From NCBI GenBank assembly GCA_000597885.1, contig CP004371.1, positions 62,001 through 126,000 of the forward strand: a stretch of 64,000 bases of DNA, in the 5' to 3' direction. The translations under genes and the position numbers were made by a program. Every line of letters starts with the position of its first letter. Position 1 is the first letter of the stretch. Below are positions 1 to 64,000 of this stretch, piece after piece. This DNA is from Flammeovirgaceae bacterium 311. Lineage in GTDB: Bacteria > Bacteroidota > Bacteroidia > Cytophagales > Cyclobacteriaceae. Below the pieces are notes generated by a model. The model was not told where the DNA came from and searched no databases. It was given only the letters and a program-made list of their open reading frames with translations.

Positions 1-840
1 GGTGTTATCAAAAACACTTATGTCGCTTTCAAAATCACCTTTGCCCACGCTGATGGAAAATTCTTTTACACCCTGCAGGTTCTTCAGTAACTGGTTAACA
101 GAGTTGGATATAAAAGAGAGTTCATTTTTCGGATCTGCCAGCTCTTCGGGTAAATTACCCTTTGCCAGTTCTCCTATTTCCTGGTCCAGCAGCTTAATTT
201 GGGCTATAATAAAGCTGAATGTTTTATGCACAATGTAATAAAAGCCCAGCATTAGCAGCATAAACCCCAGCATGGCACTTAGCTGTATGTTTTCCAGCTC
301 CTCCATCAGGCTGCTAAAGCCTGTTAGGTGCTTCTCAAACAGGTAAGTGTTCATTTCCTTCGTTAACTTGCTGCTGTTCAGAACAGCGGGCATTAAACTG
401 TTCATGATGATGTCAGCTCTTTCTTCCAACCCGACACTTTCCAGCGCTTTGGAGGCAGCAAACATCTTGTTCATCTCCAGGGCAAGACTTTCAGTATTCG
501 CCTTCAGGTTTTTATCCTGCAGCGTATCAACATATTCGGCAAGTTTCTGAATACGGTCTGCCATTCTTTTGCTCACATACGCTACATATTCTTTAGATTC
601 TTCGCTGTTGCTTAACAGGTAAGCCTGCTGATGAGCGGCCAGCTGGTTAGCTTCACTGTTGAATGACAACAGGTTGAATTTCAGCGGTTCGATAATGGTG
701 GAAAGCTGCTGGTATTTGGTGGTGACCTGGCTTAGGATAAGGCCAGCCGATGCAATAAGTATAATACTTATAAAGGCTGCTGCACCGTATATCATCAAAA
801 AGCGGGAACGAAATGTATTAAGTTTTTTCTGTCTCGACAT
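1..840 (-). CDS. Membrane sensor protein with periplasmic domain and HAMP linker, C-terminus beyond the left edge
   Basis: The frame is open from an ATG at 838-840 to base 1 without a stop, giving 280 codons of a longer protein. A basic N-terminus leads into a membrane segment at about residues 16-38. About 145 mostly helical residues follow, resembling a four-helix-bundle sensing domain, then a second membrane segment at about 185-205. After it comes a HAMP-like stretch and the sequence VGKGDFESDISVFDN, a type of linker that I associate with Bacteroidota HAMP-GAF sensors and adenylate-cyclase or kinase hybrids. The output domain lies outside the window, so kinase, cyclase or chemoreceptor cannot be decided. 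It is divergent from the ABC exporter gene. Confident on architecture, not on output. Confidence 0.8.
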   Translation of the reverse strand, partial: MSRQKKLNTFRSRFLMIYGAAAFISIILIASAGLILSQVTTKYQQLSTIIEPLKFNLLSFNSEANQLAAHQQAYLLSNSEESKEYVAYVSKRMADRIQKLAEYVDTLQDKNLKANTESLALEMNKMFAASKALESVGLEERADIIMNSLMPAVLNSSKLTKEMNTYLFEKHLTGFSSLMEELENIQLSAMLGFMLLMLGFYYIVHKTFSFIIAQIKLLDQEIGELAKGNLPEELADPKNELSFISNSVNQLLKNLQGVKEFSISVGKGDFESDISVFDNT

Positions 841-1037
841 AACAATCTATCTCTTAAACTTCTGTAAAAATGCGATGTCAAAACTGCTTATCATAAAATG
901 AAGATGCATGCCTGGTGCTCCCCAGTGTAACATTTACCAGCAATCTATCTTATTCATTAGCTTAAAGCCAGAATATACGCTTCGAATCATAGATCTGATA
1001 TTTTGGTTAAGCCTGATAATGCGTAGTTTACCACTTG

Positions 1038-2870
1038 ATGAGAACTCGAGATCAAAAACCTTCGGATAAAAAAATCAGCCTGCAGCAACGGCTGTCAGCG
1101 CTACGGCACCTGCCTGCTTTCTTTCGCCTCATCTGGCAGGCAAGCCCCTCCTTAACACTGGGCAATGTTGTGGTACGCTTGCTTAAAGCAGCGGTGCCGC
1201 TAGCTGTGCTCTACATAGGCAAATTAATTATTGATGAAGTGGTACTGCTGGCAGCAGGGGAAGGCGGCAGTACGGAACGGCTTCTGCTGTATGTAGTCCT
1301 GGAGTTTGGCCTGGCCATTGTATCTGATATTCTGAACAGGGGAATAGCCCTGCTGGATAGCCTGCTGGGAGATTTATTTGCCAATGATTCATCTGTAAGG
1401 CTTATGCAGCAGGCTGCAAAGCTGGACCTGTACCAGTATGAGAACAGCGAATTTTATGATAAGCTGGAGCGTGCACGGCAGCAAACTGTGCGGCGCACCC
1501 TGCTCATGACCCAGGTGCTTAGCCAGTTGCAGGATATTATCACCCTTGCTTTTCTGGCAGGCGGGCTTATTGCTTTTAAATGGTGGCTGATACTGCTGGT
1601 GTTTGTTGCAGTGATTCCCGCTTTTTTGGGAGAATCTCATTTTAACGAGCGGAGCTTTTCACTAATCTGGGGCTGGACACCAGAGCGCCGGGAGCTCGAT
1701 TATTTACGCTACACCGGTGCCAGCGACGAAACCGCCAAGGAAATCAAGATGTTTGGCCTTTCAGATTTTCTGATTGGCCGTTTTAAGTTTCTGTCTGATA
1801 AGTACTACAATGAAAATAAAAAGCTTGCGGTAAAACGGGCTGGCTGGGGGGCTTTGTTTGCTGCTATCGGTAGTGCCGGTTACTATGCTGCTTATGTATA
1901 TATAATTTACCGTACCATCAGCGGTGAGCTAAGCCTGGGCGACCTTACCTTTTACGCAGGTTCTTTTTCTACCATGCGCAGCAGGCTCGAGGATATCCTG
2001 AACCGGTTCTCAAAGATTGCAGAAAGTGCCCTCTACCTGCAGGATTTCTTTGAATTTTTCGAGCTGAAGCCTCTTATTACAGCTCCTGCAAACCCACGAC
2101 CTTTTCCTCATCCAATCAGGCAGGGCTTTACCTTCGAGAATGTAGGCTTTCATTACCCAAATTCTGAACGCTGGGCGCTGCGCGGACTTAGCTTTACCCT
2201 GAACCCTACCGAAAAAGTAGCACTGGTAGGAGAGAACGGCGCCGGTAAAACCACACTGGTTAAGCTGCTGGCAAGGCTGTACGATCCAACCGAAGGGCAT
2301 ATTTTACTGGATGGACATGATTTGCGGGAATATGATCCTGCAGCCCTGCGACAGGAGATTGGGGTGATCTTTCAGGATTATGTCCGGTTTCAGTTTACGG
2401 CAGGAGATAACATTGCAGTTGGCCGCATCGGGTATCGCGAGGAAAAACCACGCATAGAAGATGCAGCAAACAGGAGCCTGGCCAATACGGTAGTGGAAAA
2501 ACTGCCTAAGCAATACGAACAGATGATCGGTAGGCGATTTGCAGATGGTGTTGATCTTTCGGGAGGGGAGTGGCAGAAAATTGCCCTGGCCAGGGCCTAC
2601 ATACGGGATGCACAGCTGCTCATCCTGGATGAACCCACTGCAGCACTGGATGCCCGTGCAGAACACGAGGTGTTCCTTAGGTTTGCGGAACTCACCAAAG
2701 GCAAAATGGCCGTGCTGATCAGCCACCGCTTCAGTACCGTACGCATGGCCGACAGAATACTGGTGCTGGAAAACGGAAAGCTGCAGGAATCCGGCTCTCA
2801 CGAAGAGTTGCTGATGCAGCAGGGCAGATATGCAGAGCTCTTTCAGCTGCAGGCGCGGGGCTATGCGTAA
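1038..2870 (+). CDS. ABC exporter, fused permease and ATPase
   Basis: A half-transporter of about 610 residues, normal for the family, expected to work as a homodimer in the inner membrane and export a lipid, peptide or drug. The N-terminal ~340 residues hold six hydrophobic segments. The ATPase follows: Walker A GENGAGKTT near residue 398, signature LSGGE near 507, Walker B LLILDEPTAALD, and the switch histidine in ISHRF. The start is taken at the ATG at 1038; an adjacent in-frame TTG at 1035 is less likely. There is no partner ABC gene nearby, and the substrate cannot be told from the sequence. Confidence 0.92.
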   Translation: MRTRDQKPSDKKISLQQRLSALRHLPAFFRLIWQASPSLTLGNVVVRLLKAAVPLAVLYIGKLIIDEVVLLAAGEGGSTERLLLYVVLEFGLAIVSDILNRGIALLDSLLGDLFANDSSVRLMQQAAKLDLYQYENSEFYDKLERARQQTVRRTLLMTQVLSQLQDIITLAFLAGGLIAFKWWLILLVFVAVIPAFLGESHFNERSFSLIWGWTPERRELDYLRYTGASDETAKEIKMFGLSDFLIGRFKFLSDKYYNENKKLAVKRAGWGALFAAIGSAGYYAAYVYIIYRTISGELSLGDLTFYAGSFSTMRSRLEDILNRFSKIAESALYLQDFFEFFELKPLITAPANPRPFPHPIRQGFTFENVGFHYPNSERWALRGLSFTLNPTEKVALVGENGAGKTTLVKLLARLYDPTEGHILLDGHDLREYDPAALRQEIGVIFQDYVRFQFTAGDNIAVGRIGYREEKPRIEDAANRSLANTVVEKLPKQYEQMIGRRFADGVDLSGGEWQKIALARAYIRDAQLLILDEPTAALDARAEHEVFLRFAELTKGKMAVLISHRFSTVRMADRILVLENGKLQESGSHEELLMQQGRYAELFQLQARGYA

Positions 2871-3057
2871 TCTAGGTACTATTGTTGTGCTGCTAACGTT
2901 TGTAATGAGCAGCAGTATGCCGGTTAGTGACAGCTGCGTTAAAGCTGCACATAACATTGAAACGTTCGGTTTTTCATACCGTTCAGATAAATTAATATTG
3001 AAATGAAAAAAATAGCCACTACTTTGCCGGTGCATAGTGGCTTTGATAAATTAAGAG

Positions 3058-3825
3058 ATGCCTAAATTTTTGATTTTTATTACAGCCCTGCTGCTTTCAG
3101 GCTTTACAGCTTTAGCGCAGGGACCCATTCAAAAGGGTTATATTTTTAAAGGACAGCTGGTTGATGCAGATTCCGGCACAGCCGTTACCTACGCACATAT
3201 AGCCAATCCTTATAAAGGCACTTTAACAGTAAGCCAGGCAAGCGGTGCTTTCACCATGCCTGTTGAAGCCGGTGATACTTTGCTGATTTCCAATATTGGA
3301 TATGTTACCCGGAAAATTGCTGTACCGGCAAAACCATCAGAAGAAGTTGTTACAATTAAATTACAACCAAAAACAGAGCAGCTGGAGGAAGTGGTGATTA
3401 CCAATTTTCCTTCTGAAGCCAGGTTTAAAGAGCAGCTGCTGGGGCTAAAGCTTCCCGACGAAGGTGTAGCACTGGATTTGCCTGTGCCTGATGTTGCAAA
3501 AAGAACTGTTGAAGGTGAACCCGAAGGCGTAACGGTTTTCTCCCATACAGGAGCGATCACTGGTTTTGCCAATAAATTTAACAATAAGGAAAGAGGCCGC
3601 CAGTTCAAGGCAAAAATGGCAGTAGAGGATCAGAACAAAGCTTTCATTGCCACTAAATTCAATAAAGAAGTGGTACAGGATATTACCGGCCTGGAAGATG
3701 ATGAAAAGCTAAATGAATTTATGAAGTTCTGTGTACTGCCAGATGATTTTCTGGTAAAGGCTTCCACCTATGAGATCCATGAAGCAGTACTGGGTTGTTT
3801 TAAAGACTTTATTGCAAGTAAATAA
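3058..3825 (+). CDS. Secreted protein with a carboxypeptidase-regulatory-like domain
   Basis: A 255-residue protein with a signal peptide (hydrophobic residues 4-19, ending ALAQ). Residues about 28-105 read as the beta-sandwich 'CarboxypepD_reg-like' domain: FKGQLVDADSGTAVTYAHI, then GDTLLISNIGYVTRKI, then LEEVVIT. This domain is common at the N-terminus of TonB-dependent receptors, but no barrel follows here, so it is a stand-alone periplasmic or surface protein. The C-terminal 150 residues are not recognised. A bidirectional terminator follows directly. Confidence 0.85.
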   Translation: MPKFLIFITALLLSGFTALAQGPIQKGYIFKGQLVDADSGTAVTYAHIANPYKGTLTVSQASGAFTMPVEAGDTLLISNIGYVTRKIAVPAKPSEEVVTIKLQPKTEQLEEVVITNFPSEARFKEQLLGLKLPDEGVALDLPVPDVAKRTVEGEPEGVTVFSHTGAITGFANKFNNKERGRQFKAKMAVEDQNKAFIATKFNKEVVQDITGLEDDEKLNEFMKFCVLPDDFLVKASTYEIHEAVLGCFKDFIASK

Positions 3826-3851
3826 ACACTACGCAACCTTCTACTGAATCA

Positions 3852-3897
3852 AAAAAATAGAAACAGCCCTGTTCAAAAGCCAGGGCTGTTTTTTTTA
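3852..3897. terminator. Bidirectional intrinsic terminator
   Basis: A perfect 10-bp stem (AACAGCCCTG at 3862-3871, CAGGGCTGTT at 3881-3890) with a 9-nt loop. A T-run follows on the plus strand and an A-run precedes it, so it can stop both the gene ending at 3825 and the convergent gene ending at 3924. Confidence 0.9.
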
Positions 3898-3923
3898 TCA
3901 AAGACTCCGGATGCTGGTGGATC

Positions 3924-5135
3924 CTACAGCAGTTGCCCGGCATTTTCCTGAACCTGTGTGAGCTTAAGCAGTATATTGTCCATGAATATACTGTCAGAGA
4001 ATTTTGTTATTTTATCTCCCGGGGCTTTAAGGGTTCTCTTTAATACAAAGTCAAACAGGAGCGGATTTCTTTTATAGATCTGGTTTAGCGCAACCCGCTC
4101 ACGCCGGCTGATGTAGCCCATCAACTCCAAAAATCTTGTAGAAATTACAGCATTGATAGCAGGCAATGGATAGTCGCTGCCATTGATCAGGCGGTGGTGC
4201 AGGTCTGTACGCTCCAGCATAGTTGAGAGTGGCGTACCGCTTCTATTGATCTGGGTAAGGGCCGATATATCAGCAAAGAGTAACTTTTCATACTTAGGCT
4301 CCTCCATCAGGCGCATAAACAGTTTAAAGTTGCTCATTGGTTTTAGACTATTGCTCTCCAGATCCAGATTAATCCCCGAAGAAGCACAATGTGCCATGAT
4401 CACCTTCACCCCCATATCCAGCGGCTTCCTAAACAGGAGCGGATTTCCCAATGGTCTGAATTTTAACACTTCAATGGCAGATTCTCCACCAACATGGCTT
4501 AGGAGCACCATATCGTACTCCTTCATCTTTTCATAAAAAGGCTCACAAACAGGATCTGAAGGGTCCATGCCCATGGCGTTAGGCAACCATTTTACAGCCC
4601 TGACACCCAGTTTCGCCCATTTTTCCAGCTCATCTATGGCATCTTCACGATAGGGGTGAACAGATATGCATGGTACAAAATTTTCAGGATCAGACTGGTA
4701 GGTTTTATAGATGTATTCATTTGGAACATAAAATTTTGTATCGTTCCGGCTGAATGCCCCATCTTTGTTATAAGCACCATCTAGGGCCAGCAATATAAAT
4801 TTACCATTCTGCGGAAAATCATAAACCTGAGTGAGAAAACGCTGAACGTACTGTTGATCGGCATAACGCATATCGTCAATGGCAGAACCATTGATGTAAA
4901 ACATCACCTTCAGGTGATCAAGCGGATGCTTCCAGGTTAGAATGCCCGGGTTCATCCAGCAACCGGTGCCACCAGTTCCCAATCCCATAATATGGGTATG
5001 GCAATCCAGATAAGCATCCTTAGGTATACCTTCAAAGGCTTCTTCAATCAGAATTTCTGCAAACCAGTTTAACTTTGCACTACCTGGATTTCTTTTGAAA
5101 TTGCCGGCCAGTTTTGTTAAAAATGGATATTTCAT
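3924..5135 (-). CDS. Amidohydrolase-family (TIM-barrel) metal-dependent hydrolase
   Basis: 403 residues with the layout of the amidohydrolase_2 family (PF04909): metal-site DCHTH at 44-48, a histidine in SVHPYR at 160, HVGGES at 214, MAHCASSG at 249 and the catalytic aspartate in NGSDYP at 321. Family members hydrolyse or decarboxylate small cyclic or carboxylated substrates. There is no signal peptide, so it is cytoplasmic. Transcribed alone, convergent with the secreted protein before it. The substrate is unknown. No TAnnTTTG motif was seen upstream. Confidence 0.85.
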   Translation of the reverse strand: MKYPFLTKLAGNFKRNPGSAKLNWFAEILIEEAFEGIPKDAYLDCHTHIMGLGTGGTGCWMNPGILTWKHPLDHLKVMFYINGSAIDDMRYADQQYVQRFLTQVYDFPQNGKFILLALDGAYNKDGAFSRNDTKFYVPNEYIYKTYQSDPENFVPCISVHPYREDAIDELEKWAKLGVRAVKWLPNAMGMDPSDPVCEPFYEKMKEYDMVLLSHVGGESAIEVLKFRPLGNPLLFRKPLDMGVKVIMAHCASSGINLDLESNSLKPMSNFKLFMRLMEEPKYEKLLFADISALTQINRSGTPLSTMLERTDLHHRLINGSDYPLPAINAVISTRFLELMGYISRRERVALNQIYKRNPLLFDFVLKRTLKAPGDKITKFSDSIFMDNILLKLTQVQENAGQLL

Positions 5136-5485
5136 TTCTCTTCAGTTTAGTTAAAAAAATTGCCAATACTGCTGGATTAGCATCATCAGCCAGGCATTCA
5201 ATAGTGATAATTGCTGCCAGTTATTCAATAATGTCTAACTGCAAGCCCTGTTGAAGGTTGCTTTATCTGCAACATAAATGCTGTAATTTATTTTGAATAC
5301 ACTACCTGGAGGGGTGGCCGCAATACATAGATATTAATGTATCAATTTATAAAATTTTTGCGTCAGCCTATTGTGTTATTTCCAGTACAGGCACCAGCGA
5401 TTTAGTTTTGCCACGGTTTCTCCAATATCCTGCAAGACTGCAGCCATTACCATTCAAAAGCAGCAGACTGGTGTCAATATCTGAT
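5136..5485. other. Non-coding gap before the amidohydrolase gene
   Basis: This 350-bp stretch is AT-rich. It holds the 5' region of the amidohydrolase gene and the 3' flank of dinB. I see no convincing reading frame, hairpin or promoter consensus in it. Confidence 0.5.
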
Positions 5486-6583
5486 TCAGAAAGGAATACT
5501 CAGTTGCCCGTGTATATCCGGCAGGTCCAGGTTAGATACAGTGAGTCCGAGCAGGCGCACTTCTTTGTCCTGCAGATCTACCCCTTCCAGCAGTTCGCAG
5601 CCTAACCTGTATAGTTCTGCTCCATCTTTAATAGGCTGGTATAGGGTAACCGAACGGGTAATCTGTACAAAATCAGCATATTTAACTTTCAATGTCACTG
5701 TTCTGCCCTGCTGGTTCAGGCGCTGCAGTCTCTCTGCAACTTCTCCGGCAATTTCTTCCAGCTCTGCCTGCATAACCTCCAGGCGCAGCAGGTTTTGGCT
5801 AAAGGTGTTTTCGGCACCCACAGATTTTCGTTGCCTGTCTGGTGTAACAGGCCTTTCGTCAACTCCCTGTACCAGTTGCGCATAATAGCGGCCACTTTTA
5901 CCGAAAAGCTTAATAAGCTTGGTTTCAGGCCATTCCCGCAAATCTGCACCTGTTCTTATGCCCAGGCTATGCATTTTTTCTGCAGTTACCCTACCAATTC
6001 CATGAAACTTTTCTACTGGCAGGCTGGATAAGAATGCCAGTGCCTCCTCAGGCTTTACCAGCGTCAGTCCATCAGGTTTCTGTACATCGGAAGCTACTTT
6101 TGCCAGAAATTTATTGTAGCTGATACCGGCAGAAGCGGTGAGAGCGGTTTCTTCCTTGATGCGGTGTTTGATCTCCCTGGCAATCAGGGTTGCTGATGGC
6201 GGTCCGATGAGTGGGTGTGTTACATCCAGGTAAGCTTCATCAAGTGAGAGGGGCTCTACCAGTGGCGTATAATCCAGAAAAATTTTTCTGATTTGCCTGC
6301 TTACAGCCTTGTAGGCATCAAAACGCGGCTTTACAAATATAATGTGCGGGCATAAGCGGTAGGCATGTGCAGAGGGCATGGCAGAACGTACGCCAAACTT
6401 GCGAGCCTCGTAACTGGCAGCAGCCACCACACCACGTTCCCTGCTACCCCCAACTGCCACAGGTTTTCCGCGCAGCTGCGGGTTATCACGCTGCTCTACC
6501 GATGCAAAAAATGCATCCATATCTATATGGATGATTTTACGTAGACTGTTTGTTCCATTCAGCATCGGAATATTGCCGCTCAT
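5486..6583 (-). CDS. dinB: DNA polymerase IV (Y-family translesion polymerase)
   Basis: 365 residues with all polymerase IV landmarks: HIDMDAFFASVEQ (catalytic D21), the steric-gate region, PLSLDEAYLDVT with the catalytic acidic pair D115 and E116, helix-hairpin-helix text HGIGRVTAEKMHSLGI, and a little-finger domain. The C-terminus QLSIPF fits a beta-clamp binding motif, so the protein appears complete. It bypasses damaged template bases and extends mismatched ends. Two upstream starts are possible (residues 1 and 7); the longer is given. It is transcribed alone, and no LexA box was recognised. Confidence 0.96.
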   Translation of the reverse strand: MSGNIPMLNGTNSLRKIIHIDMDAFFASVEQRDNPQLRGKPVAVGGSRERGVVAAASYEARKFGVRSAMPSAHAYRLCPHIIFVKPRFDAYKAVSRQIRKIFLDYTPLVEPLSLDEAYLDVTHPLIGPPSATLIAREIKHRIKEETALTASAGISYNKFLAKVASDVQKPDGLTLVKPEEALAFLSSLPVEKFHGIGRVTAEKMHSLGIRTGADLREWPETKLIKLFGKSGRYYAQLVQGVDERPVTPDRQRKSVGAENTFSQNLLRLEVMQAELEEIAGEVAERLQRLNQQGRTVTLKVKYADFVQITRSVTLYQPIKDGAELYRLGCELLEGVDLQDKEVRLLGLTVSNLDLPDIHGQLSIPF

Positions 6584-6709
6584 CTAACAGACAAAATTTT
6601 TATTTGGTATTTATTACCAGTAGGTGTATTTTAAGCGGACTAAGTTAATAGTTGTTGTAACATTAACTTAGGGGTTGCTAATTACATTTCTGAAATTTAC
6701 TGCTAAATA

Positions 6710-8347
6710 ATGAAAAGAAGAGACTTTTTACAGCTGGCTGGTATGGGGGCCGGAGCACTTATGCTTCCTACCTACCTTTTTGGCAAGTCAGTCCCCCTGG
6801 ATGCGCCTTATAGTATAATCGATCCGATAAAGCACAAGGAACTGGCAGATGTAGCACTGAATGCTGCCAGGAGCAGAGGCGCCAGTTATGCCGATGTACG
6901 CATAGGCCGCTACCTGAACCAATACCTTTTTACGAGGGAAGACAAAGTACAAAATACCGTTAACACTGAATCCTACGGTGTTGGCATCCGGGTAATTGCA
7001 AACGGCACCTGGGGTTTTGCCGCCACCGATCAGGTAACCCCAGATGGTATCAAAAAAGCAGCAGAACAGGCAGTAGCTATTGCCAAAGCAAATGGAAAAC
7101 TGCAGAAGGAACCTGTTAAGCTGGTGCCTGTGCAAAGCTACGGCGAGCAGGAATGGCGTACCCCCATTGAAATAAATGCCTTCGAAGTGCCTCTTTCAGA
7201 AAAAGTAGACCTGCTGCTAAGCGCCAATGCTGCCGCACAGGAGCAGGGCGCTAACTTTGTGAATAATGCACTGTTTCTGGTAAACGAACAAAAATATTTC
7301 GCTTCTACCGACGGCTCCTACCTTAACCAGGACATCCATCGCATCTGGCCAACTTTTACGGTTACGGCTGTAGATCCGAACAGCGGTAAATTCAAGCAGC
7401 GTGCAGCGCTTAGTGCTCCTATGGGCATGGGCTGGGAGTATATGAGCGGACGGGCACAGGATAAAACCCAGGGACCCGCCGGATTGATCTTCTACGGCAA
7501 AACCTACGACATCAAAGAAGATGCAACCGCTGCCGCCCGCCAGGCCAAAGAAATGACTAATGCCAAATCTGTAAAACCTGGAAAATACGACCTGGTACTG
7601 GATCCAAATCACCTGGGCCTTACAATTCATGAATCGGTAGGCCACCCGCTGGAGCTCGACAGGGTACTGGGCTATGAGGCCAACTATGCAGGCACCTCCT
7701 TTGCCACACTAGATAAGTGGAAAACCAAAAACTTTAATTATGGCAGCAAGCTGGTAAATATATTTGCCGATAAAATCCAGGACAATTCACTTGGCCAGGT
7801 AGGCTGGGACGACGAAGGTGTAAAAACAAAACGCTGGGACCTGGTGCGCGAAGGAGTGCTGGTAGATTATCAGGCCATCCGCGATCAGGCGCACATCCTC
7901 AACCATGAGGAGTCACATGGCTGCTGCTATGCCGATAGCTGGAGCAGTGTGCAGTTTCAACGCATGCCTAACGTAAGCCTGGCGCCAGGAAGAGAAAAAT
8001 ACAACATGCAGGATATGATCAAAGATGTGCAGGATGGCATCTTCATTATTGGCCGTGGCTCATACTCCATCGATCAGCAGCGCTATAACTTCCAGTTTGG
8101 CGGCACGCTTTATTACGAAATCAAAAATGGTGAAGTAACAGGCATGCTGAACGATGTGGCTTACCAGAGCAACACCCAGGAGTTCTGGAACAGCTGCACC
8201 AAAATATGCGATGAGAGCGATTACCGCCTCTTCGGCTCCTTCTTCGATGGCAAAGGACAGCCTTCGCAGATATCTGCCGTATCGCATGGCAGCAGCACCA
8301 CCCGTTTCAACGGCGTTAACGTAATCAATACGGCTAGAAATATTTAG
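6710..8347 (+). CDS. tldD: TldD-type metalloprotease subunit with a twin-arginine signal
   Basis: 545 residues. The active-site motif HESVGH (H307, E308, H312) matches the HExxxH zinc motif of TldD, the catalytic subunit of the TldD/TldE protease that trims unfolded or modified peptides. The N-terminus (KRRDFLQLAG then a hydrophobic run to about residue 25) is a textbook Tat signal, unlike the cytoplasmic E. coli protein. This suggests export in folded form. Its partner gene follows after 109 bp on the same strand, with an inverted-repeat element in the gap. Confident on family, less on location. Confidence 0.93.
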   Translation: MKRRDFLQLAGMGAGALMLPTYLFGKSVPLDAPYSIIDPIKHKELADVALNAARSRGASYADVRIGRYLNQYLFTREDKVQNTVNTESYGVGIRVIANGTWGFAATDQVTPDGIKKAAEQAVAIAKANGKLQKEPVKLVPVQSYGEQEWRTPIEINAFEVPLSEKVDLLLSANAAAQEQGANFVNNALFLVNEQKYFASTDGSYLNQDIHRIWPTFTVTAVDPNSGKFKQRAALSAPMGMGWEYMSGRAQDKTQGPAGLIFYGKTYDIKEDATAAARQAKEMTNAKSVKPGKYDLVLDPNHLGLTIHESVGHPLELDRVLGYEANYAGTSFATLDKWKTKNFNYGSKLVNIFADKIQDNSLGQVGWDDEGVKTKRWDLVREGVLVDYQAIRDQAHILNHEESHGCCYADSWSSVQFQRMPNVSLAPGREKYNMQDMIKDVQDGIFIIGRGSYSIDQQRYNFQFGGTLYYEIKNGEVTGMLNDVAYQSNTQEFWNSCTKICDESDYRLFGSFFDGKGQPSQISAVSHGSSTTRFNGVNVINTARNI

Positions 8348-8456
8348 TGGAAGTGAGTAATGAGTAGTGAGTATTGAGACATGAGGAACATAACTGCCTC
8401 AACCATATCAATGCCTATACTCAATACCAATACCCAATACCCAATATATTCAACAA
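8348..8456 (+). repeat. Intergenic inverted-repeat element A (GGTAT/TGAG-word family)
   Basis: The gap between tldD and tldE is filled by quasi-tandem words: GTGAGTAATGAGTAGTGAG-like text on the left and CAATACC/CAATACCC text on the right. The arms are partly complementary, for example GTATTGAG at 8371-8378 with CTCAATAC at 8420-8427. The right arm contains ATACCAATACCC at 8424-8435, which recurs exactly in element B at 9869-9880. Confidence 0.7.
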
Positions 8457-9773
8457 ATGGCAATATTATCAAAAGAAGAGGCACGCAGCTTAATGGAAAA
8501 GGTGATCAGCCTTTCCCGAGCTGATGAATGCGTGGTAAACCTTAATAGCACTGAAGGAGGCAACATCCGATATGCCCGCAATTCAGTATCTACCAGCGGG
8601 GCAGAAGAAAATTCAACCCTGATCGTCAGCAGTTCTTTCGGTAAAAAAAGCGGCACCAGTACCATCAATGAGTTTGATGAAGCATCGCTTGAAAAAGTGG
8701 TGCGCCGCAGTGAAGAGCTGGCTAAGCTGGCGCCGGAAAACCCTGAATTTATGGGAGCCATGGAGCCCCAGCAGTACCTGGAATCAAAATCATACTTCAA
8801 AAGCACCGATGATATATCTCCTGATCAGCGGGCAAACTTTGCGGCCAGCAGTATAAACCCTGCCGCTGCTAAAAATATCACCGCAGCCGGATTTATGGAA
8901 GATAAAGCCGGCTTTAGTGCCATGATGAACTCCAGGGGTCTTTTTGCCTATAACCAGTTCAGCGATGTGGATTTTACTGTTACCATGCGTACAGAAGATG
9001 GCACCGGATCGGGATGGGTAAGACGCGATTTCAATGATGTAAAAAAGCTTGATACTGGCGAGGCATCACAAATCGCCATCGAAAAGGCAATGCGCTCACG
9101 CAATCCAAAGGCCATTGAACCAGGTAAGTATACTGTAATCCTGGAGCCTGCAGCAGCCTCTGACCTAATCAGTAACATGATGAGCAGCATGGGAGCCCGT
9201 AATGCTGATGAGGGCCGCAGTTTTCTTTCAAAAAAGGGAGGCGGTACCAAATTAGGCGAAAAGCTGGTAGATGAGCGTGTAAAGATCTACAGCGATCCTC
9301 AGCATCCGGAAGCGCCCTTCGCCACCTGGTCTGGCGATGGAGTTCCCCTGAAAAAGACCAGCTGGATAGAAAATGGCGTAGTGAAAAATATGTACTACGA
9401 CCGCTATTGGGCCAGCAAGCAGGGTAGAGAAGCCCTTCCGGCTCCTGCACGTTTCGTAATGGAAGGAGGAAATGCTTCCCTGGAGGAAATGATCAAAAAT
9501 ACCAAACGGGGAGTGCTGGTTACACGTCTGTGGTATATCCGTGCGGTAGATCCGCAAACGCTTCTCTACACCGGCCTTACCCGCGATGGTACTTTTTACA
9601 TCGAAAATGGCAAGATCATGTACCCGGTAAAGAACTTCCGTTTCAACGAAAGTCCCATTATCATGCTTAATAACCTGGAAGCACTTGGCAAGCCACAAAG
9701 GGTAGAGGGTAACCTGGTACCGCCCATGAAGATCCGTGACTTTACCTTCACCAGCCTTTCCGATGCGGTGTAG
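8457..9773 (+). CDS. tldE: TldE/PmbA-type protease subunit
   Basis: 438 residues of the TldD/PmbA family, without the HExxxH motif, as expected for the non-catalytic TldE partner that forms the heterodimer with TldD. Recognisable text includes ARNSVSTSGAEENSTL near the N-terminus and PAPARFVMEGGNASLEEM in the C-terminal half. There is no signal peptide, in contrast to its Tat-bearing partner upstream. The start ATG at 8457 directly follows repeat element A. Confidence 0.92.
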   Translation: MAILSKEEARSLMEKVISLSRADECVVNLNSTEGGNIRYARNSVSTSGAEENSTLIVSSSFGKKSGTSTINEFDEASLEKVVRRSEELAKLAPENPEFMGAMEPQQYLESKSYFKSTDDISPDQRANFAASSINPAAAKNITAAGFMEDKAGFSAMMNSRGLFAYNQFSDVDFTVTMRTEDGTGSGWVRRDFNDVKKLDTGEASQIAIEKAMRSRNPKAIEPGKYTVILEPAAASDLISNMMSSMGARNADEGRSFLSKKGGGTKLGEKLVDERVKIYSDPQHPEAPFATWSGDGVPLKKTSWIENGVVKNMYYDRYWASKQGREALPAPARFVMEGGNASLEEMIKNTKRGVLVTRLWYIRAVDPQTLLYTGLTRDGTFYIENGKIMYPVKNFRFNESPIIMLNNLEALGKPQRVEGNLVPPMKIRDFTFTSLSDAV

Positions 9774-9791
9774 ACTGAACAGGCGCGATAA

Positions 9792-9890
9792 ACAAAGTAT
9801 ATAGTATCTGGTATATGGTATATTGATGATTGAAAGGCAGGATATTCCTGCCGGTGTCATTGTACCATATACCAATACCCTGTACTTTGT
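9792..9890 (+). repeat. Intergenic inverted-repeat element B (99-nt imperfect hairpin)
   Basis: Three nested complementary blocks make a long hairpin: ACAAAGTA 9792-9799 with TACTTTGT 9883-9890; GGTATATGGTA 9810-9820 with TACCATATACC 9863-9873 (perfect 11 bp); GGCAGGA 9836-9842 with TCCTGCC 9846-9852. It lies between tldE and the next gene and shares the 12-mer ATACCAATACCC with element A. Confidence 0.85.
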
Positions 9891-9925
9891 ACCGACTACC
9901 CCTAACGGCAATTAATAACTTGATT

Positions 9926-10363
9926 ATGGACGCAGACTTATACTTATCTTTTCACCTGGCAGAGATAGGCAGAACACTGGTGATAGATGGCGATGGTTTC
10001 TCGGTGTATGCCTTTTTGCTGAAAGAAGATGAAGAAACTATCGACTTTGATGGTTTTCTGTGCTCCACCGGAACACTGGTTGACAATGAAGCTGAAGTTG
10101 GGAGGTATATTCAGGAGGGTAATCAGCCCCCCCTGATGAAGCAATATGCAAATGAATTCTCTGTGGTAAAAGACCTGAAAGCGGAAGAGGTCGGGGTAGA
10201 GGTGCTGGATCAGGAAACCCTGGCAGTAAGTATTCGGGGGAAACAATATCTCCTGCTGGATAGTGCCGAAAAGCAGGCGTACAGCATTGCTGTTAGCGAA
10301 GATGGCCCCTACGGTTATGTACTAATGTCGGGCGACGACGAAGACGAGGAGAAGGAGGAATAG
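9926..10363 (+). CDS. Acidic hypothetical protein at the head of the MoxR operon
   Basis: 145 residues, strongly acidic with a DDEDEEKEE tail, soluble, no signal or membrane segment. I do not recognise the family. An in-frame TTG at 9830 would extend it through repeat element B and is rejected; the ATG at 9926 is used. It ends 7 bp before the DUF4159 gene, so it is probably the first gene of that operon. Its role is unknown. Confidence 0.75.
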   Translation: MDADLYLSFHLAEIGRTLVIDGDGFSVYAFLLKEDEETIDFDGFLCSTGTLVDNEAEVGRYIQEGNQPPLMKQYANEFSVVKDLKAEEVGVEVLDQETLAVSIRGKQYLLLDSAEKQAYSIAVSEDGPYGYVLMSGDDEDEEKEE

Positions 10364-10370
10364 GCAGCAC

Positions 10371-10988
10371 ATGAGCAAGTTCTTTTTTACACGCTTGCAG
10401 TACAACAGTGGTGACTGGAACGTAGATCAGCGTATGCCTTCCAACCTCATGCACTCAATCATACAATACACTAAAATTCCGGTAGATACCCAGGAGCGAA
10501 TTGTACCGTTATCCAGCAAGCAGATTTTTGAAGCGCCTTTCTGTTACCTTAGCGGGCATAAGCTGGTGGAGTTCGATGAGGAAGAGGCCCGTAATTTTAA
10601 GGCCTATGTGAACAGGGGCGGTTTTGTTTTTGTAGACGACTGCAACCACGATATAGATGGCCTCTTCGCCAAATCTTTTGAGATACAGATGGCCAGGCTG
10701 TTTGGTGAAGGTGCCCTTAAAAAGATCTCCAACCGCCATCCACTCTATTCTTCCTTTTTCAGGTTTGAGGAGGGTCCGCCTACCACCGGATTTGAATTGA
10801 ACGGCTGGGGCGATGACCTGGTGCACGATTATCTGAAAGCTATTGAGATAGACGGAAAAATCAGGGTGCTCTACAGCAACAAAGATTATGGCTGCGAGTG
10901 GGATTACGACTTTCGGAACAAGCGCTGGCTGGCCGAAGACAATACAAAGTTTGGGGTGAATATAGTGGTATATGCCCTTACTGCTTAA
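10371..10988 (+). CDS. DUF4159-family protein
   Basis: 205 residues beginning FFFTRLQYNSGDWNVDQRMP and containing YVNRGGFVFVDDCNHDIDG, the signature of DUF4159 (PF13709), a glutamine-amidotransferase-like fold usually encoded beside MoxR, DUF58 and BatA genes, as here. No catalytic role is established. It has no signal peptide in this copy. It is separated from its operon neighbours by only 7 and 9 bp. Confidence 0.88.
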   Translation: MSKFFFTRLQYNSGDWNVDQRMPSNLMHSIIQYTKIPVDTQERIVPLSSKQIFEAPFCYLSGHKLVEFDEEEARNFKAYVNRGGFVFVDDCNHDIDGLFAKSFEIQMARLFGEGALKKISNRHPLYSSFFRFEEGPPTTGFELNGWGDDLVHDYLKAIEIDGKIRVLYSNKDYGCEWDYDFRNKRWLAEDNTKFGVNIVVYALTA

Positions 10989-10997
10989 CAACGAGCT

Positions 10998-11993
10998 ATG
11001 CAAACTGCACATTATACTGAGGAGGAATTAACTACACTACCCCGCTTGCTGCCTCAGCTGCGGCAGGCTATCGGACAGGCCGTGGTGGGGCAGCAGGAGG
11101 TGGTAGATCAGCTGTTGGTAACCTTGCTGGCGGGTGGCCATGCCCTGCTGGAGGGGGTTCCGGGCCTTGCCAAAACATTGATGGTGCGCTCACTGGCCCA
11201 GGCGCTGCACCTTAAATTCAGGCGCATACAGTTTACACCCGATCTGATGCCCGGCGATCTGATTGGTACGGAAATATTGGAAGAAGATAGGCAGACCGGT
11301 CACCATCATTTTATTTTCAACCAGGGGCCACTGTTCGCCAACATTGTACTGGCTGACGAAATAAACCGCACACCTCCCAAAACTCAGGCTGCCCTGCTGG
11401 AGGCCATGCAGGAGAGCAACATTACCTGGTCGGGCAAAACCTATGAGCTGGAGCAGCCCTACTTGATACTCGCCACACAAAATCCCTTGGAGCAGGCAGG
11501 CACATTTCCCCTGCCCGAGGCACAGCTGGACCGTTTCCTGCTCTACATACGACTGGGGTATCCCAGCATGCAGGAGGAGGTGGAGATCTTAAGCCGTACC
11601 ACTTCCAACGAGAAAGCAGCAATAGAACCTGTAATGGGGAGCGAAGAAATTATTCGCCTGCGGCGGATGGTACGTGACCTGCCTGTTAGCCCGGAGCTGC
11701 TGGGGTGGGTAGCAGGGCTGGTTCAATCTACCCGGCCGGAGCAAAGCAGGAGTGCTTTTGTAAAGGAGTGGGTAAGCTGGGGCGCCGGACCCCGCGCCGG
11801 GCAAGCCCTGGTACTGGCCGCCAAAGCCCATGCACTGATGCACAACAGGCTTTCCGTAATTCCCGAAGATCTTGCATGGGCAGCAAAACCAGTATTGCGG
11901 CACCGCATCCTGCTTAATTTTGGTGCAGAAGCCGAGGGCATCACGCCCGATTCTGTTGTGGAACGCCTTTTGCAGGAGGAGGGTCGGCGATGA
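10998..11993 (+). CDS. MoxR-type AAA+ ATPase
   Basis: 331 residues. Walker A GVPGLAKT at 53-60, Walker B VLADEINR with D120 and E121, the MoxR hallmark PPKTQAALLEAMQE, sensor text ATQNPLEQAGTFPLPEAQLDRF, and the C-terminal lid. MoxR ATPases act as chaperones that activate partners carrying von Willebrand A domains, supplied here by the next gene. The stop overlaps the DUF58 start (ATGA), indicating translational coupling. Confidence 0.96.
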   Translation: MQTAHYTEEELTTLPRLLPQLRQAIGQAVVGQQEVVDQLLVTLLAGGHALLEGVPGLAKTLMVRSLAQALHLKFRRIQFTPDLMPGDLIGTEILEEDRQTGHHHFIFNQGPLFANIVLADEINRTPPKTQAALLEAMQESNITWSGKTYELEQPYLILATQNPLEQAGTFPLPEAQLDRFLLYIRLGYPSMQEEVEILSRTTSNEKAAIEPVMGSEEIIRLRRMVRDLPVSPELLGWVAGLVQSTRPEQSRSAFVKEWVSWGAGPRAGQALVLAAKAHALMHNRLSVIPEDLAWAAKPVLRHRILLNFGAEAEGITPDSVVERLLQEEGRR

Positions 11994-12892
11994 AAAGGGA
12001 GGAGTCACCATGGCTAAAGCCGGAGCTCCTCGATCTTCCGCACGGCCTGATGTTGTTTGCTCAAACTGCCCTACACCGGCTGGAGGGCGGGCTGCACCAA
12101 AGCCGCAGCAGCGGAGAAGAGCAGGAATTCAGCCAGTACAGGGCGTATCAGCCCGGCGACGACCTGCGCCTGCTCGACTGGAAGCTTTATGCCCGCAGCA
12201 AACGTCTTTATGTACGCCAGGCTGAAGTACCCCGCCAGATGCAGGTGCTGCTCCTGCTGGATGCCAGTGCTTCCATGCAGCACAGAAGCGGTGGCTGGTC
12301 TAAAATAAATTATGCTAAGGCACTGGCTGCTGCACTGGGCCTGCTCGCCCACCGGCAAAACGATGTGCCCGGCCTGCAGATCCTGTCCGATCAGCAGGAG
12401 CGCCAGCTGCTCTTCAGGCGCAGCAGGCACCACCTTCAGGAATATATTCAACTGCTGAAGATTACCGGTGCAGGGGGGAAATGGCCTGAAAGATTGCCCG
12501 CGGCCATGCTCCAACAGGCGCGTTCTGCCGGATTGGTATTGCTGATCACTGATCTGTGGGAGGAAGAAGAGGAGCTGAAAACAAGCCTGAGCCAGCTGTT
12601 GGGTTCCGGCCAGGACCTGCGCGTTTTACACCTGATTGCCCCCGAAGAGCAGGAGCCGCAGCAATTGGCCAATGGCATGATCCTGCAGGATCTGGAAACA
12701 GGCAAAAAAGTGCAACTGCGTTCTGGTAGCGACAAAAGAGCATCGGCAGATGCCTTTACTGTATGGCAGGAGGGCTGGAAAAACTGGCTGCAGCGCAGAG
12801 GCATCGGGTATATGCCATTAAGTATTGGTCAGGAGCCGCTTGCAGTGCTTAGGGCTTATCTGGGAAATAAAGGCAATCAAGCACCATGGTAA
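11990..12892 (+). CDS. DUF58-domain protein with von Willebrand A fold
   Basis: 300 residues. The DUF58 core YQPGDDLRLLDWKLYARSKRLYVRQ (residues 53-77) is followed by a metal-ion-dependent adhesion site, LLLLDASASM (D91, S93, S95). It is the expected partner of the MoxR ATPase upstream. It overlaps its neighbours by 4 bp and 7 bp. It has no membrane anchor, unlike many longer DUF58 proteins, so it probably works at the membrane through the BatA-like protein that follows. Confidence 0.93.
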   Translation: MKREESPWLKPELLDLPHGLMLFAQTALHRLEGGLHQSRSSGEEQEFSQYRAYQPGDDLRLLDWKLYARSKRLYVRQAEVPRQMQVLLLLDASASMQHRSGGWSKINYAKALAAALGLLAHRQNDVPGLQILSDQQERQLLFRRSRHHLQEYIQLLKITGAGGKWPERLPAAMLQQARSAGLVLLITDLWEEEEELKTSLSQLLGSGQDLRVLHLIAPEEQEPQQLANGMILQDLETGKKVQLRSGSDKRASADAFTVWQEGWKNWLQRRGIGYMPLSIGQEPLAVLRAYLGNKGNQAPW

Positions 12893-14166
12893 TACAGCTG
12901 CTACAACCCCAGATGCTGTGGGGACTGCTGGGACTTGCCGTTCCTATTGCCATTCACCTGCTGCACAAACGCAGCAGCCGGGTGCTGATGGTGGGGAGTT
13001 TAAAAACATTTACAGGCGGTGCTCCGGTACAGGCCCGCAGTTTGCGGCCTAATGAGCTTTGGCTCCTGCTGCTTCGCTGCCTGCTGTTTTCCCTGTTGGT
13101 GATGTTGCTCTGCGAACCGATGATGTACCAGGAAGAGGAGGAACAGAAACGTTATCTCTTTATAGCACCGGAGCTGGCTGCACTAAGTAATGCGGATAGT
13201 ATTGCTGCTTTGGGGTATGAACCAAGGTTGTTACAGCCAGGGCTTCCGCTCCTGCAGAAGAATGTAGTGCCAGATACAAGCCCCTTCAGCTACTGGGATG
13301 TATTCCGGGAAATAGAAGGACTGGACAATGCAGGTGATTCTGTCTGGATCCGGTTTTACCCCTTCCTGAACCGATTTAGTGGTGATCGCCCGGCTCTTTC
13401 GAAAATCTTTGTGCCGCTGCCAGAGGCACCAAAGCAGCTGCACCTGGCACAGGCCATACAATTAACCGACAGCCGCCTGCTGCTCCAGTATTGGCAGGAA
13501 GAACAGGGGCTGTGGCGACTGGTTACCGAAACCCATGCTGCAGCAGATCTCTCGCAGCTTCAGCAGAAGTATGGCATTACGATCAGCCCGGAAGCACCCG
13601 ACACCTTACGGATTATGCTGCAGCATCCTGCTGATGCACAGCAGGAAGCCCGTATGTGGCAAACAGCACTACAACTCATAGATAGTCTGCAGCCCGCCCG
13701 GGTATTGCAGCTGGAGACACTTCCTGACCTTACGCAGTTACCTGAAAATTTTCCTCAGGTATGGGTGTGGCTGGCAAGAAAAGAACCCCCCGAAGCTTTT
13801 CTAGAGGCCGAAAACATCAGCAGGTTCAGGCTTTCAGAAGAAGAAGGCGTGGACTGGTTTAGCGGTAACGGGGGAATACATAAACCAGTCATGGTACATT
13901 CTACATTGCAGGCACAGCAACATAACCGGGTACAGCTGGCGCGTTTTCTACCACAACTTATGGAAATGCTTCCATTGGCAGACAGTCCGGCCTCACCGCC
14001 AGTACTGTTGAGTCAGGAACAATGGCAGCCAGAGCAGCGGCAGCCTGGCCAGCATGCTTTTATAGCATCAGCAGGAAAAGAAGAGGGGGTGCCTTTGGAG
14101 AATTATCTTTGGATAGCGTTAGTACTTGTTTTGATAGTGGAAAGATGGCTAAGCCTGCGAAAATAG
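12886..14166 (+). CDS. BatA-like membrane protein
   Basis: 426 residues starting with the typical BatA N-terminal text (LLGLAVPIAIHLLHKRSSRVLMVGSLKTF), a membrane hairpin in the first 75 residues, a long extracytoplasmic region without a clear von Willebrand motif, and a final membrane segment (residues about 402-420). The family belongs to MoxR/Bat membrane systems linked to envelope stress and metabolism. It overlaps the next gene's start by 22 bp. Confidence 0.85.
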   Translation: MVIQLLQPQMLWGLLGLAVPIAIHLLHKRSSRVLMVGSLKTFTGGAPVQARSLRPNELWLLLLRCLLFSLLVMLLCEPMMYQEEEEQKRYLFIAPELAALSNADSIAALGYEPRLLQPGLPLLQKNVVPDTSPFSYWDVFREIEGLDNAGDSVWIRFYPFLNRFSGDRPALSKIFVPLPEAPKQLHLAQAIQLTDSRLLLQYWQEEQGLWRLVTETHAAADLSQLQQKYGITISPEAPDTLRIMLQHPADAQQEARMWQTALQLIDSLQPARVLQLETLPDLTQLPENFPQVWVWLARKEPPEAFLEAENISRFRLSEEEGVDWFSGNGGIHKPVMVHSTLQAQQHNRVQLARFLPQLMEMLPLADSPASPPVLLSQEQWQPEQRQPGQHAFIASAGKEEGVPLENYLWIALVLVLIVERWLSLRK

Positions 14167-16382
14167 AACCTGTACATCCTTTACTTAAATTACAGCGGCG
14201 CTGGCAATGGCAGCACTTGCTTAAGCTGCTGCTGCAGGCACTTGCCCCGGCACTGGCAATCCTTTTTTTGCTCCTTTTGTGGCTGCCTTTGCTGCCTTCG
14301 GTTCTTTTTGCCACTGCTGCACTCATAGCCATTTTTGTTTTACTATTTCGCAGAAAACCCCTGAACAGGATTACACCGGCCAGAACAGCTGCCTGGCTGG
14401 ACAAGCAGCATCCTGAATTGCAACACAGCAGCAGCTTGTTGCTTCAGCAACCGGAACAGCTAAGTTTACCCGCCCGCCTGCAGCGCAGGCGTATAGGGGA
14501 GCTGGTAACAGCGTTTGCAGACAGGCAGCGCCCGCCTGTGCACTTTGCCACCTCCCTGGGAATATTGGGACTTGTATTTCTGGCAGGTATGCTGCTGGTG
14601 CGTGTATGGCAGCCATCTGTAAACGTTTCGAGTCCTTTTAGTGCCTCGCTGCCAGCGAACCTACCAGATTCTGTAAAAGACCAGATAGAGGAAGTACAGC
14701 GTGCATTGCCAGAGCTCCGGTCAGCAAGGGTACGGCTGGCACCACCCCATTATACCGGCCAGGCCGCCAGATTTCACGAACTAAGTGATCTGCAGGCGCC
14801 GGAGAACAGCAGTGTTACCTGGCAGTTAACATTTAACGATGCGGTGAAATGGGTTTTTCTTACAGATCAGCACTATGATACCCTGCGTTTTCAGAAGACC
14901 AGCAAAGGAGACTGGACTACGCAACTGTTAGCCCAGAGGCCCGTTTTTTACCGCATTGGTTATGCCACAGCAACAGATACTGCCTTTAGTCCCTTTATTA
15001 GGATCAGCGTGCAGCCTGATGAGCCTCCCCGTGTTAGCATTCTGGCACCTGAACAGTACCTGCTGGAGCAGGAAGGAGGAGCCTTTACAGTTTCTGTAGA
15101 AGCAGCAGATGATTACGGCCTCGAAGATGTTTACCTAAGCCTCACCATCAGCAGGGGGAGTGGAGAAAATGTAAGCTTCAGGGAAGAGAAACGCTGGCTA
15201 AAGGTGGCAACAGGAGCCAAAGAAGCTGCTGAACAGCTGCGGCTGGATCCAAAAGCACTGGGCATGCAGCCGGGCGATGAGCTCTACTACCGTCTGGAGG
15301 CTCATGACAATAAACCTCCGCGGGGGCAGCACAGGCGCAGCAACAGCTGGTTTTACCAGTGGAAAGATACTGCAGAAGCCGTGAGCATGATGAGCAGTGG
15401 CCTGGCGCTGGATGTGGAACCAGAATTTTTCCGCAGCCAGCGGCAGATCATCATCGATACAGAAAAACTCATCAGCACCCAAACATCAACCCAACAGGAA
15501 GAATGGGAAAAAAAGAATCAGAACCTGGCCATAGATCAGAAACTGCTGCGCCTGCGTTACGGAAAATTCCTGGGCGAAGAGTTTGTGAGCGATGCAGGAG
15601 GTGTAGCTACCTTACAGAATGAAGATGATCATGAGCATCAAGAGGGGGAAGCTCATGAAAATGAGCGCCATGAGCACGATGTACATGGCCATGAGCAGCC
15701 GGCAGGAGCAGCACCTGCAGCAGGCCTGGTGGAGATGTTTGGCCATGCGCATGATACCGAAGAAGGCGCGACTTTCTATGAAGAAAGCATTAAAGTAAAG
15801 CTTAAGGCAGCGCTTGCTGAAATGTGGGAAGCAGAAAAATTCCTGCGCCTTTCACAGCCCCGGCAAGCACTACCTTACGAACACAGGGCACTTAAGATCA
15901 TCAAGGAAGTGCAGCAGTCAACGCAGATATATGTAGAACGGGTGGGGCTTGATCTGCCAGCGCTTATACCTCAGGAGCACCGCCTGAAAGGAGAGCAGGA
16001 GGCTATCAATCCTGATAATCAGTTCCGCCGGAGTTCTGCAAGCGATACTCTGGCAGCTTCCGGAAAGCTGGTGTCCAGGCTTTCGTTCTGGCAAAAAGGT
16101 ACCGCTTTAACACAGGCAGAGCAACAGCTCTCGCGGCAGGCATCCGGAGAGGTGGCGCGCCTGCTCGTGCTGGGCGGACCCTATATGCAGTATTTCTATC
16201 TCCTGAACAGCTTGAACAGTCTGCAGGAAAGCAGTGTGCCTTCTGTTGGTGATGTGCGCAGGGTAGAACAGGGGCTGTATAAGTTGTTGCCTAAGCAAGC
16301 CCTGCCTACAGCCCGGCCGCAATTTCTGCACCAGCAGCATCGGCAATTTCTTGAAACAGTAAGCCCCGGAACAAATGATTGA
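14145..16382 (+). CDS. DUF4175-like membrane protein with a histidine-rich insert
   Basis: 745 residues from the ATG at 14145; a longer frame from 14022 would run deep into the preceding gene and is rejected. Two membrane segments lie in the first ~70 residues and another near 130-150, followed by a large extracytoplasmic part with Ig-like and coiled-coil text. I assign it to the DUF4175-like group by context and layout. Residues 496-536 hold nine histidines in an acidic, HEH/HGH-rich insert that looks metal-binding. It overlaps the next gene by 8 bp. Confidence 0.75.
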   Translation: MAKPAKIEPVHPLLKLQRRWQWQHLLKLLLQALAPALAILFLLLLWLPLLPSVLFATAALIAIFVLLFRRKPLNRITPARTAAWLDKQHPELQHSSSLLLQQPEQLSLPARLQRRRIGELVTAFADRQRPPVHFATSLGILGLVFLAGMLLVRVWQPSVNVSSPFSASLPANLPDSVKDQIEEVQRALPELRSARVRLAPPHYTGQAARFHELSDLQAPENSSVTWQLTFNDAVKWVFLTDQHYDTLRFQKTSKGDWTTQLLAQRPVFYRIGYATATDTAFSPFIRISVQPDEPPRVSILAPEQYLLEQEGGAFTVSVEAADDYGLEDVYLSLTISRGSGENVSFREEKRWLKVATGAKEAAEQLRLDPKALGMQPGDELYYRLEAHDNKPPRGQHRRSNSWFYQWKDTAEAVSMMSSGLALDVEPEFFRSQRQIIIDTEKLISTQTSTQQEEWEKKNQNLAIDQKLLRLRYGKFLGEEFVSDAGGVATLQNEDDHEHQEGEAHENERHEHDVHGHEQPAGAAPAAGLVEMFGHAHDTEEGATFYEESIKVKLKAALAEMWEAEKFLRLSQPRQALPYEHRALKIIKEVQQSTQIYVERVGLDLPALIPQEHRLKGEQEAINPDNQFRRSSASDTLAASGKLVSRLSFWQKGTALTQAEQQLSRQASGEVARLLVLGGPYMQYFYLLNSLNSLQESSVPSVGDVRRVEQGLYKLLPKQALPTARPQFLHQQHRQFLETVSPGTND

Positions 16383-18129
16383 AAGTGTACCTCTCTATAA
16401 CTGGATAATATGGATCCTGGGTCTTATATTGTTCATAGCCCTGGCCTATGCAGAAATCAGGCGTAGCGGCTGGGGCAGCAGGATACTGATCAGGGTGCTA
16501 TTGCTGCTCATTGCTATTTCCGGGCTGCTGGGGGTAGCGCTGAAACCAGCCTACCAGGCATCAGAAAGCACCACCACCATCATACTGAATGGCAAGGCTG
16601 GGGAGCAGCTGGATAGTCTGCTGCAGGTAAATTCTGCAGCCGTCGTTTACAGCCTGCAGCCACACCGGCGATATCCTCTGCTGGAGGGCATGAGTTATCT
16701 ATCCCGATATATTGCTCCCGGCAGTAAAGTCATATTAACAGGCAGAGGATTGCCTGCGCAGGAGCTGGCATATCTAAAGGATTATCAGTTTAGTTATGTA
16801 CCGGCAGCCAATGCGGGTGGTGTTACAGCACTAAATTATAGCCGTCGTTTAAGTCCTTCCGATACACTGGTGGTGCAGGGAGCATGGCATGCACCGGCAG
16901 CAGCCCATAAACTGCTGCTTTCCCTGGGTGGAACAGCTATGGATTCTGTGGTTGCTGAAAAAAAGGGTAGGGCTGACTTTTTACTTAAAGCAGCAAACCA
17001 TCTTTCAGGCACAAGTTTGTACCAGCTATACTGGCTTGGCCGCGGGGGCGATACACTTGCTGATTATGCACTGCCTGTTCATGTTCCCGAACCTGTGGCT
17101 TTACAGCTGGCATTGCTTACCGCCTATCCGGAGCCGGAAAGTAAATACCTGAAAGAACTGCTGATGCAGGAGGGGCATAAATTGTATTATTCCGCCCGCC
17201 TGGCACCCGGAAAGAGCGTAAAAGAATGGATAAACTTACCTCGGGAATCAATTTTATTCAGTGAAAGAGGGTTATCTGCCTGGGATGTACTTATTTTAGG
17301 TGCAGGATTTTACGGTGAACTGGGAAGCAGCCCCCGACAGGCAATAAGCACTGCTGTGCAGCAGCAGGGTATGGGAATATTGCTATATCCCGATGCAGAA
17401 AGTAATCTTATAAACTGGCAGGGGAGCCGCATTCAGTTTGCACAGCAGGAGGTGAGGGATACCCTGACGGTGAGGGGCGTAAAACTGTCACTGGCCTACA
17501 GACCCATGAGGCAGGTGCCACCTGGCTGGCAGGTGCTAGTAAGGGGCAACAGGGGTATAATAGCCATCAGCCGCAGGTATGGCCTTGGGCAGGTGGTGGT
17601 AAGCAGCAGTGTGGCAACTTACAGACTGGTACTGATGGGGCAGGCAAAGGCCCATCAGCAGTACTGGCACTGGCTGATTGCTGAAGCCCTGCCGCTGGAA
17701 GCCAAAGAAGCGCAGTGGGAATTACCTCAGAGTGCAGCAAAACATTTGCCGATACAGCTTGGGTTATATAGTACAGACAGTCTGCCCGGGCTACAGATAC
17801 TTGATCCACAGCAGCAAATTGAACAGGTACCTGTATGGCAGTCTCAGGTAAGACCCAATTACTGGCAACTCGAGTTCTGGCCTAGGCAAAAAGGTTTTTA
17901 TAAAGCCATAACCAGTGGCGATACAGTTGTTTTCCGGGTAGATAACAGCACTAATTCCATCCTGGAGGCACAAAGACAGGCCCAAATGCTGCGCTATCAG
18001 GCAAAGCAAACCCTGCCGGGAATACCGGCAACATTCTATATAGAAAAGCCTGTTTCTCCCTGGCTTTTTTATTTACTTTTTATTGCAGGAATGGGAGGAC
18101 TCTGGCTGGAAAAGAAGCTAAACGGATAG
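16375..18129 (+). CDS. Membrane protein at the end of the MoxR/BatA operon
   Basis: 584 residues with two N-terminal membrane segments (about 8-25 and 38-55), a long extracytoplasmic middle and a C-terminal membrane segment ending in a basic tail. The middle part has alternating strand and helix text such as WDVLILGAGFYGELG, compatible with the amidotransferase-like fold seen in membrane proteins of similar operons, but no catalytic triad could be confirmed. Coupled to the gene upstream by an 8-bp overlap. Function unknown. Confidence 0.75.
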   Translation: MIESVPLYNWIIWILGLILFIALAYAEIRRSGWGSRILIRVLLLLIAISGLLGVALKPAYQASESTTTIILNGKAGEQLDSLLQVNSAAVVYSLQPHRRYPLLEGMSYLSRYIAPGSKVILTGRGLPAQELAYLKDYQFSYVPAANAGGVTALNYSRRLSPSDTLVVQGAWHAPAAAHKLLLSLGGTAMDSVVAEKKGRADFLLKAANHLSGTSLYQLYWLGRGGDTLADYALPVHVPEPVALQLALLTAYPEPESKYLKELLMQEGHKLYYSARLAPGKSVKEWINLPRESILFSERGLSAWDVLILGAGFYGELGSSPRQAISTAVQQQGMGILLYPDAESNLINWQGSRIQFAQQEVRDTLTVRGVKLSLAYRPMRQVPPGWQVLVRGNRGIIAISRRYGLGQVVVSSSVATYRLVLMGQAKAHQQYWHWLIAEALPLEAKEAQWELPQSAAKHLPIQLGLYSTDSLPGLQILDPQQQIEQVPVWQSQVRPNYWQLEFWPRQKGFYKAITSGDTVVFRVDNSTNSILEAQRQAQMLRYQAKQTLPGIPATFYIEKPVSPWLFYLLFIAGMGGLWLEKKLNG

Positions 18130-18150
18130 ATTGTAAAATTTATAATTTTC

Positions 18151-19692
18151 ATGCAGAATAACAGTTTAATTAGAGTGAAGAAGATTGGTAGCGGTAGATT
18201 ACAGCTTGTTATTCTTATTATTCTGTTTCTGTTAACCAGCGGCCGTGTTAGTGCTCAGGAGCAAAGAGAGTATGAGCCGGAGATATATAAAAGCAGTGAA
18301 TATACAAAAACTGAAGCAGCCCGGCTGTTAACTGAATATCTGAAAATACAGTCACTGAGTGGTATCGAGGAGGAAGCCGGTGATTTTCTTTCAGCCTATT
18401 GCGAGCAGCAGGGCCTTTATGTAACCACACTTCCTGCAGATAGTACCGGATACAATTTTGCAGCAACCATTTACCCACTTTCGGAAGACAAGCCTGTTAT
18501 CTGGTTACAGCACCATATGGATGTGGTGCCTGCCGGTACCACAGACGAATGGGATTACCCGCCATTTTCAGGGGTAGTGGTAAATGATACCATTTGGGGC
18601 CGGGGAGCCATCGATAATAAAGGACCCGGCATTATGCAGCTTATGTCGCTGCTCAACATAAAGGGGGCAGCAGATACTATAGAATTTATATACAATGTTG
18701 GTGTCCTCTGTTTTTCAAGTGAAGAGTCTGGCGGCGGCGCGGGTGCCAAATATGTACTTGACAGGAAACTATCAGAACTAAATCCTCTGGTTGCCTTTGG
18801 CGAAGGTGGTGCTGCCCTCAGGGGTGTACTTTTAAGCGCTCCCGAAAAACCGGTGGTGGGTATTTCTGTAGCTGAAAAAGCGGTGCTCTGGCTTAAGCTG
18901 GACCTGCAGCTGAACAGTTACGGACATGGAGCGGCGCCTGCGCCGGAATATGCCAACAAGCTGATGATCTATGCCTTAAGCAGGCTGGAAGGTCGTAAAT
19001 TTAATATGGAGTTCAACCGGGTAAACAGGCGCATGTTTCGCAGGCTGGGCAGGGCAGAGGGAGGATTAAGAGGTTTTTTGATCGGGCATATTAACTGGTG
19101 GATACTAAGCCCGTTTGTGAAGAATGTGGTACAGCGCGACCCGTTGCTGGAATCTCTTACCACCAACACCATTACAGTAACCAAGCTGGAGAACCCTCCC
19201 GGTCCCCATAATAAAATCTCCATCATTTCTACAGCCTATCTCGATTGCCGGCTGCAGCCCAATACCACAGTAAAGGCCTTTATCCGCAGATTGGAAAGAA
19301 TTCTGGATGAGCCGAAAATCAAAATAACAGTAATAAACAGCTCTCCTGAATCGAAACCATCGCCAGTAAACGATTTTTATGATGCAATGGCCTGGGCTGT
19401 GCAGCAGGAAATACCTGATGCAGCAGTTATTCCAATCCTTTTTCCTGCTACAACCGATAACATCTTCTTTCGCAATAACGAAGTTCCTACCTATGGCCTG
19501 ATACCGGCAATGATGTCAGAAGATCTGATCAAGAGTGTACACAGCATTAACGAACGGCTGCCTGTTGCAGCCCTTGAGCAGGGTATTAACATTTACACCA
19601 ACATGATCCTGCGGATACAGACGGAGGGAGCCCACAAAAGAAGAAGACTTTTGAATGCTGAACTGCGAAAAGTAAACTTACTGGAAGAATGA
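18151..19692 (+). CDS. Exported M20-family metallopeptidase
   Basis: 513 residues with a signal peptide or N-terminal anchor (hydrophobic 18-30, then RVSAQ). The M20 zinc-site residues are present: HHMDVVP (H122, D124), GRGAIDNKGP (D155) and FSSEES (E191/E192), with a lid domain between. Members hydrolyse peptides or N-acyl amino acids. It starts 21 bp after the MoxR operon and may be co-transcribed. It is followed 13 bp later by a small membrane-protein gene. Confidence 0.92.
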   Translation: MQNNSLIRVKKIGSGRLQLVILIILFLLTSGRVSAQEQREYEPEIYKSSEYTKTEAARLLTEYLKIQSLSGIEEEAGDFLSAYCEQQGLYVTTLPADSTGYNFAATIYPLSEDKPVIWLQHHMDVVPAGTTDEWDYPPFSGVVVNDTIWGRGAIDNKGPGIMQLMSLLNIKGAADTIEFIYNVGVLCFSSEESGGGAGAKYVLDRKLSELNPLVAFGEGGAALRGVLLSAPEKPVVGISVAEKAVLWLKLDLQLNSYGHGAAPAPEYANKLMIYALSRLEGRKFNMEFNRVNRRMFRRLGRAEGGLRGFLIGHINWWILSPFVKNVVQRDPLLESLTTNTITVTKLENPPGPHNKISIISTAYLDCRLQPNTTVKAFIRRLERILDEPKIKITVINSSPESKPSPVNDFYDAMAWAVQQEIPDAAVIPILFPATTDNIFFRNNEVPTYGLIPAMMSEDLIKSVHSINERLPVAALEQGINIYTNMILRIQTEGAHKRRRLLNAELRKVNLLEE

Positions 19693-19705
19693 TTAATTTT
19701 GGGAT

Positions 19706-19882
19706 ATGAACCGTTCCAAGAAACTTTTTCTGCTGATCACCATTATCTTTTTACTGCTTCTGGCAATAGTGGTATGGGATTTCAGCCGTAAAACAGAGTT
19801 CCGCAGGTTTGGCCCGGAACAGCCCGAGGAGCAACCAAAATCAGTAAAGCATACTCCGCAGCACAGAAATGAAGGCGAATAA
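19706..19882 (+). CDS. Small single-pass membrane protein (58 residues)
   Basis: An ATG at 19706 opens a 58-residue frame: basic MNRSKK, a 17-residue hydrophobic helix, then a soluble polar tail ending NEGE. It fits exactly between the M20 peptidase and DUF2452 genes and overlaps the latter by 14 bp in a different frame, which is typical of a coupled operon gene. Not recognised as a family; likely real from membrane topology and spacing. Confidence 0.65.
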   Translation: MNRSKKLFLLITIIFLLLLAIVVWDFSRKTEFRRFGPEQPEEQPKSVKHTPQHRNEGE

Positions 19883-20330
19883 AATAGATGTAGATAAAAT
19901 AGATCTGGAGAAAGAGCGGGAGAAAACAACCGGGAACCCGGGTCTCATTGCTTTTCCGCATACGGTAGGCAGTGCGGTGATACGTCCGGAAGACAAGGGG
20001 AAAATGAAGGGCAGGGCACTTGCAGCCATGCGCAGCCAGACCCAGCGGCAAATGGAGCAGCTCTACCGCCAGGCACAGCTCCTGGCCGATCAGGCACGGG
20101 AAATTCAGAAAAGAGCAGAGGTGAGTGAAAAGATCTATGACGCCGAAATAAATTTCGAACCACACATTGGCCATCAGTACCACCTCTACCAGCGCCCGGA
20201 GGGAGAATATCTCTTATCCATGATAAGCCCTGATGAATGGGGCCGCAGTAAAAAGCCAGGCAATCACATTGCCAGCGTACGCCTGTTGCCCGACCATACC
20301 TGGGATGTTACGGGGGAAGTGAGTGAATGA
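19869..20330 (+). CDS. DUF2452-domain protein
   Basis: 153 residues. The text IAFPHTVGSAVIRPEDKGK followed by a helical region and FEPHIGHQYHLYQRPEGEYLLSMISPDEWG matches DUF2452 (PF10504), a family of unknown function. Soluble, no signal. It is the last gene of the run starting at 18151 and is followed by a hairpin that overlaps its stop codon. Confidence 0.88.
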   Translation: MKANKIDVDKIDLEKEREKTTGNPGLIAFPHTVGSAVIRPEDKGKMKGRALAAMRSQTQRQMEQLYRQAQLLADQAREIQKRAEVSEKIYDAEINFEPHIGHQYHLYQRPEGEYLLSMISPDEWGRSKKPGNHIASVRLLPDHTWDVTGEVSE

Positions 20331-20357
20331 ATAAATTCCCTCAATCACTCATTTTTT
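20321..20357 (+). terminator. Intrinsic terminator overlapping two stop codons
   Basis: GAGTGAATGA at 20321-20330 pairs with TCAATCACTC at 20341-20350 (9 of 10 bp), followed by a T-run. The left arm includes the stop of the DUF2452 gene and the right arm includes the stop of the convergent kinase gene. Confidence 0.75.
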
Positions 20358-21011
20358 ATAAGGAAACAGCTGCGGAGGCAAGGTGAGGGTGTCGGGGCTG
20401 AAGAGACCATTGAGCTCTAATTCTATTTTTTCGACAATGCCTGCAAAATCCTCAACATTATTCACGAAATCCAGGTTGTTAACATCGATTACCAGCAAAC
20501 GGCCAAGACTGTAGTTTGCAATCCACTCCTCGTAGTGCTTGTTGAGGTTCTTCAGATAATCCAGCCGAATGGCATCTTCGTAGGAGCGTCCGCGTTTCTG
20601 GATCTGGCTCACCAGCTTAGGAATATCTGCCCTTAAATAAATAAGCAGGTCGGGAGCCTTTGCATATTCCATCATGGAATGGAAGAGGTTCAGGTAGTTG
20701 TGGTAATCCCGGTCATTGAGCAGCTGGCTTTTGTAGAGGTTGGCTGCGAAAATATAGGCATCTTCGTAGATGGTGCGGTCCTGTATGGTGGTAAAGTCGC
20801 GGCTGGCGATATCGGTAAGCTGTTTAAAGCGACTGTTAAGGAAGTAAATCTGCAGGTGAAACGCCCAGCGCTTCATGTCTGCATAAAAATCTTCCAGATA
20901 TGGATTGTTGTCTACGGCTTCAAATTCGGCCTTCCAGCCGTAATGTTTCGCCAGTTTTGTGGTAAGGGTGGTTTTTCCACTCCCGATGTTTCCTGATACA
21001 GCTACGTACAT
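20349..21011 (-). CDS. Deoxynucleoside kinase
   Basis: 220 residues of the deoxyadenosine/deoxyguanosine kinase family. P-loop GNIGSGKTT at 7-15, substrate region DNNPYLEDFYADMKRWAFHLQIYFL, the DRT motif (78-80, the usual ERS position) followed by IYEDAYIFA, and a lid with KRGRSYE. It phosphorylates deoxynucleosides in the salvage pathway, with ATP. A TAnnTTTG-type element sits 20 bp upstream. Confidence 0.93.
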   Translation of the reverse strand: MYVAVSGNIGSGKTTLTTKLAKHYGWKAEFEAVDNNPYLEDFYADMKRWAFHLQIYFLNSRFKQLTDIASRDFTTIQDRTIYEDAYIFAANLYKSQLLNDRDYHNYLNLFHSMMEYAKAPDLLIYLRADIPKLVSQIQKRGRSYEDAIRLDYLKNLNKHYEEWIANYSLGRLLVIDVNNLDFVNNVEDFAGIVEKIELELNGLFSPDTLTLPPQLFPYKK

Positions 21012-21030
21012 ACCCTGCTTGGTTGGGTTT

Positions 21031-21038
21031 CAAAAGTA
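21031..21038 (-). promoter_or_regulatory. Bacteroidota -7 promoter element for the kinase gene
   Basis: On the minus strand this reads TACTTTTG, an exact TAnnTTTG match, 20 bp before the kinase start codon. No clear -33 TTG partner was seen, so only moderate weight is given. Confidence 0.5.
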
Positions 21039-21186
21039 ATCAGAAAACTTAATGGATACCTGAAAGATTGCGCCTAGTTAAAAAAAAGACAACATGGATG
21101 AACAGAAACTCTTTTTTAGGTATTTTTATACTACATACAAAGCGCAAAGGCTTTATTTTGCTAATCACTAGGATTTTTTTATATTA

Positions 21187-21768
21187 ATGTTGGATTTCAA
21201 TTACAATAATAAAGAGGTTAAAGTTGAGCGGGGAGATTTATTGATTTCCGAACCTTTTTTACCTGACCCGAATTTTTCAAGAACTGTGGTGCTGATGTGC
21301 GAACATGGCGAAGCAGGATCGTTTGGGTTTGTACTAAATAAACCCAGCCTGATCAAAGGCTCTGATGTGCTGGAAGATGCAGAACTGTTTGATGCTACCC
21401 TGTATGTTGGCGGACCCGTGCAGCAGGATACCCTTCACTTTATACATCGCAGGAGCGACTTAATTGAAGGCGGAGAGCAGATCAGTAATGGCATACAATG
21501 GGGAGGCAATTTTGAACAGCTCATGGAGCATGTAAAGAGCGGAGGGCTTGATTTTGATGATTTTAAGTTCTTTATTGGGTACTCGGGTTGGGAAGAAGGG
21601 CAATTAGACGAAGAACTCCAGCAAAATACCTGGATCGTATATAAGGGTGCTACACCTGAAGATATTTTTGATACTGATCCTGATGTGCTCTGGAAAGAAA
21701 TTTTACAGAAAATGGGTGGTAAATACAAGGTGATTTCTAATTACCCCACCGACCCTCGATTAAACTAA
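21187..21768 (+). CDS. yqgE: YqgE/AlgH family protein
   Basis: 193 residues. The family text is clear: GDLLISEPFLPDPNFSRTVVLMCEHGEAGSFGFVLNKP near the start, then VGGPVQQDTLHFIH and FFIGYSGWEEGQLDEELQQNTW. YqgE proteins are soluble; their function is unsettled, although a Pseudomonas homologue was linked to alginate regulation. Monocistronic or co-transcribed with the DUF349 gene 39 bp downstream. Confidence 0.95.
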   Translation: MLDFNYNNKEVKVERGDLLISEPFLPDPNFSRTVVLMCEHGEAGSFGFVLNKPSLIKGSDVLEDAELFDATLYVGGPVQQDTLHFIHRRSDLIEGGEQISNGIQWGGNFEQLMEHVKSGGLDFDDFKFFIGYSGWEEGQLDEELQQNTWIVYKGATPEDIFDTDPDVLWKEILQKMGGKYKVISNYPTDPRLN

Positions 21769-21807
21769 ATCAATGGCTTTTTTTAAGCTAACTGACCATT
21801 TTTGTAT

Positions 21808-23967
21808 ATGACTACGGATAAGGAAAAAAACGCGCCGGAGAACAATGCCGGCGAACGCCAGGAATCGCAGGAACCAAACAACAACGCAGCAGGAACCGGG
21901 CAAACAACTGAATCTAATACAGATGAAGGGTCCAGCACTCCTGATGTAACGGTTCGGAACGAGCAGGATGCAGAGGGTTATGATCCCGATACGGTAGAAT
22001 CGCCTGATTCTGGTACAAAAGACATGGCCGAAAATCCTGAAGAGGCGCAGATAGCAGCTGCGGCTCCCGAACAAACAGCAGCGGATATGCCTGTAACACC
22101 CTTTGTAGATCATACATTAGCTTCTGATGAAGTTCCGGATCTTGACGATCCTAAAAATACAAATACTGGAGAAGTGGTGCGTTCGCACGTAGGCGATGAA
22201 GGTACCAGCGATGATGACTCACATGATGAGGAGGAGGAAGAGGAGCATACCACACCTGATTACAGCCAGCTCTCCAAATCACAGCTGGTTCGTCATGCCG
22301 AAGAGCTGCTGTCGCTCACAGATGTTCGCCGGGCCGACCGGATGGTCCACGATATTAAGCATTTCTTCGACGAAGTAGCGCAGCATGAACGTCAGGCAGC
22401 ACTTGATCGCTTTAAGGCCGAAGGTGGCGAGGAAGAAGATTTTGATTACCATGGTGATGAACTGGACCGCCGTTTTGAGGAGGTTTTCAGGAAGATACGT
22501 GATCAAAAGCACCGCCATTTTTCTGATATGCAGCGTATCCGGGAGGATAACCTGAAGCAAAAGAATGAGGTGCTTGCACGCCTGCGCGAATTTGTAGATT
22601 CAGAAGAAAACAACACCAGTCTTCGTGAACTGAAAAAGATCCAGGAAGACTGGAAGAAGATTGGTCCTGTACCTCCGCAGTACAACAGCAACCTTTGGGC
22701 CAATTACAACGCGCTGCTGGATCGCTTTTATAACAACCGGAGCATCCTGTATGAACTTAAAGAGCTGGACCGCCGCAAAAACCTGGAAGCAAAACAGGAC
22801 ATAGTACAGAGGGCAGAAAAGCTGCTGGAGCTGGATAACCTGAAGCAGGCAACGCGCGAACTTCGCGAGCTGCATGAAGAGTTCAGGCATATTGGTCCTG
22901 TACCTCGTGAGGAGCAGGAGCCGCTATGGAACCGTTTCAAGGAAATTTCTGACAAGGTTTATGATAAGCGCCGCGACCACCTGAAGGTGCTCAACGAGGA
23001 GCTGGAGGCTAACCTGCTTAAGAAGCGGGAGCTGGGTGATCAGGTACAGGAGTTCCTGGAGTTCGATTCTGATAGGATCACTGCCTGGAATGACAAGACC
23101 AAGCAGCTGTTGGCGCTGCAAAAGGAGTGGGAGCAAATAGGCGGTTTACCCCGGCAGGTAGCCAAGGAGGTGAATAAATACTTCTGGGCGGCTTTCAAAG
23201 GTTTCTTCAACAATAAAAATCGTTTCTTTAAAGAGCTGGAGCGTAAGCGCGAAGAAAACCTGCAACAGAAAGAAGAGCTGGTTGCAGAAGCTGAAAGCCT
23301 GAAAGATAACGAAGACTGGGGCGATACTGCCGAGCGGTTCAAGGAACTTCAGCGCCGCTGGAAAGAAATTGGCCCTGTACCGGAAAAGCAGCGCGACGAG
23401 GTCTATAAGCGTTTTAAGGCTGCCGCTGATTCATTCTTTGAGCGCAAGCGATCGCAGGGTAAAACTGCCAATGCCGAGCAGGAGGTAAACCTTGACCGCA
23501 AGATGGAAATTATCAGAAAGATGGAGCAAATGGCGGCTGCCAACAAGCAGGATATTGAAGAGTTCCTGACGCTGGAGGAGGAGTATGAAAATATTGGTTT
23601 CGTACCCCGCAATGCCATTGGCAAAGTAAGGGAGGCTTACTCTGCAGCTACCGAGAAGTTTATCCAGAGCCTGAAGGATGTATCTCCTGAAGACCGTGAA
23701 AAACTCCGCCTGCAGTCGCAGTTAAGCCGCATCAAGAGCACGCCTGATTCCGACAGAAAATTACGTCAGAAGGAGAATAACATTCGCCGCCAGATGAGTA
23801 AGATCGAAAATGATATTTCCCTCTGGAGGAATAATATAGAGTTTTTTGCATCCTCAAAAAATGCAGACAAGCTCAAGGATGAGTTTTCATCGAAGATCGA
23901 CGAAGCCCAGCAGGAGCTGGACAAGCTGCGCGAGCAGTTACGTATAGTAATTGCGAATGAAGGATAA
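21808..23967 (+). CDS. DUF349 repeat protein with acidic disordered N-terminus
   Basis: 719 residues from the ATG at 21808 (an in-frame TTG lies two codons earlier). The first ~150 residues are low-complexity, acidic and rich in E, D, T and N, likely disordered. The rest is helical and repeats the DUF349 pattern W(K)xIGPVP about every 70-80 residues (DWKKIGPVPPQ, EFRHIGPVPRE, EWEQIGGLPRQ, RWKEIGPVPEKQ, EYENIGFVPRN). Function unknown; the fold suggests a long coiled-coil scaffold. Confidence 0.93.
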   Translation: MTTDKEKNAPENNAGERQESQEPNNNAAGTGQTTESNTDEGSSTPDVTVRNEQDAEGYDPDTVESPDSGTKDMAENPEEAQIAAAAPEQTAADMPVTPFVDHTLASDEVPDLDDPKNTNTGEVVRSHVGDEGTSDDDSHDEEEEEEHTTPDYSQLSKSQLVRHAEELLSLTDVRRADRMVHDIKHFFDEVAQHERQAALDRFKAEGGEEEDFDYHGDELDRRFEEVFRKIRDQKHRHFSDMQRIREDNLKQKNEVLARLREFVDSEENNTSLRELKKIQEDWKKIGPVPPQYNSNLWANYNALLDRFYNNRSILYELKELDRRKNLEAKQDIVQRAEKLLELDNLKQATRELRELHEEFRHIGPVPREEQEPLWNRFKEISDKVYDKRRDHLKVLNEELEANLLKKRELGDQVQEFLEFDSDRITAWNDKTKQLLALQKEWEQIGGLPRQVAKEVNKYFWAAFKGFFNNKNRFFKELERKREENLQQKEELVAEAESLKDNEDWGDTAERFKELQRRWKEIGPVPEKQRDEVYKRFKAAADSFFERKRSQGKTANAEQEVNLDRKMEIIRKMEQMAAANKQDIEEFLTLEEEYENIGFVPRNAIGKVREAYSAATEKFIQSLKDVSPEDREKLRLQSQLSRIKSTPDSDRKLRQKENNIRRQMSKIENDISLWRNNIEFFASSKNADKLKDEFSSKIDEAQQELDKLREQLRIVIANEG

Positions 23968-23984
23968 TTTTTTGTGCAGAGGTA

Positions 23985-24015
23985 TTGACAGGTAATCCCT
24001 AAACACATACCTTTG
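23985..24015 (+). promoter_or_regulatory. Bacteroidota-type promoter of the tRNA-Thr unit
   Basis: TTGACA at 23985-23990, a 17-bp spacer, then TACCTTTG at 24008-24015, a full match to the -33 TTG / -7 TAnnTTTG consensus. Transcription would start near 24021, upstream of both the degenerate and the intact tRNA-Thr copies, so both should be in one transcript. Confidence 0.8.
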
Positions 24016-24063
24016 CATCACTTTAAACGAAACGCCAAGCCGCAAATCGAATAAAGTAAAGAA

Positions 24064-24120
24064 GCCTCCATAGCTCAGCTGCGGTTCGGCGCTCCGATAG
24101 AGCAACTGAATGTAACTGGT
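24064..24120 (+). pseudogene. Degenerate 5' half copy of tRNA-Thr
   Basis: It repeats the first ~18 bases of the intact tRNA exactly (GCCTCCATAGCTCAGCTG, with the upstream AGTAAA-GAA also repeated). About 16 bases are then inserted in the D-loop (24082-24097), TAGAGCAACTGA resumes, and a broken anticodon arm ends it. The T-arm and 3' acceptor strand are missing, so it cannot be a working tRNA. Confidence 0.85.
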
Positions 24121-24135
24121 TTAAGAGTAAAAGAA

Positions 24136-24208
<73 letters not shown>

Positions 24209-24226
24209 CTTGAAAATCAATAATTT

Positions 24227-24256
24227 AGCCCATCTCACGCGAGATGGGCTTTTTTA
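24227..24256 (+). terminator. Intrinsic terminator after tRNA-Thr
   Basis: Perfect 10-bp stem AGCCCATCTC (24227-24236) and GAGATGGGCT (24241-24250) with a four-base ACGC loop and a T-run, ending the tRNA transcript. Confidence 0.93.
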
Positions 24257-24557
24257 TTTTCACAAATTTTATCTTAATCTCTTCAGGAAATATAGGAGCA
24301 ATGCTCATCTGGCATCATTTAGCTGACTTTTACCTGTAGTAAAGGTTGTGCTTTAGAATGGACTCGGATATACAATTTTCAGGCACCTTAATGTCGTTAA
24401 AGATCATGCTGCCCCTGCATCGCTAAAAAGTTTTTGCTTATCTACACAACAGCTTTCTTCAGGAAGTTGTGTAACAGCCACCCTTGAAGACAGTAGCGGG
24501 TACCAGTTTGATTGTAAATACGTTTATTTGCAGGAATGATCATAGATAAAGGATTTA
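24257..24557. other. Non-coding gap between tRNA-Thr and the J-like gene
   Basis: About 300 bp with no convincing gene. One weak inverted repeat (ACACAAC near 24443 with GTTGTGT near 24465) is present. No promoter consensus was found, though TACGTTTA near 24518 is one base from TAnnTTTG. Confidence 0.4.
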
Positions 24558-25310
24558 TTGAAGAAAAATTCTGAATTAGTGCATAAGCAGAATGAGGCAA
24601 CCGATCTGGAGATAATCAGCATGCAAAAGGAAATTGCTGTACTAGAAGCTGAACTATTAGGGATCAAAAATGCCTTAGGTGCCTTTGAATCTAAAATACA
24701 TGCCCGCCTGGATAAGGAAATTGCACAAGTGCGTAAGTTATATACCTTGTATAAAAGCCAAAAGAATGATAAAAAAGCCAAACGGCTGGAACAAAAGAAA
24801 AGGGGTAAAAATTATGTAGCGCCAAAGCAGGAAGTACGTTATCAATCAGCCCCGGAAAAGGGGTCGGCACTAAACCTGGAGGAACAAAAAGCACTTAAGC
24901 GATTGTATAAGGAAGCGGTGGTGCAAGTGCACCCCGATAAGTTTGTACATTCAGGTGAGCATGACAGAATACAAATGGCAAATGCAATAACTGCTCAGCT
25001 AAATGGTATCTATCAAAGGGGCGACCTGGAGGAGCTTATCAATTTTTATCAGTATGTAATGAGTGGAAATGCACTTCAGGAAAAAAGCTATGGCACTGAA
25101 GCGATGCCGGATGTAAAGCTGAGAATGGAATCACTCATCAAAAAGAAAGAAGCTTTGCTGAAGCAATTGGAGCAGCTTAAAAGCTCTTATACCTATAATG
25201 TGCTCATTACCTATGATAATCCACTTTCTTTCATTGATGAGCTACACCTTCAATTGCAGGAAAAAATTAAACAGCTGGAAAAAAGAACAAGAAAAGCACG
25301 GGGTATCTAA
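24558..25310 (+). CDS. Coiled-coil protein with a J-domain-like HPD motif
   Basis: 250 residues. Two coiled-coil stretches (about 10-85 and 180-245) flank a central region LNLEEQKALKRLYKEAVVQVHPDKFVHSGEHD in which HPD (125-127) sits between two helices, as in DnaJ-type domains that stimulate Hsp70. The start is uncertain. The frame opens with TTG at 24558 after an AAAGGA. An ATG at 24536 in another frame would join it only if one base of the A-run near 24561-24567 were lost. Probably a J-domain-like co-chaperone; partner unknown. Confidence 0.7.
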   Translation: MKKNSELVHKQNEATDLEIISMQKEIAVLEAELLGIKNALGAFESKIHARLDKEIAQVRKLYTLYKSQKNDKKAKRLEQKKRGKNYVAPKQEVRYQSAPEKGSALNLEEQKALKRLYKEAVVQVHPDKFVHSGEHDRIQMANAITAQLNGIYQRGDLEELINFYQYVMSGNALQEKSYGTEAMPDVKLRMESLIKKKEALLKQLEQLKSSYTYNVLITYDNPLSFIDELHLQLQEKIKQLEKRTRKARGI

Positions 25311-25440
25311 CCTGTGACAGTGAGTTTTTTTATCCTGTAGCTGCTTTAAACATCAGGAACAGCTATGGAGCTAAGCATCGCTATTAGCAATAAAGAAATC
25401 ATTATCAAGAGTGCTGCTGCCACATACCATAAATCCGCTA

Positions 25441-26400
25441 TCACAGCACAACTCCTTTTCTACTGTCCCTGGGGAGAGGGAAATCCCTATCTCCCCATTG
25501 CTCTTTCAGATTGGTTTCAATGGTAATACTCAATGCGGTGAGTGGTACATCTTCCAGCTTGTTTTCAAAGGGATCTTCTGAGCGTTCGCCCACTAAATCC
25601 AGGCATAAAAATACAAAAGAGATAATAATAGAGAGAGGAATGGATGCCCAGCCTATTTCTTCAATAAACACAAAAGGGAGTAAAGAAGCATGTATAAAAA
25701 CAAATACTCTTGAAAAAAAGCTGTACTGCCTGGGGAGTGGGGTGTTTTTGATGCGTTCACTTCTGCCCTGAATGTTATTAAATTCTACAAGGGTTTCTTC
25801 CAGCTTTACAAAGCGAAAGTCAGATAGCCAACCTTTACTAAATGCCCTTCTTAAATCTTCTCCCTGCAACTCCAGCAGATAATTGGGCGGGTTGTTTTTG
25901 TGGCAAAAAGCTTTGTACTCATTGGGTATCAGAAAATCAGTGGTATCGGAATATTCATTTGGCTCTTCGTAAACCTCAATCTGACCTGTTTCGTTGTAAT
26001 GGTGCTTTCTGCGTAGAAATACCCGTAATGCATGCACAAAGGCTATGTGGCGGCGAATCATACGCCATTGCAGCTCCCGTACAACTGCAGCATCCCGGGG
26101 ATCATCAGGAATGATCATGGTATTAACCTGCCGGGCCCATGCACGGCTGAAGTTTACCAGTAATCCCCAGATCTTGCGAGCCTCCCACCATCTGTCGTAG
26201 GCATTGTTGTTCTTAAAGCCCAGAAATATAGCCAGGGCGGTACTTAGGGCAGTGATGGTACTAAAAGGCAGGTGTAGAATTATCAGTTCAAAATAATCAT
26301 GCAGCAGGAAAACCGTAATGGAAAGAATTGTATAGTAGAGTATATGTTTCCATGTATAGTGGGCAATGATGCTCCACTTTAGGTTTCTTCTGACTAGCAT
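25441..26400 (-). CDS. Bestrophin-like membrane channel protein
   Basis: 319 residues of the bestrophin/UPF0187 family. The N-terminal half has membrane helices (about 18-35 and 40-58) and the family text LSTALAIFLGFKNNNAYDRWWEARKIWGLLVNFSRAWARQ. The C-terminal helices include FVFIEEIGWASIPLSIIISFVFLCLDLVGERSEDPF, where the acidic gating region lies. Bacterial members form pentameric channels, several cation-selective. Monocistronic. Confidence 0.93.
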   Translation of the reverse strand: MLVRRNLKWSIIAHYTWKHILYYTILSITVFLLHDYFELIILHLPFSTITALSTALAIFLGFKNNNAYDRWWEARKIWGLLVNFSRAWARQVNTMIIPDDPRDAAVVRELQWRMIRRHIAFVHALRVFLRRKHHYNETGQIEVYEEPNEYSDTTDFLIPNEYKAFCHKNNPPNYLLELQGEDLRRAFSKGWLSDFRFVKLEETLVEFNNIQGRSERIKNTPLPRQYSFFSRVFVFIHASLLPFVFIEEIGWASIPLSIIISFVFLCLDLVGERSEDPFENKLEDVPLTALSITIETNLKEQWGDRDFPLPRDSRKGVVL

Positions 26401-26504
26401 AAAGGTGGGACTGTAATTTTATTCTAATACGTAATTTGAAAGTCTCTGATTTGTTCAAAGACACTGTTATAGCTGAGAACTGCTAGGTTGCTGTAAAACG
26501 GTCA

Positions 26505-26545
26505 TCAAAAAACCTCCGTAAGCAGTTAGGCTGCAAACGGAGGTT
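26505..26545 (-). terminator. Intrinsic terminator of the EF-hand lipoprotein gene
   Basis: AACCTCCGT (26511-26519) and ACGGAGGTT (26537-26545) form a 9-bp stem with an inner GCAG/CTGC stem. On the minus strand it ends in a T-run. It lies 62 bp after the lipoprotein stop codon. Confidence 0.88.
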
Positions 26546-26606
26546 CTATGTTCAGCAATTAATAATTAACACTTCTGTTTAACTTCTTTGCCTTGATAAA
26601 TTTTAA

Positions 26607-27374
26607 TTACTGATTACCACCATTACCAGTTCCAGTGGTGCCTGTACCAGTTCCAGTAGTTCCAGTTCCTGTGTCTGTACCAGATCCGGTGCCAGTGCCA
26701 GTACCTGTACCACCTGTACCGGTTCCGGTTCCAATGCCAGTACCTGTTCTTGTACCTGCACCTCTGTTGTATTCATCATTGCTTAGGGTGCCATTTCGGT
26801 CGGTATCCCAGGTGTTAAAAGTGCCTTGATTGAATTCGTCCTGGTTGATCGTTCCATCACGGTTGGTATCCCAGTCATTGAAAGTACCTGTATTATTGTT
26901 AGTACCAGTAGTAGTTGTGCCGGTGTTTCCGGTAGTCCCTGTGTTATTAGTTGTACCAGTTGTACCAGTTGTACCGGTGGTAGTTCCCTGAGTATTCGCA
27001 TTCTGGTTTTGCCAGTTGCGCATTCCTTCATTGTATTCATTTTCATTGACAGTACCATCACGATCCGTATCCCATTCATTGAAGGTTCCGGTTTCGGTCA
27101 TGCCTGTATTGAACTCGTCTCTGTCCCACTGCTGGTCAGTATTTCTATCGTATTGGTTAAACTGGTCTGTTGCTGTATTGCGAACAGGATCGTTTGTGCG
27201 GGTGTTATCTACCCCCATACCATCATCATAGGTTTGTTCAGTAGCTACTGTATTATCCTGGTTTGCACCATCCTGGTTACAGGAAGCAGCACCAAAAACA
27301 AGTAAGCCCGCTGCCAAAACACTACCTAAATTATGTAGGGGGTTCAGTTTTGAATTGTCTGTTGATTTTTTCAT
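26607..27374 (-). CDS. EF-hand lipoprotein with Gly/Thr-rich low-complexity spacers
   Basis: 255 residues. A lipobox FGAASC (Cys32) after a hydrophobic stretch predicts a lipoprotein with an unusually long n-region. Four EF-hand-like calcium loops lie at 76-87 (degenerate), 102-113, 169-180 and 190-201, each ending in E and followed by the same YNEG/FNQG-type text. Between pairs 2 and 3 (130-166) and at the C-terminus (206-251) are Gly/Thr-rich runs coded by imperfect triplet-pair repeats. Likely a calcium-binding envelope protein; the partner is unknown. Confidence 0.85.
   Translation of the reverse strand: MKKSTDNSKLNPLHNLGSVLAAGLLVFGAASCNQDGANQDNTVATEQTYDDGMGVDNTRTNDPVRNTATDQFNQYDRNTDQQWDRDEFNTGMTETGTFNEWDTDRDGTVNENEYNEGMRNWQNQNANTQGTTTGTTGTTGTTNNTGTTGNTGTTTTGTNNNTGTFNDWDTNRDGTINQDEFNQGTFNTWDTDRNGTLSNDEYNRGAGTRTGTGIGTGTGTGGTGTGTGTGSGTDTGTGTTGTGTGTTGTGNGGNQ
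26620..26760 (-). repeat. Low-complexity simple repeat inside the EF-hand gene
   Basis: The 3' end of the gene is built of GGTACTGG/ACCTGTACC-like words that encode GTGTGT runs. It is a coding microsatellite and not a separate element. Confidence 0.8.
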
Positions 27375-27816
27375 TTCTTTTAATTTTAAAAAATTACTTA
27401 TTGAAAAAATAAAATTTAGTTATTATACGATTGAAAACCATTTGGTTACACAAAATGAATAATTTATAAATGGAGACATGCCTAAAATTCGTAAAGGATT
27501 AATGTGTTCCATTACTTGAGATATTAAATAAAGCTACATGAACGGGCCTTACCCAAGTATCAGGACAGCTGGCATTTGAATAAGTACCTGAATTTTATAA
27601 AATCTGCAAGGGTGTTTTTGGGATTACACCTTATTGTTTCCACAACCTTCTGTGCTGTGGGTGGTTTTTAAATGTTATGATGAGATGGTGGTTATTTGTC
27701 AATCCGTTGCAGACTGCCGGTCTTGAAGCACTTGCGGATGGTTATGAATATTATATGTGCTGTAGGCTTCACTGTGCTACAGCAGCTTAGTATTGATCAT
27801 AAAGAATGCATAGCCT
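27375..27816. other. Intergenic region between EF-hand lipoprotein and CheB genes
   Basis: About 440 bp separate these divergent genes and must hold both promoters. It is AT-rich near the lipoprotein gene. No exact TAnnTTTG match was found on either strand and no stable hairpin stands out. Confidence 0.4.
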
Positions 27817-28866
27817 ATGTTAAATCGGGATATTGTAGTGATAGGGGCTTCTGCAGGCGGTGTATCAGTGCTTGAGCAGCTGGTGAAGTCGATGCCTAAG
27901 GATTTTCCTGGCTCTGTCTTCATCGTTATGCACACACCGCCTTTTTCTCCCAGCAAATTGCCAGAAATACTAATCAGAGCAGGGGAAATAGAGGCTGTAC
28001 ACCCAATGAATGGTGATAAGATAAAAAAGGGAAAGATTTATGTAGCTCCTCCCGATCATCATATGTTGATAGAGGGAAATAATGTGTTGATCAGGAAAGG
28101 TCCCAAAGAAAATAGATTCCGCCCCTCTATTGATGCCCTGTTTCGTTCTGCAGCTTATGAGTATGGTAAACGTGTAGTAGGGGTGATTTTGACAGGAGCT
28201 CTGGACGATGGTACTTCAGGATTATGGACAATTAAACGGCTTGGGGGTGTGGCAATATGCCAGGATCTGCAGGAGGCTACTTTCCCCGAGATGCCTCAAA
28301 GTGCTATCAATTATGTAGATGTTGATTATACTGTAAAAGTATCTGAAATTGGCGCCATACTGAGCCGGCTGGTATCGGAACAGGTAAAGGAAGCGCATAA
28401 AGTGCACCGGAAAGAGATGGAGCGTCTAGCCCTGGAGGTAGAAATTGCAGGAGAAGATAATGCCTTTGAAAAAGGAATCATGAATATAGGAGATATGGCG
28501 GCTTATACCTGTCCGAGTTGCCATGGAGCGCTTATTATGATTAAAGAGGGCAGGAGGGTACGCTACAGATGCCATACCGGCCATGCGTTTACTGCCAGTG
28601 CACTCTTGGCGGGCATTACAGAAACTGTGGAAGAAACACTTTGGCAGGCTATGCGCGGTCTGGAAGAAACATCAATGCTGCTCCAGCACATTGGAGAGCA
28701 TATCATGGATAGTGGTGATCATGAAGACGCCAGCATTTTTATGAAAAAAGCAAATGAAACTGCCGACAGAGCACGTGTTATTCATGATTCTGTTTTCAAA
28801 CATGAGCGTATGAGTGCAGATCTTCAGTATAATAAAGAAGAGGGCAAAGTCAGGAATAAAAAGTAA
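27817..28866 (+). CDS. cheB: CheB-type methylesterase without receiver domain, with a C-terminal zinc ribbon
   Basis: 349 residues. The catalytic domain starts at once: VIGASAGG (S12), MHTPP (H39) and TGALDDGTSG (acidic residue D131), matching the Ser-His-Asp triad of the chemotaxis methylesterase that removes methyl groups from receptor glutamates. The N-terminal receiver domain is absent. A C-terminal domain has CPSC (C232, C235) and CHTGH (C252, H253, H256), a probable zinc ribbon, then a helical tail. No cheR, cheA or receptor gene is adjacent. Confidence 0.9.
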   Translation: MLNRDIVVIGASAGGVSVLEQLVKSMPKDFPGSVFIVMHTPPFSPSKLPEILIRAGEIEAVHPMNGDKIKKGKIYVAPPDHHMLIEGNNVLIRKGPKENRFRPSIDALFRSAAYEYGKRVVGVILTGALDDGTSGLWTIKRLGGVAICQDLQEATFPEMPQSAINYVDVDYTVKVSEIGAILSRLVSEQVKEAHKVHRKEMERLALEVEIAGEDNAFEKGIMNIGDMAAYTCPSCHGALIMIKEGRRVRYRCHTGHAFTASALLAGITETVEETLWQAMRGLEETSMLLQHIGEHIMDSGDHEDASIFMKKANETADRARVIHDSVFKHERMSADLQYNKEEGKVRNKK

Positions 28867-28897
28867 GATCAGGTGCGTGAATGGCACCTCTGATCAT
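28867..28897. other. Hairpin between convergent genes
   Basis: GATCAGGTGC pairs with GCACCTCTGATC apart from a two-base bulge, directly after the cheB stop. It lacks a T-run, so it may be an RNA-stabilising hairpin and not a terminator. Confidence 0.5.
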
Positions 28898-29047
28898 TAA
28901 CTGCCGGCAAAAAACTACAGCGTCTGAAAGAGATTTTTTTAGTTTGGGTTTGATACTTAGTCCCAATAAGCTGCTCTCCATGCAATGCAGATTTATACAT
29001 AAAGGTCTAAGAGCGGCTTAAAAAAGGGGTACTGGAACAGCAAACGG

Positions 29048-29995
29048 TCAAAATGCAACTTGCTCCAGTTCCAGTGATTTGGCTAGACTATGCAAATTAT
29101 TCAATGTGTTTTCCAGGTAATGTTTCTCATTTCCCACTAGTAATCCAGGCTCAACATCTTCTATTTCAGATACCAGTAATGCAACCTGCTGCAGGAAAAT
29201 GTTGGCCTCACCCTGATCATTTTCATCATGTTCCCTACAAAGTGTACGGATATGGTTCAGGTTAAAAGCAACAGACTTTGGAAAAATGGAATTCAAGACC
29301 AGGAAATGCATAAAAAGAGGTCTGCTAATATGTGTTTTGTAATGCTGCTTATACATTTCATAAGCATCCAGGCCTTCCAGCATTGACTTCATGTGGTAGT
29401 ACTCATAAACTTCCGGCTTTGCCGAAGAGCTGTTCCTTTCGATCTCTTGTATTTTATTTAAAAGCAAGGTGCTTACCTGGATGGCTCTTTCCAGATGAAA
29501 CCCCAGGGAAAGAAGTTTCCATTCTTCATTGCGTATCATGTTAGAATGAACATACCCTTTGATCGTATAGCTGTACTTCTCTACCTTCTGAGCAAAGTTA
29601 TCAAAGCTTTTCTGGTTTAGCTTTTCGGCATCATAATCATTAATGGCATGGTAAAAGCAGTTAATATGCTCCCATAGGCCTGCGGAAATACAATCTCTTG
29701 CTCCACGGATTGATTCCCTGGCATTGGTAACAGCAGACAATATTGATGCAGGGTTCGCTTTTTCTATTGCTAAAAAGTGTAATATTTTTTCCTCCTCTGC
29801 CTCCGGGTAGGTATCAAAGTATGCCTGCTTAGCCTGTGTGCATTCTAATAAGAATTTCAGGAAGGAATCTTTAAATTCAGGTGAAGGAGCGTCCATGGTA
29901 GACAAATAGTGCACCCTGGTATAACTGGCAATTTGTTCGGCCCTTTCCAGGTAACGTCCTGCCCTGTATAATTTATTTCCTATACGGGTAAGCAT
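29048..29995 (-). CDS. Alpha-E domain protein (DUF403)
   Basis: 315 residues, almost all helical, beginning with the family mark LTRIGNKLYRAGRYLERAEQIA and containing ARESIRGARDCISAGLWEHIN. Alpha-E proteins are encoded with circularly permuted ATP-grasp enzymes, as here 45 bp upstream on the same strand, and are thought to act in peptide-type ligation systems of unknown product. The transglutaminase-like gene that often completes the set is not in the window. Confidence 0.93.
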   Translation of the reverse strand: MLTRIGNKLYRAGRYLERAEQIASYTRVHYLSTMDAPSPEFKDSFLKFLLECTQAKQAYFDTYPEAEEEKILHFLAIEKANPASILSAVTNARESIRGARDCISAGLWEHINCFYHAINDYDAEKLNQKSFDNFAQKVEKYSYTIKGYVHSNMIRNEEWKLLSLGFHLERAIQVSTLLLNKIQEIERNSSSAKPEVYEYYHMKSMLEGLDAYEMYKQHYKTHISRPLFMHFLVLNSIFPKSVAFNLNHIRTLCREHDENDQGEANIFLQQVALLVSEIEDVEPGLLVGNEKHYLENTLNNLHSLAKSLELEQVAF

Positions 29996-30040
29996 AATCT
30001 TTTTAATTTATTTTACTTAAAGCATTGAATAATATAAGGT

Positions 30041-31687
30041 CTAACTTTTAGGTTTCCTGTTTCCTTTTTTATGAGTGTGTGCCAGCTGTTGCTGGCTCAG
30101 CGGTTTTCTGTCTTTAACTGCATGAAGCATCTTAGCATGTGTATAAGCCTCTCCATCTGAATCTGCTGGTACTTTATTCATGGCTGTCCTATCTGTGGAG
30201 GCCACATCCGTGGGGGCTAATACCCATGTATCCTTGGAGCCTCCTCCCTGTGAAGAGTTTACAACCAGGTTGCCTGCAGTAAGTGCTACCCGTGTTAAGC
30301 CGCCCTGTAACACATATTGCATGTCTTTTCCCAGGAGCGTGTATAATCTTAGGTCGATGTGGCGAGGCTCAAAACTACTACTGTCTTTGATAAAGGTTGG
30401 ATGGGTAGACAAGGACATGATAGGCTGTGCAATGTATTTGCGTCTGTTATGCCTGATCCGCGTCCTAAAGTCCTGGAGCTGTTCTTTGGTGGCAGCATTG
30501 CCTACCAGCATACCATATCCCCCAAACTCATCTACAGGCTTTACCACCAGCTTCTGCATATGCTCCAGTACATAGTGGTAATCTTCATCGTCAGTGCAGT
30601 GGTAGGTATGTACATTCTGCAGAATGGGTTCTTCCTGCAGGTAATACCTGATCATAGCAGGCACATAGCTATATACGGCCTTATCGTCGGCTGCACCTGT
30701 TCCGGGGGCATTAATCAGGCTTATATTTCCTTTTCGGTAGGCTTCCATGATACCGGGTACCCCGTAAACAGAGTCGGGCAGAAAGGCTAAAGGGTCCAGG
30801 AATTCATCCTCAACTCTTCTGTACAGCACATTAAGCTGTTGGGCTCCACGGGTGGTCTTCATATAAACTTTATCTTTTTCAACAAAAAGATCTCTGCCTT
30901 CAACCAGCGGGATTCCCATGCTCTGGGCCAAATATGCATGTTCGAAATATGCAGAAGCCACCATACCATCAGTCAATACCGCACAGGCAGGCTCTTCTAC
31001 ACCCTGAGGTGCTACTGAATGCACCATTATCAGCAGGTGATCCAGATATTCTTTTAGCGGCCTTACATGGCAGCTGCTGAACAGGCCATTGAGGCTTCGC
31101 TTAATGGCTTCACGGTTGGCAAGTACATAGCTGATGCCCGAGGGTGTCCGTACATTATCTTCCAACACATAGTATTCACCATCACTATGGCGGATAAGGT
31201 CGGTACCGGAGATGTGGTTATATATGCCACCCGCCGGGTTCAACTCCTGCATGGCACGGCAAAAATACCTGGAGCTGATTACCAGCTCCCGGGGTATAAC
31301 TTTATCTTTGAAAATGTGCTGCCTTTGGTAAATATCATGCAGGAAAGCGTTTATGGCAAGATTGCGTTGAACCACCCCTTTCTCAAGCTTTTCCCACTCA
31401 TCAGCAGCAATTATCCTGGGCAGCAGGTCAAAAGGAAATATTCTTTCCTCGCCCTGTACCTTATCACTTCCTACTGTAAAAGTAATGCCCTGCTTCAGAA
31501 AGGACTGACGTGCCTGCAGATCAAGTTTATTGAAGTCACCTGGAGTATATTGCCTGATCCGTTCCAGTATTTTGATATATGCAGGATGTACTACACCTTT
31601 ATCATGAAATACCTCATCAGTAATTCCGGGAATACTCCTGTAATTTTCAAACATTCCGCATATGGTGCTACTACTCGTTTGTTGCAT
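30041..31687 (-). CDS. Circularly permuted type 2 ATP-grasp protein
   Basis: 548 residues from the ATG at 31687; a GTG one codon earlier is also possible. The family core is visible: YVLEDNVRTPSGISYVLANREAIKRS, KPVDEFGGYGMLVG, PTFIKDSSSFEPRHIDLRLYTLLG and GGLTRVAL. Members are predicted to ligate a carboxylate to an amine with ATP. It forms a two-gene unit with the alpha-E gene. The C-terminal 60 residues are polar and probably disordered. Confidence 0.92.
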   Translation of the reverse strand: MQQTSSSTICGMFENYRSIPGITDEVFHDKGVVHPAYIKILERIRQYTPGDFNKLDLQARQSFLKQGITFTVGSDKVQGEERIFPFDLLPRIIAADEWEKLEKGVVQRNLAINAFLHDIYQRQHIFKDKVIPRELVISSRYFCRAMQELNPAGGIYNHISGTDLIRHSDGEYYVLEDNVRTPSGISYVLANREAIKRSLNGLFSSCHVRPLKEYLDHLLIMVHSVAPQGVEEPACAVLTDGMVASAYFEHAYLAQSMGIPLVEGRDLFVEKDKVYMKTTRGAQQLNVLYRRVEDEFLDPLAFLPDSVYGVPGIMEAYRKGNISLINAPGTGAADDKAVYSYVPAMIRYYLQEEPILQNVHTYHCTDDEDYHYVLEHMQKLVVKPVDEFGGYGMLVGNAATKEQLQDFRTRIRHNRRKYIAQPIMSLSTHPTFIKDSSSFEPRHIDLRLYTLLGKDMQYVLQGGLTRVALTAGNLVVNSSQGGGSKDTWVLAPTDVASTDRTAMNKVPADSDGEAYTHAKMLHAVKDRKPLSQQQLAHTHKKGNRKPKS

Positions 31688-32423
31688 CACGATAGAATTT
31701 TAAAAAAGCGATCCAATAAAGGATACTGCCTCCTGTTGGTCTTACTACATAAAGAATTTTACTGAAAGGGAAGAGGCAAAATGTTCTCTTTTGATCTCTT
31801 AAAATATTATTATTTGTAGGTGTTACCTCTCTTTAAAGATGCGGGACAAAGTGTGTGCCCAGCATAAAAAATACTTTAAAGTCTCTTTCAGTTTATAAAC
31901 TAGACAACTGATACTAGCCAGAAAATGTACCGGTCCAATTGTGAAAAAACAAACGGCGGTAAGCCTGGCAGAGTTACAGATATTAAGGTGATGGCTGCTA
32001 AATAAATAAAACAATTAGATGAAGGAGGGTGGGCAGATAAAATAAAGATTATAGCAGTATTAAGCCGGGCAGGCGTAGATAGCTGCTTTGAGCTGTAGAG
32101 CTTCTGAAAGTAAGATCTGATTAGTGATTATTTGCTGTCTGCTAAATTAGTTGTGGTATCGGTTTTATCTGGTATTGCGGGTCTAGATTTGAGCAGGGCA
32201 TCATACCAAAATGATAAAATTATATCAAAATGACATGCTGTAAATGGGGCCATTTGCATACAGTTTAAGCTTGAAGAAATAAATAGTGGCTATTTTGATA
32301 AATGGAGCCGTTTTTCCGGCACTTACTGTTATTCTGGCACATTGTCTGTATAATATAAAACAGATCCTGATTTATTTTTTAAACTTGACATTGGCTGATT
32401 TTTTTAACTTGTACTAGAAAAAG

Positions 32424-32452
32424 CCCGGGCTGAATGATTCCACCAGCCCGGG
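32424..32452 (+). other. GC-rich hairpin
   Basis: CCCGGGCTG (32424-32432) and CAGCCCGGG (32444-32452) form a perfect 9-bp stem with an 11-nt loop. Only a weak T-rich stretch follows. Confidence 0.65.
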
Positions 32453-32528
32453 TATTTTCAATACTTAGGTACATGAACTTATATGTTTAATACCGGTGCT
32501 GCTGATAATTGAAAATAATACCATGGTT

Positions 32529-32568
32529 GAAACCCCAAGCTTTTAATTTTGCGAGGGGTTTCTTTTTT
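32529..32568 (+). terminator. Orphan intrinsic terminator
   Basis: GAAACCCC (32529-32536) and GGGGTTTC (32555-32562) with an 18-nt loop and a T-run. No coding gene on the plus strand ends upstream, so the transcript it ends may be a small RNA. Confidence 0.7.
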
Positions 32569-32755
32569 GTAAATAGATTGGTATTAATCAGGAAGAGGGA
32601 CTAATAAATAATCCTGAGTAGCGATAATTACGTAAGGAGTTTTGAAAACTTAGTACCCTTTTTGCTGTTTCTGATGAATAAGTTTGATGGAAATGGACCG
32701 TGGAAAAATTATTGGTCTACAACAAATTTTTAGTTAAAATACATTTTAGAGATAT

Positions 32756-33013
32756 ATGAGCGAGCAAATAAAAAGTATACAGGTGTTACATAAAGACAGA
32801 AGGTCTGTAGAAGGTAAAAAGATAGATTTTATATTTATACAAGATGAAGACTTCAGGGTACTCATGCTTGGAACACCACATGAATTTTTGAAAGAACATC
32901 AGGAAGGTAAAGTTGCCATAGTACTGGTAAGCTATCCTTCCTTGAATTCCGTAGTACCTGCCGGTGTAGATTTTCCAGTAACCCTTTTGCAGGAAATTTA
33001 TCCCGGATTTTAA
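32756..33013 (+). CDS. Small hypothetical protein (85 residues)
   Basis: A soluble 85-residue frame with ordinary amino-acid composition and mixed strand and helix pattern, starting MSEQIKSIQVLHK. Not recognised. The terminator before it and the palindromic terminator after it support a real single-gene unit. TACATTTT at about 32740 is near the promoter consensus. Confidence 0.6.
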   Translation: MSEQIKSIQVLHKDRRSVEGKKIDFIFIQDEDFRVLMLGTPHEFLKEHQEGKVAIVLVSYPSLNSVVPAGVDFPVTLLQEIYPGF

Positions 33014-33067
33014 TTTAAAATAGTAAAAAGATATAACCTATTTCAGTAGCCAGGATACAGAACTGGC

Positions 33068-33119
33068 TATCAAAATAAAGTAGCCCAGGAAAATTTTCCT
33101 GGGCTACTTTATTTTGATA
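33068..33119. terminator. 52-nt perfect palindrome, probable bidirectional terminator
   Basis: Every base from 33068 to 33119 is matched: 26-bp arms with no spacer, centred on AAAATTTT. The core AGTAGCCCAGG/CCTGGGCTACT is GC-richer and the flanks are A- and T-rich, so it can terminate transcription both ways between the convergent genes ending at 33013 and 33231. Confidence 0.85.
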
Positions 33120-33230
33120 AGTATAAATTAAATATTGCTTATGCAGGTGGTATGAAATATTTAGATATTTCAGGCTTCTGCAAAGAAGTCATGAGCTAGA
33201 AAAATTTTAAATCTGCCCTTTAAGAAGGTG

Positions 33231-33539
33231 TCATGGAACCAGGAACAATTTATTGTTCATAATAGCATAAGTTAATTTTGCCCGCTCATGCTCACACATG
33301 TACTGATAACTCAGCAGGTAATTTTCTAATTGTTCCTCTACTTTGATTTCCTGAAACCGGTTTTTTATTTTAGGACATCGCTCGTTTCTTGTTGACTCCA
33401 GTAATAGTTCAAATACTGTTTTTGGTGAAGCCGTCACGCGGGCAAGCCAATGCATATCTATCAGGAGCTCAGTTTTGATCAACTCTGCAAGCCCTTCATA
33501 AACTTCTTCTGCCTGAATACTTTTTAAATCTTTTATCAT
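33231..33539 (-). CDS. Hypothetical protein (102 residues)
   Basis: A 102-residue helical, soluble protein starting MIKDLKSIQAEEVYEG. No motif is recognised. It is convergent with the small gene ending at 33013 and shares the palindromic terminator. Likely real because of the clean spacing and coding-like composition. Confidence 0.6.
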   Translation of the reverse strand: MIKDLKSIQAEEVYEGLAELIKTELLIDMHWLARVTASPKTVFELLLESTRNERCPKIKNRFQEIKVEEQLENYLLSYQYMCEHERAKLTYAIMNNKLFLVP

Positions 33540-33627
33540 TCTATTCTATATAACTATATATTTCTATGGCTCCCTTTCTTAAATAGAACTAATTGTTGTT
33601 ATGAGCTATAATTCTTAACATGGCCCT

Positions 33628-33662
33628 AAAAAAGCCCAAAACTGATTATGCAGTATTTGGGC
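33628..33662 (-). terminator. Minus-strand orphan terminator
   Basis: GCCCAAA (33634-33640) and TTTGGGC (33656-33662) form a stem that on the minus strand ends in a T-run. No minus-strand gene lies to its right within this non-coding region. Confidence 0.6.
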
Positions 33663-33727
33663 CTTTCAGGATCTAGTTTAAAAAATCAGCCAAGTATCAG
33701 CTTAAAAAATTGATCGGGATATAATCA

Positions 33728-33770
33728 TCATACTACAGACTCTGTGCCAAATAAAACGTCTGTAGTATGA
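33728..33770. repeat. 13-bp perfect inverted repeat
   Basis: TCATACTACAGAC (33728-33740) and GTCTGTAGTATGA (33758-33770) with a 17-nt loop. No T-run follows. Confidence 0.75.
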
Positions 33771-34032
33771 AAAGCCCTGTGGATACTTTTAAACGCCCAT
33801 TTTTTACTAATTCTTTTACAAAGGAGTGATAAGGGTTACTAAACAGGCGTGTCATTTTGAATGTATTTTATCAAAATGATAGTAAGTTGACAGAGTAGTG
33901 CTTTAAGCTAAGTTACATTTAGCTTATCATGTTTTGCCTTCATATAGGCGTCTGCTGCCTTGCTAACAGGTACACCATTCATAAATTACCAGCATTCAGG
34001 TGCTAAAAATATATAACAGGCTGAATTTTGTG

Positions 34033-34072
34033 CCTGCCGGCAGTTTGCCTAGCATTGGCAAACTGTCGCAGG
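34033..34072. other. Strong hairpin upstream of the ZIP-like gene
   Basis: CAGTTTGCC (34041-34049) and GGCAAACTG (34057-34065) with a 7-nt loop. The outer bases CCTG and CAGG extend the stem across a bulge. It lies about 370 bp before the membrane-protein start. Confidence 0.6.
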
Positions 34073-34443
34073 GCTTAATGGCTACTATGCTTATAGCCGG
34101 TTTTTGCCACTACACCAGCAAAGGTTTTGCCATTCTTTATTTGTTTGATACATAAAGCGCTGAACGGCTGAAATTAGCTGATTCATAATGATATGGATTT
34201 TTACAGAGTTTTGATGTATCGGTATTCATTATGAGAATAATGAATTATTTCGCAAACCAATAGAAGGCTGATTTTTTAAAATGCCTGATGTGCAGGCTGC
34301 ACAATCCTGAAAGAATGTGACTAATTCATTTGCTCATTGTAACAGATCTGTTCAATCCGGGCCATACCTGTATGTTCTTTTGCTGGAAATCATTTTCACA
34401 GCAGCCTTGGTTAACTATTTTCTACAGCGGTAGTTACAGCAGC

Positions 34444-35169
34444 ATGGTGTGGTTTACAGCAATTTCAGCCTTACTGCTGGCATTTGTGCATCTTTTTGCA
34501 GAGGCTTTGAAGTTTTCGTCAATACCCCGTAGCAAGTGGCTTTCCTTTGCCGGAGGTGTTTCTGTTACATATATATTTGTGCACCTTTTGCCCGAACTGG
34601 CCGAGGGGCAGGAGGTACTCCAGGCAAGGGCAGAAAATTTCCTGAAGCACCATGTATACCTGATTGCCCTTCTGGGTCTTGCACTGTTCTATGGGCTGGA
34701 GAAAACGGCAAAACAATCTCCGGAATCAGCAAGAGAGGGTAGTGGCGATGAAATGGCAGATGATGATCTCAATGTATTCTGGCTGCACATTGCCTCCTTT
34801 GCAGTCTATAATGCAATTATTGGTTACCTGCTGGTGCATCGGGAAGCTGATTCCTGGCACTCGCTGCTTTGGTTCGTGATAGCAATGGCTTTTCATTTTG
34901 TAGTGAATGATTATGGTCTGATGGAACATTATCGTAACGCTTACAGACGAAAAGGCAGATGGATTTTAACACTTGCAATATTGGGAGGCTGGTTAACAGG
35001 TGTATTCACGGTAATTTCTGAACTGTGGATTCACGGGCTTTATGCTTTTATAGCTGGTGGCATCATCATGAATGTGCTCAAAGAAGAACTACCTCAGGAG
35101 AGAAAAAGCAATTTCTGGGCTTTTGGTGCTGGTATTTTAATATATAGTGTAATGCTTCTTTTTTTATAG
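34444..35169 (+). CDS. ZIP-like membrane protein
   Basis: 241 residues from the ATG at 34444; an upstream TTG frame from 34330 adds 38 residues without membrane text and is not used. About seven hydrophobic segments. The text FVHLLPELAEGQ and FIAGGIIMNVLKEELP resembles the metal-site helices of ZIP divalent-cation transporters, but the classical HxxxE in helix 5 is not obvious. It could be a divergent ZIP transporter or an unrelated integral protein. Confidence 0.6.
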   Translation: MVWFTAISALLLAFVHLFAEALKFSSIPRSKWLSFAGGVSVTYIFVHLLPELAEGQEVLQARAENFLKHHVYLIALLGLALFYGLEKTAKQSPESAREGSGDEMADDDLNVFWLHIASFAVYNAIIGYLLVHREADSWHSLLWFVIAMAFHFVVNDYGLMEHYRNAYRRKGRWILTLAILGGWLTGVFTVISELWIHGLYAFIAGGIIMNVLKEELPQERKSNFWAFGAGILIYSVMLLFL

Positions 35170-35591
35170 ATGAATTTTATGGCTGACCTTGCATGATTCA
35201 CTGTTCATATATTTCCACTTTGGCTAAATTTTTTGTTCGCGGGAAGTATTCAATGCTTTATGGTGCTACTGAATATTAAATCTTCTTTTTATTCTAAAAG
35301 TGGATCTGTTGGCTGGAATTTTATTTTAATTATTACGTTCGTAGCTGAAATACAGGCTTTAGCACCAGATAATCAGGTATATTTGAATGGCTGAAATTTA
35401 GAGAATACCTTTGTTAGCCAAAAAGGTTTTTTTGATTTCAGTAACATTTTAGGAATAGCCCTGACTAAGCGAAGGCAATCAGGGATCAGTTCCCGAACAT
35501 TTATTAACAAGGGATGAACAGGCGTTTATTGTTTAAGGTATAGAAAACATTATGTCTTCTTAGCAATAGCGTGAAAGGGAAGGGATAACGT
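35170..35591. other. Leader region of the multi-PAS kinase
   Basis: About 420 bp of AT-rich sequence before the kinase. One weak 6-bp stem (CCCTGA 35459-35464, TCAGGG 35479-35484) is seen. No exact TAnnTTTG motif was found. Confidence 0.4.
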
Positions 35592-38117
35592 ATGCGCATA
35601 GAGAAACTAATGCAGTTTTCTCCTGATTTGATTTGTACAATTGATGAGCAATGTAACTTCATAGAATTAAGTGATGCCTGTAAATCCTTTTTGGGATACG
35701 ATTCTAAAGATTTAATCGGGCAGCCATTTGTAAATTATATTAGTTTTGATGAGCAGCGTAATACGCTTGAGCTCTTTAAGAATCTTATAAAAGGCAAAAA
35801 GAATAATAAATTCCAGAACAGGCACCTTCACAAAACAGGCAGGCTGGTAAGTATTGACTGGGTGGCAGCCTGGTCTGAAGAAGAAAAAAATATTTTTTGC
35901 ATCGGGCGGTTAAATTCAGAAGATACCCTTACCAGTCCAAAGAACCCGGTTAATTCAGATGTATATAAGCTGCTGATTGAGCAGGGTTCAGATATGTTAT
36001 CCCTGCTGGATGAACAGGGTAATTATACCTATACCGGGGGCTCTACCACTAAAATACTCGGCTATGCACCCGAACAGCTGTTGGGGAAAAATGCTTTTCA
36101 ATTCATTCACCCCGAAGATATTGGTAATATCAATGAGTTGTGGTCTCAGCTTGATTCCTATGAGCTGCTGCAAACAATGGATTTTCGTTTCCGGGCAGCA
36201 AACGGGGAGTGGCGGTGGCTGGAAGCAACTGCCAATAACCAATTCAAAAATCCAGAAATAAATGCACTGGTAATTAGCTCAAGGGATATTACTGAGCGAA
36301 AAATAAGCAGGCTAAAGCTGGAAGAAAGTGAGCAGCGCTTTAAATCCCTGTTCGAAAACAATCCGGACCTGGTGCTGTTTGAGAATACCGAAGGAATTAT
36401 TGAGGATGTAAATCAGACTGTTGAAATAAGTTTTGGCTTTCAGCGGCATGAGTTTATTAATCGCCCTCTGTCAGATTTTTTACCCGCTTCAGTGGTGGCT
36501 GTTTGCCAAGTTAATTTTCAGAAAGCCATGCGTGGAGAGCCAGTCAGGTTCGAGTTAGAATTAGATTTTGAGGCAGTTGGTAAACGGATTTTGGATGTGA
36601 GTAAAGTGCCTGTTGTGGTAGAGGGGGAAATAAAGGGTGTTTATACAATTGCTAAAGACATTACAGCTGTCACCCAATCCTATAACATCATTAAACAACA
36701 GGCTAAAAAACTGAATACTATTTTTGAAAGTATCACAGATGCATTTTTTACGCTCGACAGGGATTGGAATTTTACTTATATCAACAGCGAGTTTGACCGT
36801 TTGCTGCACACCGACAGATCTCAGAATATTGGTAAAAACATCTGGGAGGTTTTTCCGGAGGAAGTAAACAGTATTTATTACAGGCACTACAAAACTGCAT
36901 TAGAAACAGGAATCACTACTCACTTCGAAGCTTTTCTGGCGCGAAAAGGGCTTTGGCTTGAAGTAAAAGCATTTCCTTCAGAAGAAGGTTTGTCAGTTTA
37001 TTTTTCTGATATCAGCTACAGAATAAAGGCCCAGGAGGAGCTGGAAAGGCTGTCAGTAGTGGCCAGTAAAACACATAATGGTGTAATCATCACTAATAAA
37101 AGAGGTAAAATTGAGTGGGTAAATGAAAGTCTTACTCTTATAACAGAGTACACTGCAGAAGAGCTGACTGGAAAAACTGTATCAGCACTGCTGACAGATG
37201 CTGGTACCTCCAAAGAAGTATATAGGCAAACATTAGGCAGGCTGCTTTGCGAAGATTCTTTTGAAGCAGAACTTCCATTTACCTGCAAAAGCGGCCGCGA
37301 TTTATGGCTTATGGTAGGTGTTACTATTATTCGTGATAAGGAAGGCAGTGTATCACGATACATTGGAATGTTGTCAGATATCACTCCACAAAAGCAAGCC
37401 ATACTAGAGCGCAACAACTTCATTGAAGAGCTGCAAAGCCGTAACCAATCTTTGCATCAGTTTACGCATGTGGTATCGCATAAACTGAGGGCCCCTGTAG
37501 CCAATATTCTGGGTTTAGCAGCCCTTTTTGAGCTGCCAGGAATAGATGATAAAACAAAGGCCGAGATAGTAAAAAAAATAGGTACAGCTTCCCACAATCT
37601 TGATGAAATTATCAGAGATCTGAATCATGTGTTAACAGTCCGGGAGTCGCTGGGGCTACAAAAAACTGAACTGCTGTTTAGTGAAATGCTTGATATTGTG
37701 GTGCAGCGCATGCATCATCAGATAGAGGAAGCACAAGTGCACATCAGGCGCGATTTTACCCAGGCTCCCCTGATCAATACAGTAGAGCAATACCTGCTTG
37801 ATATTATCCATAACCTTATCAGCAATGCCCTAAAGTACAGATCTGCCGAAAGAAAATCAGTAATTGAAGTTTATACCCGCTTAGAGGAAAATTTTACTGT
37901 AATGTTTGTAAAAGATAATGGCATGGGTTTCGATCTGGCAAAGCATGAAAAAAATGTGTTTGGCCTCTACAAACGTTTTCACGCTCATGTAAATGGAAAA
38001 GGGTTGGGCCTGTACCTGGTCAAGACACAGGTAGAAGCCCTTGGTGGTAAAGTAGAAGTACAATCGGAGGCCGGAAAGGGAAGTATTTTTAAAGTCAGTT
38101 TCAGGCAAAATAATTGA
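35592..38117 (+). CDS. Cytoplasmic multi-PAS sensor histidine kinase
   Basis: 841 residues, no membrane segment. About five PAS domains fill residues 1-615 (for example GEWRWLEATANN and SSRDITERK marks at the ends of PAS units). Then comes a HisKA-like helix with VSHKLRAPVANI (H630) and an ATPase domain with NALKY (N745), DNGMGF and GKGLGLYLVK. It autophosphorylates on H630 after sensing small molecules or redox state in the PAS domains. The response regulator 3 bp downstream is its likely target. Confidence 0.94.
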   Translation: MRIEKLMQFSPDLICTIDEQCNFIELSDACKSFLGYDSKDLIGQPFVNYISFDEQRNTLELFKNLIKGKKNNKFQNRHLHKTGRLVSIDWVAAWSEEEKNIFCIGRLNSEDTLTSPKNPVNSDVYKLLIEQGSDMLSLLDEQGNYTYTGGSTTKILGYAPEQLLGKNAFQFIHPEDIGNINELWSQLDSYELLQTMDFRFRAANGEWRWLEATANNQFKNPEINALVISSRDITERKISRLKLEESEQRFKSLFENNPDLVLFENTEGIIEDVNQTVEISFGFQRHEFINRPLSDFLPASVVAVCQVNFQKAMRGEPVRFELELDFEAVGKRILDVSKVPVVVEGEIKGVYTIAKDITAVTQSYNIIKQQAKKLNTIFESITDAFFTLDRDWNFTYINSEFDRLLHTDRSQNIGKNIWEVFPEEVNSIYYRHYKTALETGITTHFEAFLARKGLWLEVKAFPSEEGLSVYFSDISYRIKAQEELERLSVVASKTHNGVIITNKRGKIEWVNESLTLITEYTAEELTGKTVSALLTDAGTSKEVYRQTLGRLLCEDSFEAELPFTCKSGRDLWLMVGVTIIRDKEGSVSRYIGMLSDITPQKQAILERNNFIEELQSRNQSLHQFTHVVSHKLRAPVANILGLAALFELPGIDDKTKAEIVKKIGTASHNLDEIIRDLNHVLTVRESLGLQKTELLFSEMLDIVVQRMHHQIEEAQVHIRRDFTQAPLINTVEQYLLDIIHNLISNALKYRSAERKSVIEVYTRLEENFTVMFVKDNGMGFDLAKHEKNVFGLYKRFHAHVNGKGLGLYLVKTQVEALGGKVEVQSEAGKGSIFKVSFRQNN

Positions 38118-38120
38118 GCA

Positions 38121-38543
38121 ATGGCAACAACCTTTTGTAAAATTGTATGGCTGATAGATGATGATGAAGTTGCCATCTATATTCATGAGAAGATCATCCA
38201 TGCGCAGCAGTTCACAGAAAAAGTAATAACCTATATAACGATAGATGAATCACTTGCCTCACTGCAACTAGCTACACAGTCCTTAAACATATCTTTTCCT
38301 GATATTATATTTCTGGATATGGAAATGCCCGGTCTGGATGGCTGGGATTTTATCGCTGCCTTCCAGAACCTGCCGGAAAATGTAAAAGAAAAATGTCAGC
38401 TGTATATGTTATCTTCTTCAGTAGACGAGTCGGATGTGCAGCGTGCCCGCCAGTTCAGGGATGTTTGCAGTTTTATATCGAAGCCACTTACAACGGGAGT
38501 ACTGCAGGAAATTAAAGCCTCTGCAGCTAGTACAAGACAATAA
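38121..38543 (+). CDS. Single-domain response regulator
   Basis: 140 residues of receiver domain only: acidic D13-D15, phosphoacceptor D66 in FLDMEMPG, S98-S100 and K121 in FISKPL. There is no output domain, so it may relay phosphate or act by protein contact. It starts 3 bp after the kinase stop, so the pair is coupled. Confidence 0.93.
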   Translation: MATTFCKIVWLIDDDEVAIYIHEKIIHAQQFTEKVITYITIDESLASLQLATQSLNISFPDIIFLDMEMPGLDGWDFIAAFQNLPENVKEKCQLYMLSSSVDESDVQRARQFRDVCSFISKPLTTGVLQEIKASAASTRQ

Positions 38544-38705
38544 GTTAAAGGATAACAAAATTTTTTTACTGTAAACATCTGCAATGGAGTGCTTCAAGGG
38601 CAATAAACCATTTTTTAACTTTTTATACTTTATATTGTAATTTTTGCAGCAATAGTAAGAACTTTTGTTTCTTTCGAGCGTTAATCAGAAGTAAATAAAT
38701 GAGTT

Positions 38706-39182
38706 GTGGAAGAAATTAATAAAGCATTTATATCATATTCCGGCTATAAAGATTTGAAGGATAGGCTTAACAACCTGGATACCATTCTTATTGTAGATGA
38801 CGATCCGGTTACATGTTTCCTGCAGTTAAAACTGATCAATGAAATGGGGTACAAAGGCCGGCTGAAGGAAGCATATCATGCTGAGGGAGCCTTAAGCTAC
38901 TTAAGGGAAATCCGGCCTGCCGGTGCGACTTCCGGGGAGGCAGAACATATGCTTCTGTTGCTTGATATAAAAATGCCATTTGTAGATGGTTTTGAGTTTC
39001 TGGAAAGATTAAGTGCTGCACAGGACATCAATAAAGAAAACCTGCACATTTCCTTTCTCACCACCTCTATGAGCAGGAGGGATTTTGAAAGGGCCTCCAG
39101 TTTCTCTATTGTAGACTTCCTGATAAAGCCCCTTACTGAACAAAAACTAAATCATCTTTTAGATGCGATAGATCTATGCTAA
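38706..39182 (+). CDS. Single-domain response regulator, second copy
   Basis: 158 residues: acidic D31-D33, phosphoacceptor D87 in LLLLDIKMP, T119/T120 and K141. A 24-residue N-terminal extension precedes the receiver domain. The start is GTG at 38706, since a nearby ATG is out of frame. It sits 163 bp after the first regulator and ends before a strong terminator. Confidence 0.88.
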   Translation: MEEINKAFISYSGYKDLKDRLNNLDTILIVDDDPVTCFLQLKLINEMGYKGRLKEAYHAEGALSYLREIRPAGATSGEAEHMLLLLDIKMPFVDGFEFLERLSAAQDINKENLHISFLTTSMSRRDFERASSFSIVDFLIKPLTEQKLNHLLDAIDLC

Positions 39183-39211
39183 TGCTTCAAAAGTTCAGAT
39201 AAGTTTATCAG

Positions 39212-39248
39212 AAAAAAAGCTTTGGACTCATCATCCAAAGCTTTTTTT
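39212..39248. terminator. Bidirectional intrinsic terminator
   Basis: AAAAAAAGCTTTGG (39212-39225) and its complement to 39248 form a 14-bp stem with a 9-nt loop, flanked by A- and T-runs. The T-run reaches the stop codon of the convergent gene at 39247. Confidence 0.93.
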
Positions 39249-40905
39249 AGTTTTTCTCATTACTAAAGTCTTTGAAAGTTTTGGCGATGTTTTCGTTGGT
39301 AGGTTTCAATTTATTTTTCCAGCCAGCGTCCAGTTCTAGTGCCACTAATCCTTTTAGATTCATAATGGCTACAAATTCATCGTTATCTTTCAAAAACTCT
39401 TGTTTACGGCGGGCAGATTTAAGCACATATTTTCTCGCATAGATATCTCCTTTCGTCTGCAGCTCGTTGCGCTTTTCTATAATGTAATTTAAGCGCTCTA
39501 CCAGATCTTTGGTGGAGCGGCCAATTACTTCAGTTGCCTCCAGGGTACCGATCGTCATAACGGCAGTACCGCCAATGGCTGTAATTTTTTTGGATGTTCC
39601 GGGTTCTTCTACCACAACAGGAGTTACCCCTGTAGCGGCACCCAGGGAAGCATTGGTTAGCGATCTGGCCTTTTTTCCTTTTTTGGCTCTTCTATACCTT
39701 TTTTTCAGGTCTTCTTCAGCATCTTTCAGCTGCTCCATCAGATCCCAGGCCCGTACCATGGTTGCACGGTATTCATTGTACAGATTTTGGTCTATTTCAG
39801 CTTCATTCACAGCATTCAAAATGGTGAAAGCAACCATACGTTCTTCCTGCTTGTTCGATCTGTCTGTTACATAAAATGTAATATTGAAAGACAGGGAGTC
39901 AAGCGGATCTTTTACAAAATCGTAACCAGGAGTCCAGATGAATTCATATTGCGAGGGTGTATTCTTAACAAGAGCGCCTGCAGGAACCTCGGTATTGCTG
40001 GCAATCATGTTGAAAGAAGATATATCGCTCTCCCCATTAGGGTCGTACAGCTGAAACTTCAGATTAATGGTGGCATCTTCTTTATGCCTGAAACGTGCCT
40101 GCGAAGGAACCATCTGAATACTGGGAGGCAGGTCCTGCTGTGTGATCTGTATTTTAAACTTTCCTTTGGTACGGGCTTTGGCAGGCTGGTCTTCTACATA
40201 AAATTCAAGCAGAATGGGTTTTTCCCTTAGCTGGTTAAACTGGGTAAGCGATGGTTTCCAGCTGAATTCTCCCTGTGGGCTTAGCTTTGCTCCCTCTGGC
40301 ATTACATCCATAATGGGTATAAAAACAATAGGGTCTTTGTCTGCATCCTGCACAACCGAAGATTCTATTGTATAGGTATTGAGGGTATTGTAGCGTACAT
40401 AGAAAGGCTTGAGCTCACCCACAACAGGTGGACGGTTCAAGTGTTGTACATTAAAATCAATCACCTGACTGATACGTTCTTCATGCTGGTTTTCTACCTC
40501 AAAAAGAAATTGAATGGTACTGTCAGTCTTTAGCCTTTCAACAAAATCATAGCCGGGGGTCCAGGAGAAACGGCCCAGCGTATCAAACTCTACACCTGGC
40601 ACTCCTTCGGGGCTGATCCGGTAGGTGTAGGTACTGTCTGTACCACCAGAGGCTTTTACACTGAATTGCAGCTGTTTCCCTTCTTTGAGCGAAGTCCAGT
40701 TCTGATGATCAGGGAAGATTAGCTTTAGGGGCTTGGATTCTGTAGGTGCTGCAGCCTCTGCAATGTCATCATCAGTAGCAATAGGTGCCAGGCTGCTATT
40801 GTCTGCAGGTACCACCATACTGCTGGTGTCTGCAGGAGCCTCCTGTGCAGCTATCTCTGTGGAAATCAGGAAAAATGCAAAAATGAGAAGTATGCTACTT
40901 TTCAT
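39247..40905 (-). CDS. Secreted protein with Ig-like (He_PIG type) repeats
   Basis: 552 residues with a signal peptide ending near AAQ. Residues about 55-370 hold three repeats ending in FSWTPGYDFV, FSWKPSLTQF and FIWTPGYDFV, the mark of putative Ig/cadherin-like domains. The C-terminal part is helical with a Lys/Arg-rich patch KKRYRRAKKGKKAR and a coiled-coil end. Probably a periplasmic or surface structural protein. Confidence 0.85.
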   Translation of the reverse strand: MKSSILLIFAFFLISTEIAAQEAPADTSSMVVPADNSSLAPIATDDDIAEAAAPTESKPLKLIFPDHQNWTSLKEGKQLQFSVKASGGTDSTYTYRISPEGVPGVEFDTLGRFSWTPGYDFVERLKTDSTIQFLFEVENQHEERISQVIDFNVQHLNRPPVVGELKPFYVRYNTLNTYTIESSVVQDADKDPIVFIPIMDVMPEGAKLSPQGEFSWKPSLTQFNQLREKPILLEFYVEDQPAKARTKGKFKIQITQQDLPPSIQMVPSQARFRHKEDATINLKFQLYDPNGESDISSFNMIASNTEVPAGALVKNTPSQYEFIWTPGYDFVKDPLDSLSFNITFYVTDRSNKQEERMVAFTILNAVNEAEIDQNLYNEYRATMVRAWDLMEQLKDAEEDLKKRYRRAKKGKKARSLTNASLGAATGVTPVVVEEPGTSKKITAIGGTAVMTIGTLEATEVIGRSTKDLVERLNYIIEKRNELQTKGDIYARKYVLKSARRKQEFLKDNDEFVAIMNLKGLVALELDAGWKNKLKPTNENIAKTFKDFSNEKN

Positions 40906-41065
40906 AAAATAGATATAAATCTGTCGTTCAGCCTACATTACAATTTTAAAGCTAATAAAAGTGGCGGTGCTTTAAAATGACAGACACTATTTTTGAAAGA
41001 TTCCCTTATGTACTAAATGCTGAAAATTTGAAAAAAGAACGGTGTGGATTTAATGAATAGATTAG

Positions 41066-41101
41066 CTGCCTCCGGCACTTTTCAACATATGCCGGAGGCA
41101 G
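41066..41101. other. Perfect 12-bp hairpin after the SDR gene
   Basis: CTGCCTCCGGCA (41066-41077) and TGCCGGAGGCAG (41090-41101) with a 12-nt loop, 20 nt downstream of the SDR stop on the minus strand. There is no T-run on either side. Confidence 0.75.
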
Positions 41102-41120
41102 ATAAATCTGTTATATAAGA

Positions 41121-42023
41121 CTAAATGGTAGGGGTGCCGCCTGTAATCTCAACGGTGGCTCCTGTCATGTAACTGGAATCCTGTGATGCCAGCAGTACAT
41201 AGGTAGCCGCTAGTTCTGCAGGTTGTCCGGCACGTTTAAGGGGTACATTTTTTCCAAAATTCTTTACCTGCTCAGGCGGCATGGTAGATGGAATTAATGG
41301 AGTCCAGATAGGGCCTGGGGCCACGCAGTTTACCCTTATGCCTTTATCGGCCAGCAGCTGCGCCAGGTTAGCCGTAAAGTTCTGGATAGCGCCTTTGGTT
41401 GTGGCATAGGCCAGCAGTGTAGGCTTTGGCTTGTAGGCATTTACAGAAGTGGTATTTACAATGGTGCTGCCGGGCTTCATATGCGGTTCTGCAGCCTTGC
41501 ACAAATAAAACATAGAGTAGATGTTGGTGCGGAAGGTATAATCCCACTCATCACTTGGTATCTCCTGCAATGTTTCCCTTGACATCTGGAAGGCAGCATT
41601 GTTCACTAGAATATCAATCTGGCCGAATTCATCTACAGCACGTTGAATTATTTTCTTGCAATGCTCCTCCTCACTGATATCGCCACTTACCAGAACTGCT
41701 TTTTTTCCAGCTTCTTTCACCCATTTCGCGGTTTCTTTTGCATCCTCATCCTCGCTTAAATAGGAGATGAGTACATCTGCACCCTCGCGGGCAAAGGCTA
41801 TGGCCACAGCACGGCCAATGCCTGAGTCGCCACCGGTAATAATTGCCTTTTTACCCTCCAGCTTGCCCGAGCCACGATAAGATTTTTCACCATGATCGGC
41901 TTTTGGATTCAATTCAGCTTCGGTGCCCGGTACATCCTGTTCCTGCTCCGGATAGGGAGGCTTCGCATATTGATCTTTGGGGTCCTGCTGAGACTTGGTT
42001 CTTTCTCTATCTTTAGTGCTCAT
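41121..42023 (-). CDS. SDR-family oxidoreductase with an N-terminal polar extension
   Basis: 300 residues of the short-chain dehydrogenase family close to the YhxD/glucose-dehydrogenase-like group: GGDSGIG (64-70), NNAA (141-144), catalytic S193, Y206 and K210, and the C-terminal YMTGATVEITGG. The first 50 residues are polar and disordered, common in this subgroup, which is often stress-induced. Cofactor probably NAD(P). Substrate unknown. Confidence 0.93.
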   Translation of the reverse strand: MSTKDRERTKSQQDPKDQYAKPPYPEQEQDVPGTEAELNPKADHGEKSYRGSGKLEGKKAIITGGDSGIGRAVAIAFAREGADVLISYLSEDEDAKETAKWVKEAGKKAVLVSGDISEEEHCKKIIQRAVDEFGQIDILVNNAAFQMSRETLQEIPSDEWDYTFRTNIYSMFYLCKAAEPHMKPGSTIVNTTSVNAYKPKPTLLAYATTKGAIQNFTANLAQLLADKGIRVNCVAPGPIWTPLIPSTMPPEQVKNFGKNVPLKRAGQPAELAATYVLLASQDSSYMTGATVEITGGTPTI

Positions 42024-42280
42024 GTTTTCAGTTATTTGATTTACAAATATTTAATACTAAAGCGCATTTGCGCTCTTGTAAAACTTACAACTCAAACATA
42101 GTAGCAGGGTTTGCAGAAAATGGATCAGAGCCAAATTTTTATGAACGTCCGGGATCTAAGGCGCAGGCAAGGCAAAATTAGGATTAAGATGTAATTTGAG
42201 TTACACCAGCAGACCTGGCATAAATGGAAATGATTAGCAGAAATCTTTAGATTAAATTTCAGGAGTAGCAGCGTCTATGT

Positions 42281-43330
42281 TCATATAAACCAGACAGCTT
42301 CCTGGGGCAGCTGCAGGTAAACAGTTTCTCCCCTGGCAGGCCTTTCTGTATCTGTTCTTACTGTTATCATTATTTTATTTTGTACTGATACTTCCACCTC
42401 ATAATAGCTGCCAAAGAATGTGGAGCGTTTCACTATACCCTCCAGTCCGCCATCTGCAGCTGTAACAATCCTGAAAGCTTCCGGGCGAATTAATAAATTT
42501 TTTCCGTTTGTGGAAATGCTGCTTAGCGCAGCAAGAGCTTTGGCTTTTGTGGGTGGTAGTAGATTGAATTTTCCAAACAGACCTGCAATGTAGGCACTTT
42601 TAGGCTGCCTGTAAATCTGCTCCGGACTTCCCTGCTGAAGCAGCTCTCCACCTTTAATTACCAGTATGTCATCTGCCCAGGAGAGGGTGTCCTGCGGATC
42701 ATGCGAAATCATCATACAGGTAATTTTTAGGCTTTCTCCTATATCATGGATTACCGCCCTGAGTACATTTTTATGCACTATGTCCAGGTTAGAAAAGGGT
42801 TCGTCCAGCAGCAAAAGCCTTGGGGCAGAAATCAGCAGGCGGGCAATGGCAATCCGCTGTCTTTCTCCACCCGACAGCTGGTCAGTTTTTCGCTTTAACA
42901 GGTGCTCTATGCGGCAAATCCCAATGATTGATTCTGCTTCCTGTGGGCTGAGGGTGTTGGCATACTTCAGTACCTGCTCCACCCGCAGAAAACCAGCAAG
43001 TTCGAACTGCTGTGAAAGGTAAGCTATGCCGGGATGCCCGGGGACCAGTTTCTCATCAGGTCCTTTTACCCTTTGCCCTTCAAAATAAACCTCTCCGGTA
43101 TCTGGCTGTACCAGTCCGGCAATAATCTTCATGATGGTGCTTTTGCCAGAGCCTGTTTCTCCTGCAATGGCAATGTTGGAAAACCTTTGCTGGGAAAAGC
43201 TTAGCTCTTTTAACTCAAACCCCCGTTCTTCTTTTTTGCCTATCGCAGCTACTTTCAAAAAATCCATATCATCAGAAGGAGCTCTTTTCATTCCTGTGCA
43301 TCTTTTTTTTAGTACTGCCGGGTACTGCAT
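42281..43330 (-). CDS. Lone ABC transporter ATPase with a TOBE-like C-terminus
   Basis: 349 residues. Walker A GETGSGKS (57-64), signature LSGGE (152-156), Walker B LLLLDEP (D176, E177), the switch H in MMISHD, then a TOBE-like beta domain of about 110 residues, as in iron, sulfate or polyamine importers. No permease or binding-protein gene is nearby. The start may be further in, at residue 22, since residues 1-21 look unlike the family. Confidence 0.88.
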   Translation of the reverse strand: MQYPAVLKKRCTGMKRAPSDDMDFLKVAAIGKKEERGFELKELSFSQQRFSNIAIAGETGSGKSTIMKIIAGLVQPDTGEVYFEGQRVKGPDEKLVPGHPGIAYLSQQFELAGFLRVEQVLKYANTLSPQEAESIIGICRIEHLLKRKTDQLSGGERQRIAIARLLISAPRLLLLDEPFSNLDIVHKNVLRAVIHDIGESLKITCMMISHDPQDTLSWADDILVIKGGELLQQGSPEQIYRQPKSAYIAGLFGKFNLLPPTKAKALAALSSISTNGKNLLIRPEAFRIVTAADGGLEGIVKRSTFFGSYYEVEVSVQNKIMITVRTDTERPARGETVYLQLPQEAVWFI

Positions 43331-43569
43331 TTTCGTTCAAGCAGCTGCCGGAGCATAGTGTTTGGCTATGGATGCTGGACCTGATACAGCAAAAAAAATT
43401 TCTGCTGCAAAGATCAGTCTTATTTCAGTAATATAACAGCATAGCCTTTAGTAAACTGATTTCCGGCCAGGCTCTTATAATGTGTATAAGTTTTCCGCCA
43501 GTACTTTAGGATCAGGTAATTGAAAAACAATTAACTTGAGGGGACTTTTTTTCTCTCTCTCAACCATTC

Positions 43570-44964
43570 ATGAATACATTAAGAGAATTTTTTAGTCTCT
43601 TATGGGCGGCCGTAAAAGGCGTAGAGCAGGATTACACCACACTTAGCATCAGGAAAAGTATTGTACTGCTGTCAATACCCATGATCCTGGAGATGCTGAT
43701 GGAGTCGCTCTTTGCCATTGTAGATATCTTCTTTGTTGGCAAGCTTGGTTCCTATGCGCTAGCTACTGTGGGGCTTACAGAATCAGTGCTGATGATCATT
43801 TACTCCGTGGGAATGGGCATCAGCATGGCAGGTACTGCCATGGTATCACGCAGGTTTGGAGAAAAGAACTATCTGGAAGCAGGCAGTGCCGCTTACCAGC
43901 TGTTGGTGACAGGAGCTGTGTTGGCGCTGATTACAGGAGGACTTGCTTTTTACTTTGCTGCAGAAATACTGGCGTTGATGGGAGCGGAGCAGGATGTGAT
44001 AGCCATTGGCGTTTCCTATACCAGGATTATTTTTGCCGGCAATATATCCATTATCCTGCTTTTCCTGATCAATGGTATTTTTCGTGGTGCCGGCCTGCCA
44101 CACCTGGCCATGCGGGCACTGTGGATTGCCAACGGGGCTAATATTATTCTAGATCCGTTACTGATCTTTGGAATAGGTACAATGGCTGGTTTGGGCCTGG
44201 AAGGTGCTGCCTGGGCTACAACCATAGGCAGAAGTATTGGGGTGCTTTACCAGCTCTATCACCTGTTCAATGGCCGGCATTTACTCCGGATTGTTCGTGA
44301 AAATGTGGTATTCAGTTACAAGGTTGTCATTCGGATTTTAAAGGTGGCTTCCGGCGGTATGGGCCAGTTCCTGATCGACTCTGCCAGCTGGATTTTTCTG
44401 ACCAGGATCATTGCCGAGTTTGGCAGCAGTGCGCTTGCCGGTTATACAATTGCATTTCGTATCATCATATTTACCCTTTTACCTGCCTGGGGCTTATCTT
44501 CGGCTGCTGCTACGCTGGTTGGGCAAAACCTGGGGGCACAAAAAGCCAAAAGGGCAGAAATCTCTGTCTGGTTAACCGCCCGCTATAATGTGATATTTCT
44601 GGCTGTTATTACCCTTGTGTTTGTGTTGTTTGGAGAATATTTGTCTGGAATTTTCACCAGCGATCCCGAAGTAATTGCCATAGCTTCCGAAGCCCTGCGG
44701 ATTATTACCCTGGGTTATGTTTTCTTTGGGCTGGGCATGGTGATGGTGCAGGCATTTAATGGTGCCGGAGATACCCGCACTCCGGCCCTGATCAATATTT
44801 TTGTGCTCTGGTTTATTGAAATTCCCCTGGCCTACCTGCTTGCAATCATTCTAGGCCTGGAGGCCACTGGTATTTTTATTGCTATTGCCATATGCCATTC
44901 TCTGCACGCTCTTGTGAGCTGGTGGTTGTTCAGGCAGGGAAAATGGAAAAGCGTGAAGGTGTAG
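43570..44964 (+). CDS. MATE-family efflux transporter
   Basis: 464 residues with twelve hydrophobic segments and the MATE pattern of two similar halves: SIPMILEMLMESLFAIVDIFFVGKLG and, in the second half, GGMGQFLIDSASWIFLTRIIAEFG with VGQNLGAQKAKRAE. Expected to export cationic compounds by sodium or proton antiport. Monocistronic. Confidence 0.95.
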   Translation: MNTLREFFSLLWAAVKGVEQDYTTLSIRKSIVLLSIPMILEMLMESLFAIVDIFFVGKLGSYALATVGLTESVLMIIYSVGMGISMAGTAMVSRRFGEKNYLEAGSAAYQLLVTGAVLALITGGLAFYFAAEILALMGAEQDVIAIGVSYTRIIFAGNISIILLFLINGIFRGAGLPHLAMRALWIANGANIILDPLLIFGIGTMAGLGLEGAAWATTIGRSIGVLYQLYHLFNGRHLLRIVRENVVFSYKVVIRILKVASGGMGQFLIDSASWIFLTRIIAEFGSSALAGYTIAFRIIIFTLLPAWGLSSAAATLVGQNLGAQKAKRAEISVWLTARYNVIFLAVITLVFVLFGEYLSGIFTSDPEVIAIASEALRIITLGYVFFGLGMVMVQAFNGAGDTRTPALINIFVLWFIEIPLAYLLAIILGLEATGIFIAIAICHSLHALVSWWLFRQGKWKSVKV

Positions 44965-45309
44965 CCAGGCTATTGCAGCACCTTATTCTACTACGGCCCG
45001 GGATTAGGCTGATTAACTACTCATGTAACCTGTATCGTTGCTACGCCTTTTTCTCTGCAGGATGATGAGAGGAGGTGAATGTCAGGGAGTGATGCAATAC
45101 CCACCGTTGTTGAATAACCGGGCTAAATAACGGGCCTTTATTCCAGTAAAATAACTTCAGTAAGAAAAAACAGCTCGCTGATATTCACATCTGGGTTATA
45201 GGACCGGGTGCTCATTAAACCATGTGCTGCCAGTTGTTATCATATATGCGTAGGAGAAAAACAAATACAGGAAAGAGCTAATTATAAAAACGTAAGAGAA
45301 ACATTAAAT
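44965..45309. other. Non-coding gap before the DinB-fold gene
   Basis: About 345 bp. An in-frame GTG at 45208 would extend the next gene into it, but the added text has no family support. No promoter consensus or stable hairpin was recognised. Confidence 0.4.
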
Positions 45310-45783
45310 ATGGCATTTAATCAAAACATCGATTTCATTGTAAGGCAGCAGCTGGTAAGTCTTTTGGAAGGAGGTTTTGCACCCGTTGTGATCCTGCTGC
45401 GTGAGTTTCATTATGATAAAGCAGGCATTATACTGGATGGATTGCATTTTTCAGCTTTTTCGCTGTTGGGGCACATGCAAGAGCGCCAGCGTACACTGCT
45501 TAATTTTATGAGAGACCCCGAGAATAGCCAGGAGGTGTGGGAAGAGGCTCACTGGCCACAAAAATTTGTACCGGATAACCAGGGGGAGTGGCAGATGGCC
45601 ATTGATCGCTTCGAAGCTGAGCTGGAGGAGGTAATTAGCATAGTGCAAAATCCACAAACACCCTTGTATGAAGAGCAGGAAAATGGCAAAACCATCTCCT
45701 GGGCAGCCATGGCCCTTTTTCACCACAATGGGTATCATATTGGCCAAATGAAAGCAGTTGGCCGGCAGCTGGGGGTTTGGTAA
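45310..45783 (+). CDS. DinB-fold (four-helix bundle) metal-binding protein
   Basis: 157 residues from the ATG at 45310. A four-helix pattern with histidines at H55 (LLGHMQERQ), H139 and H143 (HHNGYHIGQM) fits the metal triad of the DinB/YfiT superfamily, which includes thiol-dependent S-transferases. It is not related to DNA polymerase IV. It ends 3 bp before the stop of the convergent sulfotransferase gene. Confidence 0.8.
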   Translation: MAFNQNIDFIVRQQLVSLLEGGFAPVVILLREFHYDKAGIILDGLHFSAFSLLGHMQERQRTLLNFMRDPENSQEVWEEAHWPQKFVPDNQGEWQMAIDRFEAELEEVISIVQNPQTPLYEEQENGKTISWAAMALFHHNGYHIGQMKAVGRQLGVW

Positions 45784-45786
45784 AGG

Positions 45787-46683
45787 TTAATGCTGGTACA
45801 GGGGCTGCTGCGATGCTATAATCTCTTGCTTCAGCTGTTCAAAATCTGTTTCTGTTGCCTCCGGACGGTAGGTTTCTGAAGTGCTACGCTCCAGCGGGTA
45901 GCCCAGGTGTCGCAGCAGGGGACCGGCTATAATTTCAGTTTTTTCCACCTGCTCATCTGTAAGTGCTTCCATCCAGTAACCCGAGGCCCCTTTTTTCAGG
46001 TGCCTGGGATTCTTTTTTTGCAGGGTTGAAAAACTAACAGCGTTTTCCAGTGCAATGCGTTCGGTCTGGCTAAGCTCCAGTACCAGGTATGCCAGCAGCT
46101 TTTCCAGCTCCTGCTGAAAGTGTAGTAGGAAATTTTCGTAAAAACAGATGTGGACGTTGTATGAGCTGCTATGGCGAAGGTGGTCCCATACGTGCCATAC
46201 CCATTCGTGCATAAGCCGTTCAAAGTTCTTTTCCAGAAAGCGCTGTGGGTCTTTTTCCTCCTGCGGATAGTACTTTAGCATATAGGGCGAGCAATGATAT
46301 TTAGCGGCAGAAAGAGCGCGGTCACGTGGGTCCCTGATGATGTAAACCTTTTTATCAAACAGTTCCAGCACCTCACCGCTCCGTTTACAGATTGGAGAAT
46401 GTGTCCACACATGGGTGGTTTGCCTGATATAGCTCCTGATATCTTCAACAGGCATTCTGTAAATGCTGCTGATACGATAACTGAGCTGCAGGTCGGTGAT
46501 CTCAAGCACATCAAGCCTGGCCTGTTCGGGGAAATTCAGGTCCCATTCACGGGCTAAGGTATATATGGGCTGCTGTTCAATAAAGCTGGTTGTACTTCGA
46601 CCAGTTCGTTCAAGAATCTGTTGTATGATCTGGTAAAGCCAGAAGTTGCCACACTTGGGCACACCTCCCTGCAGTATTTGCAT
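45787..46683 (-). CDS. Sulfotransferase-domain protein
   Basis: 298 residues. The PAPS 5'-phosphosulfate loop GVPKCGNFW (7-15) lies at the very start and the 3'-phosphate motif RDPRDRALS (R117, S125) follows at the expected distance. It would move sulfate from PAPS to an acceptor, perhaps a lipid or sugar. The acceptor is unknown and no PAPS-synthesis genes are in the window. Confidence 0.85.
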   Translation of the reverse strand: MQILQGGVPKCGNFWLYQIIQQILERTGRSTTSFIEQQPIYTLAREWDLNFPEQARLDVLEITDLQLSYRISSIYRMPVEDIRSYIRQTTHVWTHSPICKRSGEVLELFDKKVYIIRDPRDRALSAAKYHCSPYMLKYYPQEEKDPQRFLEKNFERLMHEWVWHVWDHLRHSSSYNVHICFYENFLLHFQQELEKLLAYLVLELSQTERIALENAVSFSTLQKKNPRHLKKGASGYWMEALTDEQVEKTEIIAGPLLRHLGYPLERSTSETYRPEATETDFEQLKQEIIASQQPLYQH

Positions 46684-46795
46684 AAAAAAGTATTGAAATG
46701 AAAAATGCTATGATTTCAAAGCTTTTGCCTACTGAAATCACAGCACTACAACTATGCCGGCGATAGATCTGTTTTTATACAGCTAAATGTTTACA

Positions 46796-48568
46796 CTATG
46801 CCACCAGCAATCCTCTTACCTGCCTGTTTACCAGAGAAGCGTAGTAGCCGTTGGCAACCATCAGGCCCTGATGGTTGCCCGCTTCCAGAATGCCTCCCTC
46901 TTTCAGTACCAGTATTCTGTCTGATTTAACCACAGTAGAAAGGCGGTGGGCAATTACAATAGAGGTGCGGCCGTGCATCAGGCGTTCCAGCGCTTCCTGC
47001 ACCTGTGCTTCCAGCTCTACGTCCATGGCAGAGGTAGCTTCATCCAGTATCAGGATGGGAGGATTCTTCAGGATGGCACGGGCGATGGCAATCCGCTGGC
47101 GTTCGCCTACCGACAGGTTGCCGCCCCGCTCACCGGCCATGCTGTCGTAACCATTGGGGAGCCTCATGATAAACTCATGCGCATTCGCTGCTTGGGCTGC
47201 TTCTTCTATTTCTTTAAAGGAAGCTTCAGGCCTGCCATAGGCAATGTTATCGCGGATACTTTCATTAAAGAGCAGTGCATCCTGCAGCACCACACCTATG
47301 TTTTGCCTGATTGATTGCTGCTTCAGACTGCGAATATCCTGCCCGTCGATGCTGATGACGCCACTTACTGGATCGTAAAATCGCTGGATGAGGGCAGTCA
47401 TGGTGGATTTGCCTGTACCGCTGGGACCGACAAAAGCAATTGTTTCGCCAGCTTTGATACGCAGGTTAATGCCTTTCAGAATTGGGCGGTGGGTGGCATT
47501 ATAATGAAAATGCACATCCTCAAAACAGATTTCGCCCCTAACCTGCTTAAGCTCGGTTGCATCCGGGGCATCACCCAGAAAATCCTGTGTATCCAGGATA
47601 GAAAAGATATGCCCGAGTGAAGCGCTTGCGGTACGGATAATGCGGTAAATATTGGTAATGTTCTGTACCGGTCCAAATAAACCCCCTACGTAGGCTATAA
47701 AAGCTACCAGGGTCCCTAGGGTCATTTCTTCTCTGAGCACCAGCATACTGCCAAAGGATACGGCAGAGAGCGTAGCCAGGGTAACACTAAGGTTTTGAGC
47801 GGCTCTGATTTTGGAGTCAAAGTTTACCCCGTTTACCACCGTTTGGTTTGCTTCACCCACATTGCTCAGAAAGCGATTTTTTTCGTAATCTTCCATGGCG
47901 AAACTCCTCACGGTTACGATACCAGAGAGTACCTCATTAAAGCGGGAGTAGATCTTACCCCACTTATTCATTAAAAACTCTTCTCTTTTGCTCTGAGCCG
48001 GGGCGGCCCAGGCGGCAATAACGGCTGGCAGCGGCGCAAAGGCCAGTACCAGCAGGGTCATGCGCCAGTCAAGTCGCACCATGACAATGATGGCCAGTGT
48101 AAGGTAGGTAAGGGCAGGCGCCAGGTTAAATATCACTTCCGATAAGGCTCCGAGGAAGCCCTGTATACCACGATCCAGTTTAGTCATAATGGCACCGATA
48201 CCTTCTTTTCGCTGGCTCTCCAGGGGGAGCCGGTGCAGGCGCTCTACAGTAGCACTAAGAAGTCCCTGGTGAATGGAAAGACGGGTTCTCCAGGTAAGGT
48301 AGTTGGAGCGGGCCGAGATTGCTTCTTTTAGAAAGGCCATAGCCACAAGCCCGGCTGCGGTGATAAGTACCTGTGCTAATGATGATTTATTGCCCAGGCT
48401 ATCGAAAATGTGCCGCATCATCAGCGGTTCTGATACACCAATGGTAGCAACCGATAAGGCACAAAGAAGCACTATTAGTATATAGCGGCGTTCTGCTTTT
48501 GCATACCCCAGCGCACGGCTTATCTGCTTCCAGTGCCCGCCAATCTTTTCTCTTAAATCCTGTAACAT
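46796..48568 (-). CDS. ABC exporter, fused permease and ATPase (second)
   Basis: 590 residues. The membrane half (residues 25-310) has six segments, followed by Walker A GPSGTGKST at 381, signature LSVGERQRIAIARA (one substitution in LSGGE), Walker B ILILDEATSAMD and switch H in IAHRLST. It looks like a lipid or multidrug exporter of the MsbA/LmrA type. A TAnnTTTG motif lies about 60 bp upstream on its strand. Confidence 0.94.
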   Translation of the reverse strand: MLQDLREKIGGHWKQISRALGYAKAERRYILIVLLCALSVATIGVSEPLMMRHIFDSLGNKSSLAQVLITAAGLVAMAFLKEAISARSNYLTWRTRLSIHQGLLSATVERLHRLPLESQRKEGIGAIMTKLDRGIQGFLGALSEVIFNLAPALTYLTLAIIVMVRLDWRMTLLVLAFAPLPAVIAAWAAPAQSKREEFLMNKWGKIYSRFNEVLSGIVTVRSFAMEDYEKNRFLSNVGEANQTVVNGVNFDSKIRAAQNLSVTLATLSAVSFGSMLVLREEMTLGTLVAFIAYVGGLFGPVQNITNIYRIIRTASASLGHIFSILDTQDFLGDAPDATELKQVRGEICFEDVHFHYNATHRPILKGINLRIKAGETIAFVGPSGTGKSTMTALIQRFYDPVSGVISIDGQDIRSLKQQSIRQNIGVVLQDALLFNESIRDNIAYGRPEASFKEIEEAAQAANAHEFIMRLPNGYDSMAGERGGNLSVGERQRIAIARAILKNPPILILDEATSAMDVELEAQVQEALERLMHGRTSIVIAHRLSTVVKSDRILVLKEGGILEAGNHQGLMVANGYYASLVNRQVRGLLVA

Positions 48569-48627
48569 TTACTGCCCGATCCCTCTTCTGTTTAGTGCTG
48601 TTAACCGTTCCTTAGATTCCTGATGTC

Positions 48628-48635
48628 CAAATTTA
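48628..48635 (-). promoter_or_regulatory. Bacteroidota -7 promoter element for the ABC exporter
   Basis: Reads TAAATTTG on the minus strand, an exact TAnnTTTG match, about 60 bp before the exporter start. No clear -33 partner was seen. Confidence 0.45.
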
Positions 48636-49017
48636 TAACATTATGGATTATGTAATTATTGAGAGAGGGTGGTGGGGTAGCTGAATTGCATAATTCAAGG
48701 TTGTTCAAGTGTAAGTTGAAATGCAATTGTATAGAAAATATGAATAAAAAAGTGTCGGAACCCGAACATTGAACCTACTGGATAATTAACCCTTGATACT
48801 CTTTGCTAATAAAGCACTGTTGCTGCTGAATAGAAGACTACTTATGTCTGAAAATAGCCTGTGCAGTGCATCTAGAGGGAAAATATTGATTTATAAGCAG
48901 ATGTGTAATATTTTTTGAGACTTTAACTGATACAAAAAAAGCTTATCGCTTTGATGCACAGATAGAAAGAAAAAGCAGTGGAGTAAATATTGAGCGATAT
49001 AGCATATATATAGGGGG

Positions 49018-49044
49018 TTTAAATCATTAAATTAATGATTTAAA
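49018..49044. promoter_or_regulatory. AT-rich palindrome, possible operator
   Basis: TTTAAATCATTAA, one central A, then TTAATGATTTAAA: perfect 13-bp arms. It lies about 300 bp before the -7 motif of the glycoside cluster and could be a regulator site for it or for the divergent exporter. Confidence 0.5.
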
Positions 49045-49339
49045 TGATCTACTATAACTAATTGTAAAACAATATATTATACCCTCTATATGAAAGCAAA
49101 TAATCACTTTTGTATAAGCTTCTTCAGCAGCAGCCAAACATTTTTTAGACCAACAGGTTCTTCTTCTATCAATCACTAAAGTGATTTTTTATCCGTGCAT
49201 TGATTCAGATGCTGGTTACAGTTATGGATAGTTTTTCACCCGGAAATAGTCCTGATAATTTCCGTTGGTGGGTATCCTTTTGTAATGCAGAGCATTGTCA
49301 TAACTGTAAATCACAGTAGTAGTAGTTTATACCGTCAAC

Positions 49340-49347
49340 TAGATTTG
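49340..49347 (+). promoter_or_regulatory. -7 promoter element of the glycoside cluster
   Basis: TAGATTTG, an exact TAnnTTTG match, 13 bp before the first start codon, so the transcript would have almost no leader. A -33 TTG was not identified. Confidence 0.55.
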
Positions 49348-49360
49348 TACAGAATAACAC

Positions 49361-50071
49361 ATGGGATCCATATCACATAAAATAGCTTTGATTTCTGGTG
49401 GAGCAGGAGGAATAGGACGGGCTATTGCCAATTTACTGGCTAAAGATGGTGTGAATACGGTTATCGCAGATCTTCGGGAGCCTTTAGAGAAAGATCAGCA
49501 TCTCTATTATCACAAAACCGATATCAGTGATGCAGCTGCGATCAACAGCCTTTACAGTTATGTACAGGAGCAGCATGGCAATCCCGACCTGATCGTGTGT
49601 AATGCCGGGATGGGCATCAAAGAGCGGCTGGCAGAGGGAGATCCTGAAAAATGGCAGCAGGTGTTTAATCTGAACGTGATGGGCCACCTGCGTACCATCC
49701 GTGCGTTTTTGCCGCAGATGCTCCAAAAGAACTATACAACAGATGTTGTTTTTATATCATCAGTAGCAGCCAGAAAACCCCACGAATGGGGTGGCATATA
49801 CGCTGCATCCAAGGCGGCAGTACAGAGCCTGGCAGAAACCCTTCGCCTGGAGGTGCAGCCAAAGGTGCGGGTGAGTACGGTATTGCCCGGGGTAGTGGAT
49901 ACTGATTTTTTTGCCCATACAATGGGAGGAGATACAGCATCTGCCGAAAGCTTTGGATGGGGGAGTCTCAGTGCAGGAGAGGTGGCCGAAGCAGTATATT
50001 ATATTATTAGCAGACCCCCTGGTGTGGCGGTAAATGAAATAACATTACGACCGGCTGCGCAGGCTTTTTAG
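49361..50071 (+). CDS. SDR-family dehydrogenase
   Basis: 236 residues, classical SDR: GGAGGIG (13-19), NAG (81-83), SS at 133-134, Y147 and K151. It oxidises or reduces a hydroxyl or keto group with NAD(P). First gene of the glycoside cluster, 32 bp before the epimerase gene, so probably acts on a sugar intermediate. Confidence 0.92.
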   Translation: MGSISHKIALISGGAGGIGRAIANLLAKDGVNTVIADLREPLEKDQHLYYHKTDISDAAAINSLYSYVQEQHGNPDLIVCNAGMGIKERLAEGDPEKWQQVFNLNVMGHLRTIRAFLPQMLQKNYTTDVVFISSVAARKPHEWGGIYAASKAAVQSLAETLRLEVQPKVRVSTVLPGVVDTDFFAHTMGGDTASAESFGWGSLSAGEVAEAVYYIISRPPGVAVNEITLRPAAQAF

Positions 50072-50103
50072 AAATAGAGAAGTTATATATTTTTTAAATT
50101 CTT

Positions 50104-51222
50104 ATGAATAAGCAAGTATTAATTACAGGAGGAGCGGGTTTCATTGGATCACATCTGGCCAATGAACTATTAAAGAACGGATATAAAGTTAGGGTATTGG
50201 ATAATCTGCTGGAGCAGGTACATGGCAGCGAAGCCAGAAGGCCAGTTTACCTGCACCCTGATGTAGAGCTGATACAGGGCGATGTGCGCGACCGGAAAGC
50301 ACTGGATCGTGCACTGCTGGATGTAAATGTTGTTTATCACTTTGCTGCACGCGTTGGGGTGGGGCAAAGCATGTACGAGATACGGGAATACACCGATGTA
50401 AATAATATAGGCACGGCAGTGCTGCTGGAAGCACTGGCAGATCAGCCGGTAGATAAGCTGGTGGTAGCCTCCAGCATGAGCATTTACGGCGAAGGCCTTT
50501 ACAAGAATGCAAAAAGCCAAAGCGTACTCGCCAATTGCCGCCCCAAAGAGCAACTCAAAAAGGCACAATGGGAGGTGCTGGATGAGGAGGGCAATCCTTT
50601 ACAGCCGGTTGCTACTCCGGAAACAAAAACACCAAACCTGGCATCAGTCTATGCCCTCTCAAAATATGATCAGGAGCAGATGTGTCTGATTGTGGGAGCT
50701 GCCTACAACATACCAACCGTTGCCTTAAGATTTTTCAATGTATATGGTCCCCACCAGGCTCTTTCCAATCCATACACCGGGGTGCTGGCCATTTTTGCCA
50801 GCCGTTTCCTGAACGATAAGGCTCCCATGATTTTTGAGGATGGCCTGCAGCAACGCGATTTTGTAAGTGTTTACGACATTGCCCGTGCCTGCCGACTGGC
50901 TATTGAAACACCCGAAGCCGCCGGCGAAGTATTCAATATTGGCAGCGGCCAGAGCTACACCATCCTGGAGATTGCCCGAAAGATGGCAGCTGTTATGAAT
51001 AAACAACACCTGTTGCCGGAAATTACAGGTAAATACAGAGTAGGCGATATTCGCCATTGCTACGCCGATATCTCAAAAGCCAGAGAAATTCTTGGGTATC
51101 AGCCTTCTTACACCCTGGAAAGAGGCATGGAAGAGCTGGCAGAATGGTTGCAAACACAAATTGCAGAAGATAAGGTTGCTGATGCCAAGCAGGAGCTTGA
51201 GGCAAGAGGTCTGACTGTATAA
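50104..51222 (+). CDS. NAD-dependent nucleotide-sugar epimerase/dehydratase
   Basis: 372 residues, extended SDR: GGAGFIG (9-15), DVRDR, HFAA (79-82), SSMSIYGEG (123-131), catalytic Y183 and K187, and FFNVYGPHQ. The SMSIYGEG text and length resemble dTDP-L-rhamnose 4-epimerase, but UDP-sugar epimerases are equally possible. It acts on a nucleotide sugar in the cytoplasm. 24 bp before the next gene. Confidence 0.92.
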   Translation: MNKQVLITGGAGFIGSHLANELLKNGYKVRVLDNLLEQVHGSEARRPVYLHPDVELIQGDVRDRKALDRALLDVNVVYHFAARVGVGQSMYEIREYTDVNNIGTAVLLEALADQPVDKLVVASSMSIYGEGLYKNAKSQSVLANCRPKEQLKKAQWEVLDEEGNPLQPVATPETKTPNLASVYALSKYDQEQMCLIVGAAYNIPTVALRFFNVYGPHQALSNPYTGVLAIFASRFLNDKAPMIFEDGLQQRDFVSVYDIARACRLAIETPEAAGEVFNIGSGQSYTILEIARKMAAVMNKQHLLPEITGKYRVGDIRHCYADISKAREILGYQPSYTLERGMEELAEWLQTQIAEDKVADAKQELEARGLTV

Positions 51223-51246
51223 TTTTTTATCAGAGAATATTCCACT

Positions 51247-53259
51247 ATGAATAAGCATAAAAATACACCTGCTGTAGGGATTGTACAGTGGTTTCATATA
51301 GGCGAAAAAGAGAAGGTAAAACGAACCATAACAGACCTGCAGGAACTGGGGGTTACCCAGCTTAGAACCGGTATTTCCTGGGCTGACTTGTTTAGTCCGG
51401 AAGGTAAGGAGTGGTACGACTGGCTCCTGCCAACCCTTGCCAGCCACTTTGAACTACTGCCCTGCTTTACCTACACACCTCCCTCACTGGGTATAGAATC
51501 TAAGATATCTTCCCCTCCCCGGAACCTGAAGGACTATGCCGATACCATGGACCTGCTCATTACAGAATATGGAGAATATTTTGAGTACATAGAACTGTGG
51601 AATGAGCCAAACAACAAAAGCGAGTGGGATTATACCCTGGACATGGCCTGGCAGAAGTTTGCCGAAATGGTTGGCAATGCTGCCTATTGGGCAAAGCAAA
51701 GAGGCAAGAAAACTGTGCTTGGTGGCATGAGCCCCATTGATCCCAGCTGGCTAAGCCTGATGGGAGACTACAAGCTCCTGCAACACATCGACGTGGTGGG
51801 TATACATGGTTTTCCGGATGTTTTTGATTTTAGCTTTGAAGGCTGGATGGAAAACATCAAGCGGGTGCAGGAGATGCTCAACTACCATAAGTGCGAAGCG
51901 AAGATCTGGATCACGGAGTGCGGGTTTTCTACCTGGCAGAAAAATGAGCTAAAGCAGGCAGAGGAATTTGCAAAACTGCTCCATTTGCCCCTGGATCGTG
52001 TTTACTGGTATTCACTGTATGACCTGGAACCCGAAAAAAATACAATGGATGGTTTCCACCTGGATGAACGTGAATATTCATTTGGAATCAAAAACCTTAA
52101 TGGCTCACCAAAACTGCTGCACAGCCTGTGGCTGGAGTATGGCCTAAAGGCTATACCAGACAAAGTGGATGCTTTAAAACCCCTGGCACTGGATGACAGC
52201 CCCGAAGAAAAACCTGTATTAATTACCGGTGGTGCCGGCTTTGTAGGCACCAACATGGCTGATTATCTGCTCTCGCAGGATATACCTGTTATCATTTTCG
52301 ATAACCTAAGCCGCAAAGGCGTACTGAAGAATCTTAGCTGGCTGAAAGCCAAATGGAAAAACAGGGTACAGATTACCATTGCAGATATTCGCAATCCATA
52401 CGAGGTAGAAAAGGCTGTTCAGAAAGTATCGCACATTTACCATTTTGCTGCACAGGTAGCTGTTACCACTTCTGTTACCGATCCCGAAGAGGATTTTGAG
52501 GTAAACCTGAAGGGAACGCTCAACATATTGAACGCCATGCGCAAAATGGAGAACCCGCCCAGCCTGCTCTATACTTCTACTAATAAAGTGTATGGCAATC
52601 TGGCAGAGCTTAGGCTAAGCGAAAACAGCAGTAATTATACACCTTCTAATATTGCTTATAAGGATGGTATTGATGAGGATCAGCCCCTGAGCTTTCATAG
52701 TCCCTATGGGTGCTCCAAAGGTGCTGCAGATCAGTATGTATCGGATTATGCCCGCATTTATAACCTCAAAGCAGTAGTATTCCGCATGAGCTGTATCTAT
52801 GGTCCCCATCAGTGCGGCTCCGAAGACCAGGGCTGGGTGGCAAACTTCCTCATCCGGGTGCTAAATGATGAAACCATCAATATATACGGCAACGGAAAGC
52901 AGGTGAGAGATATATTGTATGTAGAAGACCTGGTGCAGGCCATGGAGCTGGCACGCAAAAATATTGACCATTTCAGCGGAGAGGCTTTTAACATAGGAGG
53001 TGGTGCCGACAATGCAGTTAGTCTGCTGGAGGTGCTGGAAATTATTGCCGAAGCGCACGGGCAGCAACCTCATACCAGCTATGGCGACTGGCGGCCAGGT
53101 GATCAGTATTATTATGTTTCTGATTTTGGGAAATTTCAGCAGGCTACCAAATGGCAGCCGCAGATCTCTTACAAAAGAGGCATAAAGAAACTGTACCAGT
53201 GGCTCCGCCAGGAGAGTCCTGCAGAAAACGTAAGGCCGCTTAAGGCACTGAAAGCCTGA
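51247..53259 (+). CDS. Fusion of a clan GH-A glycoside hydrolase and a nucleotide-sugar epimerase
   Basis: 670 residues in one continuous frame. Residues 1 to about 310 look like a TIM-barrel glycosidase: YIELWNEPN with E120 as acid/base and IWITECGFS with E224 as nucleophile, the usual 100-residue spacing of clan GH-A. Residues 322-660 are an extended SDR: GGAGFVG (328-334), FAAQVAVTTSV, STNKVYG, SPYGCSK (Y487, K491), close to CDP-paratose/UDP-glucose epimerases. There is no signal peptide, so both act in the cytoplasm. This is the central oddity of the cluster. Confidence 0.92.
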   Translation: MNKHKNTPAVGIVQWFHIGEKEKVKRTITDLQELGVTQLRTGISWADLFSPEGKEWYDWLLPTLASHFELLPCFTYTPPSLGIESKISSPPRNLKDYADTMDLLITEYGEYFEYIELWNEPNNKSEWDYTLDMAWQKFAEMVGNAAYWAKQRGKKTVLGGMSPIDPSWLSLMGDYKLLQHIDVVGIHGFPDVFDFSFEGWMENIKRVQEMLNYHKCEAKIWITECGFSTWQKNELKQAEEFAKLLHLPLDRVYWYSLYDLEPEKNTMDGFHLDEREYSFGIKNLNGSPKLLHSLWLEYGLKAIPDKVDALKPLALDDSPEEKPVLITGGAGFVGTNMADYLLSQDIPVIIFDNLSRKGVLKNLSWLKAKWKNRVQITIADIRNPYEVEKAVQKVSHIYHFAAQVAVTTSVTDPEEDFEVNLKGTLNILNAMRKMENPPSLLYTSTNKVYGNLAELRLSENSSNYTPSNIAYKDGIDEDQPLSFHSPYGCSKGAADQYVSDYARIYNLKAVVFRMSCIYGPHQCGSEDQGWVANFLIRVLNDETINIYGNGKQVRDILYVEDLVQAMELARKNIDHFSGEAFNIGGGADNAVSLLEVLEIIAEAHGQQPHTSYGDWRPGDQYYYVSDFGKFQQATKWQPQISYKRGIKKLYQWLRQESPAENVRPLKALKA

Positions 53260-53298
53260 TAATCAGCTCAAGCAAAACTATACATAAAGAAACAGAAG

Positions 53299-54330
53299 AT
53301 GCATTCTGCAACTATGCAATCTACAACAATTGAAGAAAACGAAAGGGTACACCCAGAAGCAGCGCTGCCCAAAACCATGCCTGCTGCTGCCTTTGCCGGC
53401 AACAACGAGATTACGCTGAAAGAAGCACCACTCCCTACACCAGGACCTACACAGGTGCTGGTAAAGCTGGAGGGCTGCGGCGTATGTGCTTCCAATATTC
53501 CTACTTATGAAGGGCGGGAGTGGTTCAGCTATCCGCAGGAGCCTGGTTCCGGCGGGCACGAAGGCTGGGGTATAGTGGTAAAAGCAGGTGAGGAGGTAAA
53601 AAGCCTGCAGCCCGGCGACCGTGTCGCCATGCTTTCTTACGCTGCCTATGCTGCTTATGATGTAGCGGAGGAGGAGGTATGCATGAAGCTGGAAGGACCT
53701 CTGGCCGACAAAGCTTTTCCTGGAGAACCTTTGGGCTGTGCCATCAACATATTTAACCGCTGCGATATAAAACCGGGACATACCGTCGCCATTATAGGCA
53801 TTGGGTTCCTGGGAGCACTGCTCACCCAGCTTTGTAAAGAAAGAGGTGCAACCGTAATAGCACTTAGCCGTAGAGAATATTCTCTGCAGGTTGCCAGAGA
53901 TTGCGGCGCCGACCATACCATACCCCTGAATGACCATTGGCAAATCATTGAACAGGTAAAACAGCTCACTGAAGAAAAGTGGTGCGACCGTGTGATAGAG
54001 GCTACCGGCAAAGAGTGGCCGCTGAACCTGGCCGGTGAGCTGCTCCGGAACAGGGGCAGGCTTATCATAGCTGGTTTTCACCAGGATGGTATGCGCAACG
54101 TTAATATTCAGCAATGGAACTGGAAAGGACTGGATGTGATCAATGCCCACGAACGGGAGCAGGAGGTTTACATGGAGGGCATGCACGAAGCAGCAGCAGC
54201 TGTAGCCAGTGGCCGTATAGATCCGGAGCCGCTCTACACCCATACTTTTTCCCTGCAGGAGATCGATAAGGCATTCGAATGTATTACCCAAAGGCCAGAT
54301 GGCTTTCTTAAAGCATTGATCAAGCTATGA
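53299..54330 (+). CDS. MDR-family (zinc alcohol dehydrogenase-like) oxidoreductase
   Basis: 343 residues. Catalytic-zinc text GCGVCASN (C60), GHEG (H87, E88), and a Rossmann fold GIGFLG (167-172). The four-cysteine structural zinc lobe is missing. An internal ATG at residue 6 and a polar leader make the exact start uncertain. It overlaps the next gene by 4 bp. It likely oxidises a sugar hydroxyl together with the following oxidoreductase. Confidence 0.9.
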   Translation: MHSATMQSTTIEENERVHPEAALPKTMPAAAFAGNNEITLKEAPLPTPGPTQVLVKLEGCGVCASNIPTYEGREWFSYPQEPGSGGHEGWGIVVKAGEEVKSLQPGDRVAMLSYAAYAAYDVAEEEVCMKLEGPLADKAFPGEPLGCAINIFNRCDIKPGHTVAIIGIGFLGALLTQLCKERGATVIALSRREYSLQVARDCGADHTIPLNDHWQIIEQVKQLTEEKWCDRVIEATGKEWPLNLAGELLRNRGRLIIAGFHQDGMRNVNIQQWNWKGLDVINAHEREQEVYMEGMHEAAAAVASGRIDPEPLYTHTFSLQEIDKAFECITQRPDGFLKALIKL

Positions 54331-55379
54331 TAGAAGCTACCACTACAAAAGAGAAAGATATACCACAAAGTAATTTAAAAACAGGCAAACCCAGGCTCGC
54401 ATTCGTTGGAGTGGGCTGGATTGGCAGAAACAGGATGGAGGCGTTGGTGAAGGGGGAATTGGCAGAAGTGGCCGGCATTCTGGAACCTGGCACCGAAAAT
54501 CTGGAAGCGGCACTTTCTGTAGCCCCCAACGCTCAAACTTACGAAAGTTTTGAAGCACTGCTGGATGCTGATGTGGACGGTGTGGTCATTGCCTCGCCCA
54601 GTGCCCTGCATGCCGGGCAGAGCATTGCTGCACTCAACAAGGGTAAGGCAGTTTTCTGTCAGAAACCCCTGGGACGTGATGCTACAGAAACCAGTGCCGT
54701 TGTAGAGGCGGCACGCAAAAACAACCTGTTGCTGGGAGTTGATCTCTGCTACCGTTATACCTGTTTCCGCCAGCTGTATGACATCATCCGGAGCGGCGAG
54801 CTTGGACATATTTATGCAGCAGAACTGGTTTTTCATAATGCATGGGGTCCTGATAAGGAATGGTTTTACAACCCTAAACTATCTGGTGGAGGTTGTGTGG
54901 TAGATTTGGGTATTCACCTGATGGACCTGGTTTACTGGTCGCTCAACAACCCCGACGTAACTTCTGTGAGCAGCAACCTGTTTTCAAAAGGCCAGCCACT
55001 CACTAACCTACAGGAGCAGGTAGAAGATTATGCCAGTGCGCTTATAAAACTAAAGCTTCCAAACGGCGGCGAAACATCCCTGCAGCTTATCTGTTCCTGG
55101 AATCTGCCATCAGGGCAGGAGGCTGATATACAGGCTAATTTTTATGGCACCAATGGCGGTGTTGCCTTCCGCAACATGAGTGGATCGTTCTATGATTTTA
55201 AAGCCCTGCGGTTTAACCGCACACAGACAGAGGTGTTGTTTCAGGGGCCAGATGACTGGGGCGGGCGCCCCATTTCCGACTGGACAAGAAGGCTGGCAGC
55301 TGGCGATAAATTCAATGCTGAATCAGAAACCATTGTAGAAGTAGCTAAAACCCTTGATCGCATCTATGGCCGTATGTGA
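54327..55379 (+). CDS. Gfo/Idh/MocA-family oxidoreductase
   Basis: 350 residues. Rossmann GVGWIG (28-33), QKP (112-114) where the family usually has EKP, and DLGIHLMDL (D193, H197). The lysine is kept. Such enzymes oxidise or reduce sugars with NAD(P), often paired with an MDR enzyme as here. Coupled to both neighbours by overlap (4 and 14 bp). Confidence 0.93.
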   Translation: MIEATTTKEKDIPQSNLKTGKPRLAFVGVGWIGRNRMEALVKGELAEVAGILEPGTENLEAALSVAPNAQTYESFEALLDADVDGVVIASPSALHAGQSIAALNKGKAVFCQKPLGRDATETSAVVEAARKNNLLLGVDLCYRYTCFRQLYDIIRSGELGHIYAAELVFHNAWGPDKEWFYNPKLSGGGCVVDLGIHLMDLVYWSLNNPDVTSVSSNLFSKGQPLTNLQEQVEDYASALIKLKLPNGGETSLQLICSWNLPSGQEADIQANFYGTNGGVAFRNMSGSFYDFKALRFNRTQTEVLFQGPDDWGGRPISDWTRRLAAGDKFNAESETIVEVAKTLDRIYGRM

Positions 55380-56505
55380 GCTGTCGCCGAAAACTATTTT
55401 AATGACAGCCGACACAGTCGGTGGGGTATGGACCTATGCACTGGAACTGGTAAAGGCTCTGCAGCCACTGGGCGTAGAGGTGCACCTGGCCACTATGGGT
55501 AAGCTACCTACAACAGCTCAGAAGAAAGAGGCTGCCGCTCTAAAAAACATAATATTGCATACTGCTAGTTACCAGCTGGAATGGATGGAGCAGCCATGGC
55601 GGGAGGTAGATGCGGCAGGAGAGTGGCTGCTGGCCCTGGAGAAAGAGATTCAGCCCGACCTGATCCACCTGAACAATTACTGCCATGGGGATTTGCCCTG
55701 GCAGGCACCGGTGCTGATGGTAGGGCACTCCTGTGTACTTTCCTGGTGGAAGGCGGTGAAGGGTGTAGAGGCACCGGAAAACTATACTACCTATGCCAGG
55801 AGGGTTAAGAAAGGATTAGGGGCCGCAGACCTGGTGCTGGCACCAACCAAAGCTTACCTGGAGCAGTTAAGGTATTATTATGGCCCTTTTGTGCAGGATG
55901 GGGTAATTGCTAACAGCAGAGATGGCAGCTATTTTAAACCAGGTACAAAAGAAAAATTCATTTTAAGTGCAGGCCGGCTTTGGGATGAAGCCAAGAACCT
56001 GGCCGCCTGTGAAAAGGCAGCTGCAGAGTTAGCCTGGCCTATAGCGATAGCCGGCGATAACCTGCATCCCGGTAACGGACAGGAATTGGCCTATCACCAC
56101 CTGGAGTTGCTGGGAAGACTGGAGCCTGCTGCATTAGCCGAAAAAATGGCTAAAGCGGCTATCTATATCATGCCTGCCAGATATGAACCCTTCGGGCTTA
56201 GTATTCTGGAGGCGGCCCTTTCAGGATGTGCCCTGGTACTGGGAGACATACCCAGCCTGCGTGAAAACTGGCAGGGGGTGGCCCAGTTTGTAAATCCCCA
56301 TGATCCTGAAGATATCAGGAGCAAACTGGATTTTCTGATCAGAAATCCGCAAATCAGGGAACGGATGGGTACATTAGCCCGGGAACGTGCTGCAGATTTT
56401 AATCCCGGTGCGGGAGCTGCTGCCTATTTACATTATTACAAAGCATTGCTCAATAGTCAGAATACTGTAGCTGATAAGGCATTGAAGCCAGAACAGATAG
56501 TTTAA
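55366..56505 (+). CDS. GT4-family glycosyltransferase
   Basis: 379 residues from the ATG at 55366 (14-bp overlap); a TTG at 55354 is less likely. GT-B fold: TADTVGGVWTYALELVKAL at the N-terminus, and the GT4 donor motif PARYEPFGLSILEAALSG near the C-terminus. A retaining transferase, using a nucleotide sugar on an unknown acceptor. Confidence 0.93.
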   Translation: MAVCELSPKTILMTADTVGGVWTYALELVKALQPLGVEVHLATMGKLPTTAQKKEAAALKNIILHTASYQLEWMEQPWREVDAAGEWLLALEKEIQPDLIHLNNYCHGDLPWQAPVLMVGHSCVLSWWKAVKGVEAPENYTTYARRVKKGLGAADLVLAPTKAYLEQLRYYYGPFVQDGVIANSRDGSYFKPGTKEKFILSAGRLWDEAKNLAACEKAAAELAWPIAIAGDNLHPGNGQELAYHHLELLGRLEPAALAEKMAKAAIYIMPARYEPFGLSILEAALSGCALVLGDIPSLRENWQGVAQFVNPHDPEDIRSKLDFLIRNPQIRERMGTLARERAADFNPGAGAAAYLHYYKALLNSQNTVADKALKPEQIV

Positions 56506-56522
56506 CCGATCAATTTAGACTC

Positions 56523-57635
56523 ATGAAAATAAAACTTTTTTATCACTCGCTCATCTCCTGCTGGAACCACGGGAATGCTCACTTTTTGCGAGGCGTTGTT
56601 GCAGATCTTATGGCCAAAGGACACCAGGTGGATGTGTTCGAACCCTCTGATGGATGGAGCTATGAAAATATGGTGAAGGAGCATGGCGGTGCAGCCGTCA
56701 GCAATTTCAAAAAGGCGTTTCCGTTGCTGAAAACCAATTTTTACTTTCCTGCAGAAACTGATTATGCTGCCCTGGTGCAGGATGCTGACATGGTGATTGT
56801 GCATGAATGGAACACCAGTGAGCTGGTGAGCAGAATCGGGGAGCTGAAGGAACGCTATGGATATACCTTGCTGTTTCACGATACCCATCATCGATCTGTA
56901 TCCGCACCGGAAGAAATGAGCCGTTATGACCTAAGCAACTATGATGGTGTACTGGCCTTCGGGGAGGTGATCAGGGATATTTATCTGAAAAAGGGATGGG
57001 CCAAAAAGGTATGGACCTGGCACGAGGCTGCCGATATGCGCCATTTCTATCCAAGGGCTACAGAAGAGCATCTGGGGGACCTGGTCTGGATTGGCAACTG
57101 GGGCGATGATGAACGTGCAGAGGAGTTGGAGGAATTCCTGATCAGACCGGTGGAGGAGCTGGGACTCAAGGCTGCCATATATGGAGTTCGTTATCCGGAG
57201 CATGCAAAAAAGAGACTAAAAGAGGCTGGTATTGAATACAAAGGTTGGCTGCCCAATTATATGGCTCCTGTTATCTTCAGTCAGTATTCATTTACGGTGC
57301 ATGTACCCCGCCGTTACTACACCCAATCCCTTCCTGGTATTCCAACCATTCGTCCCTTCGAGGCCATGGCTTGTGGCATTCCGTTGATCTCTTCTCCATG
57401 GGAAGATGCAGAAGGACTTTTCCAGCCGGGCAAGGATTTCCTTATGGTGAAGAATGGCGAAGAAATGAAACAGGCCATGCAGGAGGTACTGACTAATCCA
57501 TACAAAGCACGTGAGTTAACAGTACATGGCTTAAGGGCCATCAGAGAAAAACACAGTTGTGCCCACCGGGTAAAGGAGCTGATGCAGATCTACGAAGAAC
57601 TGCAGACTACAAAGCCAAAGTTAGAACAGGTATGA
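56523..57635 (+). CDS. CgeB-like glycosyltransferase, copy 1
   Basis: 370 residues. N-terminal SCWNHGNAHFLRG and FEPSDGW, C-terminal Glyco_trans_1_2 text IRPFEAMACGIPLISSPWEDAEGLF. It is related to the next two genes, suggesting three paralogues acting in turn or on different acceptors. The stop codon lies inside the left arm of inverted-repeat element C. Confidence 0.9.
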   Translation: MKIKLFYHSLISCWNHGNAHFLRGVVADLMAKGHQVDVFEPSDGWSYENMVKEHGGAAVSNFKKAFPLLKTNFYFPAETDYAALVQDADMVIVHEWNTSELVSRIGELKERYGYTLLFHDTHHRSVSAPEEMSRYDLSNYDGVLAFGEVIRDIYLKKGWAKKVWTWHEAADMRHFYPRATEEHLGDLVWIGNWGDDERAEELEEFLIRPVEELGLKAAIYGVRYPEHAKKRLKEAGIEYKGWLPNYMAPVIFSQYSFTVHVPRRYYTQSLPGIPTIRPFEAMACGIPLISSPWEDAEGLFQPGKDFLMVKNGEEMKQAMQEVLTNPYKARELTVHGLRAIREKHSCAHRVKELMQIYEELQTTKPKLEQV

Positions 57636-57760
57636 GGTATGGGGTATGTGCGGGCCGCCAGTAGTATAGAAAGCTGCAGAATAAATTAAATGGCTCATCT
57701 ATGGAATTGAGAAGTTGATAGGTAACTGAATCCGTATCTCCTGTCCCCATACCTCATACC
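57629..57760 (+). repeat. Intergenic inverted-repeat element C
   Basis: GGTATGAGGTATGGGG (57629-57644) and CCCCATACCTCATACC (57745-57760) are perfectly complementary over 16 bp across a 100-nt loop. Further GGTAT-type words lie beside the right arm to about 57776. It accounts for most of the 163-bp gap between CgeB-like copies 1 and 2. Confidence 0.85.
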
Positions 57761-57798
57761 TCAAACCCCATACCCAAACAATAAAAACCCAGAACTAC

Positions 57799-58878
57799 AT
57801 GAAAATAGCATTTTTTGGCTCTTCGCTGGTTTCGGCATACTGGAATGGAGCCGCTACCTATTACAGGGGCATCATCAGCGCTTTGCATGAACGCGGACAC
57901 CAGGTTACTTTTTATGAGCCTGATGCTTATGAGCGACAGCAAAATCGGGATATAGACAATCCTGAATACGCCACCGTAAGGGTGTATGCACCTACTGAAC
58001 AAGCAGCAGGGGAGATGTTGAAGGAAGCAGCTGCGGCAGACCTGATTGTAAAAGCCAGTGGTGTTGGAGTGCTGGATGAGTTCCTGGAGGCAGCGGTGCT
58101 GAAGGGACGTAAGGAAGGACAGCTGATCGCCTTCTGGGATGTGGATGCACCTGCTACTTTGCATAGCGTTCACTCAAATCCGCAGAACCCATTCAAGGCA
58201 CTTATACCCCAGTACGATTATATCTTTACCTACGGGGGCGGCGACCCTGTGATTGAAAAATATACAGCGCTGGGTGCAAAAGCCTGTATTCCTATTTATA
58301 ATGCACTTGATCCTGCCACCCATTATCCGGTGCCGGAAAATAAAGATTTTACCTGCGATCTTGCCTTTTTGGGTAACCGCCTGCCAGACCGGGAACAGCG
58401 GGTAGAAGAGTTCTTTTTGAAAGCAGCCTCGCTCATGCCAGAGAAGAAGTTTATCCTGGGAGGCAGTGGCTGGGCCGATAAACCCATGACACCTAATGTA
58501 GACTACATTGGTCATGTAAGCACCAATGACCATAATGCCTTTAACTGCACCCCCCTGGCAGTCCTGAACATCAGCCGTGAAAGCATGGCCAGCAATGGTT
58601 TTTCGCCTGCCACCCGTGTGTTCGAAGCTGCCGGTGCAGGTGCCTGCCTTATCACCGATTACTGGGAAGGGATAGAGCTGTTCCTGGAACCCGGTACTGA
58701 GGTGCTGGTAGCCCGCAATGGTGCGGAAGTGGCTGATATCCTGCAGGACCTGACCCCAGAAAAAGCAAAAGCCATTGGAGAGGCTGCCTTACAGCGGGTG
58801 CTGTCGGAACATACCTACCGCCACCGGGCCAAACAGTTTGAGGAAATCCTGGAGAAACATTTAAAGGTAGAAGCATGA
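57799..58878 (+). CDS. CgeB-like glycosyltransferase, copy 2
   Basis: 359 residues with the paralogue's marks: SAYWNGAATYYRG, FYEPDAYERQQNRD, and the donor-side motif TRVFEAAGAGACLITDYWEGIELFLEPG. Start ATG at 57799. It overlaps the next gene by 4 bp (ATGA). Confidence 0.9.
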   Translation: MKIAFFGSSLVSAYWNGAATYYRGIISALHERGHQVTFYEPDAYERQQNRDIDNPEYATVRVYAPTEQAAGEMLKEAAAADLIVKASGVGVLDEFLEAAVLKGRKEGQLIAFWDVDAPATLHSVHSNPQNPFKALIPQYDYIFTYGGGDPVIEKYTALGAKACIPIYNALDPATHYPVPENKDFTCDLAFLGNRLPDREQRVEEFFLKAASLMPEKKFILGGSGWADKPMTPNVDYIGHVSTNDHNAFNCTPLAVLNISRESMASNGFSPATRVFEAAGAGACLITDYWEGIELFLEPGTEVLVARNGAEVADILQDLTPEKAKAIGEAALQRVLSEHTYRHRAKQFEEILEKHLKVEA

Positions 58879-59960
58879 GCAGGAAAGAACTCAAAATCGT
58901 GATCATCGGGCTCACCATCACCTCCTCCTGGGGAAACGGTCATGCTACAACTTTCCGCAGCCTGGTAAAGGAACTCAGCAAGCGTAGGCACAATGTAACT
59001 TTCCTGGAGCACGACAAACCATGGTATGCCTCCCAGCGAGATCTGCCTAATCCGCCATACTGCCAGACCTCTTTATATTCATCTGTGGATGACCTAAAGC
59101 AGCGCTTTGAACCGGTGGTGAAGGAGGCAGATATGGTGATAGTAGGTTCTTATGTGCCCGAAGGCATTGCTGTAGGAAGCTGGGTGAACAAAATAGCCGG
59201 AGGTGTGCGTGCCTTTTATGATATTGATACCCCTGTGACCATTGCACAGGTGCAAAAAGGTGTCTGCGATTATCTGGATAAGGCGCTGATTCCTGAGTAC
59301 AATTTATACCTTTCTTTTTCAGGCGGCACCGTGCTGGACTACCTGGAGCGTGAAATGGGGGCACAGCAGGCCCTGCCGCTCTACTGTTCGGTAGATCCGG
59401 AGCTCTATTATCCCGAGACAGAAACGATACGAGAATACGATCTGGGTTATATGGGCACCTACAGTGATGACCGGCAGCCGCCGCTCGATCAACTGATGCT
59501 GGAGGCAGCTCGTCAGTGGCAGGAGGGTAAGTTTATTGTGGCAGGCCCGCAGTACCCGGCTACCATTCAATGGCCTGCCAATGTGGGGCGGCTGGAGCAC
59601 CTGCCTCCGTCAAAACACCGCCACTTTTATAACCAGCTGCGCTTCACCCAAAATATTACCCGTGCCGATATGATCCGCATGGGCCACTCACCCAGCGTGC
59701 GTCTCTTCGAAGCAGCGGCCTGTGCAACGCCCATCATCAGTGATTATTGGGAAGGCCTGGACAGCTTCTTCTCATTTGGAGATGAAATACTGGTAAGTTA
59801 CTCGGCTGCAGATACCTTGAAATTTATCCGCGAAATGCCGGAACAGGAACGTGTTGAAATAGGAAACAGGGCAAAAGCCAAAGTGCTTAAGCTGCACACA
59901 GCTGCCAAAAGGGCCGAAGAACTGGAGAGCTATGCACTGGAAATGCTAAAACCTGCTTAA
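58875..59960 (+). CDS. CgeB-like glycosyltransferase, copy 3
   Basis: 361 residues: ITSSWGNGHATTFRS, FLEHDKPWYASQRD and VRLFEAAACATPIISDYWEGLDSFF. It is nearer to copy 2 than to copy 1 by these marks. Its stop is 2 bp before the methyltransferase start. Confidence 0.9.
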   Translation: MSRKELKIVIIGLTITSSWGNGHATTFRSLVKELSKRRHNVTFLEHDKPWYASQRDLPNPPYCQTSLYSSVDDLKQRFEPVVKEADMVIVGSYVPEGIAVGSWVNKIAGGVRAFYDIDTPVTIAQVQKGVCDYLDKALIPEYNLYLSFSGGTVLDYLEREMGAQQALPLYCSVDPELYYPETETIREYDLGYMGTYSDDRQPPLDQLMLEAARQWQEGKFIVAGPQYPATIQWPANVGRLEHLPPSKHRHFYNQLRFTQNITRADMIRMGHSPSVRLFEAAACATPIISDYWEGLDSFFSFGDEILVSYSAADTLKFIREMPEQERVEIGNRAKAKVLKLHTAAKRAEELESYALEMLKPA

Positions 59961-59962
59961 AA

Positions 59963-60760
59963 ATGGAAACTTTACAGAAAGAAATAGAAAGTCTTAAGCC
60001 GTGGTTTCATAACCTGCATCTGCCGGATGGGGTACAGACTGCGCCAGATCACTGGCTGGGCAATTTTCCCCAGTTCAAATGGAACGAGATTGCTCCTTAT
60101 ATACCCGAAGATCTCTCCGGATGGCGAGTGCTGGATGTAGGTTGCAATGCAGGGTTCTATACCTTTGAACTGGCGCGCAGGGGAGCCGATGTGCTGGGTA
60201 TCGATGTAGACACCCACTACCTGAAACAGGCAGAATGGGCCGCCGGTAAAATGAAGCTGCAGAAGCAGGTGCGCTTTCAGCAAATGCAGGTATATGACCT
60301 GGCAAAGCTGGATGAACAGTTCGACCTGATCTGGTTTATGGGCGTACTGTACCACCTGCGCTATCCATTGCTGGCACTGGATGTACTGGCTGAGAAAAAT
60401 AAGGATATGATGGTATTTCAGACCCTCAGCATGCCTGGCGAAACCGCCGAAAAGGACACCTGGGACAGGACCATAAACGACCGTCAGGATCTGCTGAAGG
60501 AGGGCTGGCCAAAAATGGCTTTCGTAGAGCATAAATTTGCCGGCGACCCGACCAACTGGTGGCTGCCCAACCATGCAGGTATCGAAGCCATGCTGCGCTC
60601 CTGCGGTTATAAGATTACCGATCGCCCCGGTCATGAAATATACATTGCCAGAAAAGATGCCGGAAATCCTAGCAGCTTGCAAACCTGGAATCGGAGTGAG
60701 TTCCTTTCTGCTACTCAGCAGGACTGGCAGAGTGAAGTAGGACATAAGATCAAAAAGTGA
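59963..60760 (+). CDS. SAM-dependent methyltransferase, last gene of the cluster
   Basis: 265 residues. Motif I VLDVGCNAGFYTFEL (D58-G64), an acidic post-motif GIDVD, and DLIWFMGVLYHLRYPLLAL. From memory it resembles the family NCBI names TIGR04290 (Rta_06860), which I could not verify. It likely methylates a sugar or sugar-lipid made by the preceding genes. A strong terminator follows 23 bp later. Confidence 0.88.
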   Translation: METLQKEIESLKPWFHNLHLPDGVQTAPDHWLGNFPQFKWNEIAPYIPEDLSGWRVLDVGCNAGFYTFELARRGADVLGIDVDTHYLKQAEWAAGKMKLQKQVRFQQMQVYDLAKLDEQFDLIWFMGVLYHLRYPLLALDVLAEKNKDMMVFQTLSMPGETAEKDTWDRTINDRQDLLKEGWPKMAFVEHKFAGDPTNWWLPNHAGIEAMLRSCGYKITDRPGHEIYIARKDAGNPSSLQTWNRSEFLSATQQDWQSEVGHKIKK

Positions 60761-61133
60761 TTTAGCAAAATTCCTATCATATAAAACCCGCCTGTTGTAA
60801 ACCCTACAACCCGCGGGTTTATTTTTTGTGGTAACATTTCAATCTCCAGGAGCAAACCACTTTAATAATCTGCCAATTCTACCCTTTGCTTACATCTACA
60901 CCAACATTTAATGTTAGCCAAATATTTCTATATCTGCAGATAAAGCATATTTTCGAGTATAACTCCTGCTGTGCCAGCTGTGGCTCCGGAATTAATTACC
61001 TGCACTTCAAACGAATAAAATGCTATAAACGCATTTAAGATGATACAGCGGGCCACATTGTTTAGCAGTGATACAGATTATACAGCAGCTAAATGATGGG
61101 TGAGAGGATATGATCAACATGATTTTCTGAAAG
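60761..61133. other. Gap between the cluster and the penicillin-binding protein gene
   Basis: 373 bp holding the cluster terminator and the promoter region of the next gene. No promoter consensus was found. Confidence 0.45.
60784..60828 (+). terminator. Terminator of the glycoside cluster
   Basis: Outer stem AAACCCGC (60784-60791) with GCGGGTTT (60813-60820), inner stem GTTGT/ACAAC, then a T-run. It closes the ten-gene unit. Confidence 0.92.
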
Positions 61134-63494
61134 ATGGTGGCAGTAAAAAACAGGAAAAGAAAAGAGAATAATACAGCTGATCGTAAGCAACGGCTATACA
61201 GAAATATCGTGATCGGCATGTGGAGCTTTTTCTTTGGCCTCCTGCTGCTGATTCCCCTGTATATTTATTCTGTAAGCATAGATCTGTTTGGTCTTTACGG
61301 AGATATGCCCAGCACCAACATGTTGGAAAATGCAGAGAAAGATCTATCCTCTGAGCTGATCTCCTCTGATGGCAAACTGCTTGGAAAGTACTTTCGGGAA
61401 AACCGGGTAAATGTAACTTATCATGAAATATCACCCAACCTGGTGAAAAGCCTGACCGCAGTTGAGGATGCTCGTTTCAGGAGCCATTCCGGCATTGATG
61501 GGGTGGGGCTTATTCGTGTGGCTGTAAAGTCTATTCTGCTTGGTCAGAACAAGGGAGGAGGCAGTACGCTTTCGCAGCAAACGGCAAAAGTGCTGTTTGA
61601 CCTGCGGGTGGACGAACAGTTCGAAGGCAGGCTTAGCGGTCTTAACTACCAGCTGGACATGCTGATTAAGAAAACAAAGGAATGGATCCTTGCCGTTCGC
61701 CTGGAATCAACCTACACCAAAGATGAACTGATGGCCATGTACCTCAATACGGTTGATTTTGGCAGCCATTCTTTTGGTATCAAGGTAGCCTCACAAACTT
61801 TTTTTAATAAGACGCCCATAGATTTGAATATTCAGGAAGCAGCAACGCTTGCTGGTATCGTTCAGAATCCTTCCCGCTTAAGTCCGGTGCGGAATCCAAA
61901 TAATGCCACCCACCGCCGCAATGTTGTGATCAACCAGATGGTGAAGTACGGCTACCTGACGCAACATGTAGCAGATTCCGTTAAGCGGTTGCCCCTTAAG
62001 CTAGATTACAGGCGTGAGGATCATAATGAAGGCCTTGCTCCTTATTTCAGATCTGTCCTCAAAGGTTTTCTTGCAAAGTGGGCAAAGGAAAATAACTACG
62101 ATATTTATAAAGATGGACTGAAGATCTATACCACCATTGACAGCCGCATGCAAAAACATGCCGAAGAGGCAGTAGCCGGCCATATGGCACAGCTGCAGGC
62201 ACAGTTCAATAAAGAGTGGGGGAGCCGGAACCCCTGGATCGATGATGAGCACCAGGAAATTAAGGGTTATATAGAGCAGGAAGCAAAAAAGACTGAGCAC
62301 TACCGCAAGCTGGTACGCAAATGGGGCAGCAATGCTGACTCAGTATGGATCGTGATGAAGACTAAACGCCCAATGCGCGTGTTCTCCTATAAAGGAGAAA
62401 TAGATACCCTGATGTCGCCTCTGGATTCCATCCGGTACAACAAGCGTTTTCTGCATACGGGTTTTATGGCCATGGACCCCTATACAGGCGCGGTTAAGGC
62501 CTGGGTCGGTGGCATCAATCACAGGAACTTTCAATATGATCATGTTCTGCAGGGCAAGCGTCAACCCGGTTCTACTTTTAAAACATTTGTTTACGCCACT
62601 GCCATCGAGAATGGCTATTCGCCCTGTTTTTCGGTTTATGATATTCCCCGCAGCTATCCGACAGGCAACGGTTCCACCATGTGGGAGCCCAAAAATTCAA
62701 ATGGTAAATATACCAATGCTCCTATGTCGCTGCGGGAAGCCATGGCCCTGTCTGTAAACACTGTTACAGCCGACATCATGTTTAAAATGAAACCGGACAA
62801 CGTGGTAAACCTGGCACGGCGGGCAGGCATCACCAGCGAGATGGACCCTGTTTTATCGCTAGCCCTTGGCACCAGCGATATATCAGTACTTGAGATGGTA
62901 GGCGCCTACAGCACTTTTGTGAATAAAGGAGTGCATACCCAACCCTTCTATATTGTGCGAATAGAAGATAAAAACGGCAATGTGTTGTATGAGCCCAAAC
63001 CTAAGACTGTAGAAGCCCTGCACGAAGAAACCGCCTACCTGATGCTGCACATGCTGAAAGGCGCCACAGAACTTAGCGGGGGCAGTGCAACACGTTTGTC
63101 GCCTGCGCTGCTGCAGAAAATGGAAATTGGTGGCAAAACAGGAACCACCCAAAATGCATCCGATGGTTGGTTCATGGGCGTTACGCCAGAGCTTGTGGCC
63201 GGTGCCTGGGTGGGCGGCGACAGCCGTAATATCAGGTTCCCCAGCTGGGTATCCGGACAAGGGGGACGCACAGCGCTGCCTATCTGGGACAGGTTTATGA
63301 GCAAAGTAATGAAGGATCCGGCCCTGGGATTCAAAAAAACTACTTTTGATGCACCCGCCACTCCTTTGAGCGTAGAAACAGACTGTAACCGGTACAATGG
63401 TAAATTTCCTGTTCCTGATAATCAGGAGGAAGCAGATTCTTTGTATCAAAGGCTTGCACCAGTACCCGCACCTGATATAGATGGCATTTTATAG
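61134..63494 (+). CDS. Class A penicillin-binding protein (bifunctional)
   Basis: 786 residues. An N-terminal membrane anchor (about 26-48), a glycosyltransferase domain with TAVEDARFRSHSGID (E111) and GGSTLSQQ (142-149), and a transpeptidase domain with STFK (S480, K483), SVN (540-542) and KTGT (668-671). It polymerises and cross-links peptidoglycan. Monocistronic; the start ATG at 61134 has no obvious Shine-Dalgarno. Confidence 0.96.
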   Translation: MVAVKNRKRKENNTADRKQRLYRNIVIGMWSFFFGLLLLIPLYIYSVSIDLFGLYGDMPSTNMLENAEKDLSSELISSDGKLLGKYFRENRVNVTYHEISPNLVKSLTAVEDARFRSHSGIDGVGLIRVAVKSILLGQNKGGGSTLSQQTAKVLFDLRVDEQFEGRLSGLNYQLDMLIKKTKEWILAVRLESTYTKDELMAMYLNTVDFGSHSFGIKVASQTFFNKTPIDLNIQEAATLAGIVQNPSRLSPVRNPNNATHRRNVVINQMVKYGYLTQHVADSVKRLPLKLDYRREDHNEGLAPYFRSVLKGFLAKWAKENNYDIYKDGLKIYTTIDSRMQKHAEEAVAGHMAQLQAQFNKEWGSRNPWIDDEHQEIKGYIEQEAKKTEHYRKLVRKWGSNADSVWIVMKTKRPMRVFSYKGEIDTLMSPLDSIRYNKRFLHTGFMAMDPYTGAVKAWVGGINHRNFQYDHVLQGKRQPGSTFKTFVYATAIENGYSPCFSVYDIPRSYPTGNGSTMWEPKNSNGKYTNAPMSLREAMALSVNTVTADIMFKMKPDNVVNLARRAGITSEMDPVLSLALGTSDISVLEMVGAYSTFVNKGVHTQPFYIVRIEDKNGNVLYEPKPKTVEALHEETAYLMLHMLKGATELSGGSATRLSPALLQKMEIGGKTGTTQNASDGWFMGVTPELVAGAWVGGDSRNIRFPSWVSGQGGRTALPIWDRFMSKVMKDPALGFKKTTFDAPATPLSVETDCNRYNGKFPVPDNQEEADSLYQRLAPVPAPDIDGIL

Positions 63495-63518
63495 AAGGGT
63501 GGAATATTCATCAGCCTT

Positions 63519-63866
63519 TTAGTTATCAGCAACCTCTCTATTTGCAAACCTGCTGCTCAGGTGGTGGTGCAGAGTTTCGTAGTTGTGCTGGCTGAAGCGG
63601 GAATTTACATTTATACGCTTACCACTTTTTAACAGCATGTTGATGGAGTAAATGATACCCCACCGTATGTAATGTGCTTTTTGTACCTTCCAGTTTTCCA
63701 GTTCCTCCGCCAGGTCTATTTTTTTGGTACTAAGGGGGTATTTTAAAACAAGGATATCATCTTCTTCCAGCATTATTTCCACAGAAGTTCTGAAAATGAA
63801 TAAGGAAATGAGTACGATAAATAGCAGGACGATGCTGACAATTATAAGTGTTAAAGTGCTGCTCAT
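63519..63866 (-). CDS. Small membrane protein with a PH-like domain
   Basis: 115 residues. One membrane helix (about 6-26) followed by a short beta-rich region IMLEEDDILVLKYPLSTKKIDLAEELENWKV that could be a PH-like domain. Unknown function. It is convergent with the penicillin-binding protein gene. Confidence 0.7.
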   Translation of the reverse strand: MSSTLTLIIVSIVLLFIVLISLFIFRTSVEIMLEEDDILVLKYPLSTKKIDLAEELENWKVQKAHYIRWGIIYSINMLLKSGKRINVNSRFSQHNYETLHHHLSSRFANREVADN

Positions 63867-64000
63867 GGGGATTGAATATAATATGCAGATCTATTAACCA
63901 AATCAAAATACTGCCTTAAGGTTTAGAAATCAGCCGGCAAAGATCTGATGCAGGCCTTTGCTGCTCAATGTTATCTGATTTAAGCAAGCCCTTAAATTAT

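Follow-up and report, generated by a model that had tools for sequence, protein, structure and literature searches.

The closest annotated relative of the locus analyzed here is a proteobacterial gene cluster marked by two hypothetical equivalogs of NCBIfam, the TIGR04290 methyltransferase and the TIGR04295 B12-binding radical SAM protein; presumably it is the cluster named the 'rhizo-twelve system'. We found no paper on TIGR04290, on 'rhizo-twelve' or on this gene set in the literature, and the Ramlibacter genome paper is silent on the cluster. The cluster for the mycobacterial methylmannose polysaccharide (MMP) is alike in outline, with a methylated saccharide, a glycosyltransferase, a methyltransferase and an endo-glycosidase, MmpH, that makes primers from the mature product (PMC9883506). 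It is a functional analogue only: MMP is a homopolymer built by one mannosyltransferase, and neither the epimerase, MDR and Gfo enzymes nor the PF13524 trio described below are described for it. PslG, which belongs to the Psl exopolysaccharide cluster (PMC11912335), shares with our locus a GH39-type barrel encoded in a biosynthetic cluster. Finally, the NdvA/ChvA cyclic beta-glucan exporters are the closest NCBIfam family for an exporter gene adjacent to our locus, yet this match lies below the cut-off and the cluster has no cyclic glucan synthase.

In the window, which is the whole stretch of 64,000 nucleotides that was analyzed, ten same-strand open reading frames at 49361-60760 represent, in the Cesiribacter lineage, a biosynthetic cluster that is widespread but uncharacterised and has the TIGR04290 methyltransferase as its marker. 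The genes and their flanking features are as follows.

46796..48568, - strand: NdvA/MsbA-type ABC exporter, divergent, the next gene upstream and outside 49361-60760 (NCBIfam and ortholog clade)
49361..50071, + strand: SDR1, classical short-chain dehydrogenase, first gene (PF00106, 4e-44)
50104..51222, + strand: EPI2, extended SDR, NDP-sugar 4-epimerase-like, core gene (PF01370, 1e-53)
51247..52170, + strand: N-terminal domain of a fusion, putative GH39-type (PslG-like) TIM barrel (AF2 model and Foldseek)
52192..53259, + strand: C-terminal domain of the fusion (EPI3), CDP-tyvelose/paratose 2-epimerase-like extended SDR (PDB matches)
53299..54330, + strand: MDR4, zinc-type medium-chain dehydrogenase (PF00107/PF08240)
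54327..55379, + strand: GFO5, Gfo/Idh/MocA oxidoreductase (PF01408/PF22725)
55354..56505, + strand: GT6, GT4-family glycosyltransferase (PF00534/PF13439)
56523..57635, + strand: GT7, PF13524 (CgeB-type) glycosyltransferase (Pfam; ortholog family monophyletic, support 100)
57799..58878, + strand: GT8, PF13524 (CgeB-type) glycosyltransferase (Pfam; monophyletic, support 100)
58875..59960, + strand: GT9, PF13524 (CgeB-type) glycosyltransferase (Pfam; monophyletic, support 98)
59963..60760, + strand: MT10, SAM methyltransferase of the TIGR04290 family, CmoB-related (347.8 bits against a cut-off of 300)
~60784..60829, + strand: rho-independent-type terminator hairpin with a T-rich tail (AAACCCGC-CTGTTGTAAACCCTACAAC-CCGCGGGTTT, then ATTTTTT; the region folds at -22 kcal/mol)

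The open reading frame calls reproduce exactly the coordinates of the first-pass annotation, which had described these genes as one ten-gene unit, and its enzyme identities agree with the Pfam and NCBIfam matches (SDR, NAD-epimerase, GH-epimerase fusion, Zn-MDR, Gfo/Idh, GT4, three PF13524 transferases and the TIGR04290 methyltransferase). The unit itself is borne out by ten open reading frames separated by gaps of -26 to +39 bp, apart from one of 163 bp that separates GT7 from GT8 (57635 to 57799), and by the joint recurrence, far beyond chance, of nine of the ten genes in about a dozen phyla. Hydropathy detects no clear transmembrane segment or signal peptide in any of the ten proteins, which all look soluble. 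The terminator proposed for the unit also stands, since MT10 is followed directly by a strong hairpin and a run of T. The proposed promoter does not: sigma-70-like sites are not enriched in a consensus scan (15 observed, 18.3 in shuffles), and the Bacteroidota-like motif TAGATTTG at -21, of a type (TAnnTTTG) that occurs 35 times on the same strand of the window, was not found in the closest relative. Neither search rose above chance, and the motif is not conserved.

With the TIGR04290/TIGR04295 cluster the window shares the TIGR04290 methyltransferase, NAD-epimerase(s), the GT4 enzyme, three PF13524 transferases in the same order and the GH domain. It differs in its extra SDR in front, in a GH domain fused to EPI3 rather than permuted and stand-alone, in the lack of linked genes for UDP-xylose synthase (UXS) and inositol-3-phosphate synthase (INO1), and in having the MDR and Gfo/Idh pair instead of the TIGR04295 enzyme. 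Because this enzyme is absent from the whole of the window's genome, where MDR and Gfo take its place, the window's cluster is of the TIGR04290 kind and not of the radical SAM subtype. The two solutions replace each other: among 76 long related loci, MDR and Gfo occur in 62 and the TIGR04295 enzyme in 4, and they are never found together.

The gene order expected to recur in other genomes is indeed largely kept across about a dozen phyla, with at least eight of nine core genes in 62 of the 76 long loci and an identical order in 39. Hosts include Bacteroidota, Proteobacteria, Verrucomicrobiota, Planctomycetota and Actinomycetota, among them the symbionts Sinorhizobium (on pSymB), Rhizobium and Azospirillum; within the family, 7 of 391 genomes bear the cluster. 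EPI2 is present in 64 of the 76 loci and GT8 in 75, while SDR1 accompanies the Bacteroidota versions (all 6 family relatives compared, at 45-75% identity, and also Flavobacteriaceae loci). A 580-aa partner protein of other clusters (L118:8466-10283) had no match in 12 family genomes, in a search run without a positive control.

Judging from their sequences, GT7, GT8 and GT9 are three distinct ancient families, and the window's trio is orthologous to that of the annotated proteobacterial clusters, each family being monophyletic and the order the same. Legionella is placed among Flavobacteriaceae in all three trees alike, so the gene set moves as a unit. GT8 has no PDB relative detectable by sequence. 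The listed TTG start of GT6 overlaps GFO5, and an ATG lies five codons further in. Further PF13524 loci lie at 0.47 and 4.77 Mb in the window's genome.

The N-terminal domain of the fusion has no Pfam match. Its AF2 model (pLDDT 85.9) finds PslG as the best Foldseek hit (E 3e-15), at 16-17% identity, and displays the features of the GH39-type fold: a (beta/alpha)8 barrel with the acid/base Glu on beta-4 (NEP) and the nucleophile Glu on beta-7. In 23 homologs the putative acid/base E120 (WNEPN) is invariant and the putative nucleophile E224 (TECGF) nearly so; their spacing is 104 residues, as compared to 111 in PslG. The model thus points to a putative PslG-like GH39-type glycosidase. PslG carries a signal peptide, resides mostly in the periplasm and comes from a polymer locus, whereas the window's domain appears to be cytosolic and shares a polypeptide with a sugar-nucleotide epimerase. 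This partner, EPI3, matches 9rl0 (6e-88) and 1orr (2e-85) far above other SDRs and is therefore CDP-tyvelose-2-epimerase-like, with a predicted C2 epimerisation of an NDP-sugar. In related clusters elsewhere, the GH domain is a stand-alone circular permutant. Across the 76 long loci it is fused in 38 and stand-alone in 21, only 2 loci being scored with both forms, and in L039, one of these two, a single gene may have been read as two; in 19 the stretch examined shows no GH domain, in some because it ends early.

We assign a probability of roughly 0.55 to the full scheme in which the enzymes of the cluster assemble a small, soluble, O-methylated oligosaccharide or glycoside in the cytosol and the product is sometimes exported. 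A small methylated glycoside is a plausible product, and it probably contains xylose. UXS is linked to the cluster in 18 of the 76 loci; the window's genome has one UXS gene, far from the cluster (C1:4159740). The comparisons themselves establish which genes are present and how far they are conserved, the enzyme families, the lack of linked Wzx, Wzy and priming enzymes, the swapping of modules and the co-occurrence of the exporter; from these we infer the substrates, the order of steps, the site of methylation, the role of the GH domain and any function in stress. EPI2, which matches UDP-glucose 4-epimerases and related epimerases in the PDB, and EPI3 would make unusual nucleotide sugars by 4- and 2-epimerisation, in many relatives from UDP-xylose. 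Working as a pair, MDR and Gfo/Idh would first oxidise and then reduce one carbinol carbon, either in the acceptor or in a sugar, and so invert or alter it. The GT4 enzyme would begin the chain on an acceptor, the three PF13524 transferases would extend it with further residues, and the TIGR04290 methyltransferase would O-methylate the product. The PslG-like domain may cleave the product or an intermediate, either as trimming or to release primers for new chains, as MmpH does for MMP. The ABC exporter would move the product out in the window's lineage and some others, while elsewhere it would probably stay inside.

A special case of this scheme, possible but rather doubtful, is a glycoside of inositol. 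Free myo-inositol would come from INO1 and a histidine phosphatase, MDR with Gfo/Idh or the B12 radical SAM enzyme would turn it into a different stereoisomer, and xylose and other sugars would then be attached by the transferases. In 18 of the 76 loci (Alpha- and Betaproteobacteria and Verrucomicrobiota) INO1 is close to the methyltransferase gene, often adjoining a histidine phosphatase gene, but it is linked in none of the 38 loci with the GH fusion. MDR4, whose PDB match is ketose reductase/sorbitol dehydrogenase, has scyllo-inosose 3-dehydrogenase as its best NCBIfam match and GFO5 resembles inositol 2-dehydrogenase, both below cut-off, and GT6 weakly matches in PDB MshA and PimA, which act on inositol; however, the best PDB matches of GFO5 are the glycoside oxidase DgpA and 1,5-anhydrofructose reductase. 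Inositol as a universal acceptor was drawn from the proteobacterial loci and is unsupported for the window. INO1 is absent from its genome and from five of six cluster-bearing relatives, so the acceptor may differ between versions of the cluster.

The first-pass annotation had also stated that no exporter is present, which is true only inside 49361-60760. The divergent ABC exporter groups in one ortholog clade with cluster-adjacent ABC proteins of other phyla (51-57% identity), and its ortholog occurs in 6 of the 391 family genomes, all 6 being among the 7 cluster carriers. It is missing in one of these seven and unlinked to the cluster in four others, elsewhere in the family its orthologs have no neighbours in common with the cluster, and 15 of 21 other cluster genomes gave no match at E 1e-100. 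ABC proteins adjoining three further loci (L087, L107 and L120) fall into different subfamilies and were left out of the ortholog count. On these comparisons, the gene is the probable cognate exporter of the cluster. Its MsbA/NdvA superfamily includes lipid flippases, and a PglK/MsbA-like flippase would fit a decorated glycolipid or a protein-glycan precursor, built on lipid or proteins by the four transferases. PF13524 and GT4 enzymes do occur in lipid and protein glycan pathways, and Bacteroidota glycosylate proteins. We nevertheless consider this reading unlikely, as the cluster has no linked priming phosphoglycosyltransferase, oligosaccharyltransferase or ligase, the best NCBIfam match of the exporter is the glucan ABC transporter (439 bits, below the cut-off of 733) and not PglK (190 bits), and many cluster genomes lack the exporter.

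The locus had been judged unlike classical exopolysaccharide or O-antigen loci, and this holds because the cluster comes without a polymerase, a Wzx or a priming transferase. None of Wzx, Wzy or a priming phosphoglycosyltransferase was found in the window's cluster or among the multi-transmembrane neighbours of related clusters, nor did related clusters have a polymerase or a lipid-carrier enzyme nearby. These multi-transmembrane neighbours are amino-acid permeases, Nramp, BrkB, MFS, Form_Nir and UbiA proteins, and the sole lipid flippase, MurJ, lies in a locus that has the methyltransferase without any of the transferases. We regard it as very improbable that the locus makes a short exopolysaccharide, or a polymer resembling a capsule, through a synthase- or ABC-dependent route with the missing parts elsewhere in the genome: PslG, whose fold is closest to that of the GH domain, comes from an exopolysaccharide cluster (PMC11912335), an ABC exporter adjoins and other PF13524 loci lie at 0.47 and 4.77 Mb, but about a dozen phyla keep the cluster without a linked polymerase, synthase, copolymerase or outer-membrane exporter, and the GH domain has no signal peptide.

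Returning to the small methylated glycoside, a broader proposal, which we advance tentatively and somewhat against the odds, is an undescribed class of O-methylated xylose-containing oligosaccharides that hundreds of species from about a dozen phyla would use, perhaps for protection against stress. MDR with Gfo/Idh or the B12 radical SAM enzyme would perform the same step by unrelated chemistries, and one glycosidase step would fall either to the GH39-type domain in its fused form or to the circular permutant of it that occurs in nature. The pathway is conserved largely in one order over many phyla, including model symbionts; with its parts, exporter and two interchangeable modules defined, the product becomes directly testable in tractable strains. 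The permuted glycosidase is a clean natural example of barrel permutation within one pathway.

EcfG-type promoters are in excess in 14 alphaproteobacterial loci (4 seen, 0.21 expected, P-value 7e-5), which is suggestive only of stress control, as several of these loci are related and Bacteroidota are not known to have EcfG. A Sulfotransferase_1 gene downstream of the ABC exporter (45787..46683, - strand; PF00685, 4e-15) was considered as a possible tailoring enzyme and set aside as weakly linked, its adjacency being confined to the same genus.

Ten plus-strand ORFs lie at exactly 49361-60760, as the first-pass annotation had proposed for a methylated-glycoside cluster. In order, they encode a classical SDR, an extended SDR (EPI2), a 670-aa fusion of an N-terminal GH39-type (PslG-like) domain with a C-terminal EPI3 domain, a zinc-type MDR, a Gfo/Idh enzyme, a GT4, three PF13524 (CgeB-type) transferases (GT7, GT8, GT9) and a methyltransferase (MT). 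Intergenic gaps range from -26 to +39 bp, with a single exception of 163 bp. The strong hairpin and T-rich tail of the proposed terminator are present 3' of the last gene; sequence checks did not support the upstream promoter. All ten proteins appear soluble by hydropathy. The key to identifying the cluster is the methyltransferase, whose score of 347.8 bits for NCBIfam TIGR04290 lies above the cut-off of 300. This kind of cluster is already recognised in NCBIfam through TIGR04290 and the B12-binding radical SAM family TIGR04295, and we found no paper describing it in the literature searched. The window holds the MDR/Gfo, GH-fusion variant.

A scan that covered a single genome of each species, with an alignment of five methyltransferases as query, returned at least 568 methyltransferase relatives. 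Loci were annotated by profile search for the best 80 of these, together with annotated plasmid records and family genomes, and counts refer to the resulting 76 non-duplicate loci of at least 15 kb. At least eight of the nine core genes occur in 62 of the 76 loci, and the exact order EPI2-EPI3-MDR-Gfo-GT4-GT7-GT8-GT9-MT in 39, several of the remaining loci being incomplete stretches. Among the hosts are Bacteroidota, Ignavibacteriota, Alpha-, Beta- and Gammaproteobacteria, Geobacterales, Verrucomicrobiota, Planctomycetota, Gemmatimonadota, Chloroflexota, Acidobacteriota, Armatimonadota and Actinomycetota. Some of these loci are on MAG contigs that may be misnamed, but the cluster is also present in isolates: Pontibacter, Geomonas, Ramlibacter, Variovorax, Xanthomonas and Legionella. 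Occurrence is patchy: seven of 391 genomes in the window's family carry the cluster, one from the same genus being among the carriers, and among 395 genomes drawn from the phylum only the window's own (6.67 Mb) does. Each of the three PF13524 transferases is a monophyletic family of its own (SH-aLRT 100, 100 and 98), and Legionella wadsworthii, which has the whole cluster, is nested within Flavobacteriaceae in all three trees. The set is therefore old and moves as a unit. The L. wadsworthii locus itself is an apparent cross-phylum transfer.

Of the 76 loci, 62 contain both MDR and Gfo/Idh. Four others (Kastovskya, two Azospirillum and Bradyrhizobium) carry TIGR04295, never alongside MDR or Gfo/Idh.

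TIGR04295 in place of MDR and Gfo/Idh (related loci of other genomes)
L144:11487-12815
L145:21269-22555
L161:11508-12815
L051:1-1317

The simplest reading, from only four TIGR04295 cases with the Kastovskya stretch incomplete, is that both modules do the same job, perhaps inverting one carbinol centre. A genome-wide search found no TIGR04295 in the window's genome. UDP-xylose synthase (UXS), inositol-3-phosphate synthase (INO1) and a histidine phosphatase are each cluster-linked in 18 of 76 loci. Because the window's genome has UXS, away from the cluster, and a search found no INO1 there, UDP-xylose is a plausible donor in all versions, and inositol could plausibly serve as acceptor in some versions only.

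Many related clusters also share a protein of about 580 aa (L144:17766-19517, L118:8466-10283, L158:4161-5897, L146:4444-6204) with zero Pfam or NCBIfam matches; a search with the L118 copy, run without a positive control, did not find it in 12 genomes of the window's family. In Rufibacter and Ensifer/Sinorhizobium (L053:16041-19420, L158:12-2938), a satellite set of FrhB-like, pyruvyltransferase-like, histidine phosphatase and permuted GH genes adjoins the cluster, which hints at further tailoring steps in common.

The C-terminal domain of the fusion is by sequence a relative of CDP-tyvelose 2-epimerase (6e-88). Its N-terminal domain has zero Pfam matches; the model (pLDDT 85.9) is nearest to PslG (Foldseek E 3e-15), and both glutamates of the putative catalytic acid/base and nucleophile pair are conserved. 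In loci without the fusion, a short protein annotated as 'beta-xylosidase' matches the fused-GH profile as two blocks whose order is swapped: positions about 107-293 of the model come before positions about 3-105.

Stand-alone permuted GH copies (among others)
L144:16795-17718
L145:16741-17691
L102:11457-12398
L060:19632-20516
L118:2011-2940

All stand-alone copies that were inspected or aligned show the swap; they range from Rhizobiaceae to Planctomycetota and Bacteroidota, and these proteins start just ahead of the WNEPN strand. The stand-alone protein is modelled as an eight-stranded barrel. Searched sequentially against known structures, this model returned generic barrels only (best E 1e-4), as expected if the protein is permuted. 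By sequence and model, the stand-alone GH is a naturally occurring, circularly permuted form of the GH39-type domain in the window's fusion. The fused form occurs in 38 loci and the stand-alone form in 21; both forms were scored in only two loci, and in one of these, L039, a single gene may have been read as split.

An exporter had been reported absent. The next gene upstream, on the opposite strand (46796-48568), encodes an NdvA/MsbA-type ABC exporter. It forms a clade (support 1.0) with cluster-adjoining ABC proteins from Opitutus (55% identity), a Bacteroidota MAG (57%) and a Gemmatimonadales MAG (51%); paralogs in its own genome are about 34-35% identical. An Ignavibacteria cluster genome has an ortholog at 62%. 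Within the family, orthologs (E <= 1e-130) occur in six of 391 genomes, all among the seven with the cluster; by genus, all three exporter-carrying genera fall within the four cluster genera of 84 (chance about 4e-5, 4/C(84,3)). The gene is unlinked to the cluster in four of these six carriers, and only 5 of 21 other cluster genomes have an ortholog of at least 46% identity. The exporter is thus a frequent yet dispensable partner. Directly downstream of it lies a sulfotransferase gene (45787-46683), an adjacency kept in the same genus only.

Multi-TM neighbours of related loci were permeases, Nramp, BrkB, MFS, a formate/nitrite channel and UbiA. Neither Wzx/Wzy nor a priming transferase was observed among them, and MurJ occurs only at L109, a locus with the methyltransferase and missing the transferases.

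The genes present, their conservation, the exchange of modules and the co-occurrence of the exporter are observed; we infer the substrates, step order and role of the pathway. The evidence best fits a pathway that assembles a small, soluble O-methylated oligosaccharide in the cytosol. Unusual nucleotide sugars would be joined by the GT4 and three specific transferases, the resident glycosidase would trim the product or regenerate primers, and the ABC protein, where present, would export it. Primer regeneration would resemble that by MmpH for methylmannose polysaccharide (PMC9883506).

In alphaproteobacterial copies, EcfG-type promoters (4 versus 0.21 expected) and stress-type neighbour genes hint at a role in stress.

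Adjacent genes for Alpha-E and a circularly permuted ATP-grasp protein form a recurrent pair, with no product known to us; one such pair lies in the window at 29048-31690.
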